From contig JAJJXM010000042.1 of the NCBI GenBank assembly GCA_024516155.1, positions 186,001 through 250,000 on the forward strand: DNA of 64,000 bases, written 5' to 3'. Below the pieces are notes generated by a model that did no database searches, was not told where the DNA came from, and saw nothing but the letters and a program-made list of their open reading frames with translations. Positions within the stretch are counted from its first letter, which is position 1. Each line of letters opens with the position of its first letter. Position numbers and translations under genes: made by a program. Shown here in pieces: positions 1-64,000 of the stretch. This DNA is from Pyronema omphalodes. Taxonomy: Eukaryota; Ascomycota; Pezizomycetes; Pezizales; Pyronemataceae.

Positions 1-3000
1 TAAGTGGGATTATCGTGGTTACGACTAAACTTTACACTGCACCGTGATACCGTATTATGCGCTACTCTGCGGTTAACCGTCGACGGGCCCCAGCTCTTCA
101 GAAGTAATATAAATCTACGTCCGATAAATCTAGATGTTTTCAATTTTGCGGGGAAGCATTGTTACTATTGATTAACCTGTCTCAGGCAAGGCTGAGAGAA
201 ATAACGGCAGCTGACAGGCCTCCATCAAGACACAGTAGATGACAAAGATGTTGAATGTGAAATAGTTGAATTTAACAAAACAAAAACCGGGTATTGAGTT
301 AGAGCTCATTATACACGCCTGGTTACTAAGAGCATATATACTGTCGTTGGAAAACCTCGCCATAGTTACAGAGTTGTGTTGATTCAAAGTTTCAAAAATT
401 GGCGGCGAGATTTTCGTGTCTTTTTAATGAATATTTGGGATCGCATACACAATCTATGATATGTTGGGCACATTATACAGAGAATCTTATGATCATGACA
501 CCTGGTATGATATGAGGTACAGAACAACTATGTGATATGTGATTGTTATTAGTCTCAGCGCTCGGTACAGTACACATATTTTCAGGTCGTCTGTAGATTC
601 TAAAGCGGATTTAAGTTACACAACCAATAATGGAAGCACTATCAACAGAAAAACACTTCAGCTGTACATACACTTGAAGAAGGTTCACTCAATTGTATGA
701 TACCGAAAAGTTATCAGTGTCATAGTGATTACAATTGCCTAAATCCTTATGAGTTCAGAATCAGCACCGTCGACTCTATTCCACTGACCGCTCTGGTGGC
801 ATACACCCTACTCTACCCATTTCTGCTATCATGACGGATAAGTATCAAGATTTGACACTCCTTACCAACCTCTAACCCTCCGCATTCTTCAACATGAACC
901 AAGTGTTTTCAGAACTTTCGCAAAATCTTATCAACTAAAATTTTGAGCCTCTTATCCAGAGCAAGTATAAAAGGTCCTCCCTTCTCAATCTATGTTCTGT
1001 TTTCATCCGTCTACGACAATTCCCCGAGTACGGACAACATTTGTTTCCTGTCTCTCAACAATTTTTTGACTCAGCAGGGCCTTGTCCCTCTCACTCCTCT
1101 CTTTCCCTATTTTACCCATTCCCGCCCACTCCTTCCATTATGATCGCAGAGCCAGCCGCCTCGAGGCATGGTCTACGGGGCGGGCGATCTCGCACCCATG
1201 TTACACCCCACAGTGCCATCCGAGAATGTACAAGAAAACCTTCACAGGAGCTCGATAACTTGACAGCCTACAGGGTTACATGTTTTGGATGATTCCAATC
1301 ATGGTTATCCAGCAGCTTTTGTAGTTCATGAGCCTATCACGGTCCTAATCGTGGGAATGGCACAGAATATCTAGGATACAAGAACAGTAAAGTAGCTCTG
1401 AAAAACTTGTCAAGTAGAAAGCTAGTGATACCAATGCTCGAGGGTAACGGGTTGAGTGGTAAAAAGGCGTAGGGACTTATTTTGCGGTGCTGATATGGTA
1501 TTTCATAAATACAAATACAGTAATTATCACCGTGCAATATGTATCTTCCAGGGTCGAAAAAATAATGTGCGCCTATGATATCAATCATGCACTGGAGCCA
1601 GAAGAGCACAGTGCGGATGGACTGAAAGTATTGGGGCGTGTAAGTATTAGTTTATATTTTGTTTTATCCAGTGCTCTTATTCTCTCACCTTGTGAATTTT
1701 TCATATCTTAGGTCAAAGCAAAACTATTTGTCCCGTTATTATTGACATTCCGACAGCTGCCATCATGATCGATGATTCGAAGTAACGAAGTTTCTGGATG
1801 ACGCCAACAAAAAAAAGGTGTTACCGGAGGGCTATAAAACCAGGTATGAAGCAAAATACATTTATCTGTGACGACAAGCCAAAGGATATTTCTTAAGCTC
1901 AAACTGGTTGGCAACGGATATGTTCTGGCTAGGAAGAATTCTTGATAGTCTATGGATCATGGATGAATACCCTACAGATAGGCCACACCTGGACGGATGA
2001 ATTCTGGGTGATTTCCTGATAAGCTATGCATGGCTGAAAAAAGGAATACTAATGAGTCAAGAATAAATAGTGGTTGGATAATTACTTCGACATGAATTGA
2101 CATTAGATTGGATCTGGGATAATCATATATATTCAACTGGTCATCAGGGCTATCTAAGATACAGAAAAACTAACAAACAAAAAAACTTCTAAATACATAT
2201 ATCACTAATCCCTCTCTTTATTTTAATCCTCTCAGTAGTACGATATAACTTTATCTGAAAGTGTGTGATGTTGCACTGGGTAACTCCCATCAATACAACT
2301 TGGTTACCGAGTGACCGAAAGTGTAAGGCCATTGAAAGCTTCTTATGCCGGTTGCAGGTACTCGTCTCCGGATTACATCTCTTATTGCTATCTAATCGAA
2401 TTGATGATATTTCTGCCTCCAAAAATACGAGCAATATCCACCCACGGTACATATCCGCGCTCGAAAAGCGATATGCATCATGAAATATCAATCGACACAA
2501 TGAGACCGGGTGCCCTAAAAGCCGCGGTATCAATTAAAAATTTTGCATAAGAGGTAAATAAAGTAGATAGAGAAAAAATATCATAGCAATAGTAACAATA
2601 GATAAACTCAAATAAACCATCATATAGAAACTCTATAATATGGTAAATAAACGCACCATCTGAGAAACTTTGTTCAACAGCGGATAATAGCCTCCTATAT
2701 AAAGGCCCACCGGCTAACCACGGCAAGATCAAATTTCCCAAGAACAAAACGAACATCTTCCGGCAGTCCCCTAGCTTTCCTTATTACCAATCCCGCAACA
2801 TTTCCCTCCTGCTCCAAAAGAGATAACAGAATCCCCACCCCCCAGGATCCAGCCTCACACGTAAAATCTCCGGGTCAAGGATATATCCAACGATTAATGA
2901 CGCAACCTAATATATCACCCGCATGAACCTCTGTTCACATGATTTCAATTATCTGCAGGTAACATATATAGTGCCATAATCCTTCCGGAGATAAACGTAT

Positions 3001-4020
3001 CTGCATATTGCACTTACATTGCATTAGCCGCGAGCGCGGCTTCTTCGTTTGTGGGGCCTTGTGTTCTTGTGTTCGTAACTCTAGATCTGTTGCTGTGTTG
3101 CTCTATTGCTTTGTTACTCGCTCGGTGCCCTACGAGTTACAGTTACATTGGCGGATCTTGACTTGTGCTGGTGGTTGAAAGAAGTCGGGCTGTATCTACG
3201 GTAGCTAAGTTGTATGGAATTGTATGGTGCTTGTTTAGTATTCTTTCATCAAGGTACTTGGTAATCCTAAGTTGGGATTGCAGAGAACGATGTTGATTCT
3301 ATACACGGAGATCCAGAATACTTTACAAATCACTCCAAACTGTCAGCCACAGCATCTGTTATCCCGCACAGATTTCCTAAGGGTTTTCTTACAACCATCA
3401 TAGCTTCCAAAACCCAAAGTTCTTCCGACCTCCTAAGTTATCGGCGGCAATCCTAAGATCATACTATATCTACAATGTATCTAGTTTAGCCATACCTTCA
3501 CTAAGACATATGATCCCATCGCGCTTACCATCATCTGACGCAGACTTAGAGACCATGTTCCGCACCGGTGAACAAAAAAAACAAAAATCAAAAATCACAG
3601 ATCACAGATCACTGAAGTGTTATCGTCTATCACTCCTTATCATATTCCGTTCCATATTCCATCTTACAACGGTCTCAAGCCAGCCGGCGGGGGGTATCAG
3701 CGTTGCGGCGCGGTGTATGTATGCAACCTCGCTGTGCAACCATATGTACTAACCCCGACGCGTACATAACCTTAGTTCACGTCTCTCATCGCACTAACCA
3801 ATCCTATACTAGTCCAATTCTCCAAATTTTCGCAAGCAGCTTTCGTTCACTATTTTCACGCGCCTCACGAACACCATCGTCTTTCGTCCATAGCAATTCA
3901 CCGCCGACCGGCCCCACCCTCACCTTCCTCACCACCCACCCCGCCTACCCCGTTCAATCCGCCCACTTCGCTCAATCCGCTCACTTCGCACACTCCGCCC
4001 ATAGCACCCTCACCATCACC
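1..4020. other. Gene-free stretch
   Basis: No open frame here has a convincing start, splice pattern or recognisable domain; frames are short (under about 115 codons) and mutually overlapping. The last 300 bases before LOC1 are C/T-rich with the look of a fungal promoter and 5' leader, including repeated cactccgccca-like words near 3960-4000. Nothing else was identified. Confidence 0.5.
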
Positions 4021-4750
4021 ATGGCACCTATCACACTCCCCAAGAAATCCGCGCCCAAAAAAGCGCCCAAAGCCTCCCGTCCCACACGAACCAAGAACCG
4101 TACGCACACATCGGCGGGGGTAGCCAAAAAGCCGTTAAAGAACGATAAACGCACGCCGAAGCAACGAGCGGCAGAACTAGAGCGTCTCGCAAAGAGTCTT
4201 CCAGTTCTTAATACCGTTGTCCCCGCTGCCGCTACCGGAAAGGTTAAGGGTGGTCATGGAAAGATCGGGAAGGTTTTTACCGAGGATCATGATACCGATA
4301 AATTGATGAGATTCATTGAACAGGCCGCTGGAAAACAGGAGGTTGGTGAGGAGAGTAAATTGGAGAAGGCTGTGAGTTTACCCCCCCCCCCCCCCCCCCC
4401 GCCGCCGCGCCTTCCTCAAGGAAGTGAGGGTGTCTGATGCACACCCCACCATTGAGCGGCGTAGGTCTGACGGACCTGATGACCGGTGATGGGCCATGGG
4501 CTATGGTTATGAAACAGAGACTAATTTGGGATTTTGAATACAGAGAAAACTTGAAGCCATCCGTGAGGCGCGCCGAAGAGAAGAGGAGAAGAAGGAGGAA
4601 GCCCGGAAAGAGAAGCTCGACGAGACCAAGAACAAGGTTCGCCGGAAACGGAATAACAAGTCTGGTGGAGCTCCTGAGAGCGACGACGAGAAGCCTGCTA
4701 AGAAGGCAGGAAAGGATGGAAAGCCTAAGAAGAAGGTTGGATTTGCATAA
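4021..4750 (+). CDS. LOC1: LOC1-like ribosome biogenesis protein
   Basis: Two exons, 4021..4371 and 4544..4750, give 185 residues. Splicing uses a GTGAGT donor and an ACAG acceptor with a CTAAT branch-like site upstream. The protein is very basic: an N-terminal Lys/Pro/Ser-rich segment (residues 1-60), a central KGGHGKIGKVF stretch (about residues 77-87) followed by an acidic helix, then a Lys/Arg/Glu coiled-coil-like helix in exon 2 (about 118-150) and a Lys-rich tail ending KKKVGFA. This order matches fungal LOC1, a nucleolar 60S assembly/export factor that binds RNA and is needed for ASH1 mRNA localisation in yeast. The start is placed at 4021 because of its good context (ACCATGG) and because the in-frame upstream extension is low-complexity leader sequence. 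The 172-nt intron carries a C20 tract. Function rests on family resemblance only. Confidence 0.8.
4381..4400. repeat. C20 homopolymer inside LOC1 intron
   Basis: Twenty consecutive C residues sit 9 nt after the LOC1 5' splice site, followed by GCCGCCGCG. Read without splicing it would encode polyproline and soon stop. Confidence 0.9.
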
Positions 4751-7608
4751 AGTTTCATACATTTTATCAAAAGCTTTGCTTGGGTGGTTGTTTTTACGAG
4801 TCTTATTGTATTTTTTTTTGGAAAGGTTTATGGGGGTAATGATGTTGGACAAAAAGCATTTGCTGGAGTTTGAGGAAATCCGTTTACATCACTGAAGGAC
4901 AAAAAAGTTTACATACCATAAATTTTAAGTTAAAGCGCATGATGTTTTCTACATTTTTCATTTTGTAATGCTCCTTCATAATCTTATTCTCACACGCCGA
5001 GGCATAAGATTGATACAAGCTTCATGGCGCCAGAAAAGTGCAGTCCCAGTTCCACGAACGCATGAAGTTCAGGTATTGAAGAAATTTGCAGATGGGAATC
5101 ATCTTCGGAGCAAGTCTTAGACCAAGTGCAATGTGCAAGATCGGAATGTTTCCTATGCGGGACCAAGTGGTTCAGTGACAAGAGTGCAGATACCCATTGT
5201 CAAATCTACACCATGGTTACAGGTGCCAGGAAACAGGCATCTATACTTGCTTTGCAGGATTGTGGTCGCCAATCTCGAGAATTGCACTTCCTGTTTCGCC
5301 ATGCTACAATCCTACAGGTTAATTTTCGCCGATGCTGTGCCTGGATCCATGGGTATTTCCAATCATACCCTAAATTTGCGCCCTATCGTTCTTGAGTTCC
5401 GAACGAGTTCACTCAGTGTTCATTGTTTCGAATTGACACTACCTATCCCTAAATCTGCACTGACGTTTAATGACAGGCAGCATACATGCAGGAATAATTG
5501 ATCAGGTGAACTGCCACCGAGTTCTCCGCGTCATAGTTCGCAAGCAAGGCCGGCCTTTTCGGAGTGAGCGTGATGTAATATGGCGGTAATTTTGGTGCGA
5601 GTTCATGAGGAAAACACTAAATTTTGCCGACAAATTGCCGCTGTAGGGCTCTTAAACGGTGCCGCAGTGTGTACTGCGGTGTTTGTGATCTTTCTTGACC
5701 AAGTTTCACTGATCAATCCCCACATGCAATAGTCCCTATTCATAGTTATCTGCTGCATTTGAGACCACGTTTTAGTTGGCCCTGAAATCTCAGCATATTC
5801 ACTCAAATGGCGTATGTTACTTCGACATATCTACTGCAGGCTCCACTTACCACAATGTTCTGTAGCACACACCAGCCACGCTTCCATGATACTTCTAGAA
5901 GGTCATCCACACGCACGAGGGAAAATTACCCCGCCAAGCGAGTCCAGATTGGGATATGCGTATTACTCCGAATTAAACCATTGGCGGGTATCTTTGGCTT
6001 ACTTAGGACGAGTGTTAAGTTGCATGTCATCCCTGCTCAGAAACGAGTCGCTCTTGTTCACATCGATCGCGCTGCACCAAATTTCATGCGCCGGTCAGCA
6101 ACGAATGAACCCACCCAAAGTTCTCCGGATGTAAAGCAAGATAAACTTTCCATTTAACTTTCAGTATATCGAGTTGCTATTTCCCAATTTTCGTTTTAAA
6201 GCCTTCGTTGTCGAGGCCAACGAGTATCGCTGTCGAAGCGCAAGCGCGCACCACCCATGCCCTATGGTTCTCTGGGAGTGGGACAATCGAGTGTGGCTTT
6301 GGCAGTTCGCCTGCATATGCAATACGCATAGGCGAACCCAGGCGAGATGTCTGTTCCCAGTCACCATCCTCTTATGGATATGTTTCAGGTTTTGATGCAA
6401 TGGTTTTTGGTCGCTCGGTCGCTCGCGATGAACGGAAGGGAGTAAACGAGCGAATGGTCTGCATAAGCGACTTTCTGGCGAGGAACTAGAAAGATAAGCG
6501 AACAAAACTTAGATTATTTTTGCCACCACACCATTCCTTATTGGATTCGCCGAAAGAGTTCTCCAGCATTTGCGTGCACTGAAACTTGGAAGAACTGTCC
6601 GATACAAGTATCGTTCCTGACTGTTGACAGGGCCGAAAGAACAAGCGATGTCAGAAAGATCGCAGACTGCCCGACTAAGTTCCCGACGAAGCCTATTGGT
6701 CAATTACAAACAAAAAAAAATAACGGGAAATTGCCCTACCGTCCCTTTTATGCGCCGAAATGGTGTGTGCTTGTGTTAATTCAAAGTTTCTCGACGCTAT
6801 CTCGCGGCATGACAAGTGATAGAGGTGAGCCGACGGGCTTTGACGTTTTGAAACGATTCGCAACGTTAATACCATATTCTTGGTATCGAATCGTTGTCGC
6901 ATAATGAGGTAGAGATGAAGGCATACGAGGCTTCATAGTTTTCTTGTGCTGTAGAAATGTGTTGTCGTTGATGCTGAAGCAACTTGTCGCTACGAAGGTG
7001 TCACGGGGGTGTGGCGGTGCGCGGCGGGCTTCTCAGGCTTACCGCCTTGCGCGCGTCTCCGACCCCACCACTGCATTGACCATATCGTCTATCTCATCTA
7101 ACGTCTTAGTGAGCACAAAACTCATGGCACGTGAATTCAGCTCGACGGGAGCTACTGCAGGTGCAATTGACACAGCCGTGTCCGATGTTTGTGATCACTG
7201 CCGAAATATCTGTAATAGGATGATTCGCAGAGCAGGTATGTTCTGTGAACACGGTAGCCGCGCTGTGAAGGAGACGAAACAGACGCTTTGTGAAGGGGTA
7301 TACTCTCGGAGCAAGGAGTGAAGAGGAGGTGAACTCACTTATTTGGTGAAATGAAAGATAGTATAAAATGGATACTGACCACCCGCGTCTAAAACAACCG
7401 CACAACAGTCAAAAACAATTATCCTACAGCGGCAATCTTCTCGGCAGTAATATCCAGTCCTTGAGCTTTAAGAATAATCGCATCTTCCCCTACACACGAG
7501 CTTTAGCAGTCTTCAACTTTATAACCAATCCAATCCCTTCGAAGCTCTTCTGTTTCGAATCATCGACTTTTAAACCAACCCAATTCTTACCAATCAACCA
7601 ACTTCAAA
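4751..7608. other. Gene-free stretch between LOC1 and the zinc-finger gene
   Basis: Open frames up to about 125 codons occur on both strands but overlap each other, have no recognisable domain and no consistent splice signals. The final 100 bases (about 7500-7608) are a C/T-rich leader ending in ACTTCAAAATGG, the start of the next gene. Confidence 0.45.
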
Positions 7609-7918
7609 ATGGTCAACGTCTGCGCCCGTTGTGGATACTTCAACCCTCCCCAGATCCCCGTCTGCCAGAAGTGCGGTGGACATGTCAACAACCGCAAGAC
7701 AAAGTCTGCTTTTGCTAGAAGTCCTTCTGAGATCTTGAACCCTCAATCGAAGCCTAGGTTTGTTATCATCGATTCTTTCAACCCCAAATATATCTCTAAT
7801 AATCCTGAATAGATCCAAGTTTATCCAGTAAACATTCAAGTCTGGCGGCAGTACCATTGTAGAGATATTTCAGCAGCAAATCTGATTTTGCAGGCCAGAG
7901 TTCGTGTATGATCTTTGA
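7609..7918 (+). CDS. Small RanBP2-type zinc-finger protein
   Basis: The N-terminus carries C-x2-C-x3-N-x6-C-x2-C (residues 5-22), exactly the RanBP2-type zinc-finger spacing including the internal Asn; the Trp usual two residues before the first Cys is absent. Such fingers bind RNA or ubiquitin in other proteins; the partner here is unknown. Two 3' ends are possible. Unspliced, the frame stops at 7812 (67 residues). Spliced with a GTTTGT donor at 7758, a CTGAT branch-like site and a TTTTGCAG acceptor ending at 7893, exon 2 (7894..7918) adds PEFVYDL and stop, giving 57 residues. I favour the spliced form because donor, branch and acceptor are all good and the reading phase fits. The start has a good context and a pyrimidine-rich leader. 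Confidence 0.6.
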
Positions 7919-10822
7919 TATTTGGTGGTGATGGTTTTGGAGTTCATTTCTTGTTACTATTATTTCTCTTCCTCCAGCTGGCTTGATGTTGCGGAGTTTT
8001 TTTTTTCTTAGATTTAGATTCTGTTTTTCCTTTCTTGTTACGATAGTGTTTGATTAGTGTTTGGTGCCTTTGTATCATTATTTTTTCAACATAACAATTC
8101 AAACTATGATGGTGTTTCTCCAAACTTACTGCCCTTTTTTCTTTTTCTTTTTTTCTTTCTTTGTTTAAAACTTGAGTCAAGATCATCGTATTATCGACCG
8201 GTATATTCTGCAAAGCCGTTTCGTTGGAGCAATATTGCTTGTGTAACATCGAGACTCGGCTACATAGCTGACATAATTCCGCCATAGACGCATTGGTAAT
8301 GCACCTATCAATTTCCTTAACGCTACTTCATACAATCGAAATTCCACTAATCGTACCATTTACCTAGACTTATTGCATTGCATCTCATCACTGTCGTCTT
8401 TCTTCTCATAATGCCATGAATTCTAAATCCCAAACTGCGAACCCAAGGCTTTACTCACCTAAATTTAGAGACCCAAAGAGTATCCTTGCATCAATGCAAT
8501 GAAGTAAGAATTAAATTAGGCTTGAAAACATTAATGCGCAGTTCGTGGAGCCCGGGGTTTCATTTACTGATATTTGTTGCGGCCTCAAAGAGGGTCGAGT
8601 CCTCGTGCAGCATTAACCATACCGGCCGGGGTAAGCGTGGTTGTTGTGGAACCCTTCAACTGACTGTGGCTGATTCGTTGTTCTTCTTGCTTACTTAGGC
8701 GGACAGGCAACAGGTGATGCTTTGGTGTGGCTGGTGCGGAGCGTCTAAATGGTGCGACAGGGGTTGTGGCTGGGATTGATTCATGCGTACATGCGAAGCC
8801 AGGCTGTGATAAAATCACCGAGAACTCCGTACCCCACCCCCGCGAAAATTTAAAATCGATCCAATCCAGTGGCACGGAATGATTGCAATCGATGGATGAG
8901 ACAAGGTTCAAAAGGCTTAAATCTAAGCGTGAAACTGGGGAGTGTAGCGGAGAATGGTGAACTACTAGAGTTAGCCGGCGAAAACGGTGATAAGTAATAA
9001 AGAGAGCTCCAGCCTTAAAACTAGGATTCGTGCATGCCTGAAGTCCAGCATTCAAAACGGTCTTGGAGATTTGCTAATTAGTGAAGCTTGTCGAAACCAT
9101 TCAATAGGTACCGAGGGGGTGGCGAGGTGGTGAACCATGGGCACTCATGATAGATAACCCTGCCCAGAATAACTGATACACGGCGTCTTACAGTAGTCTT
9201 AATGGATTAGTTTTTTTTTTTCTGTAGAATGACCGTCAGTTTCGATATATACTTGTTCATTCCCCTTCATTTACTTACGAGTTCAGCTTTGTTTGCGCGT
9301 GATTGCCTGCTTTGATGAAATTCTGCGTTGGAAAGTCAGGTGAAGTTGAAAAATACCGTGACTTATGCATAGGAGATGAATTATTCTAATGAGTAGAGAC
9401 ATAAAATCTTCCGATCAAGTTATTTATGGGGCGCTTGGGGCGATCGTATCGTTTTTGAGGGTGGTGGATGCTTAGATGGAAGAAGGTGGAATGAAATGAG
9501 AGAAGAAGCGGTGATTGAGTGACGAACACAACGAGCCACCCCAGGTATGTACGCAGATGCTGCCAAGAAATGGCAAAACTTGCGTTGTAATATTCTCTTC
9601 TCAAACTTCTAGAGCTGCATGTGAATGCATCTCTGACTCGCGTCAGCTAGATAGCATTAAATCAAGTATATATTTTTTGGAAAACTTTATCCACACCTAT
9701 ATATTACATGGTATGATCGTAACCGTTGTTTTTCGGTTGTAAAGAAAAATCAAGAGTAGGCAAATAAGGAACTCCATCAAGCGACAAAAACAAATTGTTC
9801 ATAGCTTTAGTCCGCAATGACCTACCCCCCGGTATTCCAAACTTTGATTCACGACTTTCTAAAATTCGTGGGGTCAGCTCTGGGAAACGGCCATGTTCAT
9901 TGCACTTTCAGTCTTATATCTTATCCAGGCGGCTGTCCGTCTTGTCATAGATCCTTTCACATCGAGATTGTCTTTGGTTGCTTCTTATACACAGTCTGAT
10001 TGCCAAAAGAGAGACTTCTGTGTTGGAGAAAAATGCCGGGAAAGGTTTATAATGTGGATCTGGACAAACAGCACTTCCTTTCCATCTCTATCCAAATCTG
10101 CTTGCCTTTTTCTTTTCACGATTGATAGCTTCTGAGACCCCGAGGGTGCTGGAAATCAGTACCATTGCCCTTTCCAGACTGGAAGTTAAGAACTGTAGTA
10201 TTTCAGAGCCAAGTAGTGAATCTGATACAGGAATTGCTTGAAAATCCGCTGCAGAAACGTCAGGATTGGGAAACCGCAGCAATGACGAATTCATGGGCTT
10301 TGATATTTAAATTGTATGTTAGACAGTTTGTTAAATTTCGAATAAGATTAGTGGCGCGTGGTGGGCTGAATAACCAGTGTTGGCATAAAAGAAGATAGTG
10401 TGAATGTTCTTGTGGCAAGAGGCTGCGATATTCTACGTTCGTGACAGCGGGGATGATACATTATGAATATGAAGTCACGCGCCTGAATGCTTCATATTTT
10501 GAAAGCCTTTTTAGTTTCCAAGCTCTATTCACAGGACTAAATCTAGTAGTCTATTTATTACCCACACAAAACTTCAACGTTGGAACAGAATTTCTTGAGA
10601 TCACAACACCAGCAGCAGTCTGGGAGCATGGAGCTGCAGTGGCTGATACGACCAACGATAAATGTAAGGAAATTTGAAGGATATTGAAGAATTGGGTACA
10701 AAAACCGTTTTAAGATGTTTGAAAAATTCAAATACCAGAGAGAAGCATCACGTGGTGCCATGGTACAGCCACGCCTCCTGATCAATCATCGTCCTCGTTC
10801 CATAAGCCAATCGAGGGCGAAA
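7919..10822. other. Gene-free stretch
   Basis: T-rich 3' flank of the zinc-finger gene near 7990-8165, then unremarkable sequence. A 156-codon frame on the minus strand (8585..9055) has no domain, signal or splice support and was not accepted. Confidence 0.45.
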
Positions 10823-11983
10823 CTATTCTTCCGCGGTGTCCGGTTTAAATTTTTTTCGGAGATCGGCAGGAAGCTGGTACTTCACTTCCGAATCCTCTAG
10901 GATTTTCAATTGTGTTCCTTGACAAACGATTGAACATCTGCCATCTTCTGCGTCCTTCGCAGCATTTATTATAGTTCTCAACAGCCCTGCAAGTTTTTTG
11001 AGATTTCGCACGTTGCTTCTCTCCCACGAATCCAGTTCGAATTCTACATTTGATTTCTTAACGTTGTTGAATCGGCCGCCATGATGATAGGCCGTGATCA
11101 ACCATTGCGTGTCCGAGAACCAAAGTTGTGGAAGCACATCCAACATGTCGATTTGACGATGAGCCGCACGGGTTTTTATTTCAGCAATTGAATCCTGCGA
11201 GACCAAGTTTCCTCCCTTGCGAGTGTGAATAGCCGAAGTTTCTTCTTCTTTCAAAGCAATCCCGGCCACCAGTTCTGTCAGGTCATCCTTATCTGGTGCT
11301 GCTTTTCCAAATTCAAGACATGCATCTACTTCAAAACGAACAAGACACTTCAGCCCGCCAAATTTATAGCGAATGATGCGATGGTGACCGGTGCTGCCTT
11401 TGGTGTCAGCGGACCACGTGGTATAGTTTTTCTCAAATTGATGCCCGAAGCCACGGAATTGACCGGAGCGGATGAAATCACTGGTCTTTTCTTCGCATCG
11501 GGTGAACAGAGTAGTGCCGTTGATTCTCTCGACTTTGATGCGAAAATCTTCGGGAGTTCCGGTGACAAATTTCAATAGTTTCCGGAGATTGTTTCGATCG
11601 GTGACTAGATCGATATCTGAGGCGTCAAAGCGGGGATCTTTCGAGTATACAGCGCGAAACAAGGGTTCCAAGGGACATTCTGGGTGGCGAAAGGCGTTTT
11701 GATCAATGTATACTAGACCAGTATCAGGACTTAGCTTGATACTGGAGGGCAGTGGATCCCAGAGTGCAGGCGAGCCTTAATTGGGGTCAGCTATATGATT
11801 TTTGGTTCGTTGATCACATGAGATGAGGCGCTCACCGGGGACCATAATAGTCGGTTCTGAACGGTCCAGCCAGTTGTAGGAGGTGACTACAGACAATTCT
11901 CGCTTGCGGGTGTCGACAGTCTCATCTTCCGACAGCGTGGAACTCCGAACTGATTGGATGATATTTTCTCCTTTACCTGACAT
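10823..11983 (-). CDS. Conserved fungal protein with DXO/RAI1-like E-x-D and E-x-K motifs
   Basis: Exons 11836..11983 and 10823..11775 (minus strand) are joined across a 60-nt intron with donor GTGAGC, branch CTGAC and an unusual AAG acceptor; the phase fits and yields 366 residues. Exon 1 ends in the block SYNWLDRSEPTIMVPG; exon 2 continues with YIDQN, then DASDIDLVTDRNNLRKLL (about residues 100-117). I recall relatives of this fungal family labelled geranylgeranyl pyrophosphate synthetase, but no prenyl-transferase DDxxD motif is present. Instead FEVDACL (Glu198, Asp200) and IAEIKTR (Glu248, Lys250) match the ExD and ExK catalytic motifs of DXO/RAI1 mRNA decapping nucleases. That assignment is inference from motif order and spacing; fold-level comparison would settle it. 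No TM segment or signal peptide is seen, so the protein is probably cytosolic or nuclear. Confidence 0.75.
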
Positions 11984-14126
11984 TTTGAAGTAGCTCTTGG
12001 ATCTTTTTCAATTCCGCGGTTTGGTGGGAGTTCTGTGAGAAGATTTCTGGTAACATTGATTAGGAGCGATTCTCCCCGCTTTTAACAAACCCTTTTTGCT
12101 CGTGATGATTGTGTGTGAAGTTTGTAGGTAGTTTGTTGTTTCATCATGATGCAGGATTATTCGCATCCAAATAGCCCAAACAGCCCAAACTATTAACTAT
12201 ATTTCACTTATGTTGTAACTTGTATTGTACAAGTTCAGTACATCTTTTACATCGTAATGGTACGTGGACAACACTCAAAAATCCGCTCATTTTGGTTTGG
12301 ATACACTGCTTATTGAGCTTTTTCGATTCGGAGCACGACAATATAGCGTCTGTAAAGTACAATATAGTACCAAAACAGCGGTTCATGCTGCCATCATCTC
12401 ACATCACTCTTTCAAACGTATTCAAAGTCGATTCATCATGCATGAGAAAATAACTATCGGAATTTTTTGGCCAAAGTAGTATTTCTGTTTGTTACCACAC
12501 AACAATGTCTACAATCTTCGTGGATAGACTGAGAAATCACTTAGTGCTGGATTGCAGAAGTTCAAAATCAATACAAACCAAGCTTTTTATAAGAATACTA
12601 TGTATAAGAATATCCTGAATTTAAGAATACAGAGTCGAGATACCGCCAATCTTGCACGGAAAATTGGAATTTTGGTCTTAAAAGATTATTCTTAAAAATG
12701 CAAAAACTTTCTTAAGGTTATTCTCATCAAAAAATGCCGATCTTTGATTTCTGAATGTCAGTCATACAAAAGCTTTTTGCATTCTCGCATGCACACGTGG
12801 TGGTATGTATTTGAGGAGATGAGCACTTAGGTAGAGCTGGCTGCACGATGTATCGGATGTTTCAATGGATATCAATAGCAAACTGCACTTCGCAATAATC
12901 AATCGTATACTCTAAACCCACCGGCGAGCAGATATTCTTGAACTAGACTCAATCTATTGAGCAGCTGCAGCATCTGCAACTAAGCTCTTACCCAGACATG
13001 CACATACATATGAACTATATGTGAATTCCGGACGAGCAATACCCGCTCGACGCCTCTAATGGCTTGAACCCTCATGGGAGTTTTCCTAACAATCACTAAC
13101 TCTTCAGAGGAAATTTTAAAAACTGTTCAGTATATTTGTTCAATCAAGGCTTTGATTGATTGAGAGGTTCCCCAGGGATTATACCAACCCGACGGGATAT
13201 AAAATGAGTGATATTCTATGATCAACGCATGCCACAGCACGAAACAACGCCAATGTTGCACATTGCTCTTTTTATCAGTTGTTATTTTTTTGAAGGAAGA
13301 ATACAGGACCCCTTGCTCTAGGCTAAAAATATCATCCGAGAAAACGTATGTCTCGGTGTTTTTACAACATGTACCCTCAAATCAATGTACAGCTACCATT
13401 TTATGCCAATGCTGAAAGCCTGATCAACAGGGTTACTGCACACCCGAAAAGACCCCGGCGCTAGCGATTAAAATTAATGTTCACCGACACGTGACAATAA
13501 ACAGCTGGTATGAGATAAGCGCTTACTACTCGGAGCCGAAATCTAACCAAGCCATCGGCACACCAGATGTATGAATTATTGGACTAAAAATACTTTGCTC
13601 GAGTATTCAATTGTTGAGATATATCCACTACTTCTGCAATCTGTCAATACTTTAGGTATGGTTATCACCGAAGTTTGTGGCTATTGTATAGGCCCCTTAG
13701 ATGCGAATTTTGGTGTGTTGTGGCCGATGTTCTCTTCTTCGTTCATTCGACCTATATGATGCTTCATTTTGGCTGGCAATATTCCCTTCAAATTAAAGCT
13801 GCCTTTGAATCCGCTTCGTAAAACAGATTGATGCTCTCTACGGGTTTCGTATTAGATATCACCGAACCTTCAGGCCATGAAAACCGAGGATTTGTTGTAG
13901 TATCTGGAAAGTCATGGTGGAGCATTACCGGGCACGAATAATAGAGAACCTATGTATATTCAACCCTTCTTCCACCTCGACCCTCTATCCTCAATCCTCA
14001 ACCCCCAACAAGACCCCAAATGCCTCCCTTGCTCTATGAAACCACCACGCGCTCATCGAATAACCGACATCATCACACCGACAACTAAAACCCTCGCAGT
14101 ACTGCCTATTCGACATAGCTCCAGCG
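11984..14126. other. Gene-free stretch
   Basis: AT-rich sequence with several TAAGAATA and TTCTTAA words at 12585-12735 that may be remnants of a small element, but no clean terminal repeats or target duplication were found. No convincing coding frame. Confidence 0.4.
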
Positions 14127-14432
14127 ATGTTCGATTTTCTCGAAACCATTACCGACCTCGAGCTGGACGATTTCACGATTTCACCCGATACGCGTCGCTG
14201 GATCGGGGAGCATATAATCGACATTTATTACGCCCTTAACATTGACCTCATGACACCTAGAGTCATGCTCGGCCTTTTGCTGTGTATCGTTTTATATGTC
14301 GTCTTTCGCGCCTTCAACCGCCTAGCAAAGAACGTGCTACTTCAATCAGAGTGGCACAAAAAGTGGTTTGCCGCGTTGAACTGGTTCACCATGACAACTG
14401 TCGGGAGGAAGCTTTATCCTGACCAGGCTTAA
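14127..14432 (+). CDS. Small single-pass membrane protein, hypothetical
   Basis: A 101-residue single-exon frame with balanced composition. An acidic, soluble N-terminal segment (residues 1-40, MFDFLETITDLELDDF at the start) is followed by one hydrophobic stretch, VMLGLLLCIVLYVVF (about 46-60), then a basic, Trp-rich tail with WHKKWFAALNWF. The positive tail directly after the hydrophobic segment suggests a single membrane span with the C-terminus on the cytosolic or matrix side. I do not recognise the family. The alternative is a chance frame, but the length and membrane-like pattern make a real small gene more likely than not. Confidence 0.45.
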   Translation: MFDFLETITDLELDDFTISPDTRRWIGEHIIDIYYALNIDLMTPRVMLGLLLCIVLYVVFRAFNRLAKNVLLQSEWHKKWFAALNWFTMTTVGRKLYPDQA

Positions 14433-15256
14433 CGATGACGACATTTAGCAGACATCCACTTAGATTCTAAGGTTACTGGCTATGGTTGATGGATCAACTG
14501 TTTGGAGGCATCGAGAGGGGCTGCTATCGAAAAGGTGCTATCAGTGATATCATGGTTGATATCCTAGGCTCCCAGATAATGGTGGTGAACTGAGCCCGAA
14601 AATGTTCAACTTTTCATAATGTTAAGCAATACCTGTCATATGTTCTTGGAATAAAAAGCAAATTCACTAAACTACGGAGCGATATCCTTATTATCTGAGA
14701 TGACCCAGTCGCTGCTGACCTTGTTGCTTCCAAACCCGGCTATCATTTGTCCGCTTAGCCTCATCACCGAACGGCACTTCCCCTACCACTAGTTCACCGC
14801 AATCATTATTTTTCACATTCTGAAGCGCTAATCACTGTGATTATGTAGGCATTATGTATGGGCAGTTAGCAAAAAGGTACCGTTGTCAAAGCCAACCAAG
14901 CAAAACTTAGAAACCTCAGAACATTGTCCGCCGGATGCGCCAAATTCATGCTGCCAATTCTATTAATATCCGAAGACTGAATTAAAATTGAAACGAATTC
15001 TTGTCTCGGTGCTGCTCACCATTGGCGCGCAAGCGCAAACGGCCCTCGGGAGCTTGCGTATCTAGGTCAATGTTTCCGCCAAAACACAAGCACCATCACG
15101 AAATATTCCAGTACAATATGGTAACTCATCTAGCATAATATTTAAACAAGCTTCTCCACAAAGAACCAATGAAAATATTATACACAGCCTCTCCATGTTG
15201 AGAATTATTTATCTTCTAAATGTCTGTTAATGTTCATATTGGAGTTGTTAAGTCTA
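14433..15256. other. Gene-free stretch upstream of KEP block A
   Basis: No open frame of note and no recognised repeat. Homology with the other KEP blocks begins only at about 15257. Confidence 0.45.
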
Positions 15257-15385
15257 GCACATTTTCGTATGAGAAGCAAGGGGGTCAGTTTAGGAAACAT
15301 TATTACACAAAGTTTGCTTAATGCGACGCGCCAAATCGCGCTAACTTCGGGAGGTCTATGTGTAATCTAAGCGTCAATCGGCGTT

Positions 15386-15408
15386 TAAGGGATACCCGTC
15401 GGCAAGCA
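15386..15408 (+). promoter_or_regulatory. Conserved 23-bp element of KEP promoter A
   Basis: TAAGGGATACCCGTCGGCAA plus GCA, identical in all three KEP promoters although surrounding sequence has drifted. It lies 387 bp upstream of the start codon. Role as a transcription-factor site is inferred from conservation. Confidence 0.55.
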
Positions 15409-15605
15409 ACGTCCTACACTAGTATTTCTGCACAATACATAGCTAATTGACAGTATAGACAGCAATCTGTATGACCGAAAATCTTCACGGGAGCTATTGT
15501 ATCAATGTTTGTGTTTCAGCCTGTACACAATGATGAAACTGCAATGAAAAGTGGATAAACTACATATGCATTAAAAACACTGTAAACTAGGCTCTTTTTT
15601 TCTGG

Positions 15606-15613
15606 ATATAAAC
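15606..15613 (+). promoter_or_regulatory. TATA box of KEP gene A
   Basis: ATATAAAC, 167 bp before the start codon and followed by a C/T-rich leader. The same word is at the equivalent place in the other two KEP promoters. Confidence 0.6.
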
Positions 15614-15772
15614 TGGCCTTGGAACTGTTGTTCAGGATATCTCTATCAGTCTTCAACATCTTCTCACCTGTCCCTACCGGCTCCATCCATCCTTCACGTC
15701 TCAGATTCTCAACCCCATTCGGCATCAATCAAGTTAGCATTCATCAATTACAAATTTACATCCATTTACACC

Positions 15773-16246
15773 ATGAAATTCTCCATCATCGCCATTACCG
15801 TCGCAACATCTCTAATCCCCAGCATCATGGGCCATCCCGTCGTACCCAACGTAGAAACCAAGCAACTGGAGTCTACCGAAGTAGCCAATAACAGTACCAT
15901 GAAACCAACCTGGTTCTTACTCTGGAAACGAGAGACTCCCTCTACCACAATCGACTCCAAGAACAATACCATGAAACCAACCTGGCGCACCATCTGGAAG
16001 CGAGAGGATCCTTCTACCGACAACTTGTATAACAACAGTACCATGAAACCGACTTGGCGCACCATCTGGAAACGAGAGCATGCTTCTGTCTCCGGAGCCA
16101 CAGGTCATCCCGCAGCACCCAACGCAACACTCCCCTTCGCTGGAACCAAGCACTTCGAATCCTCCAAGGCAGCAAAAAACAACACAATGAAGCCAGCTTG
16201 GCATTTGATATTCAAAAGAGAGCAACACACTACCAGACTCTACTAA
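15773..16246 (+). CDS. Secreted KEX2-processed repeat protein, copy A (4 units)
   Basis: A 157-residue single-exon precursor. Residues 1-20 form a signal peptide with a hydrophobic core ending at SIMG, followed by HPVVPNVETKQLES. Four units then end in Lys-Arg, the KEX2 site: MKPTWFLLWKR, MKPTWRTIWKR (twice) and MKPAWHLIFKR. Each core is preceded by an N-[NS]-T sequon. Spacers between units are acidic (ETPSTTIDSK, EDPSTDNLYN), and the tail after the last KR is EQHTTRLY. There are no cysteines. Expected processing is secretion, KEX2 cleavage and carboxypeptidase trimming, releasing Trp-rich peptides. This is the most divergent of the three paralogues: its first and last units have changed core residues. 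Known KEPs include pheromone precursors, RiPP precursors and cell-surface repellents; which applies here cannot be read from sequence. Confidence 0.85.
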   Translation: MKFSIIAITVATSLIPSIMGHPVVPNVETKQLESTEVANNSTMKPTWFLLWKRETPSTTIDSKNNTMKPTWRTIWKREDPSTDNLYNNSTMKPTWRTIWKREHASVSGATGHPAAPNATLPFAGTKHFESSKAAKNNTMKPAWHLIFKREQHTTRLY

Positions 16247-16537
16247 AACCTCAGTTACTGCAGTGCGGTAGGGGAAATGATATAAAATTGTAAACCACAA
16301 AGAGGGAGGCTTAATAAGTATGGGGACTTGTATAGATAAGATTAGTGGTTGTTGGAAGGTTAGCATTTTGATTGAGTACATAGTTAGAACTCAATGTATT
16401 ATAATTTGTATAGATGTAGAATATAGATACTAGTTTGGATTTCCGCCAGAATGTGGCACAGATTACAAGTGACAAAGAAAAGCCAGCAAGGAGATCGGGA
16501 GCAAAAAGGAACTTCACTGAACTCTGTCAGAGCAAAA

Positions 16538-16654
16538 ACTACAGTATCCGGGATTCCCGTCTGGTCACCCACGACAGTACTAGCCGGACGATATCATGCT
16601 TAAATAGCGCAGAGCGGACGGGATGCGTTGTATTCATGATTCTATGACCGTAGC
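16538..16654 (-). rRNA. 5S rRNA gene, divergent type, copy A
   Basis: 117 nt carrying conserved fungal 5S features: CCCGTCCGCTC, TTTAAGC, and TAGTACTGTCGTGGGTGACC in the 3' half. The ends pair (GCTACGG with CTGTAGT) to make helix I. GAATCATG pairs with CATGATATC with one bulged A, as in canonical helix II, though the bases differ from the usual GGTGTGG/CCACACC: these are compensatory changes. A T5 run follows the 3' end as a pol III terminator. It lies about 290 bp past the KEP A stop, on the opposite strand. Confidence 0.8.
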
Positions 16655-16660
16655 TGATAG

Positions 16661-19600
16661 AATTGTACCTTAAAAATATATAATGTACCAATATTGCAAG
16701 GAAGTGTTATCTGACCTTTCAGAACTCCAATAAAAACCAGCAGGCAGAAGAGGGGTGGCAACAGGCCCAAGAAATGAGGTGCGCTCTGGGGCGGATCCCA
16801 GCGAGACTCTAAGGTAACAGCTAGAGTCTCGAAATGCATTCAGACTGTAGCATAAGTCATAACCTTAAGGTTTGGAACATTCAAGAAAATAAAATAAAAT
16901 CTAAATCCAATTCTGATTCTGATTCTGGCTCATAGCCAATCACCCAATCACCCGACCCACCATAACTTCGGACGTGGTTAATTTCAATAATCTGATTATA
17001 TAACTATCACAACTGAACTATCCATCCAAATGAAACGAATAACAAAAAACGTACATTATCATCGCTGTCCTCATCCTCATCAATTACCACCATCCTTTTA
17101 AAAATGCGAACAGCCCGAAGACGCGCTAGTCCAGCGGGATTCTAAAACCTCTTTTACAACAGCAAAAGCCTCGCGAGCTGCTGACATTTTTATTTATTTA
17201 TGTATCCGGTTTTGTCCTTTTGGTTTGACTGGCCGTTGTACTGAATAATCCACCGGCCATAGCGTAAACATCTAAGCCTGATATGGTGCGCCAACAGAAG
17301 CAGAATATTACAATGTAATACCATGTAACCTTGTGAGCCAGGGATCAGAATAACGCGGAGAGTCAGGAGTATGTGATGGTATTGTCGTTCACTGAAGGTT
17401 TTACCAAGTATTGACATGTCCTGTCATGGAGCTGAGTAATCCGAAGACGAGAAAAGAAGCATCAATTATGGAGAGCTAGAAAAAAGCGGTTAGACAACAG
17501 AACCGCCCCCCCCCCCCCCCCGCCTGTGTCGCTCTTTACTAAAATACTGTCGAAGGAGATCAAACTATAAGCCCCTCTTCCTTTCCCATTGGTATTTCTT
17601 TGGAGTCTGGCTTCATTTATCGTCCAAGGATCGTTATCTATCTCTTCGGCTTCCGAAGTATTGCCCATATAAACCTCTTTAGTTCTATAGACGTCATTTC
17701 AGGAAATTCCAGCCCAGTTTCTACCCTCTTTTATCTTTGGGACGAAGGAGGATTGATTTGCCATTATCTTTCCCTTTCCACAAGGAACGGTATTCAGTTC
17801 ATTCCATCAAATCCTCCCAGTCTGCGAACTGGGTAGAGCCATTTTTTAAGTAGAGATGTAGCTACAGATTTGAAGTTATCGTCAATATGTCGCGGCTTCT
17901 TTAGTAGAATTAACTTTCTGTCTGGTTTTTCCAAAGCGTTTCTTGAGCTGTGTGTGAATTTTGTCGAGGTTGACTTCCTTGTACCGCGCTACCGGTTTCC
18001 TTGGAATTTAATTACCTATGTAATTAGAAACAGTCGGTAAGACACACCAGACACCAGAAACGGATTTTTTCGTCGAGGTTGATAAAGCTATTCAAAATCA
18101 TATTCCAACTAACCATAAAATTCTCCATCGTCGGCTTAATATTGGACCTCGAGATTGTACACAGCTTGACCACACTAAAGAACGCCGTAATAGTACCATG
18201 GATATGGCTCAGGGTCGATGGCTAGTTGTCACTGCCACCAATGATTTGACTGTAAATCCAAGACAAAAAAAGAAAAACCCCTGCATTTTCAAGGGATCTG
18301 TTCTAGTCGCAACTTCTTTCTTCTCTGATACTTGAAAATCGGTTGCCTGGTACCGTCCATGTTACCAAGCACAAAGCCATAGTGACTCAGGAACGGAAGC
18401 CTTTACGAGTGCGTCTTGGACGTTTTCTTTTTCAAATGGACACTGAGAGAAAACAGGACCACGAGCGGCAACACTCAACGGGAGTGAACCCCAGGTGGAA
18501 ACACTCAACGGCAACAGTAATCGTGTCTGAAGAAGATCTGGCAGAGGAAGAAAGGGATAGACCTCCGTCCGCAGTCTACAGAAGACGTTACGATGGCTTA
18601 GTCGTGGTAATAGACATCGTAAAAAATGAGTGGACCAACTTTATGAGGCGGAGAAGCTACTTGACACAGGAGTTATGAGGACTGGAGCAGATCGCCCCTG
18701 CTTCCAAAATCATGGTACCCGAAGAAGCAGTTAAAATCCATCTATCTAGTATGTCAATTTCATAGTAACTCCCATGCAAGTCCCGCCAAATGAGGAGGCA
18801 TTGTGATAGGATTCATCCGGAACGTTTCGTGATATCTGGTGACGCTGATCACCGCAACGGAACACAAGAAGTGCCACATTCTTGATACCATCTGAACAGA
18901 GATATAGGAAAAACGTATTAACTTTAAACTGATTTTACTACACCTGAATGGATAATTAGTGTCTATTCACATACAGGCCGGGAAACGGAATAACTCACGA
19001 GGTAGTTGGTATGTATCAATTCTCCCTTTCGGCAATGACGCGTTAGCGAGCACTTTAGAATTTCCTCTGGTAACGCATGCTGATGCTCTAATATCCGTAG
19101 CGTTCAAACCCTGGATCCCGAGGTACCGCTTGCATAAAAAGGAACCAAACAACACAGAGACTCCAACGGCTCGCTGGCGGTGTGTTGCAATTTGTAGGCT
19201 TCCGTAGGCGTTAGGATACACGCTGAGCTTTGCTCGTATTCGCTCCAACACAACAGCAACAATCACCAACCCAGGAGGTACGGGATACTTCGATGTTTTT
19301 ACCTGAAATATAGCAGTCAGTCTTTCCCTGCTCGTTGGTGTTTCCTGTCTCTCTGCTTCGATTTCGGGGTCTGGAAGGTTGCGGCGCAGTTGCAAGGCTT
19401 GTGTGTGATGTTCGCTTCTGGTATTTCCATGTTCTTCGGGCGACCAGCGACGGTTTCGTCAAAGATACCGTTTCCACTGAAGTGAAAATATCGGTGGTAT
19501 GCCACTACGAACGGGAGGCCTTAACTCCAGCGTAATCGTGGAAGTAAAGCTGCAAACCGGGATATGTAGTCACTATACTTGATGAGGCGGGCTTCATGCG

Positions 19601-22600
19601 ATCCGGTTTATCGAGAGATATGATACCGTAGAGGAACCCGTTCCTAACACCTGATGTTGGTGTGATGGAAAGCGAGGAGGTTTAGCCGCCATTTAAAGTT
19701 GAAGACCTCGTAACCGATTTTCTATCCTCCTAGCACAATAATATATCACACGAAAGGCAGCAGCAAACCGCCTTTGGAAAGAAGAATACAATATCGTCAG
19801 TGAGGGTCAAGTGGGTACTCCTGGAGAGTTCTAGGTATGCCAACGAAGTGATGCGACGCAAAAGACATACATAACTTGATCGCCAACGACAACAAAAACA
19901 AGCTAGCTACTAGCTAGCGTGAGTTGAAGATATCAGATCGAGATGAAATTGGCGATACCAGGGCCAGAGATAGCGCTGACATGGTGGGGTTATGGTAACC
20001 CTGGCCAGATGTGTTGAGCATACTCTATGACATCAGAGCTGTATGACAAGTGCTGACAGCTTGGCCATTATCGATTGGGCCTCTTTGTGACCCTTTTCCT
20101 CAAATCTTGATCTTCGCCCACCAGAACTGAGAAAACCAGCTTTTAGTCGGCCGAGTCCTGTAAAGTATTATTTTTTTCTGGGTAGTTTTTCTAATGTAGA
20201 GCGAGCGGAAGGAATCCACCCCAGATCCGACAAAAATAGCCAACAAGTCAACCTCTGATATCGTAATATCTAGCTCCAGTTCTTCGGGACACTACAAGTA
20301 TCCACATCAGGAATGGCTTGGATTCATTCTGTTACGCCGATGTGAAATTTTCAATCCAGTCCTTTGGGACCTACAGGTACGGAGTCTCTGTCTAGGTACA
20401 CTGAAACTCATGGAAACATCCGGCAGTCGAGCAACTTTCCGTCTTTTTCTTCGCTTCTGCATTAAGTACATAGAAGATTAATATCATTAAGGTACGGAAA
20501 CGTACCCCATAAAGCCATACCCCGATGTTTCTAGTATCTGAAGACATTACAGATGGGCGATTTGCAGCACACAAGGAAACTTCAAGTTTGGTCGAGATGG
20601 ATGGATGGAAAACATGTTCTCAAATCCACCTTGAGTATGCCATTGGTTCGATTATTGTGCCTATCACCCATACCAGCATTGAATTGTCCGAGGTTATTGC
20701 TGATCTGATGAGTATTTTTGGATTGGTAATAGTGGAGTGCCCTCATCTTTTCAGATAAACTCACGTAGAGTGCTCTAGCTATCTTGTTGAGAAACCGGAC
20801 GGACCACGAGAGAGCTGTTATGACATCCCTGGAAATGCTTCCAGTAAATAGTCATCTCATTGATTTGAGCAAGGTTACAGACGCGATGCCGTGGTAGAAA
20901 GTTTTGTTCCACTCATTCTGTATTCAAATCAAAAGCAAGGCGCATTTTGTGGCAAGAAATCGTCTCCGTTAAAAGCATCGAGCAATTGGAGATACAAGAC
21001 TCCGCAAAGCTGGCGTATACATTTGCCATACCGGTAAAGGCTACACCTGTAACCATCTTTGTGTAATCCACATGGTTTATCTGTCGTAAACGGAGCAGTA
21101 CCAGTGACTTTTCTAACCATTTTGAGGCCTGTCAACTGGTAGAGCTCACTCGGGGGAAAAAGCAAGCCAAAAGCAGAACCAACGAATAACCCCAGTTTCC
21201 AAAGTCGTTGGTTCACGTTCAGACGACTATCAACAGACTTATTCATGTGTGACCTGTTTAGAACAGCCAAAGAGCGCATAGAGTATCGCAATATTCAAAT
21301 AGCCAAGGAATATGTATTCTCGGCTTTTGGCCCTCCACCATCCACTTCACCGCATTCCAGTAGCTGAATCGTTCGGTGTGCTAATCTTGCTTCTGGCTCA
21401 CTGCCACTCCTATGTCCCTCATTCTTGGAAATGCTGTAGGTTGCACTCTGCCACATATCACATCCCGAAGAAATGGAGCCCCCCTCAGTCTTTGGACTCC
21501 TGAGCCCTCCCACTTTATGAACTTGGTATGCGCCTGGGCCTACTGATATGATATTCGGCAACGTAAAAACCTAACCAGGGGCTCACCCCATGAGAATGCT
21601 CAAAACCAAGCAAAAAGTTCCAGGGTGATGATGATGTTAGAAGTGAGTATTACAGATAACACATCTATGATCTCTCCTCAGAAAGCAAAGGACTTTGTCA
21701 CGACCAGTCAAAACTTGAGGTGCATGCTAAAATCTGGCTGCTGAAAGGACAATCAGGTGGCGACGATTGCAGACTAGACACAAAGGCTTCGAATGTCTGG
21801 AATAAAAGAGTGACGTCGCGCAGGACTACAGGGAGCAGAGTGATTGATCATGAAGATGACTAGTTGGTGCAGCTGTATTGATTATACAACATGGCTCGGC
21901 ATCCATAGATTATCTCAGATGCAACCAGTCCTTCAGATGTATCCCTAGGAGAAGTGGCTTGGGAGCGGTAACTTGGAGGTGGTGGCTTGAGAGTGGTGAC
22001 TTGGGGGGCGTCCAGCTGCCGCTTGAGCTCCAAGGCGTTGTAGGCGGGCCTTTCCAGACGCTGGAAAGGGGGAAGCACGTTCCCTCCTTGCATCCTTCAA
22101 CATTGATGTCACAGAACTCCAGATCGTTCTCGGCCCAATCAATACTAATACCCTTATTATCATCAACGAAATTTCTCTTTCACTTCAAGTGTGCATTTAG
22201 AATTTATGATGATTGATTAGTATCGTGGCTCGACGAGAGCCTTTGTTGAATCAGTGCTTTTTTGTTAACTGGGACTTCTTGATGATTGTTACTTTATCAT
22301 CCGCATTGATTTTAACCTGTCGTTGGAGATATGATTCCGTGGTGGAGACAGGTTAGATCAGTAGTTTAGGGTTGCATTTGAATCTTCTTTTCCGTCGCCG
22401 AGTTATGCAACACGCAACGAAGCACCAACAGTAAGTACTGATATTACTTTGCATCAACCGCCATTTTCCACACATCATGCCGCCGCCTTGGTGCTTTCCA
22501 GGTTGAACGATAAAGCGCATTACAGGTGAATATTCATTGGCGTGGCCGACCGCAGACTTTGCACTGGATAACTGCTGCAGCGAATGCGATAGCATGGCTG

Positions 22601-23858
22601 TGACTGCCTAAAGAATATGTAAACAGAATCCCGATCTACAATATATCATGAGCTTCATAAATTACCTGTGGTTGAACGTAGAAACTTACAGATTTTGTTC
22701 AGCCGCTTCAGCTGTGAATTAGAGGCCATATTTTCCACGGCACTGCCTTTGTTTGCAAGGTTGCATTGTAGGAAAATAAAGAAGCAATGCTACAATTGGC
22801 CGACTCAATTTCCAAAAATAGGTCCATACTCCTCCCCTGCTTTCTCTTCTATAATTCGTGGCCATATGCTGCTTACAACAGGGGAGCCGCAAAGTTGCTA
22901 TTAAGAGGAGTTGGTTGTTGCGGACATAGTTGCCAAAATTTGGCTGATATTGTGCGGTATCGCTCGGTGAAGGCAACGGTATGGGTGCGTGACATAATGT
23001 GCACATACGGTTACAGTTTCTGTTGTGGCGAACTGGTATGGTGGAAAACTTCGTAACAGGTGATAGATAGACCCATAGACCATGAAGCGTCGGTGCCAAG
23101 CACCAACCTCCATTATTCAAGGGCATCCACTATTATGGTGGTTAAATGAATGAAATAGGTAGGAAAATTATGATGGTTTATAAACAAATTCCGTGGCATG
23201 ATTTAGAGATATGAGTGAGATGGCGTGAATAGGGCGATGTATCACGTGGGGCGGTTCGTTACAGTTCCTATCCGGCTCGGGAAGATGTGGTGACGTGGTG
23301 TAAACGGGACAATGAAAACAAACGAAATAATTTAAACAAAATTCACGCAATAATTGTTAATTACGAACACTAACGGTTTTATAAACTCCGATTGGTTGGT
23401 GAATACGAAATAGCGAAAAGCGGCAAAACAAATTTGAAATGCGACAACGGCAAACAGAAATACGGGTTTGGACGTATTTCGAAAAATGAGGTTCAAGTCT
23501 ACAGGAAGGGTATTACTCGGACATTTGTTTCATCACAAGTAGTAAATATGAAATCGTGCTTGCTTCATTGTACCTTTCAATGAGAACTTGAGCAACTTGA
23601 ATAGTTTCAGCTGTCCGGTTTCATGGGAATTGAAACTTTCGCATTGGGGCCATTGCCACATCATTAAATTGATGAGATATAAATTGAGGTAGTTTGGGTC
23701 AACATCAGGGGTCCACTTTGTACTTAAGACCTGGATCCAAAAAATACTCCCTTACCAAAAACCAACCCTCAGTAAGTTTGACACCGCAAACCGCCGGCAA
23801 AACAGATTGAAGCCTGCATCTATAATTTTCATTCTATTTCTGACAATCTTGGCTCACA
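16661..23858. other. Long gene-poor stretch between KEP block A and the Ser-rich protein
   Basis: No accepted genes in about 7.2 kb. Frames of 110-142 codons (18343..18678 plus; 18967..19395 and 20929..21291 minus) have no domain, no signal peptide and no splice-consistent extension. A C16 homopolymer lies at 17506-17521. No tRNA or intact transposon ends were found. Confidence 0.45.
17506..17521. repeat. C16 homopolymer
   Basis: Sixteen consecutive C, one of at least six long G/C runs in the window. Confidence 0.9.
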
Positions 23859-24500
23859 ATGAGTGAATCCGACGAATACCAGCCGGTGCCTTCCTCCAAA
23901 TCCGACACCTCTGATTCTTCGGAGTGTGATGATGCCGCCTACACTACCTGGTCTTTGACGGACAACGACATCTCTGTAGACCCTGAAGAGCAGCACGACC
24001 CTGATAGCTCCGAAATTGACTATCCCGATACTTCCAGCTCGTCCTCGTCATGTTCTGAGTCTTCTGAAGATGGCTCAGAACGTCCTCGTTACAGGTGGAA
24101 ACAATATTCTCCGCCAAGCTCAGAAAATTCTGATCCCCCCCGTCAGCGTAGGATAATCCCCATAAATGCCCGTACCTCCAATCCTCCTCAACCTAGGTCA
24201 GGTTCAGTCTCGGCTCCCACCCCAGGCCCTCGGAAGGGACCACGGGTGCGAAACTTACACAGACCTAATAACAGACCACCGCCTTCGGAGCAGATGGATA
24301 TCTCTGCATCTTTAGTTCCTGCTGGATCTATTAATTCAAACAAGGTAGATGGGAAGCCTGATCGTATGGAAGTGACTATCGCCGGTAATGAATCCTCTGA
24401 GCCTTCGGGTATTCAGACCCCTAATTCACTATCCGACCCCATCCCTACTTCCTCAAAGCCTAGCTCATCATCCAAAGGCGATCCTCAAACATCTAACTAA
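23859..24500 (+). CDS. Ser/Pro-rich disordered protein, hypothetical
   Basis: A 213-residue single-exon frame starting in a good context (CTCACAATGAG) after a C/A-rich leader. The N-terminal 75 residues are acidic and Ser-rich (runs such as SSSSSSCSESSED), with many Ser followed by acidic residues as in casein-kinase-2 targets. The middle (about 80-145) is Pro/Arg-rich (PPRQRR, RKGPRVRNLHRPNNRPPP), and the tail is Ser/Pro-rich again. No folded domain, membrane span or signal peptide is visible. An intrinsically disordered nuclear or cytosolic protein is likely. I do not recognise the family. The frame is much longer than neighbouring chance frames and has codon-like composition, which supports a real gene. 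Confidence 0.55.
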   Translation: MSESDEYQPVPSSKSDTSDSSECDDAAYTTWSLTDNDISVDPEEQHDPDSSEIDYPDTSSSSSSCSESSEDGSERPRYRWKQYSPPSSENSDPPRQRRIIPINARTSNPPQPRSGSVSAPTPGPRKGPRVRNLHRPNNRPPPSEQMDISASLVPAGSINSNKVDGKPDRMEVTIAGNESSEPSGIQTPNSLSDPIPTSSKPSSSSKGDPQTSN

Positions 24501-26359
24501 CCATCTTTTCTCTCGTATTCCATCCCTAACTCACAGTGAGGGGATAAGGAAAGGCATGATAGTCTGAGAGGGCATATTGAAGTACAATTGGCTGATAAAC
24601 CTACCCTCATATAATAGAATATAATGGTGGTACTTTCTCATGTATTTATGGTGTATTCTCTGTTGGTAGATAATGAATTGGCCTTTGCATGGGCATAGTA
24701 TAATGAGGTAGCTAAACCACCACTAAATTAGAGTCGGAGACCCTTCACTATCAGCCACGATCATCTTGGCTTCGGCATGGCATCGCAGAGACAGAAACAT
24801 TGGAGGGGAGACGTTTGATATGTTGTTTATAGAAATCGCTAAAGGAGCCTTCAATATTTTCCCTCAAAAGACAGGGAATGATGATTGGTAAAGGCTGCAA
24901 CACCCCCCCCCCCCCCCCTCCCCCCGTCTCATCCCTGCGCTTGAACAAATATAAAGAAAAACAAGACTTCAATGCCAAGATTTTCCATATCCCTGGCTCT
25001 GCTTCTCCGTGACTAAATCTACCAATTTGTCTCTCTTCTTTCCTCGAATTTTCTGCCTTGTGCTGACCCTTGGACTTCTCTTTTTTTCGTGTTGCTTATG
25101 GCCCCCTTTCAGCATGTAGTCTGCATTGGACATTTGAGAGCCCGTCATTTCGTGGCATGATGTATTTGAGTGAGTTTTAGTATGCCGTTATTGTCTCTAA
25201 AGATGATAAGAGATTTGAGTAAGAAATTCAATATGGCATTATTCGTAGCAAAGACATAGAAAATGTTTATAGATGGGCCAGGGCCGTATTTTGAAATCTC
25301 ATGATTTTGACTCACCACAGTCAATTAAGGTGAGACCGTTTTACATGTCCATTCATGGATTATCAATTGTGGGTATGTAGATATCTATGGCTATACTATT
25401 TCCGTTAGGCCTCAATCTCGGATTCACTATAGATAGGAAACTCGTACTGGATTCCTGAGTTCCTGGATAGAGGTATGGAATGGGTGTGGTAACGGCGTCG
25501 ACATATATATGATAGAGCATGAATGTCACTGAAGATGTCGATGATGATGATTATAATAATCATAATTGTTTTACTCTATACGCAACTTTAATGACTGTAA
25601 CAACAGTTTCCCGAAATCAATCAATGCTTGAATATACATAAAATAGCATAGATTAGGTAAGCGGGGCCACTCTTGACATATGAAAAGTTACCTCACACCA
25701 TCGAGCGGAATCACTACTGAGCGCCGGATGAAACCCGCCTCGAGCGTAAACGCTAGTAACCCGAATCATTTTGCTTAGTACAGATGTAAGGATTCATGCC
25801 ACAGTACCGAAATACAGGGACTACTATGTACCACCAAACTACTCGGGCCGCCCTCACTTAAGATATGATCACATTTCAGATTTAGCGAATCGGATGAAAA
25901 AAGTGTTATTCTGAAGCTTCTCGAAGATATTAAACGCCACATACTTCCTTTCGTGGTGTTATATGCACTTACTTGACATCCGAGGGCGACACAAACACGC
26001 CTGTAAGGTGCATCCCGTCTAAGATTTAGGTATTGACACTTTGACGTCAAGTAAGGGATACCCGAAATTGGGCTACGGTTGTATTAGTACGGATGATAAT
26101 CTTTTGATTATGTACTCAAGTTTTCATGTCTAGCCGGGTCGAGTATACTGTTGATATAATTGCCTTTTGCATGTACCTTACTGAAAATCCAGCATTTAAG
26201 TAATTCTGAGCTTTGAACAGAGTATGGGCTATACGGAAATTCTGTTACAAATGGCTTTTTCATTTTGAGAATCACTTATATTCTTCATACTGATAAACAT
26301 TCATATTGGGCCTCAGAATTCCATCATCCTTTTTGTACGAAAGCAGAGACACGTTCAAG
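24501..26359. other. Gene-free stretch upstream of KEP block B
   Basis: Holds a C16-T-C6 tract at 24903-24925 and otherwise AT-rich sequence. At 26052-26064 the 13-base word TAAGGGATACCCG repeats the first half of the KEP promoter element, about 380 bp upstream of the full copy. No coding frame accepted. Confidence 0.45.
24903..24925. repeat. C16-T-C6 tract
   Basis: Sixteen C, one T, six C, then GTCTC. Homopolymer of the same kind as at 4381 and 17506. Confidence 0.9.
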
Positions 26360-26430
26360 GAATATTTCTCGAGTTTGCTTGATGAGGCACGCTAAGTTTC
26401 AAAAGTCCAATCCGAACGTCAATTGACGTC

Positions 26431-26453
26431 TAAGGGATACCCGTCGGCAAGCA
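26431..26453 (+). promoter_or_regulatory. Conserved 23-bp element of KEP promoter B
   Basis: Identical to the element in promoters A and C, 381 bp before the start codon. Confidence 0.55.
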
Positions 26454-26645
26454 GCATCCTACACCATCACTCTTCTGCACCATAGCCAATTCACAGTACT
26501 GACAGCAATCTGCATGACTGAAAATCTTCATGGAGGCTATTATACCAAAAATCGTGTTTCAGTCTGTACACTTCGATGAAACTGTAGTAGATTGAATAAA
26601 CTAAATATTCATTATTAGCATTGTAAATTAGACTCTTGTTTCTAC

Positions 26646-26653
26646 ATATAAAC
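26646..26653 (+). promoter_or_regulatory. TATA box of KEP gene B
   Basis: ATATAAAC, 166 bp before the start codon. Transcription would be expected to begin near or after 26675, which argues against translation from the in-frame ATG at 26671. Confidence 0.6.
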
Positions 26654-26811
26654 CAATCTTTGGATCGCCGTTGGATAGCTCTCTATCAGTCTTCAGCTTC
26701 TCATCTGTCTTTACCGGCTCCATCTATCTTTTACATCTGATATCGTCAGACTCAATCGGCATTTTGCATTTTTTTTTAAATCAAAATCCATCAATTACTT
26801 CGGTCTACACC

Positions 26812-27504
26812 ATGAAATTCTCTATCATAGCCGTTACCCTCGCAACATCTCTCGTCTCCGGCATCATGGGCCATCCAGTAGCTCCTTACGTAGAAACAAA
26901 GCAACTGGAATCTCCCGAGATAGCTAAGAACGATACAATGAAACCAACCTGGCGTACAATCTGGAAGCGCGACGATCCCTCCATTACCGACTCCAAAAAC
27001 AACACAATGAAGCCAACCTGGCGTACCATCTGGAAGCGCGACGATCCCTCCATTACCGACTCCAAAAACAACACAATGAAGCCAACCTGGCGTACCATCT
27101 GGAAGCGCGAGGATCCCTCCATTACCGACTCCAAAAACAACACAATGAAGCCTACCTGGCGTACCATCTGGAAACGAGGGGATGCCTCTCCCACCATCGA
27201 CTCCAAAAACAACACCATGAAGCCAACCTGGCGTACAATCTGGAAACGAGGGGATGCCTCTCCCACCATCGACTCCAAGAACAGCACAATGAAACCAACC
27301 TGGCACAACATCTGGAAACGAGAGCATGCCTCTAGCCCCGGAATGATGCGTCATCAAGCATTCTTTAACGCTGCACCTAACGCCACAGCCCCCAACGCGG
27401 GAATTAAGCACCTGAAATCATCCAAGGCAGGTAAAAATAATACTATGAAACCGACTTGGCGTCTCGTATCTAAGAGAGAGCAACATACTACTAGACTTTA
27501 CTAA
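26812..27504 (+). CDS. Secreted KEX2-processed repeat protein, copy B (7 units)
   Basis: A 230-residue single-exon precursor and the longest paralogue. A signal peptide (MKFSIIAVTLATSLVSGIMG) is followed by HPVAPYVETKQLES and seven KR-terminated units: five MKPTWRTIWKR, one MKPTWHNIWKR and a final MKPTWRLVSKR. The first spacers are 23-residue units (DDPSITDSK or EDPSITDSK before the sequon), the next are 24-residue units (GDASPTIDSK). At DNA level these are 69- and 72-bp tandem repeats that are nearly identical, so the array expanded recently. The last, longer spacer holds an Ala/Pro/Asn-rich insert (about residues 182-200) and KHLKSSKAGK. The tail is EQHTTRLY. The upstream in-frame ATG at 26671 is rejected because it lies inside the expected leader and is not in frame in copy A. 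Confidence 0.87.
   Translation: MKFSIIAVTLATSLVSGIMGHPVAPYVETKQLESPEIAKNDTMKPTWRTIWKRDDPSITDSKNNTMKPTWRTIWKRDDPSITDSKNNTMKPTWRTIWKREDPSITDSKNNTMKPTWRTIWKRGDASPTIDSKNNTMKPTWRTIWKRGDASPTIDSKNSTMKPTWHNIWKREHASSPGMMRHQAFFNAAPNATAPNAGIKHLKSSKAGKNNTMKPTWRLVSKREQHTTRLY
26935..27318 (+). repeat. 69/72-bp in-frame tandem repeats in KEP gene B
   Basis: Six adjacent units, each containing ACAATGAARCCAACCTGGCG and ending in AAGCG or AAACG at the KEX2 site. All lengths are multiples of three, which also keeps antisense frames open. Confidence 0.85.
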
Positions 27505-27771
27505 AACCTTAATTACTGAAGCGCGGTAGGGAGAAGAAAATTAAATTCTTAACTAAAAATAGGGAGGCTTAATAAGTTAGTGGTTGTTGGAAGGTTAGCA
27601 TTTTGATCAAGTAGTTATTGTATTATAATTTTTGTATAGATGTAGAATATAGATACTAGTTTGGGTTTCCGCGAGAATGTTGCATATATTATGAGGATAA
27701 AGAGAGTACGAGGAAACGTGAACGGCGACAAAAAAAGTAAAAGAATTTCGCTGAACTGTGTCGAAGCAAAA

Positions 27772-27888
27772 ACTACAGTATCCGGGATTCCCGTCTGGTC
27801 ACCCACGACAGTACTAGCCGGACGATATCATGCTTAAATAGCGCAGAGCGGACGGGATGCGTTGTATTCATGATTCTATGACCGTAGC
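27772..27888 (-). rRNA. 5S rRNA gene, divergent type, copy B
   Basis: Base-for-base identical to copies A and C over 117 nt while the adjacent KEP flanks differ, with the same T5 stop at its 3' side. It lies 268 bp past the KEP B stop on the opposite strand and 276 bp from the end of the S-formylglutathione hydrolase gene. Confidence 0.8.
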
Positions 27889-28163
27889 TGATAGGGCAAT
27901 GGTTTTTCTTATATTATACCAAATAGCAAAGAGCCTGTGTCTCACTCTGGGTTGATTTCGACTCCAGATCACCTGAACTCCGTCACACGTTTACGGTTGA
28001 TAATCATGATTCATCAATAGTAGATGGTATGTGTTAAATGAGAAAAACAGGCTTGCATTAACGCCAAGGATATCCATAGTTACAACTTCCACTGGGTATT
28101 CATTTCATTCGTTTCACCTCTACCATCATCAGCTCCGCCTTTTCAGCCTCTTCTGGGAGCAAT

Positions 28164-29225
28164 TTACTGCTTCAAGAACTTGGCGTGGTACTCGATATGG
28201 TCCTTTCCAAAAGAAGAGATGAAGTAGTAGCTGTGATCGTAGTCCTGTTACAAAAATCCAATTAGACTTCGTTCATCCTTGATAATTCATCCTCCTTCCA
28301 ATTTACAATAACTTACCGGCTGATATCTAACCTCCACCTTAACATCCGCCTTTGACTCCTTTGCAGCTGCCTCGAAGTTCTCTGGCAACAACTGTCCCTG
28401 CTTGTAGAAGTTGTCCCCGGTTCCAACATCGATAAGTGCAGCGAACTTATCACCCTCCTTCAAGCCCTTCATAAGCTCCGTAGCATCATGCTCAGCCCAC
28501 TTCTCCTTATTCTCCTCCCCAAAGTAACCAGTGAAAGCATTCTGTCCCCAAGGGCAGTTGACGGGGTTGGAGATAGGAGCAAACGCCGAGCAACTCTTGT
28601 ACATTCCAGGGTTCTTCAAAGCCAAAGTAAGAGCACCATGACCACCCATAGAATGTCCAGTAATGGAAACCCTAGTACCATCCAACTGAGGGAAAGCTTT
28701 CCACAAAGCCTCAGGAAGCTCCTTAGTAATGTAAGAATACATTCTGTAGTTCTCCTTGAACCCCTCAGTAGTAGCATCTACGTAGAATCCAGCACCAGTT
28801 CCAAAGTCCCATGCATCACGGTCGCTAATCTTGATGGTCTCAGTTCCGCGGGGTGAGGTGTCGGGGTAGACAATGGCGATACCGTGTTGAGATGCATGGG
28901 CTTGGAGGAATCCTTTCTCGGAACAGTTGTCGCCAGTGCAGGTTAGGCCGGAGAGGTAGAAGAGGACGGGAACCTTGGTGGAGGGGCTGGCATTGGAGGG
29001 AAGGTAGAGGTTAAGGGCCATGGGAGTCTTGGTCTCAGAGCCTAGGGTTATAGGGTTAGTTTAAAGTTTCATGACTTGCAGCATCTTTTAATATTGATGA
29101 TATTACGGCGAATTGGGGAGTGTAGAATCAGATGAGGGGCATCAACAGGGGGACGCACTCTGGTGGGAAAGCTTCAAGAGCTTTCCGCCGAAGCTGGCAA
29201 TGGTGGCTTTGGTCTCAAAAGTCAT
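28164..29225 (-). CDS. S-formylglutathione hydrolase (esterase D)
   Basis: Exons 29159..29225, 28317..29041 and 28164..28244 (minus strand) join in phase across introns of 117 and 72 nt with donors GTGCGT and GTAAGT, giving 290 residues, the usual family length. The nucleophile motif GHSMGGHG (Ser153), the catalytic Asp in the region of VGTGDNF and the catalytic His in DYDHSYYFI (exon 3) form the alpha/beta-hydrolase triad. SGLTCTGDNCSEKG and NPVNCPWGQNAFTGYFG are family signatures. The enzyme hydrolyses S-formylglutathione to formate and glutathione, the second step of glutathione-dependent formaldehyde detoxification, in the cytosol. Neither end carries a targeting signal. It lies head-to-tail behind the mitochondrial-type gene upstream. 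Confidence 0.95.
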
Positions 29226-29659
29226 GGTGGATAAGAATTTCGGGGTTAATCGCGTATAGTTTCGTAGGCCTAGAGAAGGTTTGTAAAAATGCCGGATTGT
29301 GGTGGTGATGGTGTTCATATAACGTTGCTTAGATGCTAGGTTCTAGAGCTGTCTATGTGCCTTCGGACGGCGGGGTTAAGCGGGGATGACGTTTTGGTGA
29401 TTATTTACGCCAAGAGGACATGGGGAAACATCGGGATCTGCACCAGTTCGGACACTTTTTTCATTATTTTGAAACTAACCGTCGCAATTCATCATCTCCT
29501 TCTCCAAATTCAAAATATAAACACACAGAAGATATCTTCAAAAATCCACAGAAATCAACCCAACCCAACCAATCAAGTAAATCCCACACATTGTTGTACA
29601 TAAGTAGAAACTTTTTTATATATACCCCGAAACGCCGAAGAAATGCAATAACTCGTGTT
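29226..29659. other. Short intergenic between two minus-strand genes
   Basis: Promoter region of the S-formylglutathione hydrolase gene and 3' flank of the next gene. No gene is seen. Confidence 0.5.
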
Positions 29660-30364
29660 TTATACAAAGTTGTAGTCGGCGGCAGACTTTGCTTGTCGTC
29701 GCTTTCGTTGCGTTGCGGCTTCCTGTGCCTCTGCTGCCGCTGCTGCTTGTTCTCGCTGGAGTTGACGGGCCTTCCACAAGACATCATCCTCCTCGAGCTC
29801 CTTGATCACTATTACTCAATTAGCCATCGTTCATTCAATCTCAAGCCTCCATGAAATTCCGTCCCGCCGTGGTAACATACCTTCCTCCCATGCCTTTTCC
29901 TCTTTCTCATCCCCGGCACCAAGAACCTTCTCAACATCCACTTCCTCACCCCTTCCAATTGCCTCTAAAACCTCCTTCAACAACGCGATCTTCGTATCCG
30001 CCTTCCTTTCAAACTCGGCATAATCCCGCTTTAACTTAAGTTGCTGAATAGCCTGTGATCCAATCAGGAGAAAGATCCACTACACTCTCGTCAGCCTGCA
30101 TACCTTGGGGGATGCTGTCGTTGAATTGTATCGTACAATAAAAAACGTAGCCGGATTCCATCCTTTCTTTGCCTTTGCTCCCTGTGCACCGGGAATGCCG
30201 GAAGTCTTGAGGTAGACGGAAGGTTGCAGGAAACGTGGGATCCACCGAATTTCCCGACGGGCAGCTGAGTAGACGTGGAAGGAAGCGGTGAATTGCGGGT
30301 TGCTGAATCGTGGCAGTGCCGCAGAGGCCCGCAAAAACGGCCGAAGTCGTGTCACCAAAGTCAT
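29660..30364 (-). CDS. Small mitochondrial-type fungal protein (DUF5321-like)
   Basis: Exons 30104..30364, 29881..30052 and 29660..29808 (minus strand), with GTATGC and GTATGT donors and CACAG and ATAG acceptors, join in phase to 193 residues. The N-terminus (MTLVTRLRPFLRASAALPRF) is Arg-rich and lacks acids, as in a mitochondrial presequence. A KKGWNPATFFI block follows, then a charged helix in exons 2-3 (KRDYAEFERKADTKIALLKEV, GRGEEVDVEKVLG) and an Ala/Arg tail ending SAADYNFV. I recall this order from fungal DUF5321 proteins, for which no function is known to me. Relatives usually continue NPATFF into a hydrophobic helix; here VRYNSTTASPK stands at that place, so the first splice site may be off. 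Its start is 274 bp from the divergent Cdc4-like gene, suggesting a shared promoter. Confidence 0.72.
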
Positions 30365-30638
30365 TGTCGTGATGTTTCTGTAGATTTCCAACGGGAGAGC
30401 TCGGACGGAGCAAAAGTTAAAACGCGAACATGAGGCTCCTCCATCGACCAGCCAGCCCCACCTACCCAACCTAACCCAACTAGTGGAGCAGGGATACCGT
30501 AACCGGGGCAACCGGCGCGAATGTGAGGTCACTAATGTTACCCAAGCTTACCTTTGCTCTGCGCTCCAAACACCACCGCGTGAACGACTTGCACTCAACC
30601 TTATACGCGAATCTGCAGAATATCAACCAATAGCAAAC
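30365..30638. promoter_or_regulatory. Divergent promoter of the DUF5321-like and Cdc4-like genes
   Basis: 274 bp separates two outward-facing start codons. It contains CTAACCCAAC and GTAACCGG words but no clear TATA box. Confidence 0.4.
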
Positions 30639-31392
30639 ATGGTAAGAAGCCCCCATTTCGATCCGCGTGATCCTCATGATCTTCCAGTTCTAGAAGCTTT
30701 ACAGAAGCTTCTTCTCAACCTCAGTCCTCAAGAGCTTCCCAGCCTCCTCTACAACTTACTCCGCGTTTACCATAACTACCACTTTAACTCCAAAGAACCA
30801 ATAGCTAACTTATGATATTCTCTAGGCAACGCCTTCCTCCTTCCCACGTCCACCAAAATCCTCTCCCCTTCCCTACAGCAGCCCCAACGCCGCCCGTAAT
30901 CGTACCGCCTCCGGCAGTCTCAACACCCTCAGTCCAGCGCAGATCAGCCAGTTAAAAGAATCCTTCTCCCTCCTCGACAAGGATGGGGACGGTATCATAT
31001 CTCCGCAGGACCTAGCCTCTATGCTTTCCTCCCTCGGTCTCGACTCTAGTCCTAGCAGCATCAACACATACCTTAGCTCCGCTCCCTCGCCTTTCAACTT
31101 AGCTTCCTATTTAACTCATTTATCCCAGCAATTATCGTCACTGGCTCCTATGAGCGATCTCCTAGCTGCCTTTGAAGCATTTGACGAAAATGACGATGGG
31201 TGTGTAGATGTGGATGAATTACGCTCAGCTCTTACAGGCATGGGCGAGAGGATGACGGATGAAGAAGTTGATCGGGCCATGAAGGGGTTTACGAAACGTC
31301 GAGGACTGAGGGGGAAAGATGAATTTGGGTATAGGGAGTTTGTAGGTTTGCTACAAGGAAAGGGAGGGGATGGAGAGGATACTGAGAAATAG
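30639..31392 (+). CDS. Cdc4-like EF-hand myosin light chain
   Basis: Exon 1 is just the ATG (30639..30641), followed at once by a GTAAGA donor. A 184-nt intron ends in TCTCTAG, and exon 2 (30826..31392) carries the rest, giving 189 residues. A Pro/Ser-rich N-terminal extension (residues 2-35) precedes two intact EF-hand loops, DKDGDGIISPQD (52-63) and DENDDGCVDVDE (121-132). The paired lobes are degenerate, as in myosin light chains. Extension and layout match filamentous-fungal regulatory light chains of the Cdc4/MLC2 type, which bind IQ motifs of class II myosin at the cytokinetic ring. Calmodulin is excluded because it has four intact loops and no extension. A start-codon-only first exon is easily missed by gene finders. 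Confidence 0.85.
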
Positions 31393-31864
31393 GATTTCGA
31401 AGTGGACTTGATGAGAACTGGGTCAAGAATGGGTGAGAGGCCAGGTTCCAGGATGATGAACGGAAGAGAGTCGAGGATGGCTATGAAAGAGGAAAGAGAT
31501 AGGGAGAGTGCTAGGAAGGTAGAGAGGACCTTGAGCAAGAGACATGAGAGGAGTTTGTCCAGAAGGGGAAATAGAAGTCTCTCCAGGAGAGGAGACAGAA
31601 CAATTAACAAGGGGAGTAATGGCTTGATGGATACACATGATGGTTTATGATTAATTTTTGCGATGTACGATACCAGAGGATTTTACAAGAGGAGGATAGC
31701 TTAGGCAATAAAGGGCGTATTTTTTGCGGTTTATACATATACTACTAGTTTCACAAACGTTCTGTCTTGTACTCCGCTGGTGAAAAGGCCAAGGTCCCGG
31801 GTGGACCACACAGTCGGATTCCGAAAGAAAAGTATTATTGATTGTATCTGTTATTGACGTCTAA
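31393..31864. other. 3' flank of the Cdc4-like gene
   Basis: An 82-codon Arg/Ser-rich frame (31402..31650) begins 10 bases after the stop. It is low-complexity, has no independent promoter and most likely lies in the 3' UTR. Confidence 0.4.
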
Positions 31865-31870
31865 CTATCA

Positions 31871-31987
31871 GCTACGGTCATAGAATCATGAATACAACGC
31901 ATCCCGTCCGCTCTGCGCTATTTAAGCATGATATCGTCCGGCTAGTACTGTCGTGGGTGACCAGACGGGAATCCCGGATACTGTAGT
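31871..31987 (+). rRNA. 5S rRNA gene, divergent type, copy C
   Basis: Identical over 117 nt to copies A and B. It begins GCTACGGTCATAG, has A-box-like TTTAAGC and C-box-like GTGGGTGACCA, ends CTGTAGT and is followed by a T-run. The end pairing GCTACGG/CTGTAGT (with G-U pairs) closes helix I. Confidence 0.8.
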
Positions 31988-32270
31988 TTTTGCTAGCAAA
32001 TTCCATCACAGTTCCTTTTTTGTCTCCGTTCACGTTTTCTCGCACTCTTTTTTATCCTCATAATCTGTGCAACATTCTCGCGGAAATCCAAACTAGTATC
32101 TATATTCTACATCTATACAAAAATTATAATACAATAACTACTTGATCAAAGTGCTAACCTTCCAACAACCACTAATCCTATCTGTACAAGTCCCCATGCT
32201 TATTAAGCCACCCTCTTTCTGATTTATAATTTTATATTATTCCCCCTATCGCACTGCAGTAATCAAGGTG

Positions 32271-32801
32271 TTAGTAAAGTCTAGTAGTATATTGTTCTCT
32301 CTTAGATACGAGACGCCAAGTCGGTTTCATTGTGTTGTTTTCAGCTACCTCAGAAGATTCGAGGTGCTTAGTTCCTGCAGTGGGGGCTGCTGGATGATTA
32401 ATGACTCCGGGCATAGAGGCTTGCTCTCGTTTCCAGATGGTACGCCAGGTTGGCTTCATTGTGCTATTTTTGGAGTCGATGGTGGTAGAGGGCTCCTCGC
32501 GCTTCCAGATGGTACGCCAGGTGGGCTTCATGGTGTTGTTTTTGGAGTCGATGGTGGTCAAGGAATCATCTCGCTTCCAGATGGTACGCCAGGTTGGCTT
32601 CATGGTGTTGTTGTTATATAGGTCGGTGGTGGAGGGATCCTCGCGTTTCCAGATGGTACGCCATGTGGGCTTCATTGTATCGTTCTTAGCTATCTCGGGA
32701 GATTCTAGTTGCTTTGTTTCTACGTAGGGAGCTACTGGATGGCCTATGATGCCGGGGACGAGAGATGCTGCGATGGTGATGGCGATGATAGAGAATTTCA
32801 T
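32271..32801 (-). CDS. Secreted KEX2-processed repeat protein, copy C (5 units)
   Basis: A 176-residue single-exon precursor with signal peptide MKFSIIAITIAASLVPGIIG, then HPVAPYVETKQLES and five KR-terminated units: four MKPTWRTIWKR and a final MKPTWRLVSKR, each after an N-[NSD]-T sequon. Spacers are EDPSTTDLYN, DDSLTTIDSK, EEPSTTIDSK and a longer EQASMPGVINHPAAPTAGTK. The tail EQYTTRLY matches the other copies. The first spacer (HPVAPYVETKQLESPEIAKN) and the last (HPAAPTAGTKHLESSEVAEN) are clearly related, so unit 1 and the final unit descend from one ancestral unit and the short-spacer units expanded between them. The start is chosen by the TATA position, as for copy B. Confidence 0.87.
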   Translation of the reverse strand: MKFSIIAITIAASLVPGIIGHPVAPYVETKQLESPEIAKNDTMKPTWRTIWKREDPSTTDLYNNNTMKPTWRTIWKRDDSLTTIDSKNNTMKPTWRTIWKREEPSTTIDSKNSTMKPTWRTIWKREQASMPGVINHPAAPTAGTKHLESSEVAENNTMKPTWRLVSKREQYTTRLY

Positions 32802-32950
32802 GGTGTAGGCCGATGTAATTGATGGATGTTGATTTAAAAAATGCTGATTGCAGTCTGACGAGATTAGATGTGAAAGATAGATGGAGCCGGTAGAGACAGA
32901 TGAGAAACTGAAGACTGATAGAGTGCTATCCAACGGTGATCCAAAGATTG

Positions 32951-32958
32951 GTTTATAT
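32951..32958 (-). promoter_or_regulatory. TATA box of KEP gene C
   Basis: ATATAAAC on the minus strand, 157 bp before the start codon, the same word and near-equal spacing as in A and B. Confidence 0.6.
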
Positions 32959-33144
32959 GTAGAAAAAGGAATCTAATTTGCAATGCTAACAACACATAGT
33001 TTATTCAATTTACTACAGTTTCATCGCGGTGTACAGACTGAAACACAAATTTTGGTATAATCGTCTCTATGGAGATGTTCGGTCATGCAGATTGTTGTCT
33101 GTACTGTGAATTAATGATGGTGTAGAAGTGCTAGTCTTGGATGC

Positions 33145-33167
33145 TGCTTGCCGACGGGTATCCCTTA
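33145..33167 (-). promoter_or_regulatory. Conserved 23-bp element of KEP promoter C
   Basis: Identical to the element in promoters A and B, 366 bp before the start codon. Confidence 0.55.
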
Positions 33168-33294
33168 GACGCGAATTGACGTTCAGATTACACACAGACC
33201 TCCCGAAATTGGCGCGATTTAGCGCGTCTCATCAAGCAAACTTTGTGTAGAAATATTTCCTAAACCGACCCCCTTACTTCTCATAGGAAAATGT

Positions 33295-34029
33295 GTTGTA
33301 CTTCACAGGTTCAACGCGAAAATTAACCGGCATTTGGGAGATAAGTAATCCTCAATATGGAGACACTGTTTTTAATTCCTTGATTGTTCTTTTGTAAAGA
33401 AGCTCTCTTAACTACTCTGCTGAATGGTTTATCATATATTGTTTTTGGAATCACTCGTGGTAGTGCTTGCATTTCGGCGGGAAGATCAATTCAGATGCGC
33501 GAGCTCCTAAGGGCTGATCGCGCTTGCGCGCTGATCGAATAAATTGGTTTCAATACGTTGTTTATTCTTCGGATAAATACAGCCGTCTACATTAATTTGA
33601 TGTATCTGGCGCGCGATATATTGACATTTTTTGCACCCAGGGATGTACCGCAAACTCTGGTATCGAGTGACTATACATGATAAAATTGCATCTATGTTCA
33701 TAGTTTATCAATCGGCGTTTCTCAGAAATCGGGAGAATCAGTGTTACGCCATACCCAGGTGTTGCGGGCTTTGCATCGGCATCAGTCTGGTTGGTTCTGC
33801 TGGTAGTCAATCCTCCATGTCCACCTATACTGCTTGTTGAGTCCCGTCTCTTTCCCAACAACAGCTGTCCTCTAAGTTTCACGTCCTCCATCTCTACGAT
33901 CTCCACCTCTTCGGAAATCTCGAAAGGATCACAGATCTTGAAATACCTCTCAACCATCCGATCAACGTTGCTTCTATTTTGCTTTTCATTACTACCCAAG
34001 CGTCGACTTCTCTTCCCTAACTCCCGGAA
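33295..34029. other. Intergenic between KEP block C and the Cys-rich gene
   Basis: The second half is C/T-rich leader sequence of the following gene. The overlapping 153-codon minus frame (33592..34053) is the antisense of that leader and was not accepted. Confidence 0.4.
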
Positions 34030-35072
34030 ATGCGTGCCTCGCTTTTCGTTCATGCCATCCTTCTCGGGCTCTTCCCGGTTGTGATGAGTAAAAAATACTA
34101 CATGCGTGACGATGTTTGTTCCTCACCTTGTGAGAGGGTTTACAAAGCAGCCTGTGAGTAAATTCCTATCAGGATATTATCCTGCTAACAATATGGCAGC
34201 CAGCTGCGACCTCGCCGATCAACCCATCCTCCCTTCACATATTGCACCTCTCGGATTCAACGAATCCTGCCTCTGCTCTCCCGACGAATTTCGTGAGTAC
34301 GCTCCGGCTTGCATAGACTGTTTGTTCCGCAACGATGTGGAGGCAAGTATGAGAGATGCTCTTGTCAGGGGAATGGATGGCTGTGTCAAGATTATTGGAC
34401 TTCCGGCTTGTCCAAAGAAATGCAGCAATATTCCTAAGCTCATGAAGGATTGTGACGAGGAGGATGCTGCGGTTGCTGCTGCTTCTGCAGCAGCAGAGTC
34501 TTTGTCTTCTGCTTTGGCTGCGGCTAGCTCTACCGCCGTAAATGGTCCTTTAGAGACTGGTAGTGCTGCTGTCTCTGCCCCCGCGACTGGCGAGACTTCG
34601 GCTGTCAAAGTGTATGTTCATCTAATCTCACTTACTGCACTGGCCTGACTGTGATAGGTCTTCTCTCGCCGAAAGGATCAAGAAGGTTAAAGAGGACTAC
34701 TCCAAGCGTTGCATTTGCAAGCCTCAGAACATAGAGGAAGTTGAAATCTGCGGCAAATGCGTCATGAACTACGACTCTGCGGCCGCCGAGGCCATCGTCC
34801 TTCCCGCCCGTAAATGCGATCCAAACTACGGCGTTAAGGGTCCCCTCTATAGACCTACTAGTCTTTATAAACCAGATGATGACCAAGTTGCAGCCGGAGG
34901 TGTAAGTGCCACCGATAGCCCTCAGAGTCCGAAGGCTAAGCCGAATGATGGCGAGCAGAGCCAGAAGAAGAACCTCGGTACCCACGTTTACGCCGACCTT
35001 ATGCACATTATGTGGATCGTCTGTGTCCAAATCTTATGTGTTCTCAGTGCCGTTCTGTATTTTACTATTTGA
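34030..35072 (+). CDS. Secreted Cys-rich protein with C-terminal hydrophobic tail
   Basis: Exons 34030..34153, 34200..34611 and 34658..35072 join in phase across two 46-nt introns (donors GTGAGT and GTATGT, branches CTAAC and CTGAC, acceptors GGCAG and GATAG), giving 316 residues. Residues 1-20 form a signal peptide (MRASLFVHAILLGLFPVVMS). The ectodomain holds paired cysteines (VCSSPC, SCLC, ACIDC, ACPKKC), then an Ala/Ser-rich linker (EDAAVAAASAAAESLSSALAAASS) and a second small Cys region (CICKP, CGKC). The last 26 residues (HIMWIVCVQILCVLSAVLYF) are hydrophobic, consistent with a GPI signal or membrane anchor. It is probably a cell-surface protein of unknown function. The family is not recognised; a role at a host interface is possible but unsupported. 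Confidence 0.75.
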
Positions 35073-38000
35073 GGTAAGTTGAAGTTCTTGTCAAGAGAGA
35101 AACACTGCTGACTTTAGTTTACTTGTAGCTGAGAGTGAGATGTGGCCGTTTTTAGGCATGATGATGGTTGCCATATTCTCGTTCGAAGGTTCACTTTACT
35201 GCTACTTTACTCATATCGTTGATTGATGTTAAAATTCGGGAGAGCTGCGTTTTGAAACTGTAATTACGGAGGATTATACCCTTATGATAGTTGTATGACC
35301 CTTAAAAGCACTTGTAATGTTTGTTTTGCTACTTTGTCTGTTTTTTAGTTAATGATACCACGACTCACGCATAATGACCAAATGTAAAGGCAGAATAAGG
35401 GTAGAGCCCTACTACGCAATGGCCGGTGACGAAGAGCCTGTAACTTTCAAGCCTCGGCCTCGGCCTCAGATCATCTCACCGGCAGCTCATTCGCCACTCG
35501 GCACCTCGGCATACCGTGGTAAAGCCGTTGTGTGCCAAATCGGACCGAGTGGGTCCTTTCGTGGGTCCCTTCACATTAGTTCATCTCATCTTCCAATTAT
35601 CATCACGAATCACCGAGACGGGTATTCCAAACAATTCGCCACTATCCAGGTCTGTCATATCTTGATATATCTGGAATTCTCCACAAATGCAATGCAGGTG
35701 GTTTGCACATCCACAGTTACGCACAATCGGCCCATATCTATCAGCTCCTGCTCCTGCTCCTGGCTCCCGGTAAAAACCGAAACTAGAAAGGGTGTGCCCT
35801 GCCACCCTGGTCCCTGGGGATTTACAGGGTCCCCGGATGTAGATCACCAGGCTTATTTATGTGCGTATCCGATGAGCGAGGGCGGAGAAGAAAGACCGCT
35901 GGTCGCTGGTCTGCTTAGCGTGGAGGAATAAAGTGTCGTACCACCGGTACAACTTCGCTATGTTGCAGTCCGTCCGGGGTTTCACGGTACGGTCGGTCGG
36001 TCGGCGAGTCCGAGTCTGAGAGCGATGAACATACAGGCGATGAACTGGGGGATGTGATTGTGAGAATCGACTGGACTGTATTCGATATACCTTATGTAGA
36101 TGCCGATGAGCCGGAGAAGGAGGGAGGGGGGGGTTTGATGAATTCCATGGGGTTGATTAATGAGCATCTCCGAGATGTCGTGTGCTGAGTTTCTATGATG
36201 AGAAGAGTGCCGCCTCCCCTTCGCTCCGAGAACCGAGAACAGATGATGCTCCGTTATGGTCGGAGCCACACTATCACACTCGGATGGTTTGTTGGGAGCT
36301 ATGATGGATGTGCACGGTACTCGGACAGACCGGGATAGCTAGCTACCTATGTACTCGTACTCTGGAGTCTGGTTACCATACGGAAGAGCTTTGGTTCTAC
36401 CATATGTACAGCCCATCGAGCTACCGTACATTGAGAGCTTTGAGATATCTCATGAAGAGATGGTAGGTGGTAGGTGGTAGGTAGTAGAAGAGGGAGAGCT
36501 ATGCTATGCTATGCTATGATGCCGTACTCCTGGGCCGTACTCTACGTATGTACAGCTCTGAGATATGGCGCATTACGCATTACTTCATCCGATGGATGGA
36601 TGCTTTGACATCGAATATTGTGATGTGTATGATGACATGTTCCTTCTCTGTCCAGCATGGGAAGGGGGGGGGGGGGGGGGGGTGCGTGTTTGTCTCCGTC
36701 ACACTCCCCGAGACATACAGGTACGAAGCCTCCTGGAGATCATATTTTGGGTGAGACACGGAGATCGGAGACACTGATACTCCGGCGCGGCCTATGTAAT
36801 TCAATAGGGATCTACAACCAGGACCCTATGTTTAACGGTTCTTGACGAACCAACCAATCATTGAAAGGCAGCGACAGTTTTTTTTTTATAGTTGCTGCGA
36901 GGAAGGTCTAGAGGCGCCGAGTGATCCGCTCCATAGGCGAGGTTCTGGTACCCACTATTTACAGATTTGTTGATGATTTGCGTCATCATATGTTTCGTGC
37001 GCGATGTTGCGCTGCTGCCTTTCGAGAGCGAAAGCGACGGAAGCGAGGAAAGTGAGAAAGCGAGAAAGCTGATTATAATGGCCACCAGGCAGCTATTCCG
37101 TTTTATCCTGTAGTGCTTCAAGTTTTTCCTACTCTACGTCTCTAAATTGCGATCCGTATGATCCATAATCAACGTTTGTATGTAAATTTTGTATGTATTG
37201 GTTATACTGTGCTTAGCTATGGATGATGAGTCCTATGTATTTATATACCGTATATACTCTATGATGCAAGATTACAGTAGTGCATACATATATATATGCA
37301 GCGTAGGAGTTCGGTATGTTTATATGTAATTTGTTTGACATACACATAGCTTTTCTATACAGTACATAATCCTCCGTAAAATGTTTATCACGCCTGTGCC
37401 TGTGTTTCCGTTATTTTACATATGCCTAATTTGCATGCATAATGCATCGACCCCACTTTTCCTACTCTACTCTACGCTTCTACTCTGTTTTCGTATTCGG
37501 CCGTCCTGTATTCTTCTCCTCATTCATCGCTGCATGTGGCCCCTCACCCTCCCTGCGGAGAAGACAGGAAGAAGCTTCTCTGGCGCCTCTGCCTGTAATT
37601 ACCGACCCCATGTTTACAAATTACCACGGTTCGAAGAAAAGAAACTTCCGTTGCCGGTGCCGTACGCCCGCAAGGGAAAGAGAAAGAAACTTTAAGCTCG
37701 GTAAGGACCCGGTAAGGATCCGGTAAGGACCCAGTACCGTATGTCAAGATGTAGGTATGTGCCTGTATGTATGTCCGTAAAAAAGAAAAAAAAGAAGGAA
37801 AAAAAACGCCACTATGTACAGAAACATATAAAATGCGCGATGCGGGATGCAGACGACTAGACAGATAGACGGGAGGCGCCGTTATAATTACAGGCATACA
37901 GGATACAACCCAGCGTAGGGAACTATGGAGTGGCGTGTGGGCGCATAGGCGAATTCAGGGTGATGGTATAGTCTATGTACGCTCACATGTGAAAGTCGAA

Positions 38001-38764
38001 GGGCTTGAAATGTGACAGGGAGGTTCTGTTCTAAGCTCTAATTCCTGCAGAAGAATATTTTTTTTTCCTTTGGGGTCGTGGTCACGTTCAGATGTGATTT
38101 CTGAGATGTGGATAATGAGAGGTATATTTTATTGGTTGATTTTTATCTCTGATTCTCTGATTTTCTGATTCTTTGTGGATTTTCCTTTTCCTTTCCCCTT
38201 CCCTTTTCCTATCTAGGACTTTCTCGGTGCTGGAGGTACTGTGATCTCATAACCACTGCACCAGGGAGAAAAAATACATAGAATGCTCATTACTTGTGGA
38301 CTATATTGTTTTTTTGTGATGCAGAAAAATGAATGATAAGTGGACAAGAGACACAAATACCCCTATCGTTCACTTTAAGATACAGTAGTTCTTTGATTTT
38401 TTTTTTTGGCAATATCACCAACAATATGCCCAGTGGGAACTTTCAACATGGTTATTTCTTCCTTTTTCTTAAGTCTTGACAAAATTTTTGATACGCAGCC
38501 CAAATCCATTATCCATACCATCATGCTTCTAGGATAGAGTAATAAGAATATGATATGATATGATATGTATGCATGAATGATTATTACATTTTCGAGAAAA
38601 CTTTTATCGAGATTTGCTGAATAAATACAGTTCGACTGTATGCATTCCAGTTTGAAGGCAATGAAACCATATGAAACATATGAAATACAAATCACTTGAT
38701 CCAGCACGGGTAATAGGTATAATGCAACGTGTGCAACCTGTGCAACTACCCCCAGATACAACAT
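35073..38764. other. Gene-poor stretch before the hAT element
   Basis: A 185-codon frame at 35374..35931 shows no domain, signal or codon-like composition and was rejected. There is a G19 run at 36664-36682, short tandem words (GGTAGGTGGTAG near 36460, ATGCT repeats near 36500) and AT-rich low-complexity sequence. Confidence 0.45.
36664..36682. repeat. G19 homopolymer
   Basis: Nineteen consecutive G, same class of tract as those at 43210 and 44833. Confidence 0.9.
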
Positions 38765-39856
38765 CAGACCTCCCAACCGTATAGCCAGTTTACCGGGTAA
38801 AATCGTAAACCAGGTAAACTGAACTGATAATTCACAGTTAGTTGGTGCAGTTTTCGTGTCCCGGATACGCAGTTGGTTCAGTTTTGAGGGTTCCATAGAA
38901 CCAGGTAACTGCAGTGCACTGATTGAACTGATTGAACTGACTCGGTAAACAGTTTACTGGTTGTCAGATACAAACCAGTTTAACAACCTCGTTGACTACT
39001 GCGCAGAAGAATAAACAGCCAAACCCATGCATGGAGGATCATAGACAGCCAAACCGGTGCAAATATTGTACCGAAACCTCGTTTGAACGCACCTCTGCTG
39101 GCCTGGATCCTCCTATGTATCTCGCCTAGACTATTTTAAACTCAACCATACCTTACACTGCCATTTCTCTCCAACCACCTACAATGAGTTCCGTTACCAG
39201 CGGCCTCTCCTCTATACCACCTGGCTTCAATACCCCGCTAGAACCCCAACAAGGCTCTGAAGATACGGCAACAGGTAGCCCCATGCAACCGGACGAGTAT
39301 GTTGATTACTGTGCGCTGAGACTGGAGGCAGCACTTGGGGATGGTCCTTCTGCCATTGAGCGGTGGTGTGAGCCCCGGCAGCGGGCCAGGTTCCCCAAGC
39401 TTTGCAAAACGGCTGTTGAAGTACTGCTGTCTATTCTCGCAATGAGCGCCGAGCCCGAGCGGCTGTTTTTCGAATGCAAGAAGATCATTATATCGGACCT
39501 TCATTCGATGCAGGCAGACACTCTGGAGGGCATCGAGGGGCCCAAGAGCTTCAATTGTAGGCGTCAGTTGTTATTTCTGGGGACCAAATTAGGATCAAAT
39601 TTTGTTATGGATGCACTGAATAATATTTATTGCCCCTTCATAAACCAGTTCCTCTTGACAAACCAGTTTTGGCAGTTTTAAACAGTTCACCTGGTTTGCC
39701 AAGCCTTGTATTCAGTTAACTGGTTTTCGCAGTTTAACCAGTTTATATTACTGACAGTAAACTGAACTGGGTCGCCGTACAGTTCTCATATTCCAACAGT
39801 CCGTACAGTCCGTTTTGGCCGTCGTTTTAAACTGGTTTGTACGACTGGGAGGTCTG
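38765..39856 (+). mobile_element. Short hAT-family transposon with intact ends
   Basis: A 1092-bp element bounded by imperfect terminal inverted repeats: left 38765-38792 starting CAGACCTCCCAACCGTA, right 39828-39856 reading CAGACCTCCCAGTCGTA on the other strand. It is flanked by a perfect 8-bp target duplication TACAACAT (38757-38764 and 39857-39864), the hAT signature. Both subterminal regions are crowded with AACCAGTTT/AAACTGGTT words, the expected transposase-binding repeats. The inside codes only for the C-terminal part of a transposase, so the copy is probably non-autonomous. The intact ends and duplication suggest relatively recent insertion. Confidence 0.9.
39184..39681 (+). pseudogene. 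hAT transposase fragment (dimerisation domain)
   Basis: A 165-codon frame inside the hAT element. Residues 62-123 read as the hAT C-terminal dimerisation region: WCEPRQRARFPKLCK, then AVEVLLSILAMSAEPERLFF (equivalent to the usual ILxIPxxSAPxERxFS core) and a Leu-rich helix. The BED zinc finger and the catalytic DDE core are absent, so no active transposase is encoded. The reading frame is intact to its stop, and the ATG has a good context (CTACAATGAG). It could be a domesticated or regulatory remnant, but simple internal deletion of the transposase is more likely. Confidence 0.75.
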
Positions 39857-41435
39857 TACAACATGTTACATACTTTACCCCAGAATACAAAAGCTTCCTA
39901 ACATTCACAGTTGTATATTCGTAGATATGCACGTCAATCAGATAATTCATCATCCTACTCTCCGCCTGCCCTAATGAAGTTTATGTTTTGATAAATCACA
40001 TTATTATCTCTTGATTAATCCTTCGAGTTTCTCGTATGCGGTATGTATGCTTATAAGAAGACGAAAAAGTTTTCGTTATCCTAATTCCTAGTCCTAACAC
40101 CAGGACATCTTTATACATAATCTTCTCGATTTTCGAGAATCTATCGGTAGTCAATCTTATGTGATGAAGTTCTATTCCTTTTTCTTTTCTTGACCAAAAC
40201 GATAATCACGATAATCACGACAGTTACGATACTTTTAACAAAATAACATCCAAAAACATCTCTCCCTTTAATTTCCTTTCCCAGCAGCATCAAAACGAAA
40301 ATCCTCGTCAAGTTACTTATTAACACAGTAATGTGTAAGTGTATGTAACTTAAGGGCGGTTTCCATACTTGTAAAAGTTTTTCATACATATATATGTACA
40401 TCAGGGTTGAGAAAAAGCTCTACATATGTATGTATATACAATCGATCATGGTGCATGCGGTCCTATAACTCTAGACTAAGCCTATAAGGGGCTTGCATAG
40501 TCTGTATAATCCGCATAGTCTGCATAGTCTTCTGCGGAGTATGGTGGTATGGTGATATGGTGGTATGTACGTAGACTCAGACTTTCAAAGCTTCTATGGT
40601 GCAAATATGGAGCATAAAGTTTTGACTTTCATAATAGTGCGGAGTTTAACGGTTATGGAGTCTTAAGTCCTTGGTCCTCGGTCGCGCTAATTAAGAGCTC
40701 TTTTTTTGTTGTTGTTGTTTGTGGCGGAGTTTAGTTATGGAAGGGTTGAGTACACATGCGGGGCTTTTGTTTTTGCTTATACTCGTGCCTAAAGGTGATG
40801 TTTATAATCATGATTATGTTTATTTTCATGAGATTGTGTGGCGGTGTAGAGTATGCTGGTATAGGATATGGAACGAGGCGCACTTCTTGCTTGGGTATGG
40901 TATATGTATGCGTGATAGTGCGAGTATATAATAATGTTTACAGTTTACAGTTTACACAGCCGCTCAGCAGCTCAGCATCATATGGACGCAAATGTACATA
41001 GATGCGCTTATTAAAGCGCGAGGGTTAACCGTTAAACTGAAACCGAAACTGGAGCTTATGGAGCTTATGGAGCTTCTGAAAATTTGACCTTTTATGTACG
41101 TTGATTTCTGTTGACATAGATACATATGTAGTCTAGTTAGATGGTGTGTGAATTCTATGGTGCTTACATACATATGACCTTGTGAATTTTCGTCTTGATG
41201 TTCTTCGCAGAACTCCGTTAGTCTATTTTTTCATGTATATATTGGGTTAAGTACTTAGTAATCAGATCTATATTACCCCAACTGGTCGCAGGTTGATATC
41301 TAAAGGATCGTCGTTCAACTTATCGTACATAGATTACCGTGAGGCTGTACCGTTGCCTTAACATACACATGTTTAAAAAGAAAGGGCTGGAACTTTACCA
41401 TATGGATCTTCATGAGGTTACTACTATGTATCTTA

Positions 41436-41532
41436 GGGTGCGTTTGGTTCGACCGAAAACAAAGTTTTTTGGCCAAATTTCACCGGTAAAACGGGCTAAA
41501 AACATTGTTTTCGGTTGGAACCAAACGCACCC
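41436..41532. mobile_element. 97-bp MITE, PIF/Harbinger-like
   Basis: The ends are near-perfect inverted repeats of about 28 bp beginning GGGTGCGTTTGGTTC and reaching CCGAAAACAA, separated by roughly 40 bp. Both sides are flanked by TTA (41433-41435 and 41533-41535), the 3-bp target duplication typical of PIF/Harbinger elements. The terminal word resembles ends known from many plant and fungal MITEs. It has no coding capacity. Confidence 0.8.
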
Positions 41533-43209
41533 TTAGATTATCGTATGGTAGTGCAATATCGGTGAGGCTGCGTATATGTAGAACTCCACCATAAGCCAAG
41601 ATCAGATATGAATGAACTGGAGTTCTGGGCTTTGGCTTTGTCTGTGACCATATCATAGCCTTGTCACCCACCGCCTGCTACTGTAGGCGAAAGGGAGGCT
41701 TCTGGCTGCCGTGTTTTAGTACCGACTTTTTATGTATGTATGGTGGTTTATCATAAGGCTTGGGACCAAGAGGAGTTGCCGTCGGCGGTGGGCGGGCGGT
41801 GTGGCTGCAAATCAGATTAGGAGGTGAGGCTAGACATTTTGTTTACTTAGTTCCAATGGTTTTATCGTGAGGTCTAGACATAAAGGAGCATAACGGATAC
41901 CGTACGTTAGTCTGATGGTAGCCTTTGTTAGAGAAAGCCGCAAGTCCGGCCGAGATCAACGGCCGGCAGGAGCTACGGACCATACGGCTGTATGTATGGT
42001 GGCATAGAGCTCTTGTATTTAGACTTTCCTTCAGATGGTTTAGTAAGTTGAGATGTGCTTTAGTTTTCCTTTGGTTCGAACTTTGTGGTGGGTGATGTCG
42101 CGTGAATCTCTAGCATAATTCCATTAGCGTGACGAGGTAATTTAACGAGTATTTTTTTAGTGTCTTTTTTTTGAATTCTTCCTTACCTTAAACGAGGCTG
42201 TAAAAGGCTTAGTGAGATGGAAGCGAAAGTGAAGGGTCTTCGTTCTGCGGCTTTGCAGCTTCTCGTTAAAAACCGTTAAACCCAGCTGAGAGTCGTCTAC
42301 ATACCTTGAGCTCCCTTTTAGTTCGCTAGGGTGAAGGGATTGATGGAATGACGGTTTCGGACCGTCAGTAGTCGCCATGCCATGCTCTCCCTTACAGAGC
42401 TCTCTTAACCGTATATGTGAGAAGTCAACGGGCTTCATCCGTCGACGGGATTTCCGGCCTGCGACGGTTGATGGTATGCACATACATACGTTATGACTTG
42501 GTCTTCCGCAGTCGCCTCCCGTTATGCCATGCTCTCTGCCGTAGCTTTGGCAATGGTTCGGAGTCCGTCTGTTGATCTATCTCTCGTGTCCTTGGTCTCG
42601 GTCAACTCCTGCGACAGCTTGGTATGTATTCAGCTTGGTTTTGATCGTCCGTTCAACCCCTGTAACTTAAGGCTCCCTCCCATCCCAACGGCATGAAGCT
42701 CGGGCTCTTGAAGTCTCGTGGGAATTGGCGTAGCCGGCTCAGTGCTGCGGTTGAACGTTGGGAGAAGTTGGTTCTTTGAGCTATGGACACACCGATTGGA
42801 AGCTGGAGCTATCGTAGTCTTGAAGAATGACGCCTTCATATGTAAGTAGTCGACGGGATTTTCAACGCTGGTACATAACTACAGCGCCTTAGGAAGTACC
42901 GAAATTTTCAAACCGTTCCAAATCCAGTCTCACTACAGAAGTAAACACGTCTTCAATTCTAAATTGACAATTGAGTACCTGGAAGCTTCTACGAGTTTTC
43001 GGATTCGAATTCGGTATTCTCCATAGTCGCTGAGGAGCTCTAAGGAGCTTGTGTAGATCTTCGTCCGATATTTGTGCTAATCTTGTTTTTCAAATCCCGA
43101 ATAAGTTCAGAGGTTTAGGATGTAACATATCTATTGCGACATCAGTAAATCTGTAATTTCGGATATCTCATAGCGTCCCCAGAGTTCAGCTAAGGTTAAA
43201 CAAGATTCC

Positions 43210-43226
43210 GGGGGGGGGGGGGGGGG
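43210..43226. repeat. G17 homopolymer
   Basis: Seventeen consecutive G. Confidence 0.9.
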
Positions 43227-44832
43227 TATGTAGCCTCAGCCTCAATCTTGGGAAATTTCGTGAAATGGTAAATAAAGACTGCGGCTCGGTTCTGATGCTT
43301 CCGTTTGGGAAGCCGTTGTTTATGATTTAGTCGCTTTGGAAATTAGTAATTGGGGGTTTTTTTTTCGGTTACTGTTTTGATGCTTCGCTTACACGGTAAT
43401 TTTGTTTACATGTATGTATGTACATCGTAGCAGGTTCAAGTTCGGATGACTAAAGATCCTTCAGAGCTCTTTCGGCTCCGGGCTTCGGCTTTCTCTAGCT
43501 CAGCTCAGCTCAGCTCTGCTCTGCAGAATATGTTTTGACCGATCAACTCGGGATTTTCGGGGGTTCAAGATCTTCAAGCAAGAAGGTGGGTTCAACCTAC
43601 CGGATTACGACATTTAATTTGCGATATTCAACGATCGATGGTATGGGGTGTAATGTAAACAAACAACCATTCTCAATCCGATACCTATAGACTTCCAATA
43701 ATTTCAATGATTCTCGAGGAACTTAAACATCTTCCATAGAAAAAAAAATCACGGCTCGGTTCCAATACTTCAAATTCGGGAGTTGTTTTTTTTTTTTTTC
43801 CAATTGTAATTTCGGCGATATATTTTAGCCTAACTCAATGAGTTGTGTTTAGAACGAAGCTTGGCGCAGGGGGAGGGGGGGGGGATGATTTTCTGAATTT
43901 TCGATGCCAGTTTTTTAGATACAGAAGGGAAATGACAGGATGATTCGGAAAGGTTATGACCATACAAGAAGGATTACTCAAGACTCTCTAAATTCAAGAC
44001 ATTCTGTTTTCATTTTAGACTAACAAATCGAACACATATTCCATTGTAAGATTCGTTAAGGATCCATAACGGGTTTCTCCAAGACATTGCCATATCCTAT
44101 ATATGTCTCTATTCCAATTCCGAAATCAAATCTACATATTCTTCGGTGGTATTACTATTCCCGGAGACTAGACTGAGACATTCTACTATTATTAACATCT
44201 TCCATTGCTTCTATTCCTTCTACTCCTGCCTATATGATTCAGCGTATGTAAGACAGTTTCGGGATTTCAGCCTATGTTCTTTTTCCAATCGGTATCAAAA
44301 TCTCCAAAACTGCTGATTTGTTCACTTGTTCACCGCTGTACATTTCTATCCACCCCAACTCCTAAATGTGATTAGTAATCACTAAGCGAAAAAAATATAC
44401 TGTCAGTATGGTAATCAATATCTTCAGTCGCAGTGTCCGCAGAGTCCGCAGTAATATCGTAATGTCATAAATCGTAACATTATTTCTATAATATCAACCT
44501 CAATATCCCCCCCAATCCATAATCCATAATCCAAAACTCTCCTTTCCCCAGACCAATACCCCAGAGTCCCAAATTCCCAGGGAAAAAAAAGTAAATTAAC
44601 CTACCCTACCTAGTTATCTACATACTTATCTACCCAACTAGTTAGCTACCCAGATCTATTCACCGGAGTTTCACGAGTTTCACGAGTTTCATAAAGAAAG
44701 TCCTAATGTTTATGTTTTTCAGGAATCGAGAATCGGAAATATCGGAGGTGAGATGCTTAGATGCACTAGTCTGGGGGAGATAAGATAAGATGAGATGGAT
44801 GTCACTTATGAGTTCTGATTGGTTGATTTTTC

Positions 44833-44852
44833 GGGGGGGGGGGGGGGGGGGG
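44833..44852. repeat. G20 homopolymer
   Basis: Twenty consecutive G between TTTTTC and CATAC. Confidence 0.9.
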
Positions 44853-46107
44853 CATACTGTCACTGTAACTGTGGGAACGAAAAATAGAAACTATTGAAAA
44901 TCAAAAATTAAATACAAGAAGAGAAAATAGAAAACAGAAAATAAAAACAAAAAGCTACACAACCACACGACTCCAACTACAACTTCAACGACAACTTAAA
45001 TGACAACCTATACTGTACTGCATACTGTACTATACTATATCGTACTGTGCTATACCGTATCGTATTATATCGTATTATATCATACCATACCATATTATAC
45101 TCTACTATATAAAACCCCAATCTTTCTTCTGCATTACATACCGTTAGGTTGAGTTTGGTTCGGCTATGTTGAGTTGAGTTCTCAGTTGGGTGAGGTTGAT
45201 AGGTATAAGTTTGTGAATTATTATTATTATTTATCGCTGCATATTATTGTTTTTTTATTTTTTAATTCTCAATTCATATACAAACATACATAGACATGGA
45301 CATAGATATGGACATGGACAAAGACAAAGATATGGATAAACGTCTATATAAGTTACAAAGTACAACTATCATCACCAAATCAAAAAATCAAAAAATCACA
45401 AAATCACAAAACAAAAACAAAAACCAGGACAAAATTTTAATATGTTATATGGCTTCATATATTCTTCTCATCTTCTCATCTTAATCTCATCTTATAAAAA
45501 CCCAGAAACAAAAGCGACAAAAGAAAAAAAGGAAAACGCAAAGTCCGCTGTTCTGTAAAACATATATATGTATATATAGTTCCCACTTTCAAAGTGTGTA
45601 TGTATGACATATGTAGTAGTAGTAAAAAAAAAAATATATTACAGTATAAAAAAGAAAGATTCTCAAGTGTGTAAATAAAAAACTCCACCACCTCCCAAAA
45701 AAATAAAAACAAACGCCATGTGATTCCCCCGAAAACTCCTAAATAATCTAAAATGCAAAAAACAAGAAAAAGAAATATAGATAGATAGATAGATGGATGG
45801 ATAGAGAGATAAACAAGATGGAAATGAATAATAAAAAAAGAACTCCAAAATGCGCGCTGCTTAGTGTAATGTGTAATGCTCTGCTCCACATGTAAAAGTC
45901 GCTGCTGTTGATATATATATGTATATCGAAAAAAAATGTGTGTGTGTAGGTGTGGATGTGGTTGTTGTGTATATGATGATGATTGTATGAAATGCTTGCT
46001 TTGGCCAAGTGCAGATGCAGATTGCTCCAGCTGGATGTTTCTTCTTCTTCCCGTTCTCTTATTTCTTCTTTCTTCTTTCCATCTTCAATTCCTCCAGGGT
46101 GATACAT

Positions 46108-46842
46108 TTAGAAAGTGGACCAAGACCAATCTCTAGGGACAGATCCGACATAACTACCCTTTGCAGTTTCCTTCAAAGCCTCAACAGCTCTAGGTCTCAT
46201 CATAACCGCACTAGGAGGACTTCCACTCAAAGAGCTAGCACTGCTAACACTTCCGCTTCTTCTCGCTGCTCGGACTCTTGCAATATCTTCCCAGCACCCA
46301 TCACAAACTCTACTGGATTGACCCTGGGGATGAACCCGACCAGTTTGACTGAGGGGAAGAAATCTCGCAGCGTGGTTGTGGCAGAAGACATTTCCACAAC
46401 GACGACAATGATGTCTTCGGACTACAAGTCCGAAATTCCGGGTACATGCGGGTGCATCGCAGATTGTGGCGAGTGAGTCTGGCTTCCAGTGCTCCCGGGA
46501 TGGAGGCCCGGTTGGTGCAGTGTCCTCCTCTGGCTCAGAACTTAAATCAACTGTGTCCGGTGCCTCGGAGGATACTGAGTATTCTGATTTAAAAAATATC
46601 TCATCGGAAGTAGGGCTCAAGGGCCGGGATAGAGGACGCAAAACTGCCGGACGGTAGAGAGGTGATTTTGGGGGGTGGAGTTGACGGCAGGGAACTGGAA
46701 GATGGGAGTTGTGGAGGCCGTGGGAGGTACCAGGAGGACTGGTCTGAGGAGATGAGCTGGTAGAGGAGCTTGTAGAGTGGATTGAGTAAATAGATTGGGT
46801 GCTGAGACGGCGAAGAGGAGGTTGGCTGTGAGTGGTGTACAT
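46108..46842 (-). CDS. FYVE zinc-finger protein
   Basis: A 244-residue single-exon protein. Residues 1-110 are Ser/Pro/Thr-rich and probably disordered. A FYVE domain follows at about 119-190: Trp119, C128/C133, the basic RRHHCRRCG patch (142-150) that binds phosphatidylinositol 3-phosphate, FCHNH (153-157, Cys plus His replacing one Cys of the usual eight), and RVCDGC (178-183). The WxxD-like lead (WKPD) is also present. The short C-terminal tail has no RING or other domain, unlike yeast Pib1. The expected role is recruitment to endosomal or vacuolar membranes. A T-rich, (ATG/AAG)-rich region lies 3' of it. It is the only well-supported gene between 36 and 60 kb. Confidence 0.88.
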   Translation of the reverse strand: MYTTHSQPPLRRLSTQSIYSIHSTSSSTSSSPQTSPPGTSHGLHNSHLPVPCRQLHPPKSPLYRPAVLRPLSRPLSPTSDEIFFKSEYSVSSEAPDTVDLSSEPEEDTAPTGPPSREHWKPDSLATICDAPACTRNFGLVVRRHHCRRCGNVFCHNHAARFLPLSQTGRVHPQGQSSRVCDGCWEDIARVRAARRSGSVSSASSLSGSPPSAVMMRPRAVEALKETAKGSYVGSVPRDWSWSTF

Positions 46843-48479
46843 TGTCGCGGTATTGAATGGATTAATTTGGGATTGTAGTTCTAGAGGATATCGTGAGACT
46901 TCTTTGAGGTCGCCGATATCGTTATTTTATGTATATTGTTGTTGTGGAGAGTAATGTAATTTGTTGTTGTTTGGTGAGATATGATGTGTTGATGCTTGTT
47001 ACAAACCCGGGGGAATCGTGATCTCTATATCCCCTTTGTAACGCGCACAAGAGTTCCTTCCATTCGAGGAGGGGGCCCTGTAACAGCGACCACATCCCTG
47101 TCGCCTCACCCTCCCCCCCCCCCAGCACTCTCTAGCACCACTTGCTATCACTAACTAGTCAAACCCTGGTCTCCTCTAGGCCTTCCCAGCTATCCCAGCA
47201 ACCTTGCCAGCACTAAATACAAAGCTAATCATAAGAAGAATAGTGGAGCCGACAGGGGGTTACAAACAGGGGTGTGATGGAGAGATAAGCAGAAACCCGT
47301 TGATTGGTTGAGAGAGAAATGGCTTATCGAAGAGGAAGGCCGATGGGCTCCGGGGGGTGGGATCATAGTATTATGGGGATGTATGCAGGAAGGGTTGCTA
47401 AGTGCTGCTTTCTCCTCCTCCGCCAGGCTTGTGAAAGTGCAGTTGCTCCTCCTTGGGGTTCTTTGGGGGGATGATGGTCTCTGGATGGATTTGATTTTTT
47501 TAAACATAAAGTTACACTCGTCAAGAGAAAACATGAAATATTTTTGTTTTGTTTCTTGAATATGTTATGTTTCCAGAATAATCACAAAAACTTCAGGATA
47601 CAGTAAAACTGTACACTTCGAGCAACACCCTCTTAGAAATAAAGAGTTGTCATATCGAAACAGACAACAGGAAAAACATGGCGACAAAGGAGATGTCCTA
47701 TCTTGTTGCTGACGCAGATCACGCATAAGCCCGCCGGGAAAGCCTTCACCCCATGCATATCAAATCCCCTCTGTGGAGTCAATTTTCTACAGGCAAAATA
47801 GAAGAACGAGAAGAGATGCAGGGCATTAATCTATTTCCTCGACAAGTATCAGACCATGATCATCATTTTTTTAGTATCCAGCATGTACTGTGATGAAGCA
47901 ACGCAGAAGAAACGCAGAAGAAAAGCAGAAGACCAGCAAGAACAAGAAGAGGAAGAAGGAAAAGAAGGAAAAGAAGTTAGAACTTCCAACAGGATGGTAT
48001 GTATTCCTGTATCAAAGCAACGGTTAATCGTGTATCATATCATCATAAGTTAACCCAACCCCAAGTTAACAAGCGAAATATGGGGGATTCTCACGCCTCA
48101 CGCAATTGCCATGCAGATAAGATCTACTCTAAAAAGAAAAGAAATGAAAAAAACAAAAAAGTCCAAAAAACACACTGATGATTGACATAAAACGCTTTGG
48201 GCTTTTTTTTTCTTTGTGAAAAAAAAAACGAGGCTGAGGTAAAAGTGTGAAGTTTAATTACCTTCGTCAGCCTTTCACTTCGACGATGCTACGGCTCAAC
48301 ACCTCGGGAGGAGCAGAAGAGAACAACGGCCGTTTCCCCGAGCTTGAATATCGAACTTTCCCTCTTCCCTTCTCTTTCCTAATTCCTTAGCTTCAATTTC
48401 CACGAGGAAACTAACCACCAACCTAAATCCCCTGCAAAGTAACGTTTATCGTCTGATGTCTGGGTGCTCGTCTCTCTCC

Positions 48480-48543
48480 GGGGGGAGGGTGTGGAGAGTA
48501 GGGGGGGAGGGGGTAGGGGGTAGGGGGAAGGAGGGGGAGGAGG
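48480..48543 (+). repeat. G-rich tract with quadruplex potential
   Basis: At least six runs of four or more G separated by one to a few bases (for example GGGGGGGAGGGGG then TAGGGGGTAGGGGG). This fits G-quadruplex formation on the plus strand. Confidence 0.6.
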
Positions 48544-49885
48544 TTACATCATAGCCTCCCCCTCTCCCTGAGAGTCTGGAGCAACTCGCCGCAGCATACT
48601 AAGCAAAAACGCAACTTCGTTTAAACTCTAGATCAATTTCCTAGCGCCCCTCATTAGCATGCTTCCAAAAAGAACGTTAAGATGGAAGAAGCTAAGTTTT
48701 ATAAATTATCACTCTTTCAGCTTAGTTTGATTTGCCTCCGGGTTTCCTCCGCCGCTAACAGCGAGAAGCAACGGGCGCTGCAAAGTTCAAACTGTGTTTC
48801 CTTCATAAGATTCATCCTACCTACCCTAGCCCTTAGCTTCGGAATGGAAGAAAGGATACTTGTACGGTATGTAACTTCACCCGGCTTGTCTGGCTTGTCT
48901 TGCTTGTCTGGCTTGTCTCTGGAGACCGGTGGGGGACCACACCGGAATTTCCGAACGACTAAGCCTCTTAACCACTTGCTACGCGTTGCGCATGGAGAAG
49001 GGGCGGAGACGGCTTCGGATATGTGTTTCCTGGGTTTCTGGGGTTCTCCGAGACGGCGACACGGGGCGGCGACACCGAATTTTGATGAGGTTTCGGTGAT
49101 GTGCGGGTTGTGAATAATACATAGGTTATGCTGTATGCTGCATGGTAACATAGCATAACGTAGTATAGCTCAACATAACATAGAATGACATAAAATAACA
49201 TAGCATAGCATAGCATAGCATAACATAGCAAAAGACTTCCCTTGAATCCTTTGCAAACTGGAAACTGGTTACCAATAAATAAATATCTGCTACTGTTTCT
49301 GAACGACAACAAAGACGATGGGTGCACTCGACACCCGACACCCAACATCGTCATCTTCATCACCATTACCATCGCTAAGGAGCAATGGAGCATTGGAGCT
49401 GTTCTGGCTATGTATGGTGCATAGATTGGCGAGACGAAACATGATGAGATGAGATGAGATGTGGCTGAGCTTCTGGTTTCTAGTCGCTGGTTAATGGTCG
49501 CTGGTTTCTAGTTGCTGGATGGGTGGTAAGTGGTAAGTAAGTGGCTGAGACAATACGCAATACGCAATACGCAATACGCCGACCATAGTTGATGGCAAAA
49601 TCAATGATGAGACATGATATGACATGATATTATACCTACCTACCTACCTACCCACCCACCATATAACAGCATATAGCTAGAGATGAGTCGATGGGATGGG
49701 GCAAGTGGCTGAGGTGGCGACTTGTCGCCGGTAACTAGGGATCACGGGAATGAGAGGGATGTTTACATATGCTGTATATGTATGTTGTTTATTATCTGGC
49801 CTGGTATCTTGGTGGCGTAGAGAGAATGGGATAGGAATAGGAATAGTATAGGTATATGGTGGAATGAAATAATTTGGGATGCTGG

Positions 49886-50063
49886 TGTATGTATGTATGT
49901 ATGTATGTATGTATGTATGTATGTATGTATGTATGTATGTATGTATGTATGTATGTATGTATGTATGTATGTATGTATGTATGTATGTATGTATGTATGT
50001 ATGTATGTATGTATGTATGTATGTATGTATGTATGTATGTATGTATGTATGTATGTATGTATG
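49886..50063. repeat. TATG microsatellite, about 44 copies
   Basis: An uninterrupted 178-bp run of the tetranucleotide TGTA/TATG. Because the unit is four bases, all frames stay open on both strands and give repetitive pseudo-peptides (YVCM, YIHT). Confidence 0.95.
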
Positions 50064-50869
50064 GACACAGGAAATATCATGGAAATATGGGAATATCGAA
50101 ATATCGAAATATGGCAACAAATCCGGGAATATGAGCACCTGAACTTCTAAAAAGGAGAGAAGAGTTATTCATGAACAGAGGTAAATAATAGTTAGCCAAT
50201 ATCGATGATTTAACTGGAGTCTGGAGTCTGGAGTCTGGGGTCTGGGGCCGTGATGGAAGCTACAGATTACTCCGGTATGCCCCGGATCTTGTGTTTCTAT
50301 GTGCGATTACAGGTGATGTTACCAAAGATCGAAACCAAGATCCTCCTGATATTGGTCTTGGAGCTTCCAATCAAATCAAATCCAGTCCATTCCAAGCCAG
50401 AATCTTCATATCCATATCCATATCCATATTCATGGCTGGTTGGCTTTTTTCCGTTTCTGTATTCTGTATTCTTCATCCATGGATGGTTGCTATCTGGAAT
50501 CCATACATCCACATCTCCACACATCGCACCACCACGTAACCCAGATAACCCAGCATCAACGTCGAGATCGAGATCCATTATCCCAGAACCGTGGTAAAGT
50601 TAAAACGTTATACCGTAATAAATATTTATTCCCAAAGCAGTTTTGTGGGATTCGATCTCTCGATATCATAAGAAATAAGGAATAAGAAATAAGAAATTCT
50701 ACATAAATAAAAACATAAACAAAAACAAAATAACTCCGAAACTTATTAACTTATGATCCCCAGGAACAGGAATGGTAGTTTTTTTTTTGACACTGAAAGA
50801 AGCAATGTAATCACACATGTGGCAACTAATAACTAACAACTATACATGTGTAGATATATGTATCAAGGA

Positions 50870-50893
50870 TTTTTTTTTTTTTTTTTTTTTTTT
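50870..50893. repeat. T24 homopolymer
   Basis: Twenty-four consecutive T. It could be a poly(A) remnant of a retroposed sequence in minus orientation, but no flanking duplication is evident. Confidence 0.85.
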
Positions 50894-52022
50894 GCTGGAA
50901 TATGTATGTTATTTGCTTCTTGCTTCTTATTTCTTGCTTCTTTTTTTTCTGGAACAGTTGATGTCGTTTAAAGTCAGGGTCCAAGAAGGTAGGATGTTGA
51001 AGGCTTGAAGCATGGAACATGGCAAAACCGCTGATCACTTATGTATAGTTTATGCAGATCATACGGTACACGGGGAAGGCAGAGACAGAGACAAGACAAT
51101 GACATGGCTTTGCGGACGGCGTAGGATTGACAGTTGGTTGGTTATAACCTTGGTGAAGCTTGGTGAGCTTGGTGAATCTTGAGATTGTATACAGCAGCCG
51201 TATACTTGACAGGTAGGCTGCAGACAGGCTTTCCATACCTACAATCGCTAAAGTACGTAGGAACCTTTTTGCCCCAAACGTCGTTCATGACGGATCGCGT
51301 GAGATGATCCCCCACGACAGGTTCAAGATCTGATTGCGTGCTTGGGATCATCAGCGACGAGCGATGATAGGTTTCCAGAACTTCTGGATGTGTAACAGTA
51401 ACTTGATCTTTAACACAGAGTATGCCGTCCCTTGCCGTCGCGAAATCTGGGGTATGTGTACGGTACTACGGTGTACCTGTTTACCTGTTTACAGATGGCC
51501 TGTCTAATACAAGACAGGGTCCTGTTCATCCGATGGCATATGTAAGGTTAAGGTTAAAGGCGAAGTCTTGACGGACCCTGATTGTCCTGATTGTCTTGAT
51601 TATCCTACCAGTCCTGCCAGTCCTACATCTACCCCTCTGTCGTTTCAACTTTCAATAAACTTCTAGATCATCACGGCCAACAGGCCACAACAGCAACCAG
51701 CTTGTTTTTTTTTCTCCCACCCACTTCGGATATCCCGATACTCGGTTCGGTTGAATAGCTAGCCCAGGCTCCAGAGCCGGTTCTTGTAACTGTACCTCCC
51801 TCCATGTTTCTTCAAAGTTCAAGCGATGGAAGCACGTTTTTTTTTCTAGCTTTTTTCTTTTTCTTTCTAGTTTTTCCTCGCTTGTGGAAACCTTGGTCGA
51901 GCTTATGTACACATGGTTTATACCAGACGAGGGGAACAGAACGGAATATCCGCTTATTGTGGGTGCTGCGTTGCTGTGCTGCTGCGTTTCTGCGTTTCTC
52001 CGTTTCCCGGAAAGCTGTCTGT

Positions 52023-52116
52023 CTACATACGGTACCGTGACAAAAGTGACCGTCACTTTTCTGTGCTAAGCGCCGCGCGGGGTGACGGTCACTTTTGTCC
52101 AGCACCTCGTATGTAG
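52023..52116. repeat. 94-bp interrupted inverted repeat
   Basis: Inner arms ACAAAAGTGACCGTCAC (52040-52056) and its exact complement (52082-52098) are separated by 25 nt. Outer arms CTACATACG (52023-52031) and CGTATGTAG (52108-52116) also pair, with an 8-9 nt internal mismatch. It may be a foldback/MITE relic or an expressed hairpin. Confidence 0.7.
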
Positions 52117-53986
52117 GTCTGCAATATCGCGACATGGCCATCTTTCGGGAATCGTTTACGGCTGTGATTCTTTAGATTCTAGGGACATATGTACACTGAC
52201 ACTGGACTCTGCTACACTATATCGGGGTTTACATTTATTGGCGTATGTAATCTGTACAGACATCAAGAACTTCCGGAACTCTTGTATGTACATAGGCTGT
52301 GGGAGCACCAAGGATATCAGGAATGTGAACCGAAAATGTTAAAAATTAAAAAAAAAAAAAACAAGAGTCAAGACGGGGGATCGGGTCGGCTTCTCGACTC
52401 TTCGGGCCAAGTGTCCATATCCATATGTATGTACGTAGTTCAGAAATCGGCCCGATTGACACAAAATGGTCAAGGTCATGATTGTCTTCATGGTCTTGGT
52501 ATAACCCCGTTTCGTGTCTATGTATTGATCCGACTGTCCGTGCTCGCCACATACACCACGAAGTTGAGCGAGTATGCATGTTGAAATTCCGGGAAACGCG
52601 AATCTATGTAGGAGGAGTCTACATAGGAGTCTAAGATTGACGCTTACATCATAGTGGTACCTTACACCCCTCTCTACCTTACACTCCTACTTCTACCGTC
52701 GAAGACAAAACAAAATATTTTTGCTGTCTGGGCCGGGGCTTGAGACTTGAGTTTATGGGGATATTGAAACCTAGAAGTCTCACATTTGCGGATGAGAACG
52801 GATTTCCCGATACATACTGAGAATTATACGGAGACTTCAAACCCCCTTTACATCCATTCATAGCAGTATTCCATGATTTCCCTACCTCGGAAAACGGGCC
52901 TTTCCCTTCCTTTCCTTTCCCCGAGACAACGCCAACGCCAACACCGTCGCCATCGCGATTCAAGATCCAGTTTAACTCGGTATAACGACTTCTCCGATAT
53001 AATGGCCACGTCTCGCCACTTCTCGCCACGACGAAACATCTCGCCAATCTTGCTGGGAAGGTACCTGGTAGATAGATTCCTTCCCTACGCTGGATGTATA
53101 GGATGTCATGTCGGACATCACGGCGAAAGACATCGAACACCATGAAGCTACGTAGTGGCTAGTGGCTAGTGCAGTGGCAATTATGGATGTCGCGCGCCTA
53201 CGGGTGGCGTTACATACGTCTATGTACCGACCTACATACTTCACACAGCGGCCAGCCTCGATGTAACTAGAGGTTCAGGGCGAGGGCGAAACCGGGATGG
53301 AAATAAGCTTGCTACTGAATTGCGGGGAAGTTTGATGTGATGGCGAAGCTATGGCTTAAACTTTATACAGGCACCAAATCCCGGTGTCCGGAGTAGAGGC
53401 GAGAAGATGAGGGCCTGGATTGTTTATGAGGCCTATGTTTTGGTTGGTGCTTTACACCTCTACACCCTCACACCCTTCTGTGGGTTGTTTTTGGTGATAT
53501 TCAAAGAGTAGGTGGAAAGAACTCGAAATGATTCATTCTTCATCATTCTTCAAGATCTGGAAGTATGTAGTACAGATATACGGATCTGTATACATACATG
53601 CATATTCTATAGCTTCTATAGATAGATGGAGGTTACATAAAGGTTACCATCGGAGGTTACCTCAGATGCGATGATGAACCGTGAGATAACAAAGACAACC
53701 GAGATCAGCTTACGGTCCAAATCTGAAGTTTTTGGAAGTCCAGTCCCAAAGCCCTCGATTTTTGGTCGGCAGCTACATAATTAGGCAGCAACATTGAGAT
53801 GATGAACCCTAGATACATGGAACCAAGGATCAACGCGCGTCATGATCTTCGTATTTATGGTTGCATAAAGCGGAACCTCGTGGAGTCATAAATAACTCAG
53901 CCAGTTAAAGAATCTTACTCGTCCGAAATAAGATGAAGCTTCCCGTTGGTATTTATCAACAAGTTCTTTGCTTTTGTTTTACAAAA

Positions 53987-54700
53987 TGTTACATATAAAT
54001 GTTGATGCCCCCAACGTCAAAGCCTGGAACTTTTATGTAGATCTCGGTGATCTCACGGTAATCCTTCGGTACACGGGCCGATGATCGGCATATCGGCATG
54101 TTACGTTTTGGCATGAGCTTAACTGAGCATACCGGTTTCATGTTTATGAGCTTGATATGGCACCGTATTCCTTCCGTAACTCGTTGATCTTTGAGATAGA
54201 TAGTCATACAGCTCGGGGTCGGTGTTTGGTTGGACAAAGTCTTGCCGGTTTCGGACAATCGTTGGAATGTCGGATTATCTCTGGGGTAATGTCGGATTAT
54301 CTCTGGGGTAAGAAATGACCATTAGCCGGTAGATCAGCTGAACCGAGTGTCAGGCATATCGGTATATCAATATCATACGGCCATGGTCAAAGAAGTAGCA
54401 GAAGAATTAAGTTCTCATGATCTGCAACCGATACCGAAATATCTGGGGTGGATCCAGGGAATAACTTGATCTCTAATGGACTCGCTTCTACCGGCGGGAA
54501 CTTTTCAGGTAAATCTACACGCGATCCGTCATGGTTAATAAGAAAAACAACGTCGGCTTTACTTGTACTTGCTCTATAGATTATTCGGGGAGGATATGTA
54601 CGGCGGCAGAAGGTTTTCGGTTCAAACCGTCCGGAGTCGACCGAAGGAATTCCGGTTGGGAATTCTATATAAACCGGTAATTTAATCCTTATGCCCACCG
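53987..54700 (-). other. Possible degraded or multi-exon gene
   Basis: Two minus-strand frames look protein-like. The upstream one (54387..54698) contains LPVYIEFPTGIPSVDSG, ADVVFLINHDGSRVDLPEKF and SPLEIKLFPGSTPDISVSVAD. The downstream one (53989..54325, entered after a stop) contains MTIYLKDQRVTEGIRCHIKL and YREITEIYIKVPGFDVGG. Between them a 22-bp direct duplication (54266-54309) shifts the frame. Neither starts with a convincing ATG and no splice pair was found that joins them cleanly. No family is recognised. Confidence 0.25.
54266..54309. repeat. 22-bp tandem duplication
   Basis: AATGTCGGATTATCTCTGGG plus GT, present twice in direct succession. Because 22 is not a multiple of three, it changes frame in the putative relic at this site. 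Confidence 0.85.
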
Positions 54701-57700
54701 GATGTCAGTAAATCTTTATACTTTGTATCCCCATAGAGCTTGATGGCCGGTCAGGTTAAGGTTAGAAAAGCTCATTACTTGCAGCTGTAGGCAATCAATG
54801 TTGGATTCTAGATTAGATACTTCCAAGCTCATCGGACTCTACCGTCTCCGGAGGCAAGCCGTACGTAACCTGGCGATGGTCCCGACGATGAGGCGATGAC
54901 TTTCATGTACTATATGATAACCAAAAGCTAGATTTGTACTCGAAGTCTTCAATAGGGTGTAACCCCGAACCCCAGGGAGTCCCGCAGATCTTCCCTGCTG
55001 CCTATGTATACATACTTTCATCTCATGCTCAATAGCCACATGGACGAAAACTTTCTGTGTCTATGATATGGTATGTATTTTGTTTTAGCATAACCTACGG
55101 GTATCTACATATACACACATATATACCCACACATTCCATCCCAACCTCATCCCAACCTTCTTTCTAAACTGTCAATATGCAACCCAATCCTCATCGATAT
55201 GTAGAATACTCTAAAATCTCTGACCGCCGCCTCGATAAAGTCTCCGCCATCGCGGCTAAATTCTTGCATACTCTCGGTACTATATGGTGTACATGGAAAA
55301 CTCCCCGCGTGATCCGCCGGCATCCAATATCGCCCAATGTTCAAACACCCTCACCGCTTATAATTTCTACTCGGCACTTTAATATATCTTCCTCTATCCA
55401 TACTATACACCCTATCCATCGTTCTTCACGGTTATAATTCTGCTAAGAAAACGTGGAAGCATGGATGGCAAGGCAAGATGGGTCATGATTAATAGACGGG
55501 ATTCGCCCTTCGATAAGGTGGTACTCTTGGCTATTATACAGCTGCAACAAGCAGCCAGCACGCAAGATAGAAATGAAGGCTTCTACATAAATATTCTATG
55601 CTTAATCACCTCTTTCTTACGCTCTAGTGAAATCAATCAAGTTGCAAAGTACGCATTCTATGATGTCGTCCAAAAGGCTCCAAGGCCAGGGAATAGGAAA
55701 GAACCAGTCCCTATTTCGAAAGGTGAATCTCAAATTGTTCAATATATATGGTGCCAATTCCCTGGCTATATATGGTGTACCATATTATATACTTCTTCGA
55801 ATTCCATGTAAGCCTCCACGCTACATATGATATACTGGGATACACCATATCTGCCTGAAGATATGTCGTGTTATGTACAAGGATCACCGTCGTTTCACAA
55901 AACTGAAATATATGCAGACTCGGAATATTCAGGCATTGTATGTAAGCTAGAGAACTAAACAACTGCACCATCTCAAAACCACAACGGAGGGAGAATTTCC
56001 AAAAAGAAAAGAAAAAAAAAAGTGCAGTTCCGATTTCCTCCTTGACATGTGCACACACTCACTCACATATGTCACATATAGTACAGTATACATGTATCGG
56101 TTAATAACGGCCTAAAAAGCTGCGGCCGACGGTACGAGTAAAATGAATATCATAAATCCTCTTCATCATCACCATCAACTGACGGAAGCCCTTGTTCCTT
56201 CGTTTTTCCCTCTCCTCGTTCTAGTTTCAACTTTTTAGCACCATCTATGTATCATGGATGATTCGTCTCGCATATTATCTGGGCCGTTGGCTGTTTTATT
56301 TTTTTTATGACAAGATTTAATCACAAAAACCTTGTGTTGAGATAAGGTTGCAGGTTACATGTTGTGTATGTTAGGTTGTTGCGTTGCATATACATACATA
56401 CAGACATACAGATTTCGAAACACATGGCACGTGAAATTTTGGGATTGCATGTACATACATACATACATATGTGAAAATGGATGGGAACGGATCGGTGGTA
56501 TCCGTGAATGCGGAGTTAGAAGTCTGGACGGGTAAGGTGAAGGAATATACATCATGTGGGCAACCGTCACTCTGTCGCTTTACTGTTGCTTTACTGTCGC
56601 TTCGCTTCGCTTCAGCAAGGAGGTATGTGGAGTTGCAACATATGCGTGGCGACGTCAGAGGCGTGGGTAAATAGGTGAGGAGCACCGAGGAGGAATTATG
56701 AGGGCTTTGGGTTAGGGCAGCGTTTGCGGGGTTATGAGGACCACGGTGCGATAAGCTCTGATGATGCAACGGGATAGCTTGTAGAGCTTGTATCTAAAGC
56801 ATCGAATTATTGATGTGCTGTCCAGCTTCACTGTATCGAATAATTGTTAAGATTGAGTGGCATACAGAGCTCCGCGGTGATGGTGTAGGGAATTCCATGG
56901 GCTTCAAGGATCTTATTCGGGGAAACTTCGGGTTCTAGAAGGCTGTCAAGGAACTCAACAAGGTTCATGATGATGACGCTGTAGATAGAGTCAATTCTAC
57001 TTTGAACCCTATCGACATCAAATCATCGCCCATTACGAGTCGCGATATTGAACTCCGCGGTTAGGGTACCTAATTTCACCCAATACTACTATAATGCGTG
57101 TTGTCACTCAGAGGATCAAGCCTCGCCCGAGTCCATCTGAATGCGTTGGCTTTGACAACTTTCATCGATCTCGTCATCCCGCTCCAACTAATGGAAGTGC
57201 TGATTTTAATCAATTTACTTGGGATAGATAGATGAATTGATTAATGGAATCCAATCGGCTGAGTTAAGGCTTTTGGATTGACAACGTGCGTTATTAAAGC
57301 CCCAGATGGGGGTGGCTCAAGGGCTGACTCAAGGTTGACACTTCATCAATCTCGAAGTCCATCCACGGCAACCGACTGGATACCACTCTTCTCGTCTGAC
57401 TTGCTTAAGAGATAAAGTGGTTTTCTAGACCCGGTAACCTCAGTCGCACGCAAACCATGAAGATCACGAGGGCGATTTCTGGAGCCGAAGGTACTCCGCG
57501 AAAAGGCTAGGAAACAACTGAACTGTAAAGTCCGGAGATGGAAGGTTCGGAGCATCGGTGGAAGTTGCAGAGTAGCGGCGTAGTAAAGGGAATGACGAAG
57601 TTTAGGATGTTGGAAATAAACTAAGGATTAGGGTCAATTCAAAGTTGACAAACATGCATCAGCTATCTGTTAGCTTCATTGATTCTCCGCAATCCACAGA

Positions 57701-59172
57701 GGCTGGAACTCTCATCTCAGTTCTCGAGTATCTGTGCCGCTATCGAGACTCGGTAAACAAACCGATGAACTTTTGGTGTCAAAGAGTGGTCACGAGGCAC
57801 AAGAGTCAAAAACGTGGGCTCTGTGATGGACGTTAAGGATGCGATTTGATAGTATGACCTGTATGTATGTTTTAGTACGATGTTTACCAGCCTCCTGGAT
57901 ATCAGACGTCAAAAATTTTAGCTTCGTCTCTTCGCCAAGTCCATCAACGTAATATAGTTTACCAGCCTTTTAAACGGCGCTTGATGCGCTTTGACCACAG
58001 TAAGGCTCAAGTGTTTTAATCCAATTACTTAACAACATCACTGTGTAGCGTGCCCTCATGAACTATTCTATGCAAAATAACGTTTATCACTGTTAACTAT
58101 CTGCACCTATCATGCAACCCACCAAAACTATGAGGCTTGGTGCAGAAGTTTTCTCCGGGGAACCCGCCACGCCCGGGGAGCCCGTCATGCCCGTCAACTC
58201 GCTAGGCAAATCCGCCGAGCCTAGCTAGAGTACTTTTCTCAGAAATGATCTACAAAATAATGTTTACTACATCTTTGTAACCGTTACCATAAGCTACTTT
58301 CCTAGTCTACAAATTGCATAATTTCTGCAGACTGCAACCTCCGAGGCTACTACTCCATGCCTCGCCGTTATAGCTAACTGGCCGTTTCTGCAACCACACC
58401 GAGGCTATTCATTAGGCTGCATTTAATGCATATCGTCAAATTCGCCAAAGCAAAATATGACGAAACACAGCCATTGGCTTGATGAAGATCAGATTAGGGC
58501 TACCAATGACCGCCTTGGCCGGGGCCCGATTACTTTACTACTGTACATACCTCAAGTACATATGTAGGTATCTGGAGCTCGACTTAATCTACATAGGGCC
58601 AACCGATATCTACATCCGTTACACCGCTCATCACTAGAGTAGGAGTGGCCGAGGGACGGCACTTTCAATCCTCTTCAACCGCCTCCAACAAGCCGCGGAC
58701 GCTCAAACTTCATCAGTGTGCATATGTAGCATCCGAAGTTGAAAGACCGGTGCCGTGTATGTAGTAGAGATACCCTACTGCCACCTAAAGCCATACATAG
58801 ATATATCCGTAAAACCGCAGTCCGTCCGCGGGCCGTATTTCCAAAGCTCCTGGCTTCTATCTCAACGGTTATTGCATGCTGAGACGCTATAAAACTTCAC
58901 TATGATAATGCATTTTGTCATTATGTAGGCGTACTGCATGGTGTGTAAGTATCTAGGTACTCTAACATAGCGTTACAATAGGGTGAATCTCAACCGAATG
59001 GATGATGGATGATATTCCACTATGTAAGTAGATATGTATGGTGTGCCATGGATACCCTTAATACATACATACACTCATCCGAATATTCCGAGCTTGTGGA
59101 TACTTAGTGAGCTACAATGATATCCTGCAATAATTATTGGAGATGATCTAAGATGTACATTACAGTACGAAC

Positions 59173-59215
59173 AGTTCCCCACGCTTGGAGATTTCATCTC
59201 CAAGCGTGGGGAACT
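59173..59215. repeat. Perfect 19-bp hairpin with 5-nt loop
   Basis: AGTTCCCCACGCTTGGAGA (59173-59191), loop TTTCA, then its exact complement (59197-59215). Such a long perfect stem with a short loop is not expected by chance. There is no T-run after it, so it is not an obvious pol III or intrinsic terminator. Confidence 0.75.
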
Positions 59216-60008
59216 TCAAACGTTTGATCATGTATATATCATGCATGCCCAGATTATCATTTAGATGGGATGAAGATAATGGCGGTTAACCTCACTCTCA
59301 GATTGGTTTCCATCGGGCGTGGGATGACCATTGCATTACTGTACCGGGCGATTTAGTTATCGATGAGTATGGTGGCTTCAGGTACGTGGGATGCCTGGAG
59401 ATCCTCTACGCACTCTGCTCTGTAGGGATTCCCATACCTAAGCTTGCCTACCGAAGATGAGTTGTCATCCTTAGCCCTATTCTCGAAACATATCGGAGTC
59501 TTCTGATGAACCCCATCTCGTCCTATTGGCTTTCCTTTAGGTTTGATACCCAGTAAACAAACCCACACTAGTCAAGACATCACGAGATCGAAGGGATTAG
59601 TGAGATGCTACGTGTTGTTTCGGATGGAAGTAGCGGGGTGTCTTCTAGAAACGATAAATGTGATGAGGGGGTTTAATTGGGCGTAGGTTAGTATGTATAC
59701 TAATGATGCTGCTTGAGAAGCCCATCGAGGCTTGGTCAGCTCTGTATGGTGCTACTCTTCAAGGTACTTTACCAACGGCCAGCCTCCGCACTCCCGAACA
59801 GACAAGACACATCTCAAGGTCTACGTATTATATTTCATACGAATTCAGAATTCCATTACACTCTATTAGATTCTCTTGATATCTGGCTTTATGATTAGAC
59901 CCAATTAACCCAAATAATTCATTACCCTGGCCAGCAACCTTTGCTATCCCACCATCTCGGCCCCCAGCCTCAGCCTCCTCTCCTATCCCGCCCCCATCAC
60001 AGTGGCGC

Positions 60009-61141
60009 TTACAGCGGCTCGCCCTCCAAATCCTCAGTGCGTTTAGCCGCCTTAATAAACATCTCTCTCTGTTCCAACCGGTCGAGATAAGCATAAATAT
60101 TAGGATACTGTTCCCTAGTATAACCAGGTGTCCTTCCTCTTGCAGCGATTAAAGGAAAGGACATCATGATATCTGCTCCGGTCAACTTCTCTGCTGCAAG
60201 ATAGGTACGGTTTTGGAGTTCTGATTCGACGAATGAAAAGTGTGTTTGGTATTGGGGTTGGAGGTAGGATGTTTCAACCTAGATTGGGAATTAGGTTAGC
60301 TAGGGTTTAGGAAATAGGGGAGGGCTGTGTATAGATTCGGGAGAAATCGGGGGTTTGAGAATGGGATATCACCCCCGGATTGCTGAGGCGGAGTGCCTAT
60401 AGGGGGGAGAAACGGGGATTTGGAGTGCGCGTGATCATATGACCCCTAATTCGTATTCACTCTCACATTCCCCACACTCCGCGCCTCGTGTCGCCCCGCG
60501 TTTGCCACAACGCGCCTCATCCACGTGTCTGTGTAACGCTCGTGAACTAATTTCCACTGTGCCTCGTGTATGTATATTGTAATTCACAGTAAGCAAATCT
60601 TAATATCAAACATACCTTCGAAGCAATATTGTTCAAAATCGGTCTCAAAACCCACTCCATAAACCATGGCAGGGGACTTTTCCGAATCCCGTCAACCACA
60701 AGTCCCATCACCAATGGAGGGATTAATGATCCTTCGGCATAGTGCATGTAATAACGATATCTATGCAAAAATTATGAATCATATCAGCAATTCAGCTCAC
60801 ATATTTTCTAGTCTTGAGTGAATACTCAGAATCTCCTACCTCAGCCATTCTGCCTCATCACTGTGCTCAGGCTCCAGATTTTTGCCATATCTCGCTATCA
60901 GTGTCTCCACAATCAACCCGCTCTCAGCAAGCACTTGGTCGTTAATGGTTAAAACCGGGAATTTGCCGAGAGGGTGGATTTGTTTAGAGATGTCGGCGGG
61001 GGCACTCATATCGTGGCCACGGGTTAAGGGGGTTAATTCATATGGGAGGTTGAGTTCTTCAAGGAGCCAGAGGATTCGTTGGGAGCGGGAACGGTTGAGC
61101 CAATACAGCTTTATATTGGGAGTTGCGGTGGTTGTTGACAT
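60009..61141 (-). CDS. Glutathione S-transferase, Gtt1-type
   Basis: Exons 60840..61141, 60616..60760 and 60009..60278 (minus strand) join in phase across introns of 79 and 337 nt (donors GTAGGA and GTATGT, acceptors GCATAG and TCTAG), giving 238 residues. The N-terminal thioredoxin-like half holds IKLYWLNRSRSQRILWLLEELNLPYEL with the catalytic-region Ser/Arg pair, the cis-Pro segment HPLGKFPVL (about 56-64) and AESG for glutathione binding. The helical half holds HYAEGSLIPPL and LTGADIMMSFPL. Both halves line up well with Saccharomyces Gtt1, an ER-associated GST. It conjugates glutathione to electrophiles or acts as a peroxidase. The second intron is unusually long for this window. The gene is divergent from the NDUFB4-like gene. 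Confidence 0.93.
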
Positions 61142-61805
61142 CGTGAGGTTGAACAGCGGGAGAGAGGAGGATTGTTAAGATGAGATTTTAGGTACTGATA
61201 GAGTAGAATATTTGAAATTGGAAGGTTGATTGTCAATTAGCAGTGGTGATGGAGGATGTTTATGTACAGCTCCTGTGCTGTTTGCTTACCGAATATTTAC
61301 AGCCCAGCCGTCGGTCTAAGTTCTTCTTTGCACATGCCATGATAAATAGATAACTCGGTACCGGAAATATACATATACGAGTATTTGCGCCTTTCTATTA
61401 ACCTAGAAGGTGCAAATGAAGACGCCGATTAGCAATTTCCGAATCCTACAGTTGAAATCACTTCCTTCGAGGCTTAGAGTGTAGAGGAAGTGTATTTTGA
61501 CGTGCGGTTGTTTGCACCAAACTACCAGTTTTAGCCTTTTTTTCCCGTGGAAAACAGGCCAGACCTCATGATTTTAGAGCAATCAAACATGCCCTTACAT
61601 ATATTCACAAATTGGGTTGCACAACAAAAGTTCTCGTAGCTGAAGCTCTTGTTCGAACAAACACCGGAGCTTTGTCTTGGCATATCGTCATGCCATGCGT
61701 ATCTTATCAGATTGATCTCCAATGCCGCTAAGCAACATCACCGCCCACCGAACCCCGGCAATTCACGAGCGCCTCACGAACATCGAATCCATACAACAAG
61801 CAATA
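61142..61805. promoter_or_regulatory. Divergent intergenic between GST and NDUFB4-like genes
   Basis: 664 bp between two outward-facing starts. No TATA box is clear. The right part carries a pyrimidine-poor leader with CGAATCC just upstream of the NDUFB4-like ATG. Confidence 0.35.
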
Positions 61806-62478
61806 ATGGCCGGCGGACACCACAAGAGTAAGTCGCTCTGTGATAGAAGTGGATATATGTAGGATAAGAAGCTGACAGAAAGATAGTTCTCCACGAGGAC
61901 CCTGCTCTCCAAAAGTGGGCCAGTACGTTTCCCCGAAACCCCCGCGTTCGAAGTTGCCGCGTCTCCGAACCTGAATGCTTGAGCCTCGTCGATATCTGGA
62001 GCCTTGAGGAAAGCCGTTTTTGGCGTGGAAAAAGAGGTTGAGGGGGAGGTGTTGAGGGGCTTGGTGATGTCATACCGATTGTGGAGCGCAGCGGAAGTGC
62101 TCGAAGTTATGCTGGGCAGCTCTTAGGCAGCAATAGGAATGGGTGGCAGGCAAAGGGATCGGAGACTCGGGATCGGCAAAGGAGGAGATGTGGGATATTG
62201 GGCTGGGTAAAGTGCTGACCGACCGACAGCCCTCAACTTCAACCGCTTCCGTTACTTCCGCTGGACCAACAGGACCGCCAAGTACACTTTCCTCTACGTC
62301 GCTGTTATTCCTTCCATCGTTACATACTTCGCTATCAAGACTGATGTACGTTTATGTTTAACTCAGGACATATTCCTGAAAAAGAGGGGATATAGATGAT
62401 AGATGGGTGCTAATACTTGAATAGGGAAAGTACGAGCTTCGCGGTAAGAGAAGAGGAGATGACATCCGTGAGTTCTAA
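61806..62478 (+). CDS. Complex I B15/NDUFB4-type subunit
   Basis: Four exons, 61806..61827, 61887..61922, 62230..62345 and 62425..62478, join in phase (introns 59, 307 and 79 nt; donors GTAAGT, GTACGT, GTACGT; acceptors GATAG, GACAG, AATAG), giving 75 residues. The protein starts MAGGHHKILHEDPALQKWA, continues FNRFRYFRWTNRTAKYTF, has one membrane span (LYVAVIPSIVTYFAI, about 41-55) and ends GKYELRGKRRGDDIREF. This matches the fungal NADH:ubiquinone oxidoreductase B15 subunit, an accessory part of the membrane arm in the inner mitochondrial membrane. With exons of 22 and 36 nt, it has no long frame at its 5' end and could easily be missed. It converges on SAP18. Confidence 0.9.
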
Positions 62479-62800
62479 ATGCTAGAACTACGGTCATTTG
62501 TGTATAGAAGAATCAAGATCGGATGCCATGATAGCCTTTAGCATTTTTCAAACTGTAAACACGAATCACGGAGATTAGAGGTTATTATAATATCGCTCTT
62601 GGAGCTATGACTTAATTCAACTTGGAGAAAGATGGGTCATTAATGACAGATTTTTTGTTCAAGAATACAAAACTAATTTACACCGAATCAAAAAATAAAA
62701 CAAGTATTAAACTGCATGTAGACAAACTGGCTATGAAACACATGATGCCTTGACTTCCTAATCTTATGTACTACAAGTCTCTCATTACCTATTCCCAAAG
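62479..62800. other. Convergent 3' intergenic
   Basis: AT-rich 3' flank between the NDUFB4-like gene and the frame downstream of SAP18. Nothing else is seen. Confidence 0.5.
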
Positions 62801-63379
62801 CTAATATAACACCTCATCCTGTTCCGTCCAATTCAGCACATCCTCATCCATCTCAGGCAAATCCGCATCAGTCTTGCTTTCAGACTCGAATATTTCCTTC
62901 TCCTCGATATTTCTTTTCACCCCTTCTTTTTCTTGGTGTAACCCCATATTTTGCCCCTCCTCATGATAATTCGAAGACACATTCCCAAACATCATCCCAG
63001 TCTTCCATTTATCATTTTGATCCTTCGCCTCCTCTCCTCCCTTTAATTTTTCGGCACCTATTTGAGAAGGTAATCCCGATGGATTACAAGACGAGATGTG
63101 TGGGTTAATATTAACTTCGTCTGGGCGAGTATGAGTAAGGGGCCCTGAATAGGCCCAACTTTCCTGAAAATCGATGCTACTACAACCTCCGCTACCACCT
63201 CCCAACCCTTTTCCATTGCTCCTTCTTTGCATTAAATCAGCCACCTCAAACCCCCAACTAGGCTCTTCACCACGCATCCTCGTTCCACTTTCAGGGGACA
63301 AGGAATCTCTCCCCCACTGCCGCATATCCCTCCCTCGCCAACCCACTCCCATATTTCGAAGGGAAGAGGGTTGAAGTTT
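62801..63379 (-). other. Open in-frame extension downstream of the SAP18 stop
   Basis: Directly after the SAP18 TAG (63380-63382), the same frame stays open for a further 192 codons to a TAG at 62801. It first keeps the Gly/Arg character of the SAP18 tail (GWRGRDMRQWGRDS) and later becomes acidic (ESESKTDADLPEMDEDVLNW). An ATG is at 63352. It may be a former C-terminus cut by a nonsense change, a readthrough extension, an exon joined by an intron I could not place, or chance. No domain is recognised. Confidence 0.35.
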
Positions 63380-64000
63380 CTAATCCCTCCCTCCTCTTCG
63401 TGAAGCCCCACCTCTACCAAATCCCCCTCCTCCTCTACCACCTCTACTCTCCTCAACTTTCTCACCTCTCCTCCACTCTCCCTGGGGTACCCTTCCGCCT
63501 CTTCCTCTGCCGCCAAAACCCGAATCCCCCCTTGACGACCCTCCCCCAAACCCGTTCTCCCTCTCCCCTCTTCTTCCATCAGGCATTCTGGGGCCTCTTC
63601 CTCCCGTTGACACACCTCCATGACCCTCAGGATAAACAGCAACATCGATCCAATCCCCCACCACAAACTGGACCTCACTCAAAGTTTTCTTGGCAACATT
63701 ATCCAGCGCCGGGTCACCCGCAGGCACCACGGCACCCAAATCTTTGGTAGTATAGCGTGCAGCACCATAGCGGGTATCGGCATAGATTAATCTAAACCCG
63801 CATCGCGATTTGGGGGGGCATAAAGAAGGTAATGCGGAGGATAGAAGGATGCTGAGTTCGTGTAAGGTGCAATCGCGCCAGGTGTAGATTTGTATGTAGG
63901 ATCTTGGTTGGCTTGTGCTTCGGAATTCATCCAGTCTGTGGAAACCGCCGGTGCGGTAGTAAAGGTTTAGAAGGAAGGGGGTGGTTGTAGTGCGGTCGAT
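63380..64000 (-). CDS. SAP18-like Sin3 histone-deacetylase / ASAP complex subunit (5' truncated by window)
   Basis: The frame enters at the right edge, so the N-terminus is missing; 206 residues are visible. The ubiquitin-like SAP18 fold is marked by IDRTTTTPFLLNLYYRTGGF, HRLDEFRS, YIQIYTWRDCTLHELSILL, FRLIYADTRYGAARYTTKDLG and VGDWIDVAVYPEGHGG. These follow human SAP18 in order. A Gly/Arg-rich tail of about 70 residues (RGG and GRGG repeats) follows, an RNA-binding type extension. SAP18 takes part in Sin3 corepressor and exon-junction-associated complexes in the nucleus. The first codon in the window already lies in the conserved IDR motif, so only a short N-terminal part should be missing. 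Confidence 0.92.
   Translation of the reverse strand: MDRTTTTPFLLNLYYRTGGFHRLDEFRSTSQPRSYIQIYTWRDCTLHELSILLSSALPSLCPPKSRCGFRLIYADTRYGAARYTTKDLGAVVPAGDPALDNVAKKTLSEVQFVVGDWIDVAVYPEGHGGVSTGGRGPRMPDGRRGERENGFGGGSSRGDSGFGGRGRGGRVPQGEWRRGEKVEESRGGRGGGGFGRGGASRRGGRD

What the first reader, a model, noticed from the sequence alone, without database searches (positions are those of the whole stretch)
15773..32801. Three-member family of secreted KEX2-processed Trp-rich repeat precursors
Copies A, B and C each have a signal peptide, 4, 7 and 5 units of MKP[TA]W-x3-[WFS] followed by KR, an N-x-T sequon before every core, and no cysteines. The precursor architecture is that of fungal KEPs (pheromones, dikaritin-type RiPPs, repellents). 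The core differs from the known classes I can recall: no Tyr-x-Ile-Gly as in ustiloxin-like peptides and no CxxxxC-type mating pheromone. Nearly all cores hold aromatic residues four apart (WRTIW, WFLLW, WHNIW, WHLIF), which could stack or be cross-linked. This is the best candidate for an undescribed peptide system in the window.
Basis: partly seen in the sequence, partly recalled or inferred. Interest (0 to 1): 0.88.

Follow-up and report, generated by a model that had tools for sequence, protein, structure and literature searches.

The report
Fungal Trp peptide precursors with glycosylation sites
A fungus carries three intact genes (and one eroded copy elsewhere) for secreted-looking proteins that seem built to be cut into many copies of one short tryptophan-containing peptide, each with a selectively kept sugar-attachment site, an unusual variant of a widespread class of fungal peptide precursors of mostly unknown function.

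Summary
In detail: A (15773-16246 +, 157 aa, 4 units), B (26812-27504 +, 230 aa, 7 units) and C (32271-32801 -, 176 aa, 5 units) have a hydrophobic N-terminus, no Cys, and 16 of 16 units NxT-MKP[TA]W-x3-[WFS]-KR; these 16 KR are their only dibasic sites. [quoted passage not shown] New here: (1) a fourth, mostly eroded paralog D on contig C46; (2) selection acts on the sequon N and T, on MKP[TA]W and on KR, not detectably on the three residues between the aromatics; the second aromatic is W13/F1/S2, so an aromatic cross-link is not the conserved feature; (3) 11 of 16 units hold the same MKPTWRTIW; (4) all four copies end in an identical convergent 5S rRNA gene where homology stops; (5) no UstYa match on this contig, while the genome's two UstYa loci have KEP-like genes of their own. 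Best reading: unmodified, probably N-glycosylated 21-22-residue signal peptides. A mating-pheromone role is less likely but open: STE2 is present and its ligand was not found. Expression and processing are untested; the large protein database could not be searched.

The parts
15773..16246 (+). precursor A, 157 aa, 4 units (WFLLW, WRTIW, WRTIW, WHLIF), uninterrupted ORF
26812..27504 (+). precursor B, 230 aa, 7 units (5 x WRTIW, WHNIW, WRLVS)
32271..32801 (-). precursor C, 176 aa, 5 units (4 x WRTIW, WRLVS)
15025..15772 (+). upstream region of A homologous to that of C (to -748) and of B (to about -409); holds TATA-like ATATAAA at -167 and CTATCAGTCTTCA at -130
15512..15539 (+). inverted pair TGTTTCA (15512-15518) / TGAAAC (15534-15539), resembling two Ste12 pheromone response elements; present in A, B, C, absent in D
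   Evidence: the motif's meaning is recalled
26409..26811 (+). upstream region of B homologous to A and C
26555..26582 (+). the same inverted TGTTTCA/TGAAAC pair, copy B
32802..33531 (-). upstream region of C homologous to A
33018..33045 (-). the same inverted pair, copy C
16536..16655 (-). 5S rRNA gene, convergent with A, 289 bp after its stop; homology between copies ends at this gene's 5' end
27770..27889 (-). 5S rRNA gene, convergent with B, 265 bp after its stop
31870..31989 (+). 5S rRNA gene, convergent with C, 281 bp after its stop

Best explanation
A, B and C are preproproteins that enter the ER, are N-glycosylated at the NxT before each core, and are cut by Kex2 after each KR in the Golgi; a Kex1-type carboxypeptidase removes KR. 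They release mostly 21-22-residue peptides of the form (E/D/G)xxS...N(glycan)xTMKPTWRTIW, longer first (31 aa if the signal is cut before HP) and last (41-50 aa) pieces, and the octapeptide EQ[HY]TTRLY. The product is linear and not cross-linked. Because three diverged genes keep the same core in 11 of 16 units, it most likely acts as one secreted ligand with a fixed partner (a self-signal or a recognition signal), dosed by gene and repeat number, rather than as a diversifying effector or toxin. Shown: ORFs, repeat architecture, constraint on NxT, MKP[TA]W and KR, shared upstream region and 5S unit, the eroded fourth copy. Inferred: secretion, glycosylation, cleavage, trimming, signalling.
For: Architecture and dibasic census, 16 of 16 KR at core ends and none elsewhere. 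Parsimony on the 16 units: sequon N+T 7 synonymous / 0 nonsynonymous (binomial P 2.7e-5), MKP[TA]W 11/1 (1.3e-8), KR 7/0 (4.5e-5), x3 5/8 (0.29). The residue inside the sequon varies (N10, S4, D2) and is never P. MKPTWRTIW in 11 of 16 units. Tail EQ[HY]TTRLY kept in 3 of 3 with silent changes. A proprotein-convertase P-domain stretch exists on C1 (PF01483, 61.9 bits, positions 1-57 of 86). ATATAAA and CTATCAGTCTTCA at similar places in 4 of 4 copies. No PF11807 (UstYa) match on C170.
Against: No transcript, protein or mass data. Hydropathy only for the signal peptide. A conserved sequon can serve folding or export of the precursor, so the glycan need not be on an active product. One paper states that KEPs do not undergo post-translational modification (PMC7099791, passage). 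The parsimony test rests on a neighbour-joining tree of 42-nt units that may undergo gene conversion, and it ignores transition bias, which helps silent change in twofold codons. No homolog from another species could be obtained, so conservation is seen only among paralogs of one genome.
Confidence: 0.5

Rival explanations
1. The family is this fungus's alpha-type mating pheromone, the ligand of its Ste2 receptor, under Ste12 control.
For: STE2 gene present (187 bits; 297-codon open stretch; the match runs past one in-frame TAG, taken for an intron but not tested). Exact-pattern searches for known pheromone types gave no repeated KEX2 precursor: WCxxxGQxCW 0 hits, CxxPGQxC 9 hits and WCxxxGQxC 4 hits, none in such a precursor, PYGxPxG 2 hits, none in such a precursor. 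TGTTTCA...TGAAAC pair in 3 of 3 intact copies, 0 of 1 eroded copy. The peptide ends in W, as several alpha pheromones do (recalled).
Against: No STE13 signature: A or P at position 2 after KR in 0 of 16 pieces, at position 3 in 12 of 16. No resemblance to a pheromone named in the texts read; 'MKPTW' is in 0 papers of the library. Three interspersed intact genes plus one eroded copy is unusual for a pheromone (recalled). TGAAACA is expected 0.12 times per 700 bp here, and the three upstream regions are related, so the motif counts about once. The pattern searches can miss a split, unassembled or divergent pheromone gene.
Confidence: 0.17
2. A dikaritin-like RiPP: the aromatics four apart are cross-linked by an oxidase encoded elsewhere.
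For: The genome holds UstYa genes on C157 and C195. Most cores hold two Trp (13 of 16).
Against: No UstYa match on C170 or C46; both UstYa loci have a KEP-like gene of their own close by (C157 core KETLYVWxS between UstYa matches, C195 Y/F-rich repeats about 1.8 kb away). No Tyr in the core; last aromatic W13/F1/S2; x3 not detectably constrained.
Confidence: 0.07
3. A secreted effector, antimicrobial or surface-active (repellent-like) peptide that acts on other organisms or on the hyphal surface.
For: Trp- and Lys/Arg-bearing core. In two plant-pathogen time courses with the host, six of nine and four of five KEPs were differentially expressed (PMC6339444, Results read); six C. cinerea KEP knockouts lacked an axenic phenotype and the authors suggest a role towards the biotic environment (PMC9769878, passages). 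Family turnover: one of four copies eroded.
Against: Core kept rather than diversified across paralogs. An acidic spacer and a sequon beside the core do not look membrane-active (inference). No activity data.
Confidence: 0.22
4. Repetitive secreted glycoprotein that works uncut; KR is incidental.
For: Sequons throughout; no cleavage data.
Against: KR 16 of 16 with silent codon change (7 synonymous, 0 nonsynonymous) and no other dibasic pair.
Confidence: 0.04

Closest known systems
KEX2-processed repeat proteins (KEPs; Le Marquer 2019 PMC6339444, Umemura 2020 PMC7329392)
   Same: Secretory-looking start, at least three near-identical repeats separated by Kex2 dibasic sites; repeat length within the commonest 9-24 aa class of Dikarya (PMC6339444). 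KEP genes near another KEP gene without UstYa are known (767 among 6120 in PMC7329392).
   Different: Core NxTMKP[TA]Wx3[WFS] is not among the conserved motifs named in the sections read; every repeat holds a constrained N-glycosylation sequon; copies are bounded by 5S rRNA genes. Supplementary KEP lists and figures could not be read.
Ascomycete alpha-factor-type pheromone precursors
   Same: Repeat precursor, KR sites, Trp-containing peptides.
   Different: No STE13 dipeptides, no Cys pair or PGQ, multiple paralogs, sequon in each repeat (yeast prepro-alpha-factor has its glycans in the pro-region: recalled).
Dikaritins (ustiloxin, phomopsin, asperipin)
   Same: KEP-type precursor with aromatic residues in the core.
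   Different: No UstYa match on the contig, no Tyr; this genome's UstYa loci have other KEP-like genes.
Basidiomycete KEPs with C-terminal Trp (PMC9769878, passage)
   Same: Core ends in Trp before the Kex2 site.
   Different: Those carry STE13 motifs; no sequence relation was tested.

Membership tests
KEX2-processed repeat protein (KEP) | Secretion signal | tested here: inconclusive
   Hydrophobic residues 3-19 in 3 of 3; no dedicated predictor available
KEX2-processed repeat protein (KEP) | Three or more near-identical repeats separated by dibasic Kex2 sites | tested here: met
   4, 7 and 5 units; KR in 16 of 16, no other dibasic pair
KEX2-processed repeat protein (KEP) | Kex2 protease in the genome | tested here: inconclusive
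   One PF01483 match over cut-off on C1, positions 1-57 of 86 with one stop in the frame (intron possible); the catalytic domain was not checked
KEX2-processed repeat protein (KEP) | Peptides actually released | not testable with these tools
   Needs mass spectrometry
Dikaritin RiPP | UstYa (DUF3328) gene close to the precursor | tested here: not met
   Six PF11807 matches, two on C195 and four on C157, none on C170 or C46
Dikaritin RiPP | Tyr (the residue cross-linked in known dikaritins) in the core | tested here: not met
   No Tyr in any of 16 cores
Alpha-type mating pheromone | STE13 signature (XA or XP right after the Kex2 site) | tested here: not met
   A or P at position 2 in 0 of 16 pieces; at position 3 in 12 of 16
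Alpha-type mating pheromone | Known core type (Cys pair with GQ, or PYGxPxG) | tested here: not met
   No Cys, no such motif in A-C
Alpha-type mating pheromone | Activates the species' Ste2 | not testable with these tools
   STE2 gene present
Ustilago Rep1-type repellent | Surface-active or fibril-forming peptides on aerial hyphae | not testable with these tools
   No sequence comparison made

The most novel reading that the evidence does not exclude
A polyprotein system for an N-glycosylated peptide signal: each repeat is selected to carry an NxT sequon fused to MKP[TA]W, so Kex2 releases near-identical glycopeptides whose glycan is part of the message (stability or receptor recognition), and the genes spread by recombination between dispersed 5S rRNA genes.
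Probability: 0.33. Interest if true: 0.66.

Novelty: new variant of a known kind. Interest (0 to 1): 0.46.

Why it matters
KEPs are reported from nearly all fungi surveyed (PMC6339444), and their functions are largely unknown (PMC9769878, abstract). If the sequon is occupied, this would be a fungal KEX2 peptide released as a glycopeptide, which searches for unmodified peptide masses would miss. The same-core, three-gene design gives a simple genetic test, and the genome's own UstYa-linked KEP-like genes are a built-in contrast. The 5S-bounded copies suggest a way in which peptide genes can move about a genome.

Tried and rejected
Viral contigs and bacterial/archaeal genome contigs gave no relative. 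Pfam, NCBIfam and PDB sequences: no match to A-C above a family cut-off, no PDB match to B better than E 1.2. AlphaFold2 of B with A and C: mean pLDDT 32, all 230 residues under 50, not interpretable and not used; no fold search made. Four exact pheromone patterns found no repeated precursor. Three weak rows on C152 (E 0.16, 0.338, 7.75) were dropped: no precursor-like ORF among the ORFs of L007. Literature on 5S-mediated dispersal and on glycosylated KEX2 peptides (one search held no paper) was seen as listings only, except passages of PMC7099791 and PMC6265332 and the parts of PMC6339444 and PMC7329392 named in the full report; nothing decisive. Passages of PMC9233826 gave only the general account of dikaritins.

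A cross-linked aromatic pair as the defining feature was considered and rejected on the unit statistics. 'Antisense ORFs' over the repeats were rejected as a by-product of the repeat: the signal-like start, the TATA-like box and the constraint belong to the sense strand. Species was not identified; Ascomycota is inferred from STE2 and UstYa.
Full report
OBSERVATION. They encode 157, 230 and 176 aa without Cys and hold 4, 7 and 5 units. In 16 of 16 units the order is N-x-T, M-K-P, T (15) or A (1), W, three variable residues, W (13), F (1) or S (2), K-R. These 16 KR are the only pairs of basic residues in the three proteins. The first 20 residues are hydrophobic and alike in the three copies. 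None of the three matches a Pfam or NCBIfam family above its cut-off; B matches no PDB chain better than E 1.2.

GENOME CONTEXT. The window is C170:186001-250000 of a 60.8-Mb, 232-contig genome with STE2 and UstYa genes, so a filamentous ascomycete (inference; species unnamed). Neighbours tested include an S-formylglutathione-hydrolase-like esterase at 28287-29021 (Pfam Esterase; the finer name is recalled) and an EF-hand protein at 31021-31392, both between B and C, and a FYVE protein at 46108-46842 (10 proteins tested, three of them A-C; the window was not annotated gene by gene). A search with B finds one further paralog, D, at C46:757359-757937 (-), 192 aa. D keeps the start and one full unit (NDTMKPTWHNIV-RKK); it has two sequons, of which only the first stands before such a core, its later modules lack MKP[TA]W, and it ends early. 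Between D and C the differences per nonsynonymous site rise to 0.47 in the later part of the alignment, against 0.12 there between A and C (B was left out of that alignment). Searches with the A upstream region, the C 3' region and D each returned the same four places and no fifth copy (the tool scores only the best candidates).

WHERE SELECTION ACTS. Parsimony over a neighbour-joining tree of the 16 units gives, as synonymous/nonsynonymous changes: sequon N and T 7/0 (about 5.4 nonsynonymous expected, P 2.7e-5); middle residue of the sequon 3/3 (P 0.02); MKP[TA]W 11/1 (P 1.3e-8); x3 5/8 (9.4 expected, P 0.29); last aromatic 1/2 (P 0.14); KR 7/0 (P 4.5e-5). So the glycosylation acceptor and MKP[TA]W are as tightly kept as the cleavage site, while the stretch between the aromatics is not detectably constrained. 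M and W columns have no synonymous codons, so for them the test has no power. The P values are approximate: short units, possible gene conversion, no correction for transition bias; the T of the sequon alone, a fourfold codon, shows 5/0. The octapeptide behind the last KR, EQ[HY]TTRLY, is also kept with four silent differences and one replacement and may be a second product. MKPTWRTIW itself occurs in 11 of 16 units: A 2 of 4, B 5 of 7, C 4 of 5: three genes, mostly one peptide.

HOW THE COPIES AROSE. Each of A, B and C is followed at 265-289 bp by a convergent 5S rRNA gene (Rfam, 87.1 bits each); D by one at C46:756879-756998. The 120-nt 5S sequence is identical in all four, the stretch between stop and 5S is only partly alike (81-83% of A and B to C, 74% over a part of D), and homology ends at the 5' end of the 5S gene. 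Upstream, homology runs to -748 between A and C, -403 between B and C and about -478 for D, with two short further pieces shared by B and D. D also has a 5S-like copy (97.7-99.2% identical over 122-129 bp, not an exact 5S) about 1.75 kb upstream in the same orientation, so it lies between direct 5S repeats. 5S genes are scattered in this genome: 47 scored of 3070 first-look candidates, a lower bound; the three window genes are not even among the 47. The simplest reading is that a 5S-bounded segment was copied between dispersed 5S loci by recombination. This is an inference; the two literature searches (listings only) showed no matching title. That the 5S is identical fits either gene conversion or constraint on the 5S itself. 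Against full neatness: only D has a second 5S-like copy close upstream.

PROMOTER. ATATAAA and CTATCAGTCTTCA lie at similar places in 4 of 4 copies (spacing 37, 37, 37 and, in D, 31). TGTTTCA followed after 15 bp by TGAAAC lies near -250 in A, B and C and is absent from D. That resembles paired Ste12 pheromone response elements (recalled). TGAAACA is expected 0.12 times per 700 bp in this window, and the upstream regions are related, so this is a lead only.

COMPARISON WITH KNOWN KINDS. KEPs: PMC7329392 (section 6 part 1 and section 7 read, passages elsewhere) counts 7878 KEPs, 838 types and 2560 without homologs; 22% have a UstYa (DUF3328) gene near; among the 6120 without UstYa, 767 have another KEP gene near. 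PMC6339444 (Results read) names conserved core motifs; MKP[TA]W is not among them, although one, YVW[G/A][G/S], resembles the KEP at this genome's C157 UstYa locus. 'MKPTW' occurs in 0 papers of the library; supplementary tables could not be read. The genome's UstYa loci act as a control: C157 (KETLYVWxS repeats with KR sites, between UstYa matches) and C195 (Y/F-rich repeats, KR at two places, start not resolved, about 1.8 kb from UstYa) each have a KEP-like gene of their own, and neither reading frame holds any NxS/T. 'Glycosyl' does not occur in PMC6339444, occurs once in PMC7329392 (a hydrolase family) and twice in PMC9769878. Three term searches for glycosylated KEX2 peptides listed no title reporting one; apart from passages or sections of a few of the listed papers these were not read. 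PMC7099791 (passage) says KEPs do not undergo post-translational modification, which, taken at its word, is against my reading.

MECHANISM. Most likely the precursors enter the ER, receive N-glycans at the sequons, and are cut after KR to release linear 21-22-mers ending in Trp. Shared cores and purifying selection favour a ligand with a fixed partner over a diversifying effector. A mating-pheromone role is possible because STE2 is present and no conventional pheromone gene was found by four exact patterns, but the STE13 signature is missing (A or P at position 2 in 0 of 16 pieces) and the family is multicopy. A cross-linked dikaritin is unlikely.

VERDICT. A real, constrained, unmatched KEP family with a constrained glycosylation site in every repeat. 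It belongs to a known kind in architecture and differs in this feature; function is unproven. No expression data and no homologs from other fungi were available.

Noticed in passing
window 16536-16655 (-), 27770-27889 (-), 31870-31989 (+): Three full-length 5S rRNA genes, each convergent with and just after a precursor copy; homology between copies stops at the 5S 5' end.
   Followed up: partly
L020 (G000:C46:753000-762900): Eroded fourth paralog D lies between two direct 5S copies (C46:756879-756998 and, 5S-like, about 759679-759806).
   Followed up: partly
window 16729-16836; L054:1377-1484 (C46:764276-764383): A 108-bp stretch just beyond A's 5S gene matches, at 90.7%, a place on C46 some 6 kb from D: a dispersed repeat or a trace of an exchange between the two loci.
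   Followed up: no
L021:7683-8153 and UstYa matches on C157:546789-552196: UstYa cluster with its own KEP, repeats KETLYVWxS, resembling the YVW[G/A][G/S] motif of PMC6339444: a likely dikaritin-type locus.
   Followed up: no
L023:8866-9678 (G000:C195): Long Y/F-rich repeat protein (KKPFNYNFNYEPFKYKNFKYNGDFNYRKPKPEDG) about 1.8 kb from a UstYa gene.
   Followed up: no
window 16220-16243, 27478-27501, 32274-32297: C-terminal octapeptide EQ[HY]TTRLY after the last KR is conserved with silent changes; may be a second released peptide.
   Followed up: partly
window 15512-15539, 26555-26582, 33018-33045: Inverted TGTTTCA/TGAAAC pair near -250 in the three intact copies, absent from D; resembles Ste12 sites.
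   Followed up: partly
window 34112-35072: ORFs that look like exons of a Cys-rich protein (no Pfam match for the first ORF).
   Followed up: no
window 49763-50150: Long TGTATG-type microsatellite giving repeated ORFs on both strands.
   Followed up: no
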